Assembly (NCBI GenBank): GCA_014860805.1
Contig: JACZJB010000218.1
Location: forward strand, 1-33,767
Source: Anaerolineales bacterium
GTDB lineage: Bacteria > Chloroflexota > Anaerolineae > Anaerolineales > Villigracilaceae
Direction: 5' to 3'
Length of the DNA: 33,767 nt
Position numbers and translations under genes: made by a program. Positions 1-33,767 of this stretch are shown here, piece by piece (position 1 is the stretch's first letter; each line of letters begins with the position of its first letter). The notes under the pieces were generated by a model, which ran no database searches, was not told the origin of the DNA, and saw nothing but the letters and a program-made list of their open reading frames with translations.

Positions 1-2
1 CC

Positions 3-500
3 CCGCAGGGACGCGTCTTTAACCAGAGCATCGCCCAGGAACTTTCCCAACACCCGCGCATCGCCCTGCTGTGTGGACGCTACGAAGGCATTGACGAGCG
101 CATTCGCGAACACCTCGTTACAGACGAAATTTCCATTGGCGATTATGTTCTCACTGGCGGCGAACTGCCTGCCCTCATCCTGATCGACGCCGTTGCCCGC
201 CTGCTCCCAGATGTACTTGGCGACCCCACCGGCGCACAGGACGACTCCCATGCCATGGGTCTGCTCGAATATCCGCATTACACCCGTCCGCCCGAATTCC
301 GAGGCTGGAAAGCCCCCGATGTACTGCTCTCCGGCGACCATGCCAAGATCGACAAATGGCGTCGTCAACAGGCGCTGGAAAGAACCTTCAGAAAAAGACC
401 CGATATGCTGGAAAAGGCGGAATTATCAAAAGCTGATTTGAAATTCGTCGAAAGTTTAAAGCAGGCACTCAACAATGCTGAAGGGCAAAATGTCGATTGA
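3..500 (+). CDS. trmD: tRNA (guanine-N1-)-methyltransferase, 3' part
   Basis: Partial gene whose 5' end lies before the window. TrmD methylates G37 in the anticodon loop of tRNAs using S-adenosylmethionine, which prevents +1 frameshifting. The visible part carries the SPOUT-knot signature: a [11 protein letters not shown] segment, then [13 protein letters not shown], which forms the SAM-binding trefoil knot, then the C-terminal helical domain with the typical [15 protein letters not shown] and WRRQQAL motifs that contact tRNA. About 165 residues are present, roughly the C-terminal two thirds of a usual 230-250 residue enzyme. The stop codon is a TGA at 498-500. The next gene begins 39 bases later with its own ribosome binding site. 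Recognition is secure; only the missing N-terminus is unknown. Confidence 0.95.
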
Positions 501-539
501 CCTTTACTTTTGACTTAAAAATCATCAACGGAGGAAACC

Positions 540-1823
540 ATGTCATCCACAAGATTGAACTACGGCAAGACCTTCCTGCTCGGCTTTGGTTTTTTTGGTG
601 TAAGCGTAATCTGGGGTGTATATAACGCATTCGTTCCCATTTTTCTCGCAAACAAGTTTGGCCTTGCTCCCGCGCTGATTGGTTTCTTTATGACGCTGGA
701 TAACATCGCCGCCCTTTTCATCCAACCGCCCGTTGGCGCCTGGTCTGACAGATTGCGAACTCCTTTGGGACGGCGCATTCCATTCATTATCATTGGCGCG
801 CCCATTACAGCCGTGGCATTTGGTTTGATTCCAATTGCAGCCGTGCTTCCCTTGTTTGTAGCATGTACAAGTACGTTGCTTCTCAGCGCGGCGTTATGGC
901 GCACTCCCGTTGTAGCGCTGATGCCCGATATCACCCCGTCCGAATTCCGTTCGCAAGCCAACGGTGTGATCAATTTCATGGGCGGCGTTGGCACCATTGT
1001 CGCCTTGCAAACAGGCGGCATGTTATACAAGATGAGTCCCAATTTCCCATTCTGGCTTGGCTCCATATTGGTTATTCTCGCGGCTTTGATTGTCTACCTC
1101 TTCATTGAAGAGCCAAAAGAATACTCCACCACTGAGGAGCAGCCCGGCATGTTAGCCAGTCTGCGCGAAGTCTTCAACGAATCGGACAAAAGCGGACTTC
1201 GCATCCTTTTCGCCATCTTCTTTTGGTTCATCGGCTTCTCAGCAGTGGAGACTTTCTTCACTCTCTATGCAAAGAATCACCTTGGTTTGAATGAAGGTGA
1301 TGGAGCAACCCTGCTTTCTGTCCTGCCATTGTTCTTCGTTTTATTCGCAATTCCCTCGGGGTTTGTGGCAGGCAAACTCGGACGCAAGACCACCATCATG
1401 ATCGGGTTGATTACGATCACCCTCATGCTGATCCTGCTCTACGTGACACCTGCAACAGCCCTGCTCACCGGTATTACCCCCCTGCCATTGGTGGGTATTC
1501 CATTGGTGGAAGATGGTCCGCGCATGCTTACCCTTGCCGGCGTACTGCTCATTCTGGGAGGCATTGGCTGGGCATTCATCAACATCAACTCTCTGCCCAT
1601 GATCGTGGATTTAACCAGCGCGGCGCGCATTGGCACCTTCACCGGGTTGTACTATCTATTCTCCACTCTATCCGCCATTGTCGGTCCCAATTTGAACGGC
1701 TGGGCTATTCAACTCACGAACAATAATTACAATATCATCATGGTCATTGCCCCTGTCTTCATGATGATCGCGTTTTGGCTGATGATGGGCGTAAAACGCG
1801 GCGAAGCAATACAAGCAGTCTAG
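540..1823 (+). CDS. MFS transporter, SLC45/GPH-like
   Basis: A 427-residue polytopic membrane protein with about 12 hydrophobic segments, the usual size for the major facilitator superfamily. The TM2-TM3 loop holds the family signature, D70-R71 followed by LGRRIPFI at 76-83, in the form seen in the SLC45 and GPH cation-symporter branches, which mostly carry sugars or glycosides. The substrate cannot be read from the sequence. A GGAGG ribosome binding site at 531-535 fixes the ATG at 540. The stop is followed after 19 bases by the first BMP-type lipoprotein, so the two may be co-transcribed and could handle related solutes such as nucleosides or sugars, but that link is inference. Confidence 0.85.
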   Translation: MSSTRLNYGKTFLLGFGFFGVSVIWGVYNAFVPIFLANKFGLAPALIGFFMTLDNIAALFIQPPVGAWSDRLRTPLGRRIPFIIIGAPITAVAFGLIPIAAVLPLFVACTSTLLLSAALWRTPVVALMPDITPSEFRSQANGVINFMGGVGTIVALQTGGMLYKMSPNFPFWLGSILVILAALIVYLFIEEPKEYSTTEEQPGMLASLREVFNESDKSGLRILFAIFFWFIGFSAVETFFTLYAKNHLGLNEGDGATLLSVLPLFFVLFAIPSGFVAGKLGRKTTIMIGLITITLMLILLYVTPATALLTGITPLPLVGIPLVEDGPRMLTLAGVLLILGGIGWAFININSLPMIVDLTSAARIGTFTGLYYLFSTLSAIVGPNLNGWAIQLTNNNYNIIMVIAPVFMMIAFWLMMGVKRGEAIQAV

Positions 1824-1842
1824 GGACTCATCAGGGGCTGGG

Positions 1843-2844
1843 ATGAGAACCAATCTTTTCATTCTGGCGATTGTCACGTCGGCTCTGACAGCCTGCATGC
1901 AGTCGCCAGATTGCTTTAATAAAGATGTCTTTTGCGCCGCATTGGTGACCGACACCCTTGGCATTGACGATAACGGCTTAAATCAGAATACATGGGCAGG
2001 GTTGGAAGAAGCCTACTCGAACAAACTCGCTGACCGAATTGAATATATCGAGTCGGTGGACGCGCGCGATTATGAAAAGAACATCGCGTATTTTGCGGAT
2101 CAGGGCTTTGACATGATCTTCACCACCAACCCAACCCTGCGCGACGAATCGCTTCACGCCGCGGACCTGTATCCTGATTCTGTTTTCGTGGGCATGAACC
2201 AGGCTCAAAAAGAAACCCGCCCAAACCTGATTTCCATCACCTTTCCGGAAGACCAAATGGGATTCGCAGCCGGTGTATTGGCGGCAACGCTTACCAAAAC
2301 GGGTGTGGTCGGCGCTGTTTGCGAAACATCCGGCATCGATTCGATGTGGCGGTATTGCGAAGGGTTTCGTGCAGGAGCAGCATTTGCAAATCCTGAAATT
2401 AAAGTCATTGTTTTCTATCGTGATGATGGGGACAGCGAAAAATTATTTATAGATGAAGCCTGGGGATTTGAGTCAGCCAGCAAAGCCATTCAGCGCGGAG
2501 CAGATGTGATTTTCGCGGCGGGAGCCGTCACTGGGCAGGGAGCACTGCGCGCCGCTTCTGAGAAAGGCGTCCCGTCCATTGGAGTGGAACGTGATCAGGC
2601 GGCGGTTCTGGCAGAATCAGGTTCCAGCGTGGTGACTTCGATTTTGGGGCGAGCCAGTTTCGAGGTCCAGGAAGTGATGCGGCTGCTAAGGAATGGAATT
2701 GTTAGTGAGGCGAGGTCAGGTCAACTTGTAAATGTGCCATTTCATGGCAGTTTTCCCGAAAATTTTCAAAATGGGGCAGATTTTCTGCTTTTCAGCCTAT
2801 GGAACGGCGACTTGAAAACAAACGTGCCCCCGCAGAAACCTTAA
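1843..2844 (+). CDS. BMP-family substrate-binding lipoprotein (first copy)
   Basis: A 333-residue secreted lipoprotein: signal peptide 1-17, then a LTAC lipobox with the lipidated Cys at 18. The body is the Bmp/PnrA fold (PF02608), a periplasmic-binding-protein-like domain that delivers purine nucleosides or related solutes to an ABC importer. Family marks include FCAALVTD near residues 30-37, the LNQNTW segment, and a glycine-rich turn (VIFAAGAVTGQGAL) in the second lobe. It is clearly a paralogue of the next gene, and the two share a CxxxxxxC pair (C24 and C31) just after the lipobox and a near-identical C-terminus ending PPQKP. An AGGGG at 1833-1837 precedes the ATG. It diverges from its neighbour around the ligand-binding loop (NGLNQ against KSFNQ), so ligand preference may differ. 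Confidence 0.9.
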   Translation: MRTNLFILAIVTSALTACMQSPDCFNKDVFCAALVTDTLGIDDNGLNQNTWAGLEEAYSNKLADRIEYIESVDARDYEKNIAYFADQGFDMIFTTNPTLRDESLHAADLYPDSVFVGMNQAQKETRPNLISITFPEDQMGFAAGVLAATLTKTGVVGAVCETSGIDSMWRYCEGFRAGAAFANPEIKVIVFYRDDGDSEKLFIDEAWGFESASKAIQRGADVIFAAGAVTGQGALRAASEKGVPSIGVERDQAAVLAESGSSVVTSILGRASFEVQEVMRLLRNGIVSEARSGQLVNVPFHGSFPENFQNGADFLLFSLWNGDLKTNVPPQKP

Positions 2845-2856
2845 CATTGTAAATAC

Positions 2857-2885
2857 TTGCACAAAGATTGGACTAGATTTATACT
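2857..2885 (+). promoter_or_regulatory. Promoter of second BMP lipoprotein gene
   Basis: A TTGCAC -35 box at 2857-2862 and a TATACT -10 box at 2880-2885 are separated by exactly 17 bases. This is the best sigma-70-like promoter in the window and sits about 70 bases before the ATG at 2953. A direct repeat ATACTTGC occurs at 2853-2860 and 2881-2888, overlapping both boxes, which would suit a regulator binding site. Functional assignment is inferred from spacing and consensus only. Confidence 0.65.
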
Positions 2886-2908
2886 TGCAAAGTCGTTAGG
2901 CTTTGCAA
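2885..2908 (+). promoter_or_regulatory. Inverted repeat at transcription start (operator or leader hairpin)
   Basis: TTGCAAAG at 2885-2892 and CTTTGCAA at 2901-2908 form a perfect 8-base inverted repeat with an 8-base centre, starting at the last base of the -10 box. It could be an operator covering the start site or a hairpin protecting the 5' end of an abundant mRNA. The remaining leader is too short for known purine aptamers, and no riboswitch core was recognised. Confidence 0.45.
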
Positions 2909-2952
2909 AAAGCAAGCCATTTAATCTTTACTCTTCTAGAGGAGAAGAAAAT

Positions 2953-3999
2953 ATGAAAAAGCTGTACTTTGTTATGGCCCTTCTGATTGTCGCTTCGATG
3001 ATCCTTTCGGCCTGCGGTGCTTCTGCGCCGACCGCTGCAGATTGTACGAAAGAAGAAGTCTTCTGCGTTGGTCTCGTCACAGATGTTGGCAAGATCAATG
3101 ATAAGTCCTTCAACCAATCTGCTTGGGAAGGTGTTCAGAAGTCCAATGCTGATGGCGTTGCTGATGTGGTTCAATTTATCGAAACCGCCGACGCCAAGGA
3201 CTACGCCAAGAATATTGCCCAGTTCGGTGATGCCGGCTACGATGTAATCGTGACCGTTGGTTTTGGTCTCGGTGAAGCTACCGATGCCGCCGCTGCCACC
3301 TACCCGAATGTCCGCTTCATCGGCGTGGATCAATTCCAGGCTGAGACTGTCGCTGGCGTTTCCGGTTTGAACTTCCCCGAAGACAATGCTGGCTTCCTCG
3401 TTGGCGCTCTCGCCGCGATGATGTCCAAGAGCAACAAGATCGGCGCCGTCTGCGGTACCGATGTAGTTCCTCCCGTTTGGCGCTTTGGTGAAGGCTACAA
3501 AGCTGGTGCCGCTTATGCAGACGGCATGAATGGCACGACCACTGAAGTATTCGTTGTGTACCACAGCGATGTGGGCTTCGACAAGACCTTCACCGATCCT
3601 GAATGGGGCGCTCAGACCGCCAAGTCCATGATGGATCAGGGCGCAGATGCGATCTTCGGCTGCGGTGGTTTGACTGGTAACGGTGCTATCACCGCTGCTG
3701 CTCAGGCTGGTGCGTATGCCATCGGTGTGGACACTGATCAGTACCTGACCCTCCCCGAAGCTGCTCCTCGCATGCTCTCCAGCGCGATGAAGCTCATCAC
3801 CCCGGGCGTTGCTGACTTGATCAAAGCCACCAAAGACGGCTCGATTGCTGACGGAAACGTCTTCGGCGCCGCTGGCTATGCTCCCTTCCACGATCTTGAT
3901 GGCGAAGTTCCTGCCGAAGTCAAGGCTACCATGGAAGAAATCAAGGCCGGTTTGCTTGATGGCTCCATCACAACTGGTGTTCCCCCTGTCAAGCCGTAA
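2953..3999 (+). CDS. BMP-family substrate-binding lipoprotein (second copy)
   Basis: A 348-residue lipoprotein, the probable main receptor of the BMP-type ABC importer encoded just downstream. Signal peptide 1-20 with an ILSAC lipobox, lipid Cys 21. The Bmp domain (PF02608) shows FCVGLVTDVGKINDKSFNQ near residues 37-55 and the glycine-rich second-lobe turn (FGCGGLTGNGA). The ATG at 2953 is chosen over the in-frame start at 2857 because a strong AGAGGAGAA ribosome binding site lies directly before it and it yields a proper signal peptide; the upstream residues would disrupt it and overlap the promoter. Codon use is more biased here than in neighbouring genes, which suits high expression. A strong terminator follows. 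Likely ligands are nucleosides or related compounds, by family. Confidence 0.93.
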   Translation: MKKLYFVMALLIVASMILSACGASAPTAADCTKEEVFCVGLVTDVGKINDKSFNQSAWEGVQKSNADGVADVVQFIETADAKDYAKNIAQFGDAGYDVIVTVGFGLGEATDAAAATYPNVRFIGVDQFQAETVAGVSGLNFPEDNAGFLVGALAAMMSKSNKIGAVCGTDVVPPVWRFGEGYKAGAAYADGMNGTTTEVFVVYHSDVGFDKTFTDPEWGAQTAKSMMDQGADAIFGCGGLTGNGAITAAAQAGAYAIGVDTDQYLTLPEAAPRMLSSAMKLITPGVADLIKATKDGSIADGNVFGAAGYAPFHDLDGEVPAEVKATMEEIKAGLLDGSITTGVPPVKP

Positions 4000-4013
4000 G
4001 GTTTTTGCGATGT

Positions 4014-4052
4014 AAAAAAAGGGAAAGAGGCGTATGTCTCTTTCCCTTTTTT
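4014..4052 (+). terminator. Rho-independent terminator after BMP gene
   Basis: GGGAAAGAG at 4021-4029 pairs with CTCTTTCCC at 4038-4046 around an 8-base loop, extended by an A-run before and a T-run (4047-4052) after. The A and T runs make it potentially bidirectional. Its place between the binding-protein gene and the permease genes implies that the permeases are expressed by read-through or from a separate promoter. Confidence 0.85.
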
Positions 4053-4101
4053 GTTCCCTTTTTGAAACCTCTTTAAGGGGCTTGTCAGGCGGCTTGTTTG
4101 A

Positions 4102-4107
4102 TATAAT
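4102..4107 (+). promoter_or_regulatory. Candidate -10 box before ABC permease
   Basis: A perfect TATAAT stands 35 bases before the permease ATG. A TTGTCA at 4082-4087 could be the -35, but the spacer is only 14 bases, so this is a weak call. It would supply transcription after the preceding terminator. Confidence 0.35.
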
Positions 4108-4141
4108 TGTCCTACAATTCAAAGTTCCACTGGAGCGAAGG

Positions 4142-5269
4142 ATGCAATCAGAAAAGCAGTCAAATTCGCTATCAAGAAAAATACTGCAAGCCATTTCAGA
4201 TGCCAGTCTGGTTCCATTTCTGGCGATCTTAACTGCGGTAGTTCTTGGCGGCATTATCATCGCATTTGTAGGCGGAAATCCCTTCCTTGCCTATCGAGGG
4301 TTGATTGAAGGTTCATTCGGCTCAACGAAAGCGTTGAGTGAAACGGCTGTGTGGGCAACCCCCTACATCTTTGCAGGGCTGGCAGTTGCACTGGCTTTCA
4401 AAGGCGGCTTGTTCAATATTGGCGCTGAAGGTCAATTAGCCGTAGGCGCTGTTTCTTCAGCGTTGATCGGGTACGCGCTGCCGGAGTGGCTGGGTTTTTC
4501 TCTGCCCACCATCATCCACTTGCCGTTGGCTATTATCGCCGGCATGTTGATGGGCGGCATTTGGGCGGGAATTGTCGGCTGGCTAAAAGCATATACGGGC
4601 GGACATGAAGTTATCAACACAATCATGATGAACTACATTGCATTGAACACCACCTCGTTCCTGTTAAACGGCGTGATGAAAGACCGAAGTCCCACCAACG
4701 TGATCGCACGTACTCCCTTGATCGATGAAAGCGCGCGCATGCCCGCCATCTTCGAAGGCCTTCGGGTGCATTGGGGATTTGTTCTCGCCTTGTTTGTCGC
4801 CTTTTTCATTTGGTGGTTGTTGAACAAGACAACTCTGGGGTTTGAGATCCGCACAGTCGGACTGAATCCAGATGCTGCACAATATGCGGGAATCAATGTC
4901 AAACGCACAATTATTCTTACAATGGTGCTTTCAGGAATGCTGGCGGGGCTGGCGGGTTCCATCGAAGTGACCGGGCTGAACTACCGCCACGAACTTGGTT
5001 TTTCCATTGGGTATGGCTTTGATGCGATTGCAATTGCCCTGCTTGGAAAATCACACCCGCTTGGAATTGTACTGTCCGCCTTCCTTTTCGCTGCCATGCG
5101 CAACGGAGCAACCCGTATGCAATTCCTGACCCAAATGCCAGTCGATCTAATTTCGATGATACAAGCTCTGATCCTTCTTTTCGTCGCAGCCGATGCAATC
5201 ATACGATATATCTATCGGATCAAAGCCAAAGGCGAACGCGTCGTACTTACCCGCGGCTGGGGAGGCTAG
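4142..5269 (+). CDS. BMP/nucleoside-type ABC transporter permease 1
   Basis: A 375-residue inner-membrane permease of the BPD_transp_2 family (PF02653), as in bacterial nucleoside (NupP/BmpB-like) and branched-chain amino acid importers. It has about 8-10 hydrophobic segments. The hallmark FNIGAEGQ motif lies at 91-98 in the membrane core, and the conserved EVTGLNYRHELGFSIGYGFDAIAIALLG stretch (quoted here only by its start EVTGLNY and end IALLG) lies toward the C-terminus. The ATG at 4142 is preferred to the upstream in-frame start at 4034, which lies inside the terminator; a GGAG at 4132-4135 supports it. The stop codon overlaps the ribosome binding site of the second permease, so the two are translationally linked and form a heterodimeric channel. 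Confidence 0.92.
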   Translation: MQSEKQSNSLSRKILQAISDASLVPFLAILTAVVLGGIIIAFVGGNPFLAYRGLIEGSFGSTKALSETAVWATPYIFAGLAVALAFKGGLFNIGAEGQLAVGAVSSALIGYALPEWLGFSLPTIIHLPLAIIAGMLMGGIWAGIVGWLKAYTGGHEVINTIMMNYIALNTTSFLLNGVMKDRSPTNVIARTPLIDESARMPAIFEGLRVHWGFVLALFVAFFIWWLLNKTTLGFEIRTVGLNPDAAQYAGINVKRTIILTMVLSGMLAGLAGSIEVTGLNYRHELGFSIGYGFDAIAIALLGKSHPLGIVLSAFLFAAMRNGATRMQFLTQMPVDLISMIQALILLFVAADAIIRYIYRIKAKGERVVLTRGWGG

Positions 5270-5278
5270 GAGACAAAC

Positions 5279-6391
5279 ATGGACTGGAAACGATTTGGCT
5301 TTATTGCGCTAATCATTATTGTTCTTTTCAGCGTGGTCGTTATGGTAGGGCAGGCAAAGCAGCCGCCTTTGTTGATCGTCACAAGCATGCTGGCCACCAC
5401 CATTGCTGTGGCAACGCCTCTCACACTGGGGGCACTCTCGGGTGTATTCTGTGAACGATCAGGGGTGGTCAACATCGGCATCGAAGGTATGATGCTCACC
5501 TCTGCGTTCTTCGGCTGGCTGGGCGCCATCTATATGTTCCATATTTTCAAACTTCCGCCCAGTGTCAGCATTGTTCTCGGCGTGGTATTTGCCATCCTCA
5601 CAGGCGCCTTGATGTCTTTGCTTCATGCCGCGCTCTCCATCACCTTCAAAGTGGACCAGATCATCGGCGGAACAGTGATCAACATCCTTGCCGTTGGTTT
5701 GACGGGATTTTTGAATCGCCAGTTGTTTTTTGGAGCAACCAGCGTCTTCAAAGGAAGCGTTCCAAGTTCCCCCGGCGTTCTGCCCACCATCCACATCCCC
5801 ATCACAGAACTGTTTGCATCTGCCTGCGGGACTTCTGCAACCTGTTTACAAAACGTGCAAGCCATCAATCGCGTATTTGACCAAAAACCGATTGCCATGG
5901 GTGCCGTTCTCTTGGTGTTTTTCTCCCACTATATTTTATTCAATACCCGTTGGGGCTTGCGTACCCGCGCCGTCGGTGAACATCCCAAAGCTGCGGATAC
6001 TGTTGGAATCAATGTTGTCTTCATGCGCTATGCAAATGTTCTCATCGGCGGCATGTTTGCCGGGCTGGCGGGAGCATACTTCACCATTGAATCAGTTCCA
6101 TCCTTCGAGCCTTTACTCACAAATGGACGCGGTTTCATTTCCCTTGCCGCCATGATCTTCGGTAACTGGACACCAATTGGAGCCTGGGCTGCCTCCCTGG
6201 TATTTGGCGCTTCCCAAGCCTTGCTGATCAACATGCAGATATTTCGTGATGTTATTCCGCCGCAATGGTCATTCCTGCAGGAATCCTATATCGTGGGACT
6301 TACTCCTTACATTCTCACCATGTTCATCCTGACTGGCATCATCGGTAAAACCACATCCCCCGCCGCAGACGGCGTTCCATACGAAAAATAG
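5279..6391 (+). CDS. BMP/nucleoside-type ABC transporter permease 2
   Basis: A 370-residue partner permease of the same BPD_transp_2 family (NupQ/BmpC-like). The N-terminal half carries CERSGVVNIGIEGMM at 58-72, the paired version of the motif in permease 1, and an intramembrane QIIGGTVINI segment that matches the nucleoside branch rather than branched-chain amino acid permeases. An insertion with two cysteines (CGTSATC) lies in an extracytoplasmic loop near residues 180-190. The AGGAG ribosome binding site overlaps the previous stop codon, and its own stop overlaps the ribosome binding site of the ATPase gene, giving a compact three-gene unit. Confidence 0.92.
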   Translation: MDWKRFGFIALIIIVLFSVVVMVGQAKQPPLLIVTSMLATTIAVATPLTLGALSGVFCERSGVVNIGIEGMMLTSAFFGWLGAIYMFHIFKLPPSVSIVLGVVFAILTGALMSLLHAALSITFKVDQIIGGTVINILAVGLTGFLNRQLFFGATSVFKGSVPSSPGVLPTIHIPITELFASACGTSATCLQNVQAINRVFDQKPIAMGAVLLVFFSHYILFNTRWGLRTRAVGEHPKAADTVGINVVFMRYANVLIGGMFAGLAGAYFTIESVPSFEPLLTNGRGFISLAAMIFGNWTPIGAWAASLVFGASQALLINMQIFRDVIPPQWSFLQESYIVGLTPYILTMFILTGIIGKTTSPAADGVPYEK

Positions 6392-6400
6392 GAGACCGCC

Positions 6401-7930
6401 ATGTCTGAACCTCAAATTGTTCTCGAAGCAAAAGGCATCACAAAGCAATTCCCCGGCGTGCTCGCCAGTGACAATGTCAACTTTGATCTGCGTAAAGGCG
6501 AGATCCATGCCCTGCTCGGCGAAAACGGCGCGGGAAAAAGCACCTTAATGAATTTGATCTACGGCCTGCACCGTCCGGACAAAGGCGAGATCATCGTCAA
6601 CGGCAAACAATTAGATGTCCAATCCCCAAACGACTCAATTGCGGCTGGCATTGGCATGGTGCATCAACACTTCATGCTCATCCCCGTCTTCACTGTTGCG
6701 GAAAATGTCATGCTCGGTGATGAAGTCACAAAACGCGGCGCACTCGACCGTGTAACTGTTGCCGAAAAAATAACCGAGATCTCCAAACAATATGGCCTTG
6801 ACGTCGACCCGAACGCTTTGGTTGGCCCCCTGCCTGTGGGCATTCAACAACGCGTTGAAATTGTCAAAACCCTATATCGCAATGCAGAGATTGTGATCCT
6901 TGATGAACCCACCGCAGTGCTGACTCCGCAGGAAGCAGAAGACCTCTTCCGCATCATGCGGGATCTGACAGCGCGCGGCGTTTCCATCATCTTCATCACG
7001 CACAAACTTAAGGAAGTTCTTGCCGTGGCAGACCGCATCACTGTCATGCGTGCGGGACGTGTCATCAACACCGTTAAACCATCTGAGACCGATTCCGCTC
7101 AATTGGCAAACATGATGGTTGGCCGTCAGGTCATCCTCACTGTGGACAAGAAAGACCATGAAGCCCACGAAGATATCCTCAAAGTGGAAGGGCTTTCTGT
7201 ACGCGACCAACGCAACCTGGAAACAGTCCACAACGTATCCTTCACAGTCCGTGGCGGCGAAGTACTCGGCATCGCCGGCGTGCAAGGCAATGGACAAACC
7301 GAACTTTCCGAAGCGCTCACCGGGCTGCGCCACCCCACCAGCGGAAAAGTTACCATCGACGGAAATGACCTAACTGGCAAATCGCCACGGGTCATTACCG
7401 AAGCAGGCCTGGCTCACATCCCCGAAGACCGCCAGCGCCACGGGCTCGTACTTTCCTATTCTGTTGCAGACAACATGGTGCTTTGCGATTACTATCATGC
7501 GCCTTTTAGTTCTCGCGGCGTCATTCAGCCAAAAGCGCTCGATGAAAACTCGCGCAAACTCATCAACGCATTTGATGTGCGCACACCGTCCCCCTTCGTC
7601 AATGCGGGCAAACTCTCTGGGGGCAATCAGCAAAAAGTGATCGTGGCGCGCGAGTTAAGTCGCAGCAACGTAAAGCTTGTCGTTGCCAATCAACCCACTC
7701 GCGGCCTAGATGTCGGCTCCATCGAATACATCCACAGCGAGATCATCAAAATGCGCGATCGCGGCGTGGCAGTTCTGCTCATCTCCGCCGAGTTGGATGA
7801 GATCATGGCGCTCTCCGACCGCATCGCAGTTATGTATCGCGGCCAGATCGTCGCGGTTGTGGATGCAAAAAAGACCACCCGTGAACAACTAGGATTGTGG
7901 ATGGCTGGCGCGCACGTCGAAACCGTCTGA
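6401..7930 (+). CDS. BMP/nucleoside-type ABC transporter ATPase (two NBDs)
   Basis: A 509-residue cytoplasmic ATPase with two fused nucleotide-binding domains, the energy source of the importer. NBD1 is complete: Walker A GENGAGKST at 40-48, signature region LPVGIQQRVEI at 144-154, Walker B ILDEP at 166-170, switch His 201. NBD2 has a changed Walker A (GVQGNGQTE, 293-301, lacking the usual GKS/T), an intact LSGGNQQK at 405-412, and a Walker B ending ANQPTRGLD at 429-437 in which the usual Asp-Glu is Asn-Gln. That asymmetry is normal in the NupO/YufO branch, where only one composite site hydrolyses ATP. A GGAG at 6391-6394 sets the start. A terminator follows, closing the transporter operon. 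Confidence 0.95.
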   Translation: MSEPQIVLEAKGITKQFPGVLASDNVNFDLRKGEIHALLGENGAGKSTLMNLIYGLHRPDKGEIIVNGKQLDVQSPNDSIAAGIGMVHQHFMLIPVFTVAENVMLGDEVTKRGALDRVTVAEKITEISKQYGLDVDPNALVGPLPVGIQQRVEIVKTLYRNAEIVILDEPTAVLTPQEAEDLFRIMRDLTARGVSIIFITHKLKEVLAVADRITVMRAGRVINTVKPSETDSAQLANMMVGRQVILTVDKKDHEAHEDILKVEGLSVRDQRNLETVHNVSFTVRGGEVLGIAGVQGNGQTELSEALTGLRHPTSGKVTIDGNDLTGKSPRVITEAGLAHIPEDRQRHGLVLSYSVADNMVLCDYYHAPFSSRGVIQPKALDENSRKLINAFDVRTPSPFVNAGKLSGGNQQKVIVARELSRSNVKLVVANQPTRGLDVGSIEYIHSEIIKMRDRGVAVLLISAELDEIMALSDRIAVMYRGQIVAVVDAKKTTREQLGLWMAGAHVETV

Positions 7931-7966
7931 CACTCGCATCATCCTTAATCTCGAAACGGATTCAAC

Positions 7967-7995
7967 AAACAGGAGTTTTGACTACTCCTGTTTTT
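7967..7995 (+). terminator. Terminator of the ABC transporter operon
   Basis: AAACAGGAGT at 7967-7976 pairs perfectly with ACTCCTGTTT at 7984-7993 around a 7-base loop, with a run of T at the end. It separates the transporter from the lipoprotein cluster. Confidence 0.8.
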
Positions 7996-8070
7996 GATTC
8001 CCGCAGCAGCCAGGAACAGGTAATTTTATTCTTGCGGTAAAATATTTAAGAAATAAAGGAGAGAAAAAAC

Positions 8071-8964
8071 ATGAACAAGAAAAAACATATATTCCACCCG
8101 CTGATCATTGCCATGCTGTTTCTTGGCGCATGCAACCTTCCTTCAGGCAGCCAGAGCGAAGAGGCCGGCCTCACCGCCGCCGCACAGACTGTGGAGGCTT
8201 TGCTCAGCGCAACCCCGGCAATAACCAACACGAACTCTCCGCTCCCCGTCACTGAAACACTGACGCCCACCCCTTTGACAATTAATACAAATACCCCGAT
8301 TGCATCGGCCACATCGAACTGCAATGTGATGCAATTCGTTTCAGATGTAACCATCCCTGATGGGACGATCATCACTCCCGGACAAACCTTTACAAAAACA
8401 TGGCGGCTGCGGAATGGCGGCACCTGCACGTGGACTCCTGCCTATGCCATCGTATTTTCTGATGGGAATTCCATGAATGGACCGACGACCCAGGCGCTTG
8501 CGGGCAACGTCAACCCTGGCCAAACCGTGGATATTTCGGTTAACTTGACCGCACCAGCCACTCCCGGCGATTACACCGGCAGCTGGAAAATACGAGACGC
8601 GGCTGGCGTTCTGTTCGGAAGATTCTACGTGCAGATCAAATCCCAGAATCCCGCCACTGCTACAAATACATCTGCTCCTCCCTTCGCAGTAACCAGTGTT
8701 AATTTTACAAATTCGGGTGGCTGTGGAAACTTTACGGCAACCGCCAACATCACTACCAATGGAGCAGGTACAGTAAACTTTCATTGGATCAGAAGCGATG
8801 GAGCCACCCCTCCCGTTCCACCAGCGCTTGTGTTTGCCTCCGCTGGAACCCAATCTGTCAACATTTCGTGGGCAACAACAGCTGCGGGGACTCACTGGTT
8901 TGATGTCTATATAGATTCACCCAATAATCAGCAATTCGGCAGGGCTTCGTTTACCTGTCCGTAA
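8071..8964 (+). CDS. Lipoprotein with NBR1-type Ig-like domain (A)
   Basis: A 297-residue surface lipoprotein of unknown function, first of five related genes. Signal peptide 1-20, lipobox LGAC with lipid Cys 21; a short Ala/Thr-rich segment (about 32-48); a Pro/Thr/Asn linker to about 82; then the NBR1-type (four-tryptophan, N_BRCA1_IG-like) Ig domain at about 84-189, with W111, W121, W172 and an aromatic F186 in the fourth position. C84 and C119 probably form a disulfide. Residues about 205-297 form a second beta-rich module with two more cysteines (C218 and C296). A GGAG at 8058-8061 precedes the ATG. Its own terminator follows, so it may be a single-gene transcript. The family annotation is by pattern; no ligand is known. 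Confidence 0.85.
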   Translation: MNKKKHIFHPLIIAMLFLGACNLPSGSQSEEAGLTAAAQTVEALLSATPAITNTNSPLPVTETLTPTPLTINTNTPIASATSNCNVMQFVSDVTIPDGTIITPGQTFTKTWRLRNGGTCTWTPAYAIVFSDGNSMNGPTTQALAGNVNPGQTVDISVNLTAPATPGDYTGSWKIRDAAGVLFGRFYVQIKSQNPATATNTSAPPFAVTSVNFTNSGGCGNFTATANITTNGAGTVNFHWIRSDGATPPVPPALVFASAGTQSVNISWATTAAGTHWFDVYIDSPNNQQFGRASFTCP

Positions 8965-8986
8965 AGATTAGCAGGTGTTAATAGTG

Positions 8987-9016
8987 GAGCGCCCGGTTTT
9001 CCGGGCGCTCTTTTTT
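8987..9016 (+). terminator. Rho-independent terminator
   Basis: GAGCGCCCGG (8987-8996) and CCGGGCGCTC (9001-9010) pair perfectly around a TTTT loop, followed by six T residues. A very strong GC-rich terminator for lipoprotein gene A. Confidence 0.92.
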
Positions 9017-9021
9017 AACAG

Positions 9022-9027
9022 TATAAT
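9022..9027 (+). promoter_or_regulatory. Candidate -10 box for lipoprotein gene B
   Basis: A perfect TATAAT directly after the terminator of gene A and 25 bases before the ATG of gene B. No convincing -35 element is present, since that position falls inside the terminator stem. Similar TATAAT boxes precede other genes of the window. Confidence 0.4.
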
Positions 9028-9052
9028 AATTTCGGTATATGAAAGGAAAAAA

Positions 9053-10003
9053 ATGACCCGAAAAACAAATTTTTTACTTTTTAGCATTACAACAATAACA
9101 AGCCTGCTGATTGCCTCCTGCGGAGCAAACACCTCCACAGGAGATGCCACAGCGGTCATTCAGACATCTGTTGCGCAGACGGTTGCTGCACAGAACACAC
9201 TTCAAGTTCCAGACACCGAAACACCCTCTGCGGCAGCCATTCCCACCAAAACGCCCTTCCAGCAGTTGACCCCGCTTGCGCCGCTTGCATCCCCTTCGCC
9301 GACATTTCCTGTTAACTCATCCTATTCCCAGTGCGCCAGCGCAAGCCTGAAAAGCGAAAATATCGTGGACGGCACAGTCTTCAAACCCGGTGAACAATTT
9401 ACCAAGACATGGGAGATCACAAACACAAGCACCTGCGTATGGGATACAAACTACAAGATTATTTTCTGGGATGGTGATCTTTTGGGTGGAGGATATGTCT
9501 ATAACCTGCCCCAAGTTGTTGGCCCCGGACAAACTCTGCCGATCTCGCTTGTTCTGATTGCCCCCGCAACAGATGGAACCTATCGTTCCGAATGGAAACT
9601 TCAGACGCCTGATAACAACAACTTCGGCGTGGGTTATTTGAATTCAGCTTTTTACACAGAGATCGCCGTTTCATCGGCGCAAAAGCCAAAATATGGAATC
9701 GCATCTGTGGTAACGAGCTATACCCGCGACCCAAAGACAGGCTGTCCTGCCAATACATTGATTACCGTTTACGCCACTGTAGCGACCACCGGGCCGCTCG
9801 AGTTCACCTACAATTGGAACCAAAGCGACGGCAATAACTCAAGCTCAAAAGGATACTTTATGGAATCCGCAACCACCAAAACGTTTACCCGCGAATGGAA
9901 ATTTGGGCGCGCAAATACGCAAGGTCCCAAATGGATCGCGTTTGTGATCACGGAACCCATCAAACAAAAATATCAAGTGGATTTTGAGTTTGTCTGTCCA
10001 TAA
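9053..10003 (+). CDS. Lipoprotein with NBR1-type Ig-like domain (B)
   Basis: A 316-residue lipoprotein with the same plan as its neighbours. Signal peptide 1-22, lipobox IASC with Cys 23; Ala/Thr/Gln-rich segment about 32-48; Pro/Thr linker to about 90; NBR1-type Ig domain about 94-206 with W120, W130 and W181 and the cysteine pair C94/C128. The C-terminal part (about 213-316) resembles that of protein A in position and in its paired cysteines, ending FVCP where A ends FTCP. The ATG at 9053, with AAAGGA at 9042-9047, is chosen over the in-frame start at 8975, which lies before the terminator and lacks a signal peptide. Function unknown; adhesion or glycan binding at the cell surface is a guess. 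Confidence 0.85.
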   Translation: MTRKTNFLLFSITTITSLLIASCGANTSTGDATAVIQTSVAQTVAAQNTLQVPDTETPSAAAIPTKTPFQQLTPLAPLASPSPTFPVNSSYSQCASASLKSENIVDGTVFKPGEQFTKTWEITNTSTCVWDTNYKIIFWDGDLLGGGYVYNLPQVVGPGQTLPISLVLIAPATDGTYRSEWKLQTPDNNNFGVGYLNSAFYTEIAVSSAQKPKYGIASVVTSYTRDPKTGCPANTLITVYATVATTGPLEFTYNWNQSDGNNSSSKGYFMESATTKTFTREWKFGRANTQGPKWIAFVITEPIKQKYQVDFEFVCP

Positions 10004-10029
10004 AGATACAACGCCTTGTTAACCCAACT

Positions 10030-10077
10030 AATACTGCCATAGATTTTACAACTGAGCGTAAAATCTATGGCAGTATT
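10030..10077 (+). terminator. Long perfect hairpin after lipoprotein gene B
   Basis: A perfect 20-base-pair stem (10030-10049 with 10058-10077) around an 8-base loop AACTGAGC. It is followed by CTTATTAATTTT rather than a clean T-run, so it is an untidy terminator or an mRNA-stabilising hairpin. The position just after the stop of gene B favours termination. Confidence 0.65.
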
Positions 10078-10146
10078 CTTATTAATTTTGCAGGAACCAT
10101 TTACACCTTCCGTTCGTCTTAATTTGGAACACCTAACGGAGGAACC

Positions 10147-11433
10147 ATGTTATCCAGAAAATTAACCATTAGTTTCTCAGTCTTTGTAATTTTGATCGCC
10201 CAACTGGCTTGCAATGCCCCGGGGAATTCCGCGACCCCGGATACATTCGCAACCCTCAATGGACTCTACACCGCCTCAGCCCAAACCCTGGAAGCTGCCG
10301 GCACACAAACGGGCTTTACCGTCACGCCCGGCCTGCCCCTGCCAACCGCCACGGTCGGCACATCACTTCCAGCCACGAACACTGTCACTTCAGGAGGATC
10401 AGGCACGGTGTCCAGATGTGATGCGGCGCAGTTCCTTGGCGATGTCACCTACCCGGATGGAAGCCTTGTAGCAAGGAACAATACTTTCGTCAAAATCTGG
10501 CGCATCAAAAACGTGGGGACATGCACATGGACAAAATCCTATGCGCTTGTGTTCACAGGCGGAGATCCCCTGAGCGGTCCGTCTGCGGTGGCGCTTGCGG
10601 GCAACGTAAACCCCGGGCAGTATATCGAAATTCCCGTTACTTTCACTGCTCCAGGTAAAGATGGGAGTTATCGCGGTTATTGGAAGTTGCGCAATACCGC
10701 CGGCACTTTATTTGGAATTGGAAACCTGGCAGACACGGCATTTTGGGTGGACATTAGAGTTGGAGGTCCCTCCTATGCCGCCTTTAATTTTGCGAATAAT
10801 TACTGCAGCGCGGAATGGTCCAACGGCAGTACAGCACTTCCCTGCCCTGGAGCAGATGGAGACTCGAAAGGTTTCGTGCTGAAATTGGATGCGCCGAAAT
10901 TGGAGGATGGCTCTACTGACAATGAGCCCGGTTTGCTGACAGTTCCGCAGGATAAAAACAACGGTTTTATCAGCGGACAATTCCCCTCTTTTACTGTGCA
11001 GACAGGAGATCGTTTCCGGACGCTTGTCAATTGTCAGTACAATGCAAAGAAATGCAATGTAGTTTTCCGCCTGGATTATAAAGTTGGCGGGAACACAAAA
11101 ACGCTGGCCAGCTGGCAGGAAGTGTATGAAGGAAAATACTACCCAGTTGACCTAGATCTCAGCAGTCTGGCGGGGCAAAGTGTGAAATTTATCCTTGTGG
11201 TAAGTGCAAATGGCGGAAATAACAATGACTATGCCATCTGGCTTAATCCGCATATTATCCGGCAGGGAAATCCGCCGCCCACTCAGACTCCTTCCCAGAC
11301 TCAGACACCCACTGCTACTGGTACAGTGACATTGACACCGACGATCACCGCGACATCGACAGCTACTTCGACTTTCACACCCACTGCCACCTCTACTGAG
11401 ACGCCGACACCCACAAATACACCTACTCCATAG
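10147..11433 (+). CDS. Lipoprotein with NBR1-type Ig-like domain, second beta domain and Pro/Thr tail (C)
   Basis: A 428-residue lipoprotein, the largest of the five. Signal peptide 1-21, lipobox QLAC with Cys 22; Thr/Ala-rich segment about 34-56; Pro/Thr linker; NBR1-type Ig domain about 91-205 keeping all four tryptophans (W118, W128, W179, W200) and the pair C91/C126. Residues about 211-374 form a further beta-sandwich-like domain with C220, C233, C296 and C303; its end (FILVVSANGG then DYAIWLNP) resembles NPCBM-type carbohydrate-binding modules. The last ~55 residues are an unstructured Pro/Thr tail that runs to the stop codon. GGAGG at 10138-10142 marks the ATG. The tail could be a glycosylation site or a spacer through the wall; that is inference. 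Confidence 0.85.
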   Translation: MLSRKLTISFSVFVILIAQLACNAPGNSATPDTFATLNGLYTASAQTLEAAGTQTGFTVTPGLPLPTATVGTSLPATNTVTSGGSGTVSRCDAAQFLGDVTYPDGSLVARNNTFVKIWRIKNVGTCTWTKSYALVFTGGDPLSGPSAVALAGNVNPGQYIEIPVTFTAPGKDGSYRGYWKLRNTAGTLFGIGNLADTAFWVDIRVGGPSYAAFNFANNYCSAEWSNGSTALPCPGADGDSKGFVLKLDAPKLEDGSTDNEPGLLTVPQDKNNGFISGQFPSFTVQTGDRFRTLVNCQYNAKKCNVVFRLDYKVGGNTKTLASWQEVYEGKYYPVDLDLSSLAGQSVKFILVVSANGGNNNDYAIWLNPHIIRQGNPPPTQTPSQTQTPTATGTVTLTPTITATSTATSTFTPTATSTETPTPTNTPTP

Positions 11434-11450
11434 GTGCGTTATATAATGCC

Positions 11451-11488
11451 CACGGTCACAAATTGCGATAGCGCAATTTGTGACCGTG
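11451..11488. repeat. Perfect 17-bp inverted repeat between two TATAAT boxes
   Basis: The left arm (11451-11467, starting CACGGTCACA) and right arm (11472-11488) are perfect complements around the 4-base centre ATAG. No T-run follows, which argues against a simple terminator. One TATAAT lies 3 bases before it (11442-11447) and another 5 bases after it (11494-11499), so it fills the -35 region of the promoter for lipoprotein gene D. It may be an operator, or an upstream terminator that relies on another mechanism. Confidence 0.7.
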
Positions 11489-11493
11489 ACGGG

Positions 11494-11499
11494 TATAAT
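11494..11499 (+). promoter_or_regulatory. Candidate -10 box for lipoprotein gene D
   Basis: TATAAT 28 bases before the ATG at 11528. The usual -35 position lies within the right arm of the inverted repeat, so either a regulator binds there or a non-standard promoter is used. Confidence 0.4.
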
Positions 11500-11527
11500 A
11501 AAGATAACCATTTTTGGAGGCTACAAT

Positions 11528-12265
11528 ATGATTTCTCGCAAGTCAATTTGGCTGGCAGGTGTAATGGTGTTTACTGTTGCCCTGAGTGCATGCAACATGG
11601 GAGCCACTCCACCACCCACAGTGGACCCGGGTGTGATACAGACGCAGGCGTTTGGCGCTGTGCTTACCCAGGCTGCACTGGACCAGACACAAACTGCCCA
11701 GGCACTTCCCCCGACCGCTCAGCCGACTGATACTCCACAGCCTACAGCTACGTCCGGCTTAATCCCTACAGCAGGGGCTTTTAGCACAAACACACCGTTT
11801 GCTTTCAATACTCAACAACCCGGACTGACCCCCTTGGTCCTGCCATCCGTCGCGCCAACTGCGGGAGCTTATTCCACACTACCAACAACGAACGGTTGTA
11901 ATGACGGCTGGTTTATTGGAGAATCCACCCCATATGACGGCGCCACCCTTCTGGCTGGCAGGGAAATGATAAAGACATTCGAAATACTGAACACAGGTAC
12001 CTGCACCTGGGATGAAGGATACTCGTTCTCCTTCCGTCCAGAATATTCAAGCAGCCCGGAAGGCGCTGGGATTGGATACTACGGAAAGGATGAATTTATT
12101 CTTGGCACAAGCCCAATCAAACCCGGTCAGACAGGGGTTTTCAAGATAAACTTCACAGTACCAAGGAAATTGGGCGAATACGTTTGGGCATGGAAATTAA
12201 AAGATGATGCCGGCGCATTGTTTGGCTCGCTCGTCTTCATGAAGTTCACTGCCGTGGAACAGTAG
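11528..12265 (+). CDS. Lipoprotein with NBR1-type Ig-like domain (D)
   Basis: A 245-residue lipoprotein. Signal peptide 1-21, lipobox LSAC with Cys 22; Gln/Ala/Thr-rich segment about 36-60; a long Pro/Thr linker to about 118 containing the near-repeat LIPTAGAFST / VAPTAGAYST; NBR1-type Ig domain about 124-242 with W161 and W222, F151 in place of the first tryptophan, F237 in place of the fourth, and the pair C124/C159. No further domain follows. The ATG at 11528 with GGAGG at 11516-11520 is chosen over the in-frame start at 11480, which lies in the right arm of the inverted repeat. The next gene's ribosome binding site overlaps the stop codon, so D and E are coupled. Confidence 0.85.
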   Translation: MISRKSIWLAGVMVFTVALSACNMGATPPPTVDPGVIQTQAFGAVLTQAALDQTQTAQALPPTAQPTDTPQPTATSGLIPTAGAFSTNTPFAFNTQQPGLTPLVLPSVAPTAGAYSTLPTTNGCNDGWFIGESTPYDGATLLAGREMIKTFEILNTGTCTWDEGYSFSFRPEYSSSPEGAGIGYYGKDEFILGTSPIKPGQTGVFKINFTVPRKLGEYVWAWKLKDDAGALFGSLVFMKFTAVEQ

Positions 12266-12275
12266 GAGAGAAACC

Positions 12276-12890
12276 ATGAAAAACAGATCGTCCGTTTACA
12301 TGCTAATGATCGCCTTCCTGCTTGCCGCTTGCGCGCCCGCCACGCCGATTGAGCCAACGCCGGATGTTAATGCAATCCGCACTTCAGCGGCCAACACAGT
12401 GGTGGCAGAGTTTACGTTGACCGCCGCCGCGTTCACCCCCACCTCCCAGCCGCCAACTGAAACGCCCACCCCTGAAGTTCCCACAGAAACCCCCACCACT
12501 GCGTTTTCAACCGACCCCACCCAAATTGCATTAGGCACACCGGGCGTGCTCTGCGACAACCTCTCTTTTGACAACGCGACTGTGGATGTCACCATTCTGG
12601 ATGGCACAGCGATGACACCCGGTCAGGAATTCGTAAAAACCTGGAAGATCAAAAATATAGGCTCCTGTGCCTGGGGAGATGGGTACAGATTGACGTTTTC
12701 TTACGGCGAACGCATGGATGGACAACCCATTCCGCTTGGCACTGTCGTTCAGGTTGGGCAGGAAGTGGATATATCCGTCAGTTTCAAAGCGCCAACTGCC
12801 ATTGGTGAATACACAAGCGCATGGCAGATGGCCAATGCCGCTGGAGTGACATTCGGCAAAGCCGTCTTTGTCAAAATTATTGTCCAGTAA
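12276..12890 (+). CDS. Lipoprotein with NBR1-type Ig-like domain (E)
   Basis: A 204-residue lipoprotein, the smallest of the five. Signal peptide 1-18, lipobox LAAC with Cys 19; Ala/Thr-rich segment about 32-52; Pro/Thr/Glu linker to about 85; NBR1-type Ig domain about 93-204 with W123, W133, W183, F198 in fourth position, and the pair C93/C131. The domain reaches the C-terminus. AGGAG at 12264-12268 overlaps the stop of gene D. The queG reading frame begins 2 bases after this stop, so the last lipoprotein genes and queG may share one mRNA; that does not imply a shared function. Confidence 0.85.
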   Translation: MKNRSSVYMLMIAFLLAACAPATPIEPTPDVNAIRTSAANTVVAEFTLTAAAFTPTSQPPTETPTPEVPTETPTTAFSTDPTQIALGTPGVLCDNLSFDNATVDVTILDGTAMTPGQEFVKTWKIKNIGSCAWGDGYRLTFSYGERMDGQPIPLGTVVQVGQEVDISVSFKAPTAIGEYTSAWQMANAAGVTFGKAVFVKIIVQ

Positions 12891-12892
12891 AT

Positions 12893-13927
12893 TTGACCGA
12901 GCTAAAACAAGCCATTAAGGAAAAAGCACGCCAGCTGGGATTTATCCTGGCTGGCGTTACTTCTTGTGATCCGCCTGAACATTTCAACATCTTCGAAGCG
13001 TGGCTTAGCGAAAACAAACACGGGACGATGAATTATCTTGCCTCGGAACGCAGCCGCATCCGCCGTGCAGACCCGAAACAAATTCTCCCTGAATGTAAAT
13101 CCATTCTTGTTCTCGCGCTGCCATACCCGCCGCTTTCACAAAAAAAAGAGGATGAATTTCAAATCGCTGCCTATGCCCGTGGCGATGATTATCACGATAT
13201 CATCCCTCCCCGTTTGAAACAAATCGTTGAATTCATCGAAGAACAAATCGGCAGTCCAATCGCCAGCCGCTATTACACAGACACTGGTCCCATCCTCGAA
13301 CGTGAACTCGCCCAACGCGCAGGGCTGGGTTGGATCGGTAAAAATTCCATGCTCATCAACCCGCAGGCAGGCTCCACATTTTTCCTGGCCGAAATTTTGC
13401 TTGGCATCGAACTTGAACCCGATGAACCCCTCACCACCGATCATTGCGGCACCTGCACCCGCTGCATCGACGCCTGCCCCACCCAATGCATTCTGCCAGA
13501 CCGCACCCTCGAAGCACGCCGCTGCATCTCCTACCTCACCATTGAACTCAAAGACGAAATCCCAGAAGAACTGAGACCGCAAATGGAAAATTGGATTTTC
13601 GGCTGCGACATTTGTCAGCAGGTTTGCCCGTGGAATCGATTTTCTCTCCCGCCAGATTCTGCCTTCGAAACGAAAATCCCGCTTCCTGTCTTAACCTCGG
13701 ACCTGCTTCTGTCATCCGTTGAATTTAATCAACGCTTCAAGAATAGTCCCGTCAAACGCTCCAAACGGCGCGGCTATCTGAGGAATTTATCAGTTGCGGT
13801 TGGACATAATGGGAATGAAAAAGATATGCAACTCCTTGAACAAGCCGCGCAGGATGAAGAGCCATTGATCAGAACGCATGTAAAATGGGCAATCCAAAAA
13901 ATAACGGAAGGTTCACAAACGCCGTGA
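12893..13927 (+). CDS. queG: Epoxyqueuosine reductase
   Basis: A 344-residue cytoplasmic iron-sulfur, cobalamin-dependent enzyme that reduces epoxyqueuosine to queuosine in tRNA, the last step of queuosine synthesis. It has the N-terminal QueG domain with the conserved YYTDTGP motif (catalytic Asp 130), the cluster motif C185xxC188xxC191xxxC195, and the second set C238, C241, C245 (FGCDICQQVCPWN), giving two 4Fe-4S clusters, followed by a HEAT-like tail (EEPLIRTHVKWAI). The start is uncertain: the TTG at 12893, two bases after the previous stop, gives the normal N-terminus; the only upstream ATG (12821) lies inside lipoprotein gene E. No clear ribosome binding site is seen, so translational coupling is likely. 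Confidence 0.93.
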   Translation: MTELKQAIKEKARQLGFILAGVTSCDPPEHFNIFEAWLSENKHGTMNYLASERSRIRRADPKQILPECKSILVLALPYPPLSQKKEDEFQIAAYARGDDYHDIIPPRLKQIVEFIEEQIGSPIASRYYTDTGPILERELAQRAGLGWIGKNSMLINPQAGSTFFLAEILLGIELEPDEPLTTDHCGTCTRCIDACPTQCILPDRTLEARRCISYLTIELKDEIPEELRPQMENWIFGCDICQQVCPWNRFSLPPDSAFETKIPLPVLTSDLLLSSVEFNQRFKNSPVKRSKRRGYLRNLSVAVGHNGNEKDMQLLEQAAQDEEPLIRTHVKWAIQKITEGSQTP

Positions 13928-14523
13928 AAAAACTTCTTATTGCAACCAACAACAAGGGCAAAGTAAAAGAATTACAGCAGCTGTTAAAAGATTCTGGGTT
14001 TGAACTGGTCACTCCTGCGGACATTAAATTAACGCTTGAAGTTGAGGAAGACGGCAAGAACTACTCTGAAAATGCCGCAAAAAAAGCCATTGCCTTTGCC
14101 AATGCCAGCGGACTCATCTCTCTTGCAGACGACTCCGGGCTTGAAGTGGAAGCTCTTAATGGCGCACCCGGGCTTTACTCTGCGCGCTATTCTCCCAAGC
14201 CTGGCGCAAATGATGCCGACCGACGCACATTTCTGCTGCAAAATCTACAAGATAAACCGCGTCCGTGGAAAGCACACTTCCATGCCACGATTGCAATTGC
14301 AAAACCATCCGGAGAGGTGGAGGTAGCCGAGGGTAATTGCTTCGGCGAGATCATTCCCGTGGAACGCGGCACTGGCGGCTTTGGATATGACCCTATTTTT
14401 TTGCTTCCCAAACTGGACCAAACCATGGCAGAGTTGGATATGGAACATAAAAACCGTCTCAGCCATCGCGCGCTGGCGGTTATGAATGCGTTACCTATCT
14501 TGACAAAATTATTTGGGGAATAA
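13924..14523 (+). CDS. RdgB/HAM1 family dITP/XTP pyrophosphatase
   Basis: A 199-residue cytoplasmic housekeeping enzyme that hydrolyses non-canonical purine triphosphates (ITP, dITP, XTP) to monophosphates and keeps them out of nucleic acids. Family marks are the N-terminal LLIATNNKGKVKEL (4-17), SENAAKKA (48-55), the catalytic ADDSGLEV (68-75), GGFGYDPIF and the C-terminal LSHRALA. The GTG at 13924 overlaps the TGA of queG by four bases (GTGA) and gives the standard length and N-terminus. An ATG at 13885 would add 13 residues with no ribosome binding site. The gene ends two bases before the stop of the convergent hydrolase gene. The symbol rdgB would fit but is left out because paralogous names vary. 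Confidence 0.95.
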   Translation: MKKLLIATNNKGKVKELQQLLKDSGFELVTPADIKLTLEVEEDGKNYSENAAKKAIAFANASGLISLADDSGLEVEALNGAPGLYSARYSPKPGANDADRRTFLLQNLQDKPRPWKAHFHATIAIAKPSGEVEVAEGNCFGEIIPVERGTGGFGYDPIFLLPKLDQTMAELDMEHKNRLSHRALAVMNALPILTKLFGE

Positions 14524-14525
14524 GG

Positions 14526-15374
14526 TCAAAGGACCGAATTCTGCTTTTGAACAGAATCAGCTTCTCCGTCAGTGACGAGGCGCACTTTTACCGGTTTCCT
14601 ACGAGAGACCGGAAGCCCGTCCAAAAATTTCTTCAACAAGTCCGCGACTTCGTCAGGCTTTTCAATCATCACCATATGACCTGCGCCTTCCAGAATGTGA
14701 AGCGTGGATTTGGCAATCCCATCCCGCAGAGCTTCAGAAAGCTTTGGAGGCATCATCTTATCTTCTGCACCGCAAACAATGAGGGTTGGCTTCTTTATTT
14801 TCTCAAGCTGTTCCATTACATTGAATTCATTGCATGCAAGAAAGTCTCCAAGCAAAACAGGCGGGCGTATTTTCAGCATGCTTTGTTCTGAAAGTTGAAG
14901 CAGGTTTTGCTGAACGTTTTCACTGAAACAGCTGGCATTGATCGAAGCCACAGCGGATTGAAAAGTGTTCGGGGTTCCCACATTTTCAAGAATAGTTTGA
15001 GCCACGCGCATTTTTGCGCCGCTGCCCAACAAAACCAACGCTTTAACTTTCCCGGGATATTTCAAAGCAAGGGTAAGCGCAATGGCGCCGCCCATTGATA
15101 TCCCAGTAATGACTGCAGCGCGAATTTTGAGAGACTGCATAAATGTGATCACATCGTCTGCATAGGCGTCAATGGATTGTTTCCCCACGCCTTCAGACTG
15201 TCCGTGACCGGGCAGGTCAAGCGCATAAATAGTTTCGCCGGCCAGCCTGCGGATTTGAGGCGGCCAGGATAAATGATTACCGCCCGCGCCATGAAGAAGG
15301 ATAACGGGCGGGCGATTGGGCTTCGCATCTTCCGCCACATGGGCAAAATAATTTAATCCGGCGGAGATCGGCAT
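14526..15374 (-). CDS. Alpha/beta hydrolase
   Basis: A 282-residue alpha/beta-hydrolase-fold protein (PF00561/PF12697 type). The oxyanion-hole HG is at 29-30, the DLPGHGQS strand-turn at 53-60, the nucleophile elbow GISMGG at 91-96 with Ser 93, the acid probably Asp 205 in CGAEDKMMPP, and the catalytic His 233 in GAGHMVMIEKP. The triad is complete, so it should be an active esterase, lactonase or carbon-carbon hydrolase; the substrate cannot be told. No signal peptide is seen, so it is probably cytoplasmic. Its ATG overlaps the stop of the histidine kinase by one base (TAATG), which indicates translational coupling in a two-gene operon. The last ~30 residues are basic and look like an extension beyond the fold. 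Confidence 0.85.
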   Translation of the reverse strand: MPISAGLNYFAHVAEDAKPNRPPVILLHGAGGNHLSWPPQIRRLAGETIYALDLPGHGQSEGVGKQSIDAYADDVITFMQSLKIRAAVITGISMGGAIALTLALKYPGKVKALVLLGSGAKMRVAQTILENVGTPNTFQSAVASINASCFSENVQQNLLQLSEQSMLKIRPPVLLGDFLACNEFNVMEQLEKIKKPTLIVCGAEDKMMPPKLSEALRDGIAKSTLHILEGAGHMVMIEKPDEVADLLKKFLDGLPVSRRKPVKVRLVTDGEADSVQKQNSVL

Positions 15375-17149
15375 TATTTACTTTTTAATTTTGATGCATG
15401 GCGTGGATGGTGCAGGCGGTCTGCGGCGTCTTCGGAAAGAGGAATATAAACCTGAACCTTGGTCCCTTTTCCCGGGGATGAGTCTATCTGTAAAAGCCCG
15501 TTGACGAGTTCGGCACGCTCGCGCAGATTGACCATGCCGAGGCTTGAGTTGGAGCGTTTGTCATATGCCTGCGTCATGGCGTTTACATCGAAGCCCAGAC
15601 CGTTGTCGTTAATTTCCAGCAAGGCTATTCCAACTTCCATCTGGCTTAGGCGCACTGTAATGGTTTCAGCAGCAGCATGCTTGCGGGCATTGTTTACAGC
15701 TTCTTCAATAATATAAAAGATCACGCCCTGCTTGCCCATTTCCAGCTGGGTGGTGATCCGTTCGTCAATATTCACCACCACTTTTTGAGAGAAGGTTTCC
15801 AACATTTTATCTGCCATGGCCTGCACCGCCGCCGTGAGTCCTTGAGATTCAAGGATCAGCGGGCGCAGGGTGAAGAGCATATGACGGATTTCCTTGGTGG
15901 TGCGATGAGCGAGCTCTTCCAGTTTGACAATTTCCTCGGCGGCGGCTTTTACATCTTTGCCCAACATGCGGCGGGTGATGTTGAGCCGCATTGCCATTGC
16001 AGCAACAGATTGAGTAGGACCGTCGTGCAGGTCCCGCGCCAGTTTTTTGCGCGCTTCTTCATGGACCTCCACCATGCGTTCTTTTTCCTCCACCAAATCC
16101 TGATAGAGGCGTGCATTTTGGATGGCGATCACTGCCTGCCTGCCGATGATATCGAGTAATTTCAAACGATCCGCATTGAAATAGTCAGGCTCTGGGTGTG
16201 CGAACAACAAAACGCCATAGACGTTAAAACCGCTGCGCAGCGGAAAACAATATCCACTGGTGCAGTTCCTAAGCGCAATGACACGCCCAAGTTCGGGGTC
16301 GTAGCCAATATCTTTGAACGTGATGGGTTCGCCCTCATCCAGAGCTTTTTTCAGCACGCCTTCAGCTCCATCAAAGGTGACGCGCATGTCCGCGCTGGTA
16401 AAACGCCTTGCGGAACCGATGCGTAACTTTCCGCCGTTGAACAACATCACCACACCTACAAGCGGGTCACTGACCAATTGCTCGGGATCGGGATTCAAAG
16501 CGGCAGCACTCATATCCAAGGCTGAGTCGAGGACGCGTTTATAACTTAGTGTGGATGAAAGGGTGGATGTCAGCTCATAGATGGCACGCAGGCGTTCGTT
16601 TTGGATGGCGCGTTTCTTTTCTTCTGAATCCATCCACAGGCTGCGGTTCTTGCGCATGTGCTCCATCATGCGGCGGCCAAGAAAACCAAAAACAAAACTC
16701 AGACCAATCAAAATCGCAGAGATGAGAACTGAAAGGGAAAGACTGTTGTTCGTTTGAAAATCCAAATAAAGCATGAAGCCAGAAAATAATAACGCGATAA
16801 CCACTCCCCCAAAGATCTCAAAATAAATGGAGCCTGTCAAAATCGGGAGCAAACCTGCCCAAAACGCCGGTCCACGCACGCCACCTTGACCCCAGAAAAA
16901 TGCCCCTGCCAGGATCAGATCCACAACAATGTTGAGGCGGCGGTGGAACTGAAGGCGTAGATTTAAGCTTGTCACGGCTGTCATGGCAAGGTTCCAAAGG
17001 ATCAGCAGGCCAAGGGGCCAGGCAGAACGGATATCCAGTTCATTGCCCAAGCTAAGGGATACGATCAAACCGACCAGCATGATCCAGCGTAATGATATGG
17101 CAAACCAGTCTGCCATGTAGGGGGTGTCAAATTTGCGCATCATAGCCAT
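15374..17149 (-). CDS. Membrane sensor histidine kinase (HisKA_3, GAF)
   Basis: A 591-residue sensor kinase of the NarL/LiaS/DegS-like class. Five or six N-terminal membrane segments span about 15-157; a short linker follows; a GAF-type domain covers about 200-345 (with a CTSGYCFPL strand that holds two cysteines, C296 and C301, possible redox or ligand sites); a coiled linker; HisKA_3 dimerisation and phosphoacceptor domain with ARDLHDGPTQS at 371-381 (phospho-His 375); HATPase_c with N-box EEAVNNARKH (482-491) and G-box DNGLGF (515-520). Such kinases normally pair with a LuxR-type response regulator, which is not in this window. It is co-transcribed with the alpha/beta hydrolase. The start ATG at 17149 follows an AGG; Met 3 or Met 4 are possible alternatives. 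Confidence 0.92.
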   Translation of the reverse strand: MAMMRKFDTPYMADWFAISLRWIMLVGLIVSLSLGNELDIRSAWPLGLLILWNLAMTAVTSLNLRLQFHRRLNIVVDLILAGAFFWGQGGVRGPAFWAGLLPILTGSIYFEIFGGVVIALLFSGFMLYLDFQTNNSLSLSVLISAILIGLSFVFGFLGRRMMEHMRKNRSLWMDSEEKKRAIQNERLRAIYELTSTLSSTLSYKRVLDSALDMSAAALNPDPEQLVSDPLVGVVMLFNGGKLRIGSARRFTSADMRVTFDGAEGVLKKALDEGEPITFKDIGYDPELGRVIALRNCTSGYCFPLRSGFNVYGVLLFAHPEPDYFNADRLKLLDIIGRQAVIAIQNARLYQDLVEEKERMVEVHEEARKKLARDLHDGPTQSVAAMAMRLNITRRMLGKDVKAAAEEIVKLEELAHRTTKEIRHMLFTLRPLILESQGLTAAVQAMADKMLETFSQKVVVNIDERITTQLEMGKQGVIFYIIEEAVNNARKHAAAETITVRLSQMEVGIALLEINDNGLGFDVNAMTQAYDKRSNSSLGMVNLRERAELVNGLLQIDSSPGKGTKVQVYIPLSEDAADRLHHPRHASKLKSK

Positions 17150-17160
17150 AATAGACCTAT

Positions 17161-17189
17161 ATCATAACGAAAAATACGCAAGCAAGCAA
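17161..17189 (-). promoter_or_regulatory. Promoter of the histidine kinase-hydrolase operon
   Basis: On the minus strand, TTGCTT (17189-17184) and TATGAT (17166-17161) are separated by 17 bases, ending 11 bases before the ATG of the kinase gene. The short leader is notable. It lies in the 63-base gap after the polysaccharide operon. Confidence 0.5.
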
Positions 17190-17212
17190 CCACCAAAGAC
17201 GTTACAGCCAAA

Positions 17213-18676
17213 TTACACCTTATCTTCAAATGACCAGTTTTCATTGTTTTTCATGGAATTTACAGACAAGCCAATCATAATTCCTGAAACCAGCCAGATA
17301 TTTGGGGTGGCGAAGGAATCCTGTGTGAAATTATAGAGAGTAACTCCAAGCCAGGCAAAGGTGCCTGCAATGACGGCAAAACGCGTCCAAAGCTCCCTGC
17401 GAAGATGGAGCAAGAGGATATCGCCAAGCAGGTACAACTGAAAAGCGAGATACAGAAAAAAGCCAATGATCCCAGTCTCTGCAATCAGGCGGATGTACAT
17501 ATTTTTCGGGTTGGGATACAGGCGGTTTTCAGTACTTTGCTGACGCGCAATCTCAGGGAGGGTAGTGAGAGACCAGTCTGGCAAGTTTTGGTAGATGTAC
17601 AAGCCGCTTGCGCCAAAACCAGCCCCGCTAAGTGGATATTTTTCATACGCCGCCCAGGCGCCTACAGAGTAAGCACCTCGTGCGCCTGCATTGATACCGA
17701 CAATGTATTCGCTCAGACTGTCGGTGTTGGCTGTCACTAGATTTCGAAAGATATTTCTCTGGCTCAAAAAGAGGAGAGAGCCGCCAAGCGCTGCAAGGAT
17801 GGCAGTCACCATCCCAATACGGATGAGGAGGTCAAATGCACGGCTGCGAAATCCATTGATGAACCAAGTCCACATGGCGCGCAGGACATCCCGACCAAAG
17901 AAGAGGAAGGTCAATCCCATTGATGCAAGAGTGACCAGCAAACCGCCGCGGGAATAGGTTGCCAAAAGCAACAGCAGAGATAATGTCAATAGAACAGGTT
18001 CCAGCCAGCGGTTAAGGGTGAGGCGGAAATTCGTCAAAACAGAAGCAAAGAGGATGGGAATGTAGATCGTCGCGAGTTGTCCTGCAAGCCAGGCAGGTTC
18101 AAAGGCAAGGCCTGAAATACGGCGGGTGTTGTCGAGCTGGCGCATGGAAAAGGAAAGCTGCCATTGTGTGACCATATCTCTATCGAGCAATCCCGTGTAG
18201 AAGGTGACGGCTTGCAATCCGCTCCACGCCATGTTGAAGCAGAGGCCGACCAAAAGCCATTTGAGCGAGAAGCGAAGATCATCTTCGCTTTTGTTCATCC
18301 ATACGGCGGAGAAAAAGAAGATAAGGCCGATCAACATGGTGATCAACGCGCGGATGGTGCGGTCTATATATTCCTGTGAATACAGCGGAATGGGATTCGT
18401 TAGGACCCCAAGACTGGAAGACGCGATCACGAACAAGACAAAAGCGCCGAGCGGGACGAAAGATCCCGACCAGTTTATTTTTTGACGGAGTCGCCAAATC
18501 TGAAATAGCAGAATCGGGAAAAGCAAACCCAGCGGGTACATCGCAAGCGGACGGACAAGGGTTCTGCTTTCGCCGAGGAGCGGGAACCAGCGAAAACTGG
18601 TGACGGGTATCGCGATCAACGCCAGCGCCCAAAGGATGCGCGAAATCTTTTCGATGGAGAAGCTCGAACTTTTCAT
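17213..18676 (-). CDS. O-antigen ligase/polymerase (Wzy_C-like) membrane protein
   Basis: A 487-residue membrane protein with about 12 hydrophobic segments, of the O-antigen ligase/Wzy polymerase superfamily (PF04932). The marks are ATYSRGGLLVTLAS in the middle (the conserved SRGG turn), a large extracytoplasmic loop with GAGFGASGLYIYQN, and the following PNPKNMYIRLIAETGIIGF, where the His/Asn and Glu positions are usually conserved. It would polymerise lipid-linked repeat units or transfer a glycan outside the membrane. Its ATG overlaps the stop of the Wzz-like gene (ATGA), and a polymerase next to a chain-length regulator is the standard arrangement. It is the last gene of its operon. Ligase against polymerase cannot be settled from sequence alone. 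Confidence 0.85.
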   Translation of the reverse strand: MKSSSFSIEKISRILWALALIAIPVTSFRWFPLLGESRTLVRPLAMYPLGLLFPILLFQIWRLRQKINWSGSFVPLGAFVLFVIASSSLGVLTNPIPLYSQEYIDRTIRALITMLIGLIFFFSAVWMNKSEDDLRFSLKWLLVGLCFNMAWSGLQAVTFYTGLLDRDMVTQWQLSFSMRQLDNTRRISGLAFEPAWLAGQLATIYIPILFASVLTNFRLTLNRWLEPVLLTLSLLLLLATYSRGGLLVTLASMGLTFLFFGRDVLRAMWTWFINGFRSRAFDLLIRIGMVTAILAALGGSLLFLSQRNIFRNLVTANTDSLSEYIVGINAGARGAYSVGAWAAYEKYPLSGAGFGASGLYIYQNLPDWSLTTLPEIARQQSTENRLYPNPKNMYIRLIAETGIIGFFLYLAFQLYLLGDILLLHLRRELWTRFAVIAGTFAWLGVTLYNFTQDSFATPNIWLVSGIMIGLSVNSMKNNENWSFEDKV

Positions 18677-19287
18677 TTATTCTTTGGCTTGACGAACAAA
18701 ACAACAAAAACAGCCAGAGTTAGAAAACTCATGGAGCCAGCCAGCATAAATTCACCCAGTGAAATACTGCGCTGTTTTGGCAAATCCACGGCTTGCGTCA
18801 CTTCCAGTTTAACGAACTTGTTGATGTTTCCAGCCTGAATCTCAGACTGTATTTTGAGGACAAACGCCTCCGCCCAAGCGGAAGCAAGTCCTTCGGCGAT
18901 CTGCGGGGCTTTGTCATCAGCGTAGAAATGCCAGCCTGCTTCGGACGGCTGGCTAAGCAATAATTTTCCTCCGCGCAAGTCCTCCACGGGAATGGCAAAT
19001 TGGGAAGATAAGGGAGACATGATTTCGTCCGACCAGGCAAGCTCTTCCATCTTGCGCGATTCGCGCTCGAGATAATAGAACTGCTGACGATCTGTCTCCT
19101 GCGGCCAGGCTTGTTCAAGATTGAAATCCACATTGACAGTTGCCTTCGCACGATAGGGAGGCGGAACGACATAATATACCGCCGCGCCAATCAACATGCC
19201 AAGAAGCGCGCCCAACGCCCAAAACCGCCATGCGCGCAGCAGACGGATCAGGTCTTCGACAGAGGGAGATGCAAACACGAAATTCAT
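18673..19287 (-). CDS. Short Wzz-like polysaccharide chain-length determinant
   Basis: A 204-residue protein with two membrane segments (about 23-43 and 178-200) flanking an extracytoplasmic domain, the topology of polysaccharide co-polymerases (Wzz, PF02706-like). The segment after TM1, VPPPYRAKATVNVDF, is the typical Wzz start of the outer domain. It is much shorter than usual Wzz proteins (over 300 residues), lacks much of the coiled region, and has no C-terminal tyrosine kinase. The ATG at 19287, two bases after the stop of the GT2 gene, is preferred; a GTG at 19317 would add 10 lysine-rich residues and overlap the GT2 gene. Role as a chain-length regulator for the overlapping Wzy-like gene is inferred from topology and neighbourhood. 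Confidence 0.7.
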   Translation of the reverse strand: MNFVFASPSVEDLIRLLRAWRFWALGALLGMLIGAAVYYVVPPPYRAKATVNVDFNLEQAWPQETDRQQFYYLERESRKMEELAWSDEIMSPLSSQFAIPVEDLRGGKLLLSQPSEAGWHFYADDKAPQIAEGLASAWAEAFVLKIQSEIQAGNINKFVKLEVTQAVDLPKQRSISLGEFMLAGSMSFLTLAVFVVLFVKPKNK

Positions 19288-19289
19288 TT

Positions 19290-20072
19290 TTATGCTTTTA
19301 CTCTTTTTATGCGCCACTTCCAGAGCGGACCGATGATCTTTCTCAAATAATATTTTGCCACAATCGGAGCAAAGAAACTACCGCCGTTACGGTAATGCAC
19401 GCGCAGCATTTCCTGCCAACCACGCTCATCCGCAACATTGGTCTTGCTGCTGGTGTGAATACGGAAGTTCGCCCACGTGCGGCCTGCTACATATTTCAAA
19501 GGCGCTTTGGCGGCAATGCGAGACCACAGATCATAATCCATTGCAAAATAAAAAGACGGGTCGAGGGGGCCAAGTTCCTTCCAATATTTTGCGCGGAAAA
19601 ACATCGTCTGCTGCGGAATGTGGACATAGCCCTCGCGCAGGCGGCGGTAATCCGTTTGTGCGGATTTGAATTTCCCAATGACCCTGTCTTCTTCATCAAT
19701 GAAGTCGCAATCCGCGTACACCAATGCAACCTCTGGATTCTCCATCAAATACTTGACCGCTTCACCCACCGCCTTTGGATGATAGGTATCATCTGAATTG
19801 ATCCAGGCGAGGATATCCCCCGTGGAACGATTGAAGCCTTTATTGATCGCGTCCGTCTGCCCCTTGTCCTGCTCGCTGACCCACCAAGCGAGTCTACTCT
19901 GATATTTTTTGATGACATCCACACTGCCGTCTGTAGAACCGCCGTCCACAATGATGTATTCGATGCGTGGATAATCCTGCGCAAGTACAGATTGGATCGT
20001 CCGCTCAAGGAACCGCGCCTGATTGAAAGAAGGCGTGATGATCGAAACGAGAGGGATCTTGGTCGGCTTCAT
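19290..20072 (-). CDS. GT2 family glycosyltransferase
   Basis: A 260-residue GT-A fold glycosyltransferase (family 2, PF00535), cytoplasmic, that transfers a sugar from a nucleotide sugar. It opens with [20 protein letters not shown], then [14 protein letters not shown], then a [17 protein letters not shown] segment, and AWINSDDTY, which contains the metal-binding acidic motif. No membrane segment is seen. It is a clear paralogue of the GT2 at 28181-29113. The ATG at 20072 is chosen over an in-frame GTG at 20087 because the latter overlaps the sulfotransferase end and adds only MEIKY. It follows the sulfotransferase gene closely, which suggests that a sulfated sugar is part of the product. 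Confidence 0.92.
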
Positions 20073-20077
20073 GTACT

Positions 20078-21004
20078 TTATTTCCACTCGTCATCCGAAT
20101 AGAACAATTCCGCAACTCCCTCGGTAATCTTACGGATGCGAGTGACTTCTTCGGGAGACAATATCTTTTTCCAATTATTCAGATTGGCGCGGCTGTCGAG
20201 TTTTACAGAATGCGTTCTGTTCCTGGCTAGTTTGGTGGGATTCTCCGCACTGCTGGAGTTGAGAATTGTCTCTTCGACCTTTGTAGTGAATGATAAACCA
20301 AGCGCTGTGTACAATGCCTTGTAACCTGCAACGGGATCAAGGGAGAGGTCTTCGTGGCGGACAATGTTGAAGTCTGGAAGCAGCTTCGAGGTCGAATGAA
20401 CGAGGCGGTGGATGATCCGCCAAAGCAACGCAGCCTGGTTGACAATGTCACCTGAAAGCGCTCGTTCCATGTCCGCACGGTCGGCTTCCAAATGATCGCG
20501 CATGAGCAGGGGCTGGTTAAGCAGGTTGTTGAAATCGAAGGGCCAGTTCAGGCGTTTGAGGCTGCTGACAAAAGCCACAGGATGGCGGGCTGTGAAAACG
20601 ATCTGACAATTCAGCTTTTTGGAAAACCAAATTGTGGACAAAGCCGCAAAAGGGTCTTTAAGAAGCGCGCGCTGGCCGTGCATACTGCCGTTAAAAAAGG
20701 TGCGGAAATCGCGACCCATGCGTAGAAAATCCTTTATTGAACGAATGGATTTTATTTCAAGCCAGGTGTGATATTGAAAATCAAGCAACTCGCGAAAAGC
20801 AGGCAGATATTGCGATTCGTTTTCGTCTGTGATGTAGGTATACCAATATTGGACCGGGGTACGGTACACGCCGGGACGATGCAGCACATTCAATGGTTCG
20901 CTGATATAGGCAGTGTCCACATCGGCAGCGAGCATCTTGCCGACCCACGTGGTTCCACTACGATGTGTGCCTGTTACGAGAATGGGGGAAAGGATGTTGG
21001 TCAT
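20078..21004 (-). CDS. Sulfotransferase family protein
   Basis: A 308-residue PAPS-dependent sulfotransferase (Sulfotransfer_1/3 type). The 5'-phosphosulfate loop is at the N-terminus ([16 protein letters not shown], about 10-25), and the 3'-phosphate-binding region is the [15 protein letters not shown] segment around residue 140, with a later [13 protein letters not shown]-like strand. It would transfer sulfate from PAPS to a hydroxyl or amino group of a sugar, lipid or small molecule in the cytoplasm. The ATG overlaps the stop of the DUF6056-like gene (ATGA). Its place among glycosyltransferases suggests that the acceptor is a glycan precursor. Enzymes for PAPS synthesis are not in the window. 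Confidence 0.9.
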
Positions 21005-22473
21005 GGTTGGTCACCGGGGTCATTATAGTATTCTTCGAGTGCATCTTCACCATGAATGGTAACCGCACTGATGGAGTTTACGCCATAGTATGCCGCTGCA
21101 CAGTGGTTAACCCAATGCGTGGGCAGGTTATCCAATTCTTTGATGCCATAAATTCCGCTGAACTGGGGAATGATTAGATTGGTCTGGCCGTTTTGGCGTA
21201 ATGTGTAGATGTGCGCATCGCGCCTGTCCCAGGCTTCGGCACGGGTGCTGTACTCGGGCACTTCCTGTAGCACCTGCCAAACCGCGCGAAGCGGATAGAA
21301 CGCCATGACCAATAAAAGAGAAAGGCAGGCGTAGTCAAAGAAAGCAGAATTGAGGTTGATTTTTGAAAGCCAGATCCCGAACAACGCGCCTTCCACCGTG
21401 AGAGTGATGGTCATCAGGAAATGAGCGAAGAAACGCGCCCGTTCCACAGGGTAGGCTTGACCATACGCGCTGGTGGAAAATCCAGCCGCGATGAACAAAG
21501 CCAAAAGGAAAGGCAGTAGGATGGCAATATTTCGTCCAGCCCGCATGTTGAATGAAGCAAAATTACCTTGGGATTGACGCGCATATAAAAAGAAAAACAG
21601 CGCAGAAACAAGGAAGTTAAATAAAATGGGAATCGGCAGGGTCTTCATGGAATTGAGCAGGAAGAAATAGGTATATTCAACTGTCCTTTGAACCCATGTC
21701 GCAAAAGACGGGGATTCCGTACCAAGTTTGGCAACTGCCGGGGACACTGCCATTACAACCAGCGCAGAGACTGCCCCCGCAAAGATGCTGCTCGAAACAA
21801 CCAGCAGGGACTGTCGCGATGATCCTTTTACGAAGAACCAACCATAAACAAACAAAAGCGCCGAGCCGACCACCATCAACACAACAGGAGGTTCAGAGAA
21901 ACCGCCGATAATTAAGGATGCAAGAAAGACTCCCAGCCCAAGCCATACGGTTGCATCCCGTTTTGTGTTGAATCTAAAAAGCAGGAAAGCAATGAGAAAA
22001 TTAAGAAAGACCAGCGGCGCAAAATGGGTAGCCATACTGGAGCGCCAATACAAAACTTGAAAACGATTGGGCGCCTCCAAAATGGACAGGAAAGCCAGCA
22101 AGCCGCCAAAAAATATATCCGCAAGAACAGGCCATTGGATGCCAGCCAGCTTGCGGACTTGACGCACCAGGAGCACGAGACCTACTCCCCACAGAATAAT
22201 CATCAACACAGGGACAACCGCCACACTGCGCGAGCCCATCATGGATTCCGTGATGCCGACGAACATCAAATTTGAGTAACGATTCGCCGCGCGCCAATTG
22301 CCTGCTTCGTAACGCGATATCACTCCCTGCAAGGTGGAGGAACTTGTCGCAACAGTTTCGCAGTAATCATCTGACATGTAACGGGAGAAGGTGCCAAGAT
22401 AGGCAATTGCCGCCAGATAAGCCAGCATTCCAGCTACAAGCAGGGTTACACCAATACCAAAGAATTTCTTCAT
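21001..22473 (-). CDS. Multi-pass membrane protein, DUF6056-like (possible GT-C)
   Basis: A 490-residue protein with about 11-12 hydrophobic segments. After TM1 comes a first extracytoplasmic loop with SRYMSDDYCETV, whose paired aspartates resemble the catalytic acidic motif of GT-C glycosyltransferases. The overall look matches the DUF6056 family, recognised from pattern memory only. The C-terminal ~80 residues are soluble and extracytoplasmic (from about residue 405). The ATG at 22473 lies three bases after the stop of the GT39 gene and is used in place of an in-frame TTG at 22476. The neighbourhood supports a role in assembling surface glycans from lipid-linked sugars; activity is unproven. 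Confidence 0.7.
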   Translation of the reverse strand: MKKFFGIGVTLLVAGMLAYLAAIAYLGTFSRYMSDDYCETVATSSSTLQGVISRYEAGNWRAANRYSNLMFVGITESMMGSRSVAVVPVLMIILWGVGLVLLVRQVRKLAGIQWPVLADIFFGGLLAFLSILEAPNRFQVLYWRSSMATHFAPLVFLNFLIAFLLFRFNTKRDATVWLGLGVFLASLIIGGFSEPPVVLMVVGSALLFVYGWFFVKGSSRQSLLVVSSSIFAGAVSALVVMAVSPAVAKLGTESPSFATWVQRTVEYTYFFLLNSMKTLPIPILFNFLVSALFFFLYARQSQGNFASFNMRAGRNIAILLPFLLALFIAAGFSTSAYGQAYPVERARFFAHFLMTITLTVEGALFGIWLSKINLNSAFFDYACLSLLLVMAFYPLRAVWQVLQEVPEYSTRAEAWDRRDAHIYTLRQNGQTNLIIPQFSGIYGIKELDNLPTHWVNHCAAAYYGVNSISAVTIHGEDALEEYYNDPGDQP

Positions 22474-22476
22474 CAA

Positions 22477-24009
22477 TTATTCCGAGTCTTCCATGAGATC
22501 GTAGATGATGTATCCATCGCCTTGAGCAAAAACAGGAAATTCCTTTAACTTCTCCTTGAGGAATGGCTGGCGGTTCAAGTCGGCGAAATCGGTCACCACA
22601 AACAGGTCTTTCTTGGCGACGATCGTGGCAAATTGCTTTTCAAAATCACGCTGCCCGCCGAGCAGGTCATCGCGGTAGAGCAGGTCGCCATACGTGGGCC
22701 AGGAGGTGATGTATTTCCAGCCCCAATACGCCATGCGCGAGCCGTAATCCTGCGTGAGACCTGCAATTGTGTATCCGTCCACCGTTTGACTGATCTCTGC
22801 CCACATCTGCGCTTCAGGGCGATAGTCCACAGAGTTCAATTGAGTGCGTGTGCCCCAAAGAGAGGCGAAGACACCAAGGATCAAAATACAAACGGCAGAA
22901 AGGCGAAGCAGGCGCGCAGCAGTAAGTTGAGCAAGTTTTGAAAAAAGAAGTTCAGCCAAAGGCGCAAGCGACAAAGCCGCAATGGGAATCAAGGGCAGGG
23001 AGTAGTAATCGTGAGAAGCAATGTGATAGTTAAAAAAAATGCCAAAGACGACGTACCCCGCCCACAGCGCGAGCATGAAGCGGCGCTTTCCATCGTCAAA
23101 GAAAAAAAGCCCGAACAGTGCAAGCATCAAAGGAATGCCGCCAATGACGAGGTTGAGCATATTGACCCAGCCAAGGTAATAAGCCGGGCTTAGAAAATAG
23201 GCTGGGATGAAACGTCCGCCGAATTGTTGACCGAGATAGCCCGCCACCCACACACCATAGACGGCGTACGCTGCGCCCGGAAGGATGCCAAGCACGCTCA
23301 TGACATAAGCTTGTGGCTGCTTCAACACCTCAGTCAGCGGCTTTCGCCCAAGCAGCAAAGCGCCCACTCCGCCGCCGATGACGAAGAATGCAGCGACGAA
23401 TTTTACGAAGATGGCAAGTCCGCCGAAGAGACCTGCGAGGACGGCAAAGAGCCAGCTCCTTTTCGAACTCTTCTCGGCAAACAATGCGCCTTCCCATTCA
23501 TAGACCGCCCACCAAAAGAGGATGATGAACATGACCATGAGCGGGTCGGGCTGGAAGCTGCGGCTGGCAATGACGGCATATGGAAGGAAGAGATAAAAGG
23601 CGGTTGCAGCGAGGGCTCCGTCTGTGGAAGTTAACCTGCGTGCCAGCAGGAAAAGGAAGAAGCCGCCGATGATCCAAAATATGGAGGAATAGGCACGCGC
23701 AACCCAATGCTGCTCGCCCGTGTAGCGGTAGGTGAAAGCGACGATGCGCTCCATGATCTCAGGTTCGATGGAGGCGCGCAGCTTCCACTGTTGGATGGCA
23801 AAAGTCCGTTCGGCGCGGGTGACGCCCGGGCGGGTATCGTAGTACATGCCGCGCGCTTTTAGCACGGAGAGCATTTGGCGGGTGGAGTGAAATTCCAGCG
23901 GCAGGTCGTTGGCATCGTAGAAACGGATCGACAGTCCAAGTACAAAAATGACGACCAGGGCTGTGATCCACGCTTTGCGGGAGGTAAAAAATGAGGGAGT
24001 TTCCTTCAT
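22477..24009 (-). CDS. GT39-type GT-C glycosyltransferase (first copy)
   Basis: A 510-residue membrane glycosyltransferase of the PMT/ArnT superfamily (PF13231-like), which uses polyprenyl-phosphate sugars on the outer face of the membrane. TM1 (about 12-30) is followed by a loop DANDLPLEFHSTRQML with candidate catalytic acids, then about 10 more segments, with SRSFQPDPLMVMF near residue 150, and a soluble C-terminal domain ending QGDGYIIYDL. It is clearly paralogous to the protein at 29110-30582. The ATG at 24009 is chosen because the in-frame start at 24195 lies inside the divergent endonuclease gene and would put a run of unlikely residues before TM1. It is the first gene of the six-gene operon running to 17213. 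Confidence 0.85.
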   Translation of the reverse strand: MKETPSFFTSRKAWITALVVIFVLGLSIRFYDANDLPLEFHSTRQMLSVLKARGMYYDTRPGVTRAERTFAIQQWKLRASIEPEIMERIVAFTYRYTGEQHWVARAYSSIFWIIGGFFLFLLARRLTSTDGALAATAFYLFLPYAVIASRSFQPDPLMVMFIILFWWAVYEWEGALFAEKSSKRSWLFAVLAGLFGGLAIFVKFVAAFFVIGGGVGALLLGRKPLTEVLKQPQAYVMSVLGILPGAAYAVYGVWVAGYLGQQFGGRFIPAYFLSPAYYLGWVNMLNLVIGGIPLMLALFGLFFFDDGKRRFMLALWAGYVVFGIFFNYHIASHDYYSLPLIPIAALSLAPLAELLFSKLAQLTAARLLRLSAVCILILGVFASLWGTRTQLNSVDYRPEAQMWAEISQTVDGYTIAGLTQDYGSRMAYWGWKYITSWPTYGDLLYRDDLLGGQRDFEKQFATIVAKKDLFVVTDFADLNRQPFLKEKLKEFPVFAQGDGYIIYDLMEDSE

Positions 24010-24068
24010 AGGGAGCGGACTTATTGTATCGTTAAAGTATGAGCAGGGATTTAATATTTGAACTGGCT

Positions 24069-24074
24069 TATAAT
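24069..24074 (+). promoter_or_regulatory. Candidate -10 box for the endonuclease gene
   Basis: TATAAT 51 bases before the ATG of the endonuclease gene, within the 115-base divergent region (24010-24124). No good -35 element is seen. On the other strand TACAAT (24028-24023) could serve the GT39 gene, also without a clear -35. Confidence 0.4.
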
Positions 24075-24124
24075 GGCTGTACAACACAAAGCTGGGTGCT
24101 TTCCCGCAAAACAAAGTAAAAATT

Positions 24125-24937
24125 ATGACAACATACTTGTTAACATGGAATCCTGAAAGATGGGAATGGGATAATATCCAAAACAGTATCGCCAAAATAA
24201 CCCGAAAGGGTTTTTCAGATGGACGATGGAGTTCTGGCGTTACAAAGAAAATAAAGCCAAATGACCGTATTTTTCTTATGAAATTGGGTAGCCCGAAACC
24301 TCGCGGTCTTATGGCTTCGGGGTGGGTGACCAGCGAAGTTTATCAAGATGTCCATTGGAACGATGAAACGAAGTTAGGATTTTATGTTGATATTCACTTC
24401 GATACAATTATTAACCCAAGCCTAGAGGCAATATTCCCGATTGAATTACTGCAAGATGGAATTTATTCAAGTGTAAATTGGACACCGCAAGCATCAGGAA
24501 TGAGTATTCCAGATGATGTTGCAGATCAGTTAGAAAAAGATTGGGCAAAGTTTTTGAATCGTGAAATCCCTGTTTATCAATCAGTGTATCCCGATGAAAT
24601 AGACAGTACAATTACTTTTCAAGAAGGCATGCCCAAACAAGTCACGGTTAATATTTATGAAAGAAATCCCGAAGCAAGAGCGATTTGTATTCAAAGGTAT
24701 GGTGCAATTTGTTCAGTTTGCGAAATTGACTTCGGGAAAAAATACGGCAAAATTGGAAAAGGCTTTATTCATGTACATCACTTAAAGCCATTATCCATTC
24801 GCAAAGGATATGAACTTAACCCGATTAATGATTTGCGTCCCGTTTGTCCAAATTGTCATGCTATGCTACATAAAAGAAAACCTGAACCTTTTACGATTGA
24901 TGAACTTAAGAACTTTCTAAAGGTAAATGCCGTGTAA
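24125..24937 (+). CDS. EVE-like/HNH endonuclease, probable modification-dependent restriction enzyme
   Basis: A 270-residue two-domain protein. Residues 1-145 resemble the EVE/PUA-like fold that reads modified bases: TYLLTWNPERWEW, then GRWSSGVTKKIKPNDRIFLMKLG, then RGLMASGWVTS. Residues 175-265 are a zinc-supported HNH nuclease of McrA type: C196xxC199, HVHHL at 216-220 with the catalytic His, N232, D236, C241PNC244, H245 and H249. All expected metal and catalytic residues are there, so it should be active. By analogy with type IV enzymes it would cut DNA carrying modified bases, a phage-defence role. It is AT-richer than the glycan genes around it, lies on the opposite strand and has a weak ribosome binding site, which suggests horizontal gain. 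Confidence 0.85.
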   Translation: MTTYLLTWNPERWEWDNIQNSIAKITRKGFSDGRWSSGVTKKIKPNDRIFLMKLGSPKPRGLMASGWVTSEVYQDVHWNDETKLGFYVDIHFDTIINPSLEAIFPIELLQDGIYSSVNWTPQASGMSIPDDVADQLEKDWAKFLNREIPVYQSVYPDEIDSTITFQEGMPKQVTVNIYERNPEARAICIQRYGAICSVCEIDFGKKYGKIGKGFIHVHHLKPLSIRKGYELNPINDLRPVCPNCHAMLHKRKPEPFTIDELKNFLKVNAV

Positions 24938-25091
24938 AATCAAAACACACTCAACAAAGCGTCCCGATAGAGCTAGGATAATATGCACTCTGTCTTCGCG
25001 GAGCGAACGGCCTGATGCTGGAGTGGCGCAAACTATTGAGCGACCTCAGAGAAGCAAATCATCGTGCCATTCTGCCTAAAGAACCATTTAT
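24938..25091. other. Intergenic stretch with degraded-looking sequence
   Basis: A 154-base gap after the endonuclease gene. It has no terminator hairpin. A small reading frame (25015-25095, 26 codons, LEWRKLLSDLREANHRAIL core) is open back to 24982 and looks protein-like, so it may be the remnant of a lost gene. It ends over the start codon of the next gene. Confidence 0.3.
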
Positions 25092-25661
25092 GTGAGTTCA
25101 ATCCACCAGAAGGATACTTTCAACAAATTGTCAGGCAAATATACGCAGATCGGATGCGCTGTATTGCTTTCTTTTCTTGTGGCTTGCTGCGGGACACAAA
25201 TCACAAAGACTGAAATCGCCGCAGCCACTGTCACAGCATCGCCCGCTGAGGCTTTAGACCCAAAGGCGGCTTTGCATGAAAATATTAATCAAGTGTTAGG
25301 TACTGATAGTAGAAAACTACCGCGACTAACAAAAATTTCTTACAGCGTCCCAGAAGCCGGCGACATAACAATAACCTGGGCACTAAATGACAACGTGTCC
25401 CAAAATTCGAGGATAGCCAATGCGCAAATTGACGCGACAAATATTCTAAAAGTCCTTGAGAACAATAAAACCCGCTTTATTTACGTTATTCTTATAGGGA
25501 CGTTTTCAATGCAAGACGAGTATGGTACTACGGCTGAAATACAAGCGATAAATCTTGGTTTCAACAAATCAAAACTTGATAAGATACATTGGGAAGATTT
25601 TCAGCCTGCAGGTATTTACGACCTGGCGGATGTAGCAAAGATAGCGGATGAGTGGAAGTGA
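25092..25661 (+). CDS. Hypothetical lipoprotein
   Basis: A 189-residue protein of unrecognised family. A long N-terminal region (about 18 residues) precedes a hydrophobic stretch and a LVAC lipobox with candidate lipid Cys 32, so it is probably a secreted lipoprotein with an unusual extended signal peptide. The body has alternating beta and alpha character, with ISYSVPEAGDITITWALNDN near 85-104 and a possible helix IDATNILKVLENNKTR. The start is a GTG at 25092 with no ribosome binding site, and no in-frame ATG lies nearby, so the true 5' end may be lost or the frame could be altered. Base composition is AT-richer than the flanking glycan operons. Confidence 0.55.
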   Translation: MSSIHQKDTFNKLSGKYTQIGCAVLLSFLVACCGTQITKTEIAAATVTASPAEALDPKAALHENINQVLGTDSRKLPRLTKISYSVPEAGDITITWALNDNVSQNSRIANAQIDATNILKVLENNKTRFIYVILIGTFSMQDEYGTTAEIQAINLGFNKSKLDKIHWEDFQPAGIYDLADVAKIADEWK

Positions 25662-25762
25662 TTAACCGCCGCCTCGGGGATATTCCACCCTGTCATAAAT
25701 TGACGGGTGTTTCGCAAAAATAAATACAAGAACAAAAACAATTTCACAAAAGGAGAAGGAAA

Positions 25763-26572
25763 ATGAAAAATAAAGGCTTACTTGTTATTCTCGTACTATG
25801 CTTCTGGATTTTAGCTGCATGTCAATCTGCGCAGGTTTCGCCAACTGCATCTGCCACATCCGCACCTCCCACAGACACCCCCAGTCCCACAAGCACACCC
25901 GAGCCGCCTCCAACCCCCATTACGTACTCGGATGTCCTAGACCAGACTTTTTCCAACATCAACATCCTGTACAAAGACGATTTTAAATACAAAATACAGG
26001 GGATGTCTCCAAATGGATGGGTAAGCACCGACGACAACGCCGTCTTACGTATCATTAAAGACGACAACGTTAAAATCAATTCCCGTGCAAACGGCATAGG
26101 CGGCTTGTTCTACTTTAAAGAAGAAGCCATTACCCCGGGGAAAGGCGTGTTTTTCGCCTTCCAATATACTGGCAGCAAAAACGTTTTCACGTGGGGGCTT
26201 GATAATATCAATGCGCAAGGAGAATTTTTCAAATTCAAAACCGACGGCTATTACTCATTCGCCATGCAAATGTTTGACCGGAACCTATCCGCGCATGTTA
26301 TTGAAGGTCCCTATCTAAAAGACGACCCCTTCAGCGGCAATTTGAAACTTCTGGAAGGCGTTTGGTACAACTACACCATGGCTTTTGACAAAGACAATAA
26401 CTATATTATCAAGATTTGGGAGCCAAACTCCCCTGAAAATCAATTGTTTTACATTCGCAACTGGCCGAACTCACCAACTGCCTATTATTTTATCAGCTGG
26501 ATTGGTGTAGAAAGATCTTTGTGGATGGATGATTTCACTATCTTCAGCTTCGACAATCTCATTCAACAATAG
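25763..26572 (+). CDS. Lipoprotein with Pro/Thr linker and beta-sandwich-like domain
   Basis: A 269-residue lipoprotein. Signal peptide 1-19, lipobox LAAC with Cys 20; a Pro/Thr/Ser linker about 25-52; then a single domain of about 210 residues, aromatic and strand-rich, with features of a concanavalin/LamG-like jelly roll (LYKDDFKYKIQG at the start, FFAFQYTG in the middle, ERSLWMDDFTIFSF at the end). Such domains often bind carbohydrate, but no catalytic residues are recognisable. It has no NBR1-type Ig domain, so it does not belong to the five-gene family at 8071-12890 despite the similar linker. AGGAG at 25751-25755 sets the ATG. A hairpin follows the stop, and the sulfatase gene converges from the other side. 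Confidence 0.75.
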   Translation: MKNKGLLVILVLCFWILAACQSAQVSPTASATSAPPTDTPSPTSTPEPPPTPITYSDVLDQTFSNINILYKDDFKYKIQGMSPNGWVSTDDNAVLRIIKDDNVKINSRANGIGGLFYFKEEAITPGKGVFFAFQYTGSKNVFTWGLDNINAQGEFFKFKTDGYYSFAMQMFDRNLSAHVIEGPYLKDDPFSGNLKLLEGVWYNYTMAFDKDNNYIIKIWEPNSPENQLFYIRNWPNSPTAYYFISWIGVERSLWMDDFTIFSFDNLIQQ

Positions 26573-26582
26573 CTTGCTCAAT

Positions 26583-26620
26583 CAGCCCAACAGAGTGTGA
26601 GTGCTCACTCTGTTGGGCTG
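26583..26620. terminator. Hairpin between convergent genes
   Basis: A 15-base-pair perfect stem (26583-26597 CAGCCCAACAGAGTG with 26606-26620) around an 8-base loop. There is no T-run on either side, so it is a probable bidirectional terminator or mRNA 3'-end hairpin between the lipoprotein and sulfatase genes. Confidence 0.6.
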
Positions 26621-26633
26621 TCATGTCAGGCTT

Positions 26634-28109
26634 TTATGAATCGGGCTGAAATTCCGTTTCCAGTTCTCTGCATGTGCTTCCACTGCATTTGTTCAAAGCC
26701 TCAAGCCAATCTGAATAATATTTCAACAAGGCAGGGTCTGCGCTCGGAGCAATATTCTCCAATTGATATGGATCTTTTTGAATATCATACAACTCTACAA
26801 ACCCCATGCTGTATTCGACATATAAATATTGTTCGGTGCGAAGCCCGCTGTAGGTCGGAACGGGGAAGTTCTCATCCCCAGCCCGGTATTCCTCCAGAAG
26901 AAAAACCTGCCGCCAATTTTCATAGGGAATGGGATTGCCTGCCAAAATATTTGTGAGGGAACGTCCATCCACGAAGGCAGGCGGCTCCACCCCCGCCCAG
27001 GCCGAAAACGTAGACGCGAGATCCACATTCCCTGACAGATATCCAGAGACACTCTCTCCTTCCGCGATCCCAGGTCCACGGACAATAAACGGCACGGAAA
27101 TATCCTCTTCAAACAGGAATTCCTTGCCAGCATACAAACGGTGCTGTCCCATGTGGAAACCATTATCTGAAGTAAAGATAATGTAGGTATTTTCCAATTG
27201 ACCAGTTTCCTCCAAAGTCTTGACCAATTCAGCGACCATTTCATCCACAGCCTGCAACGAGCGGATACGGTTTCGATAGAGCTCATCCATATTATCGATC
27301 TGCGCCTGGGTCAACAATGGGTTTCTGCTCATGTCCGGGGCTTTGTCACTCACATCTGCTTCGTTGAAGGATGGAGTCTGCGGGACGGTCAGATCAGGAA
27401 ACAGGTTCAGATGGCGATAGGCGGGTGTGGATGGCTCATGCGGAGCAAAGGTGGAAAGATAGAGGAAAAATGGCGTATCATCCTTGTCCGCGCGCTGGAT
27501 AAAATCAACTGCCTTGCGGCTCATAACATCCGTAAAGTAATTTACTTCATGGGGGGAATAAGCAACCAAAACGCCGTTCTCATTCAAGACATAATCATAT
27601 CCGTCATAGGCATTCTTCCGCGCAGGACTGTACCATTCCGACCAGCCCGGCGGAACATATTCGCGCTCATTTGAATTTGGATAATTATTGAGATACTTTC
27701 CAATAAGCGCAGTCCGGTACCCGGCGGCTTGCAGCCAGACAGGCAGGGTGGAATTCTCCCCCTTGCTTTCATTAAATTTTACAAAACCGCCATTAGGCGA
27801 ATCATTATGATAAACCCCATGATTATGCGTGTACTGTCCCTTTAATGTGGTTGTCCGCGACGGGCAACAAACAGGGCTGGTCACAAAATAATCCGCGATG
27901 GATGTGCCGCGCGCAACCAGCAAATTCTGTACATTCTGCATGTAATCCATGGTGCCCAATCTGCTGTCCAAATCATCCGTAAGAATGAAGAGGATATTAG
28001 GGCGGTTCTCCATGGGAAGCACAACGGCTTTTGATTCCGCGCCACAACTGGTTGCGATCAAGCTGACCAACATCAGAATGGATAAAACTTTGAAACGTAA
28101 AGAATTCAT
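26634..28109 (-). CDS. Lipoprotein sulfatase (arylsulfatase family)
   Basis: A 491-residue extracellular lipid-anchored sulfatase (PF00884). Signal peptide 1-21, lipobox ATSC with Cys 22. The metal ligands include D45 and D46 in ILTDDLD. The active-site motif is SPVCCPSRTT at 78-87: C81 in the C-x-P-S-R context is the residue converted to formylglycine. FTSDNGFHMGQHRL further on holds the other Asp/Asn metal ligands. The sequence resembles the N-acetylglucosamine-6-sulfatase and heparan-type subgroup. It would remove sulfate from glycans outside the cell. A formylglycine-generating enzyme is needed but not in the window. The C-terminus has a CSGSTC cysteine pair. It follows the second glycan operon by 71 bases; an AAGGAAG ribosome binding site precedes the ATG. 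Confidence 0.93.
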   Translation of the reverse strand: MNSLRFKVLSILMLVSLIATSCGAESKAVVLPMENRPNILFILTDDLDSRLGTMDYMQNVQNLLVARGTSIADYFVTSPVCCPSRTTTLKGQYTHNHGVYHNDSPNGGFVKFNESKGENSTLPVWLQAAGYRTALIGKYLNNYPNSNEREYVPPGWSEWYSPARKNAYDGYDYVLNENGVLVAYSPHEVNYFTDVMSRKAVDFIQRADKDDTPFFLYLSTFAPHEPSTPAYRHLNLFPDLTVPQTPSFNEADVSDKAPDMSRNPLLTQAQIDNMDELYRNRIRSLQAVDEMVAELVKTLEETGQLENTYIIFTSDNGFHMGQHRLYAGKEFLFEEDISVPFIVRGPGIAEGESVSGYLSGNVDLASTFSAWAGVEPPAFVDGRSLTNILAGNPIPYENWRQVFLLEEYRAGDENFPVPTYSGLRTEQYLYVEYSMGFVELYDIQKDPYQLENIAPSADPALLKYYSDWLEALNKCSGSTCRELETEFQPDS

Positions 28110-28149
28110 GTTTACAAGACTTCCTTCATATTTTATTTCTTTTCAAACA

Positions 28150-28165
28150 TCAAATTATGATTTGA
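28150..28165. repeat. Short inverted repeat before sulfatase gene
   Basis: TCAAAT (28150-28155) and ATTTGA (28160-28165) around TATG form a 6-base palindromic site in the 71-base gap before the sulfatase gene. It could be an operator, though AT-rich palindromes of this size arise by chance. Confidence 0.3.
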
Positions 28166-28180
28166 CATTAAAAAGAATTA

Positions 28181-29113
28181 TCAACTTTTATAGCGCGATT
28201 CGCGTGTTCGTAAAACGGCTTCCCTTATTTTCTCCAGCCCAAGCATGTTCAAAACAGCGGAAATAAAAATATTCAACCGCGCCAAAGCAGTCGGCGGATG
28301 GATAACCAGCGCACGCATCCATGCAGAAACCGCCTTCGCAGGCAGGCCGCCATCCAGCAGATAACGCGAATCAACCCGATGGGCGGAAGCATACGCGCGA
28401 CGGTTTACTTTCGAGAGGATGGGAGCAAGATTCTCATCCTGCTTCACGGATTCCAAAATGCGAAAAGCTTCGCGTCCAAACTCAGCAGCTTTGGCACGGT
28501 TCTTCGCTTCGGCATGATAGCGAGCCGCAGCCCAGGTCTGGTTCACGTGAAGAATCTTTCCATGCCTGGCAATTTGTATCCATAGAAAATGATCCAGCAG
28601 AAAATGGAAATTGAGATCAAGCCCATTTGTTTTTTGCAGCGCAGAGCGGCGCATAAAAACGGCGGGCTGTCCAACGATCTGAAAACACAGCAAGTCTTCC
28701 AACGTCAACGGCTTGTAATGTAGGGCATTAAAGGTTTTGCCATGCTCATCTACAGCAAGCATATTACCGTAGACAAGAACCACATCTGGGTTCTCTTCAA
28801 AGGTTTTTATTGCCGCGCTCACTGTACCCCCTAAATAATAATCATCCGAATTCAGCCAGGCGACGATCTCTCCTGTTGCATGAGCAAAGCCTTTATTGAT
28901 GGCATCTGCCTGTCCGTGATCTTTTTCCGACACCCACCACGCAAACTTATCTTTGTATTTTTTTATGATCTCCAGGCTGCCATCGGTGGAAGCGCCATCC
29001 ACAAGGATGTATTCGATACGCGGATAATCCTGATTCAATACAGAAAGGATGGTCTGTTCGAGATAAACCGCCTGATTATAGGAAGGGGTAATAATGGAAA
29101 CGAGGATCGTCAT
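28181..29113 (-). CDS. GT2 family glycosyltransferase (second copy)
   Basis: A 310-residue GT-A fold family 2 glycosyltransferase. Residues 1-230 parallel the GT2 at 19290-20072: VSIITPSYNQAVYLEQTI, then IEYILVDGASTDGS, WWVSEKDHGQADAINKGF, and AWLNSDDYY with the acidic metal-binding motif. The extra C-terminal ~70 residues are basic and helical and may contact the membrane or a partner. It has no membrane segment. The ATG overlaps the stop of the GT39 gene (ATGA), the reverse of which is also seen in the other operon, where GT39 and GT2 belong to one transcript. The nucleotide sugar cannot be told from sequence. Confidence 0.92.
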   Translation of the reverse strand: MTILVSIITPSYNQAVYLEQTILSVLNQDYPRIEYILVDGASTDGSLEIIKKYKDKFAWWVSEKDHGQADAINKGFAHATGEIVAWLNSDDYYLGGTVSAAIKTFEENPDVVLVYGNMLAVDEHGKTFNALHYKPLTLEDLLCFQIVGQPAVFMRRSALQKTNGLDLNFHFLLDHFLWIQIARHGKILHVNQTWAAARYHAEAKNRAKAAEFGREAFRILESVKQDENLAPILSKVNRRAYASAHRVDSRYLLDGGLPAKAVSAWMRALVIHPPTALARLNIFISAVLNMLGLEKIREAVLRTRESRYKS

Positions 29114-30582
29114 CTCAAATCATACAACACATATCCATCGCCCTCCGCAGCAATCGGGTATGCATCCAAGATCTTTTTCAGGTCAGGCTGTTTATCCAAT
29201 TGGCCGAAAGCAGTGACCAGAAAATAATCCATGCCTTCGGTGAGTTCAGCAAACTGTTCTGCATTATTTTTATCGGGATTACGCGCTTCACTCAGCCCGG
29301 TTGCCAATGGCCACAAATTCACCTTGCGCCAGCCATACATCATCAAGCGATAACCATAATCCTGAGTCAACGCCATCACATTTCCATCGGACGGAATCGC
29401 TTCGCCCACCTCATTCCAAAACACAGGCTCGTGACGAAAATCCTCGGCGGCTAATACAGAGCGTGACACGTACGCTTGATATCCGATCACAGCGGCGATC
29501 AATGCAACAAAACCCACACGTCCGACTCCGCCCTGGGCTGTCACGCTTTCAACCAGCGGATTCAACACCACAGCCAACCCCAGCGCAAGAATAGGGATCA
29601 ATTGAATATGGTAATAACTATGCGTGTACATTTGGAAGGGCAGCGTCAGCCCATACAGCAGATAACCAATCCACAAACTGATTAGCAACCATCGCATGCG
29701 CGGATTGGCGATGAGCGCACCGGCAATGCTCAGGAAGATGATTACCTGACCAAAGATGGTCCCAAGAAAAGCCAGCCACTTGGTATAAAAGTCAGTGCTG
29801 GTAATGAGATTGATAAGTGCCACAGTCCATGAGAAGAAATATTCAGTAGAGCGGCTTTGATTCAGCAGAACATAAAAGATGAGCGCAGGGATGACCATGA
29901 CAGCGGCCATCGCCCACACTTGTTTTGATTTCCAGAAATCTTTTTTGAGGGTGAATAACACCATCGCAATCGCAGCTGAACCGACAAAAAAGGCGATCAC
30001 GATCTTTACGAAAGTTGCCAGCCCAAGAAATACACCAGCAAAGACAGCCCACTTCCACGTCTGCTCTTCCGACCAACGATAAAGAAAATAAATACCAGCG
30101 ACAAAAGCAGAGGTCATCAATGGGTCGGGCTGAAAGGAACGGCTTGCCTGCACAGAGAACGGCAAAACGAGATAAAAAGCCAGCGCGATCAACGCAGCCC
30201 AGGGTGAGGTCGCGCGGCGCATCAGGTCGAACAAAGCGAGGCCCGCAGCAAGCCAGAAAATAGTTCCCCACACACGAGCTGCAGCAATGTTCTCGCCGGT
30301 GGCAAGATAGGTATATGCTACGAGGGACTCAATGACTGGCGGCTCATATTTTCCGACCGAACGCGCAAAGGATGCGGCCAGGCTTCGCTGCTGGTCTGTT
30401 GCAGACGGCAGAATGGAATAATAAATATCACGCGCAACCAGTGAGTTACGGAGCTGGCGCGAGGGATGAAAGTCCAGGGGAGGGTCGGTGATATCGAGCA
30501 AGCGCAGGAATCCACCCAGGGTGAAAAGAATGATGAAGGGGATGAACCAACTGCGGGTTTTGGAGGGAAGCGAGAGAGTCAT
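29110..30582 (-). CDS. GT39-type GT-C glycosyltransferase (second copy)
   Basis: A 490-residue multi-pass glycosyltransferase of the PMT/ArnT superfamily, paralogous over its whole length to the protein at 22477-24009. The shared marks are the first-loop motif PLDFHPSRQL (PLEFHSTRQM in the other), ASRSFQPDPLM, a TQDYGYRLMMYGW segment in the soluble C-terminal part, and the GDGYVLYDL ending. About 11 membrane segments. It should use a polyprenyl-phosphate-linked sugar on the outer face. Its ATG overlaps the stop of the MptE-like gene by one base (TAATG), and the GT2 gene overlaps its own stop. The acceptor could be a glycan or a protein. Confidence 0.87.
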   Translation of the reverse strand: MTLSLPSKTRSWFIPFIILFTLGGFLRLLDITDPPLDFHPSRQLRNSLVARDIYYSILPSATDQQRSLAASFARSVGKYEPPVIESLVAYTYLATGENIAAARVWGTIFWLAAGLALFDLMRRATSPWAALIALAFYLVLPFSVQASRSFQPDPLMTSAFVAGIYFLYRWSEEQTWKWAVFAGVFLGLATFVKIVIAFFVGSAAIAMVLFTLKKDFWKSKQVWAMAAVMVIPALIFYVLLNQSRSTEYFFSWTVALINLITSTDFYTKWLAFLGTIFGQVIIFLSIAGALIANPRMRWLLISLWIGYLLYGLTLPFQMYTHSYYHIQLIPILALGLAVVLNPLVESVTAQGGVGRVGFVALIAAVIGYQAYVSRSVLAAEDFRHEPVFWNEVGEAIPSDGNVMALTQDYGYRLMMYGWRKVNLWPLATGLSEARNPDKNNAEQFAELTEGMDYFLVTAFGQLDKQPDLKKILDAYPIAAEGDGYVLYDLR

Positions 30583-31397
30583 TAGAAGAGAGAATTGTAG
30601 TCCACTTTGGGGAAGACGGTTAATTTCCCGCCAACTGTTGCATCCACGATCTCGCGGCCTGCCTTGCGATAAAACTCGCGCGCCATGACGTAGCCAACTT
30701 CAGAGGTATCAAGATCGGGCAGCTGCCATTTGACACCCTTGCCAAAATAATTGGGCATGAAGTGGTTGGGGTCATCGCCCTGTGAAACAACAGTTTTATT
30801 CGCATCACCTTTCGATGTGAAATTATGGTCCACACCGATGAGGATCACCTTTTCAAAGCCCATATGAAAGGCGAGCTGCAGCGCAAAGGTAGTGACTGTG
30901 GCCCCCTCCCAAACACGGCCCAATACATTGCCGGCAATACGCGGGCCTGTATAAGAGGTGTAAACGAATGTTGGAATTTTTGAAAGAGGCAGGTCTTTGG
31001 GAAAGTGACGATACGAACGCCATGCCAAAAATTTCGGCATGGGAAGCGCGAGAATATCGCTGGAAAATTGCTCGATGACAAGATCATTGATGGAGCAGAA
31101 ATAAGTGGTAGTAAAACCAAGCTCGGGGAAAAACATATAAAAGCGATTCATCCCGAAGGTGAATTCTTTTTTAAGCTTTGTCAGGTCGGTTTGTTTAAGG
31201 CTGGGGCCATTGCCAATGATGAAGGCCCGCCTGCCCTTGTGAACATCTTTGAGCTCGGCAAGACGGCGAATGCTTTCACGCCGCCAGGGATGCAAATATG
31301 CGGCAGGCAATTGAGGGAGCCGTCGAATAGCGTCATTTGTGTTGCGGACAGCATCCCAGAGCGGGGCAGGGATAATGGATTTGATGGTTTGTTTCAT
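30582..31397 (-). CDS. MptE-like/DUF115 family protein
   Basis: A 271-residue protein resembling the 6-hydroxymethylpterin diphosphokinase MptE-like family (DUF115, PF01973), whose fold is related to CMP-sialyltransferases. The signature is GRRAFIIGNGPSLKQTDL at about 55-72, followed by FGMNRFYMFF and a HMGFEKVILIGVDHNF segment, then a region with DDPNHFMPNYFGKG. Bacterial members often lie in surface-glycan clusters, where transfer of a sugar is suspected rather than pterin chemistry. The gene overlaps both neighbours (ATGA with the four-TM gene, TAATG with GT39). No signal peptide or membrane segment is seen, so it is cytoplasmic. Glycosyltransferase activity is inference. Confidence 0.8.
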   Translation of the reverse strand: MKQTIKSIIPAPLWDAVRNTNDAIRRLPQLPAAYLHPWRRESIRRLAELKDVHKGRRAFIIGNGPSLKQTDLTKLKKEFTFGMNRFYMFFPELGFTTTYFCSINDLVIEQFSSDILALPMPKFLAWRSYRHFPKDLPLSKIPTFVYTSYTGPRIAGNVLGRVWEGATVTTFALQLAFHMGFEKVILIGVDHNFTSKGDANKTVVSQGDDPNHFMPNYFGKGVKWQLPDLDTSEVGYVMAREFYRKAGREIVDATVGGKLTVFPKVDYNSLF

Positions 31398-31762
31398 GCG
31401 ATTATTCTTCTAACGGAAATCAACACCCCAAGCGTGATCAAATCAATGATAAGACTGGTGACAAATAGAAAATCAGGCACGCCTATAAACGAAACAATGA
31501 TATTCAATATGGCGACAATGAACGCAAAAACATATGTCCATTTTTTGGTTGAATCCAGCAGCCAGCCGCTGAAGAACAGAGCCAGCACGTTTACAAACAG
31601 GAAAAAACCAACGAGCAAGGCAGATAACTCGTTGCCATCAACAATCATCTCAGCAAGAGTATTAAGCGAAAGAAACAACCAAAGCGCTGTATTCAGGTAA
31701 AACAGGACCCGCACCATACCGCTTCGCTGCGCAAGGAGTGCTTTTTCCCTTTGTTTTCTCAT
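31394..31762 (-). CDS. Four-TM small membrane protein
   Basis: A 122-residue protein with four predicted hydrophobic segments (about 18-38, 47-66, 75-95 and 97-117) and a basic N-terminus (MRKQREKALLAQR). The family is not recognised. It overlaps the SDR gene upstream and the MptE-like gene downstream by four bases each (ATGA), so it is translated with them. Small four-TM proteins in glycan operons are sometimes flippase-like (GtrA or EmrE-type), but no signature of either is visible, so no function is assigned. Confidence 0.7.
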   Translation of the reverse strand: MRKQREKALLAQRSGMVRVLFYLNTALWLFLSLNTLAEMIVDGNELSALLVGFFLFVNVLALFFSGWLLDSTKKWTYVFAFIVAILNIIVSFIGVPDFLFVTSLIIDLITLGVLISVRRIIA

Positions 31763-32514
31763 TCGGTGCTGAGCCTCGCAGTTGCGCCGCCATCCACGAT
31801 CATAGCTTGTCCCGTCATAAAGGATGATTGTTCATTATCGGCGAGGAAGTAGATCGCGTGTGCGATCTCTTCAGGTCTCCCCACCCGCCCGTTAACCGTT
31901 TTACGCGCGAGATTATCGAGCCGTTCCTGCATATTGCCCTGCCCCACATGACCTCGCCCCAAACCTGCACGCAGCATGGGCGTGTCCACTGCGCCTGGCA
32001 GAACAGCATTGACGCGAATATTATCAACAGCAAATTCTATAGCCATGGCACGAGTCAATGCAAGGATACCGCCTTTGGATGCAGCGTACGCGGCAATATT
32101 GGCGGAAGTCTGCACTGCATGGACCGATGAAATATTCACGATTGCGCCGCCGTTTTCCGCCTTGAGTAGAGGATAAGCTAATTTCACTCCTAAAAACACG
32201 GAGCGCAAATTTGCAGCCATAACGGAATCCCATTCCTCTACGGTAGTTTGAACGAGGGGCTTGGCAACTTGCAAGGCGGCATTGTTGACGATGGCATCCA
32301 GAGAAGGAGTGAAGGCCTGAGCTTTTTCAAAGATGGATTCCATATCTTCGGGGCGGGAGACATCAGCCTGAATAAAAAGACCATTTGGGAGGAAAGTGCC
32401 GCCAAATTCAGAACGGTCCACGCCAATGACGCGCCAGCCGTTTTCAGTGAAAAGAGCTACGGTTGCACGGCCGATTCCACCTGCCGCGCCTGTGATGAGG
32501 ATTGTCTTTGTCAT
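31759..32514 (-). CDS. SDR family oxidoreductase
   Basis: A 251-residue classical short-chain dehydrogenase/reductase. The cofactor loop is TGAAGGIG at 8-15, D32 after the second strand (GVDRS) suggests NAD rather than NADP, NNAA is at 77-80, catalytic Ser 130 in NISS, and the Y143-x3-K147 pair lies in YAASKGG. The C-terminal part ends with the usual GQAMIVDGG. Active site is complete. It could act on a sugar or sugar-nucleotide intermediate of the glycan pathway, but the substrate is not readable. It is linked to the four-TM gene by an ATGA overlap, and the preceding gene ends 25 bases upstream. Confidence 0.92.
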   Translation of the reverse strand: MTKTILITGAAGGIGRATVALFTENGWRVIGVDRSEFGGTFLPNGLFIQADVSRPEDMESIFEKAQAFTPSLDAIVNNAALQVAKPLVQTTVEEWDSVMAANLRSVFLGVKLAYPLLKAENGGAIVNISSVHAVQTSANIAAYAASKGGILALTRAMAIEFAVDNIRVNAVLPGAVDTPMLRAGLGRGHVGQGNMQERLDNLARKTVNGRVGRPEEIAHAIYFLADNEQSSFMTGQAMIVDGGATARLSTE

Positions 32515-32539
32515 AGGGTTATCTTTTTTGGATATGCTT

Positions 32540-33767
32540 TCATGGGATATTTAAACGAAACACAAGGCAGCCATCAATTGTAGTTTCAATATGATAGTTT
32601 TCAGAAACGAAGGAAAATATTTGCTCCATCCCAGGATGGATATACATCTTGCGTTTTACACCCGGTGTGGAATACTGCTCCTGGCGGGTTGCGGGATCCA
32701 GTGAAGGGATCGCATCCACACTTCTGGAACAATCCAAAATCAACTCGGGGCGGTTTGTAACCAAGTCATCAATATACGTGGATTCAATTTCTTCAGTCAG
32801 GGATTCGTCGATGAAAAGCGGATAATTTGTATATTTGACTGGCGACGTACGCCCTGAAACAAAATTGATGCCGCGTTCGGGATACCATGTCAGCACGAGA
32901 TCGTCAGGCCGGGTATTCCCGCGAATGTACGCAGAAAGCGGATCAATGTATTCCATTGCGCGGGCTGAATTAGAAAGCTGACCAATCGTTTGCCCATATC
33001 TTGATCCCGAAGATGGAGAAATAACAAGCATCAGTGCAATGAGTATGGCAGAAGCAAAAGCGCCTGTTCTTTTATCCCACCAGCGTAGGGATGAGACCTT
33101 GAACACAACCTGCCAAATCTCCGCAAAAACAAAAGCACAATAAACCGCAACGGCCAACATCCAGCTGATGTAATAATGCGTAAAGTTTCTACCTGAAAGA
33201 TTGCTCAACACGATCTCAATCGGAAACCAAAAAAGCAGGTAGGTTTCAAAAAGAGACAACTTTTTTTGCAGTAAATTATTCACTGCGCGGATGGCAAACA
33301 TAAACCAGCCAAACAATGTCAACCAGCCATACCAGGACAAACCATACCGTCCAAAACCGCCAAAGATGTCAAGCCAAACCCTGTCTTTCGCAGCAGAATA
33401 GGAAAAATTGAAAGTAATCGAGCCATAAATCATTTCAGCCGCACCGCCAAGCAGGGCAAAATATCCCGTCCATAGCAAAAGCGGAACCGCAAACCCAATC
33501 AGCGAAACAAGAACAATCCTCAAAGCCTCAATAAAATTGCGCTTGAATACATAAAAAAGGAATACAGCAAACAACATTGCGAAGTATCCGCCAATATTAT
33601 TTGCGCGAAAACTAAAACTTAGCCCAAACAATGCGCCGATCCAAAAATACTTCCAATCATCTCTTTGGGCATCTGCCATTGAGATGAAAAGATAAATTCC
33701 CAGGGCATTGAACAGCAGGGCATATTCTTCGGTGTAGTTGCCATATCCCAGTGCCACGCGCAAACCA
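32540..33767 (-). CDS. Multi-pass membrane protein, GT-C-like, 5' end outside the window
   Basis: Partial gene open to the window edge; at least 408 residues are visible and the true start lies beyond. It has about 8 hydrophobic segments followed by a soluble extracytoplasmic C-terminal domain of about 130 residues. The visible segment begins LGYGNYTEEYALLF, and SFRANNIGGYF, SGRNFTHYYISW and YPERGINFVSGR follow; the fold pattern is that of GT-C glycosyltransferases (PMT_2 or similar). Family assignment is weaker than for the two GT39 proteins because the N-terminal catalytic loop is missing. It belongs to the second glycan operon, with only 25 bases before the SDR gene. Confidence 0.65.
   Translation of the reverse strand, partial: GLRVALGYGNYTEEYALLFNALGIYLFISMADAQRDDWKYFWIGALFGLSFSFRANNIGGYFAMLFAVFLFYVFKRNFIEALRIVLVSLIGFAVPLLLWTGYFALLGGAAEMIYGSITFNFSYSAAKDRVWLDIFGGFGRYGLSWYGWLTLFGWFMFAIRAVNNLLQKKLSLFETYLLFWFPIEIVLSNLSGRNFTHYYISWMLAVAVYCAFVFAEIWQVVFKVSSLRWWDKRTGAFASAILIALMLVISPSSGSRYGQTIGQLSNSARAMEYIDPLSAYIRGNTRPDDLVLTWYPERGINFVSGRTSPVKYTNYPLFIDESLTEEIESTYIDDLVTNRPELILDCSRSVDAIPSLDPATRQEQYSTPGVKRKMYIHPGMEQIFSFVSENYHIETTIDGCLVFRLNIP

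Follow-up and report, generated by a model that had tools for sequence, protein, structure and literature searches.

A conserved five-gene array of predicted FW-domain lipoproteins with an exchangeable outer domain in Anaerolineales

Introduction

The FW domain (N_BRCA1_IG), an Ig-like six-strand sandwich found also in ILRUN, is the hallmark of NBR1, which has been called the archetypal selective-autophagy receptor (PMC9582228). The ligand-binding mode of this domain is known for fungal (Chaetomium) Nbr1, whose FW domain grips a free protein N-terminus (PMC9233695). In 2012, FW domains were noted in bacteria, among them Chloroflexi (Marchbank 2012, PMC3357945). Polymorphic toxins are described as joining a constant N-terminal part to a C-terminal domain that is swapped by recombination (Biol Direct 2012, PMC3482391). 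Our literature search found no description of function for bacterial FW proteins, and no paper on the array reported here or on exchange of the tail of its gene A. The original prediction, made from the sequence, that the bacterial role of the domain is undescribed thus stands for the function of the bacterial proteins, but the bacterial domains and a fungal ligand mode were already on record. Herein, we analyze five adjacent FW-domain genes in a 33,767-nucleotide stretch of Anaerolineales DNA (the window).

Results and Discussion

Inspection of the open reading frames in the window confirmed five consecutive genes, A to E, on the + strand at 8071–12890 (Table 1). The ATG starts of B and D were likelier than the first in-frame GTG. 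All five products follow the single plan that had been predicted for them, with a lipobox-like site, an Ala/Thr segment, a Pro/Thr linker, and an FW domain. By the lipobox rule for bacterial lipoproteins, A–E are predicted to be lipidated. The sites found by pattern in A, B, D, and E were GAC, ASC, SAC, and AAC, respectively. The site of C, QLAC, is atypical at −3; it was missed by the first pattern and caught by a looser one. The C-terminal additions also differ as predicted. D and E extend only 3 residues and 1 residue past the FW domain, respectively, A and B carry mutually related modules of about 105–110 aa (profile-profile 99%), and C carries a CBM51-like domain and a Thr/Pro tail. An Rfam search of the window returned zero matches, and an NCBIfam search gave no match above any cut-off.

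Table 1. Features of the array and its flanks (window coordinates).
Feature	Position	Strand	Description
PnrA/BMP-type ABC transporter	1843..7930	+	two substrate-binding proteins, two permeases, ATPase; Pfam Bmp, BPD_transp_2, ABC_tran
Gene A	8071..8964	+	predicted lipoprotein with linker and FW domain; C-terminal domain exchangeable, of type t1 in the window
A FW domain (N_BRCA1_IG)	8320..8643	+	PF16158 1.8e-26; model compared with 6vhi
A C-terminal t1 domain, predicted Ig-like	8644..8961	+	profile-profile, model, L057 comparison
Stem-loop, A|B gap	8986..9011	+	terminator-like; window scan; conserved in relatives
Gene B	9053..10003	+	predicted lipoprotein; FW 9332-9670, PF16158 7.8e-21; Cys-containing tail 9671-10000 related to A t1 tail
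Stem-loop, B|C gap	10030..10077	+	terminator-like; window scan; conserved in relatives
Gene C	10147..11433	+	predicted lipoprotein; FW 10417-10761, PF16158 7.4e-23; predicted CBM51-like jelly-roll ~10762-11271; Thr/Pro-rich end
Gene D	11528..12265	+	predicted lipoprotein with divergent terminal FW domain 11897-12253; PF16158 6e-13
Gene E	12276..12890	+	predicted lipoprotein with terminal FW domain 12552-12884; PF16158 6.7e-26
queG-like gene	~12893-13927	+	Pfam; frequent downstream neighbor
Ham1-family gene	13885-14523	+	Pfam; frequent downstream neighbor

The five proteins matched the Pfam profile PF16158 at E-values of 6e-13 to 2e-26, with scores of 49.7 to 93.3 bits, all above the curated cut-off of 28. 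This result bears out the assignment of an NBR1-type Ig domain. A phmmer search with A gave ILRUN at 1.6e-16 and NBR1 at 1.9e-10. Structure predictions of A and C both gave the Ig-like six-strand sandwich and superposed on the human ILRUN FW domain (6vhi) with Z of 16.9 and 16.2, respectively, each at an rmsd of 1.4 Å (107 aligned for A). At the four columns where three eukaryotic structures share Trp, inspection by eye found Trp at 4/4 in C, 3/4 in A, B, and E, and 2/4 in D; the fourth column in A, B, and E is Tyr or Phe. The FW domain of A also carries a conserved Cys pair, C84 and C119. The column of the second Cys holds Ala or Val in three eukaryotic sequences, and the first Cys lies outside the aligned part. 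The array thus shares the domain with human ILRUN and NBR1 and Chaetomium Nbr1 by sequence and predicted fold. Unlike them, its products are predicted to be exported and lipidated and have the conserved Cys pair. FW was the sole domain that Pfam found in the five products, with PB1, ZZ, and UBA of the NBR1 receptor absent. Occurrence in bacteria is common to the array and the XRE-FW proteins. In the latter, however, FW is described as joined to a DNA-binding domain (PMC3357945), whereas the array encodes predicted secreted lipoproteins in which Pfam found no XRE domain.

The N-terminus pocket of fungal Nbr1 is formed by the acids D654 and D658 and the aromatic walls F651 and W763. Residues at these positions were counted in rows above 100 bits (two B rows dropped), excluding gap rows, one each in B and C. 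The D654 position held Asp or Glu in 69/69, 67/67, 88/88, 59/62, and 60/60 rows of A, B, C, D, and E, respectively, and the D658 position held Asp in 69/69, 67/67, 88/88, 61/62, and 60/60. The F651 position was aromatic in 69/69 A and 88/88 C rows and Leu in 55/68 B rows; in E it is uncertain, owing to an insertion in the first strand. The W763 position was aromatic in 69/69 A and 88/89 C rows, but in 29/62 D rows. Arg at the R743 position, which fungal Nbr1 needs for Ams1 binding, occurred in 22/89 C rows and was outside the six most frequent residues in the A, B, D, and E alignments. Judged by these residues, the pocket of the human and Chaetomium domains appears largely kept in the array. 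It is nearly invariant in A and C, has its acids but weaker walls in B and E, and is partial in D, where it has decayed at W763. By analogy with fungal Nbr1, the FW domains of the array most likely bind partner proteins or peptides by a free N-terminus, although the kept residues may instead serve folding.

The tail of C was modeled over residues 209–374 with a predicted CBM51 fold, matching 7jrl at Z 14.8 and rmsd 2.4 over 136 aligned residues. Identity to the CBM51 modules 7jrl, 2vmh, and 2vng was 18% or less, and Pfam gave no match above cut-off (NPCBM E 0.11), so that the likeness is one of predicted fold without a profile match. The C tail may bind glycans.

We surveyed conservation of the locus around relatives of C, taking the best 80 of 435; this sample is biased to C-bearing arrays. 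The order A-B-C-D-E was kept in 51 of these 80 loci, 47 exactly and 4 in which one member was doubled or split. The domains therefore neither lack the profile nor lie scattered and unlinked, either of which would have spoken against the original prediction. Among the genomes compared, the A–E rows (14–15 per position) form one group per position against one another, so the positions are orthologous and the array is old. One recent tandem duplication was set aside on this ground. In the proposed toolkit made by duplication, the duplication is not a fresh one. Five of the 18 FW matches in the genome are packed in one 4.8-kb run, which, with an order common to most relatives examined, indicates clustering beyond chance. 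FW matches were present in 150/150 sampled genomes of the family, with up to 21 copies per genome, and the array is part of this larger FW set.

The array usually sits between a PnrA-type ABC transporter and queG-Ham1. QueG followed E at no more than 1.5 kb in 51 of the 60 E-bearing loci among the best 80 of 435, and further conserved downstream genes often encode an abhydrolase, a histidine kinase, and an O-antigen ligase-like protein. In two genomes, G126 and G037, the array is split over two places. Within the array, stems of at least 8 pairs were found in 56/59 A|B gaps and 55/65 B|C gaps, compared with 1/59 and 5/65, respectively, after one plain shuffle each. A scan of 6300–14600 in the window gave no terminator excess (8 sites, shuffle mean 10.9), and promoter-like sites fell below shuffles (4 versus 7.3); support for the stem-loops thus comes from their conservation across relatives. 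These gaps led us to set aside a single operon for A–E, and the array probably comprises several transcription units. Together with the split arrays, this makes joint function of A–E a proposal. The original interpretation as a possible real system is hence partly supported: the array is conserved, but it belongs to a larger set and is probably not one unit.

The variation in C-terminal ends went further than predicted, as the end of A differs between close relatives. A keeps its FW domain while its C-terminal domain belongs to one of three unrelated families, t1 (42), t2 (21), or t3 (14), or is lacking (6). By comparison, 82/82 B rows had a tail of at least 25 aa, and 103/104 C rows kept their own kind. 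These tallies pool the best-80-of-435 loci with A–E proteins from further loci, duplicates included, and leave tails below 25 aa uncounted. Trees were built from 58 rows, namely the window and 57 of the 80 named loci, excluding 19 loci with other orders and L120, L121, L122, and L127, whose A has no tail. Tail type changed 18 times on the B+C+D+E tree, and branches with good support required at least 11 changes, for t1 and for t2. Tail type also partly tracks descent, as 1 of 200 shuffles gave so low a number of changes.

Between close relatives, identity drops from the FW end to about the stop codon and returns at the A|B hairpin. The tail of the window A and that of its nearest relative, L057, are 64% identical in DNA over the core (8700–8945) and about 94% in the flanks. 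Synonymous and nonsynonymous codons both differ and the edges are sharp, which speaks for recombination. As L057 lies on a low-coverage MAG contig, this block may be an assembly chimera. Across 15 close pairs of the same tail type, the A tail averaged 74% identity and the other seven parts 87–91%; in distant same-type pairs, B tails were more diverged than A tails. DGR hypermutation was judged less likely, as the window/L057 pattern resembles block exchange. A t2 donor cassette inside this genome was set aside, the sole match being weak (E 0.009). The repeated exchange of the A tail among close relatives suggests that A presents a recognition surface on which variation is favored.

The t1 tail was modeled as an Ig-like beta-sandwich with middling fold matches (Z about 8–9), so we claim no function for it. 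Pfam named no toxin domain in the A, B, and C tails or t2, and found nothing credible in t2. The array resembles polymorphic toxins in its constant N-terminal part and swapped end. Unlike them, it has t1 and C tails modeled as beta-sandwich folds, and its A|B gap in the window, at 88 bases, is too small for an immunity gene beside the A tail.

We favor, with a probability of roughly 0.4, a conserved surface-recognition array in which FW domains clamp protein N-termini and extra binding modules lie outermost. Predicted lipidation would anchor each product, and a flexible Thr/Pro stalk with the short Ala/Thr segment would present the FW domain at the surface. This domain would clamp the free N-terminus of partner proteins or peptides, as the pocket residues and the fungal Nbr1 domain suggest. 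Past it, A, B, and C would expose an outer domain, which would be Ig-like in A (t1), Ig-like in B as well given its kinship with t1, and CBM51-like in C. The outer domain of A would be drawn from three alternatives that replace one another through recombination or through duplication and loss. The A tip would thus vary among close relatives, as expected under diversifying pressure from a glycan, phage, predator, or kin.

Other explanations were weighed against this one. The FW domain could be a mere rigid beta-sandwich spacer that keeps the outer domain off the membrane while the tails do all the binding; it also precedes CAP and SdrD_B in this genome, and A keeps it while the tail changes. 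Nevertheless, FW is the last domain of D, E, and several further FW proteins, with nothing to present, a solute-binding protein in the same genome is fused to two C-terminal FW domains, and the acids and aromatic residues of the pocket hardly vary in A and C, unlike in D. We consider a pure spacer unlikely. The same fusion would suit A–C as accessory capture proteins of the upstream transporter, holding its nutrient nearby. In the best-80-of-435 sample, 50 of the 65 loci with A had a permease or ATPase gene upstream of it (more than 1.5 kb away in 2 of the 50), the nearest being the ATPase in 25 and the permease in 25, which gives two gene orders. The split arrays likewise retain A+B (G037) or A+B+C (G126) beside the transporter. 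However, downstream genes are conserved too, so plain synteny may explain the link, and of the other 15 A-bearing loci in this sample, nine had upstream room yet no transporter gene (six had less than 600 bases of upstream contig). We judge an accessory role quite improbable.

Alternatively, A–E could be old paralogues that synteny has kept together, serving separate functions and forming no joint system. The tails could stem from at least two ancestral A genes through differential loss instead of exchange. Probably separate transcription units, the split arrays, tandem A(t2)-A(t1) pairs in G129 and G130, a double A in L095, and t3 tails that follow species (correlation with B–E identity 0.86) all agree with such a history. 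Against it, this correlation is weak for t1 (0.43) and t2 (0.30), and 51/57 genus genomes strongly match, by eye, exactly one of t1 and t2. Moreover, tail type flips among loci whose B–E are 77–86% alike and whose A FW domains are 88–93% alike, the blocks are clean and bounded by high identity, and all six combinations of FW form and tail type occur. Differential loss without a joint system is quite unlikely in our judgment.

A more specific extension of the surface-recognition reading, which we regard as doubtful, treats position A as a recognition locus with trans-species polymorphism. Its FW clamp would be constant, and three unrelated outer domains, each with divergent alleles, would circulate through homologous recombination, with the FW codons and the A|B hairpin as anchors. 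If so, the locus would resemble allele pools under phage, predator, or kin-recognition pressure. On this extended reading, the NBR1/ILRUN domain would have an ancient role in bacteria as an extracellular receptor for N-terminal peptides. A five-gene array with a near-invariant pocket in A and C offers a concrete, testable ligand hypothesis for bacterial FW domains, and the exchangeable A tip adds an instance of allele switching by whole domains within a single locus. This tip could indicate what Anaerolineales cells recognize or evade. The Anaerolineales bacteria with the array are known here almost only via metagenome assemblies.

Conservation and Age of the Array

The products of all five array genes (A–E) begin with a predicted signal peptide and lipobox-like site, followed by a short Ala/Thr segment, a Thr/Pro linker, and a single N_BRCA1_IG domain (PF16158, hereafter FW, as in human NBR1 and ILRUN). 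A Cys pair (C84 and C119 in A) is conserved in, and characteristic of, the bacterial proteins. Beyond the FW domain, A and B have mutually related modules of about 105–110 aa and C a stretch of about 170 aa that leads into a Thr/Pro tail; in D and E, FW is the C-terminal domain. Modeled with AlphaFold, A and C had pLDDT above 90 across most folded parts, with the linker at low confidence. The best match of both FW domains was human ILRUN (A: Z 16.9, rmsd 1.4 over 107; C: Z 16.2, rmsd 1.4 over 108). The C tail matched CBM51 (7jrl, Z 14.8, rmsd 2.4 over 136), and the A tail was Ig-like, with scores middling at best. As a single query, window A retrieved human ILRUN (1.6e-16) and NBR1 (1.9e-10); ILRUN being the closer in that search bears on the origin of the eukaryotic domain. 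A T-x-A-A-x-T-V-x-A-like segment lies about 10–20 residues past the predicted lipidated Cys in A, B, C, and E and is looser in D; contig C62 encodes a membrane-anchored FW protein that has it as well. In C the segment is modeled as a helix at low confidence.

Coordinates of the features discussed
Feature	Position	Strand
Array of five genes A–E	8071-12890	+
Gene A (single-sequence query)	8071-8964	
Most likely start of gene B (ATG)	9053	
C|D gap	11434-11527	
Most likely start of gene D (ATG)	11528	
O-antigen ligase-like, Wzz-like, and family 2 glycosyltransferase genes	17213-20087	-
Tandem A genes, t2 beside t1 (genus genome)	L147:4113-6398	
Tandem A genes, t2 beside t1 (second genus genome)	L148:134-2443	
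Lipoprotein-like protein, amino-acid-type SBP_bac_3 then two FW (own genome, contig C154)	L142:2658-4319	
FW then CAP domain (own genome)	L139:11836-12861	
FW then SdrD_B-like repeats (own genome)	L140:5194-6411	

The array, which the original prediction had put forward as a possible real system, recurs in relatives. Among the best 80 of 435 relatives of C (MAGs with few exceptions, titled Anaerolineales or other Chloroflexota), a set biased to C-bearing arrays, 47 loci had the exact order ABCDE and four more had a doubled or split member. The remaining 29 were arranged otherwise: 8 were partial arrays with a contig end within ~1.1 kb, and 7 (L119, L128–L133) held two or three C-like domains and nothing more, as other FW proteins. 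Read by eye from PF16158 match rows, five genes in a row were present in 6 of 8 genus genomes (including G131, with B fragmented), with a 3+2 split in G126 and B–E beginning at a contig edge in G106. Of 10 family genomes, 6 had five in a row, G037 was split, G003 had three matches, and G006 and G018 had no run of five FW genes. PF16158 matched 18 times in the window genome, 5 of them in the array, and was found in 150/150 genomes of the family sample, 62/201 of the phylum sample at E ≤ 0.001 (50/201 above the cut-off), and 0/14 control genomes.

A tree was built from 129 FW domains, with 14–15 rows for each position; the rows of each position clustered together, apart from those of the other four (support: A 79, B 94, C 93, D 95, E 87). 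This tree had 115 columns and many unresolved forks, and 55 further rows were uncounted, a few falling inside the B and D groups. The grouping of positions across genomes indicates that the array is older than the genera compared, rather than new.

Exchangeable End of A

The C-terminal parts of 14 aligned A orthologues fell into three mutually unalignable kinds, t1 (the window's type), t2, and t3. Profile comparison related t1 to the B tail (99%) and t3 to the C tail (99.9%), while t2 vs t1, t2 vs t3, and t1 vs t3 all stayed below 3%. Counts pooled from the 80 loci and other A–E proteins, some from the same genomes and with duplicates included, gave 42 t1, 21 t2, 14 t3, and 6 tailless among 83 A proteins; B kept its own kind in 82/82 rows (tails of at least 25 aa) and C in 103/104 (exception L136). 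The t2 subgroups were ~30% identical to one another.

Tail type was mapped on a B+C+D+E tree of 58 rows (t1 32, t2 16, t3 10), comprising the window and 57 of the 80 loci, leaving out 19 other-order loci and tailless-A loci L120, L121, L122, and L127. It required 18 changes where 2 is the minimum possible, and well-supported branches forced at least 11 for t1, 11 for t2, and 5 for t3. The A-FW tree also required 18, with 6, 6, and 4 forced. Overall, tail type was somewhat clustered (as few changes in 1/200 shuffles); t2 alone showed no clustering (275/500). Close pairs with different tails included L114/L074 (B–E 86%, FW 91%), L111/L105 (83%, 88%), and L082/L076 (77%, 93%).

DNA alignments placed the block edges at the end of the FW domain and linker on one side and about the stop codon on the other, with identity restored at the A|B hairpin beyond. 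The window and its nearest relative L057, a low-coverage MAG contig that may be chimeric, are both t1 and still differ by block: the A tail core was 64.0% identical, against 94.8% for FW, 94.3% for the A|B gap, and 94.2% for B. In the core, 28 of 79 codons differed synonymously and 26 nonsynonymously; in A's N-terminal part plus FW, 27 and 11 of 191 did. Among their other gaps, C|D was 42.6% identical over 94 columns and B|C 87.5%.

Nineteen close pairs were 80–99.5% alike in B–E, 4 of them of different type; in the 15 same-type pairs the A tail averaged 74% and other parts 87–91%. In same-type pairs 50–65% alike, the A tail was still 55% and the B tail 40%. The A tail is less tied to relatedness, the pattern expected of a shared pool. 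Tail identity correlated with B–E identity weakly for t1 (0.43) and t2 (0.30) and well for t3 (0.86).

Among 57 genus genomes, 19 had a strong t2 match (>100 bits; next lower 31), 38 a strong t1 match (≥79 bits; next lower 57), 3 both, and 3 neither, as counted by eye with thresholds chosen after the gaps were seen and matches partly traced to the array. In G129 and G130, A(t2) and A(t1) are adjacent; duplication then loss is therefore one route to tail change. G131, the third genome with both, has its t1 at another place, in a protein that lacks an FW match. The accessible portions of the open-licence literature on FW/NBR1 domains, Chloroflexi lipoproteins, and domain swapping yielded no description of the array or of tail exchange; FW domains in chloroflexi are already mentioned (PMC3357945), and NBR1 has been reviewed (PMC9582228).

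Neighboring Genes and Transcription Units

A PnrA-type transporter permease or ATPase gene lay upstream of A in 50/65 A-bearing loci (at >1.5 kb in 2/50), and 6 of the other 15 had <600 bases upstream. QueG followed E within 1.5 kb in 51/60 E-bearing loci; of the nine remaining loci, three had <700 bases left. Stem-loops of at least 8 pairs, with one plain shuffle per gap as control, occurred in 56/59 A|B gaps (shuffled 1/59), 55/65 B|C (5), 11/58 C|D (1), and 2/54 D|E (0). A TANAAT element was present in 58/59, 4/65, 58/58, and 4/54, respectively, as raw counts without a shuffle control. The likely transcription units are A, B, C, and D–E, the last perhaps including queG. Scanning the window alone gave no excess of promoter-like (4 vs shuffled 7.3) or terminator-like sites (8 vs 10.9).

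By eye, the C|D gap holds a long inverted repeat close to a TATAAT-like site; it is 43% identical to L057, whereas C and D exceed 91%. The minus-strand O-antigen ligase-like, Wzz-like (below cut-off), and glycosyltransferase genes look like the start of a surface polysaccharide cluster, and an O-antigen ligase-like gene adjoins the array in many relatives.

FW Pocket and Other FW Proteins

The pocket of the fungal (Chaetomium) Nbr1 FW domain (F651, D654, D658, W672, L762, W763) holds the N-terminal Gly-Gly of Ams1; Ala at F651, D654, D658, or W763 abolishes the interaction, and the affinity of human NBR1 FW for the peptide is weak (PMC9233695). In alignment rows above 100 bits, with two B rows dropped, A had F/Y at 651, D/E at 654, D at 658, W at 672, and an aromatic at 763, each in 69/69. 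C matched the pocket at 651, 654, and 658 in 88/88 (one gap row left out), 672 in 89/89, and 763 in 88/89. B had Leu at 651 in 55/68, D/E at 654 and D at 658 in 67/67, and an aromatic at 763 in 56/68. E kept D at 654 and 658 in 60/60 and an aromatic at 763 in at least 42/60; D had 59/62 (D/E at 654), 61/62 (D at 658), and 29/62 (aromatic at 763). R743 is mostly not conserved in A–E, which agrees with the view in PMC9233695 that conservation of contacts beyond the pocket is not universal. From these residues, FW domains may bind free N-termini outside the cell.

Elsewhere in the window genome, FW precedes a CAP or SdrD_B domain, SBP_bac_3 precedes two FW domains, the unit of FW plus C tail occurs twice, and several proteins end in FW. 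Across these varied architectures, FW thus acts as a general building block of proteins predicted to be exported in this genome. Examples are the L142, L139, and L140 proteins listed in the table.
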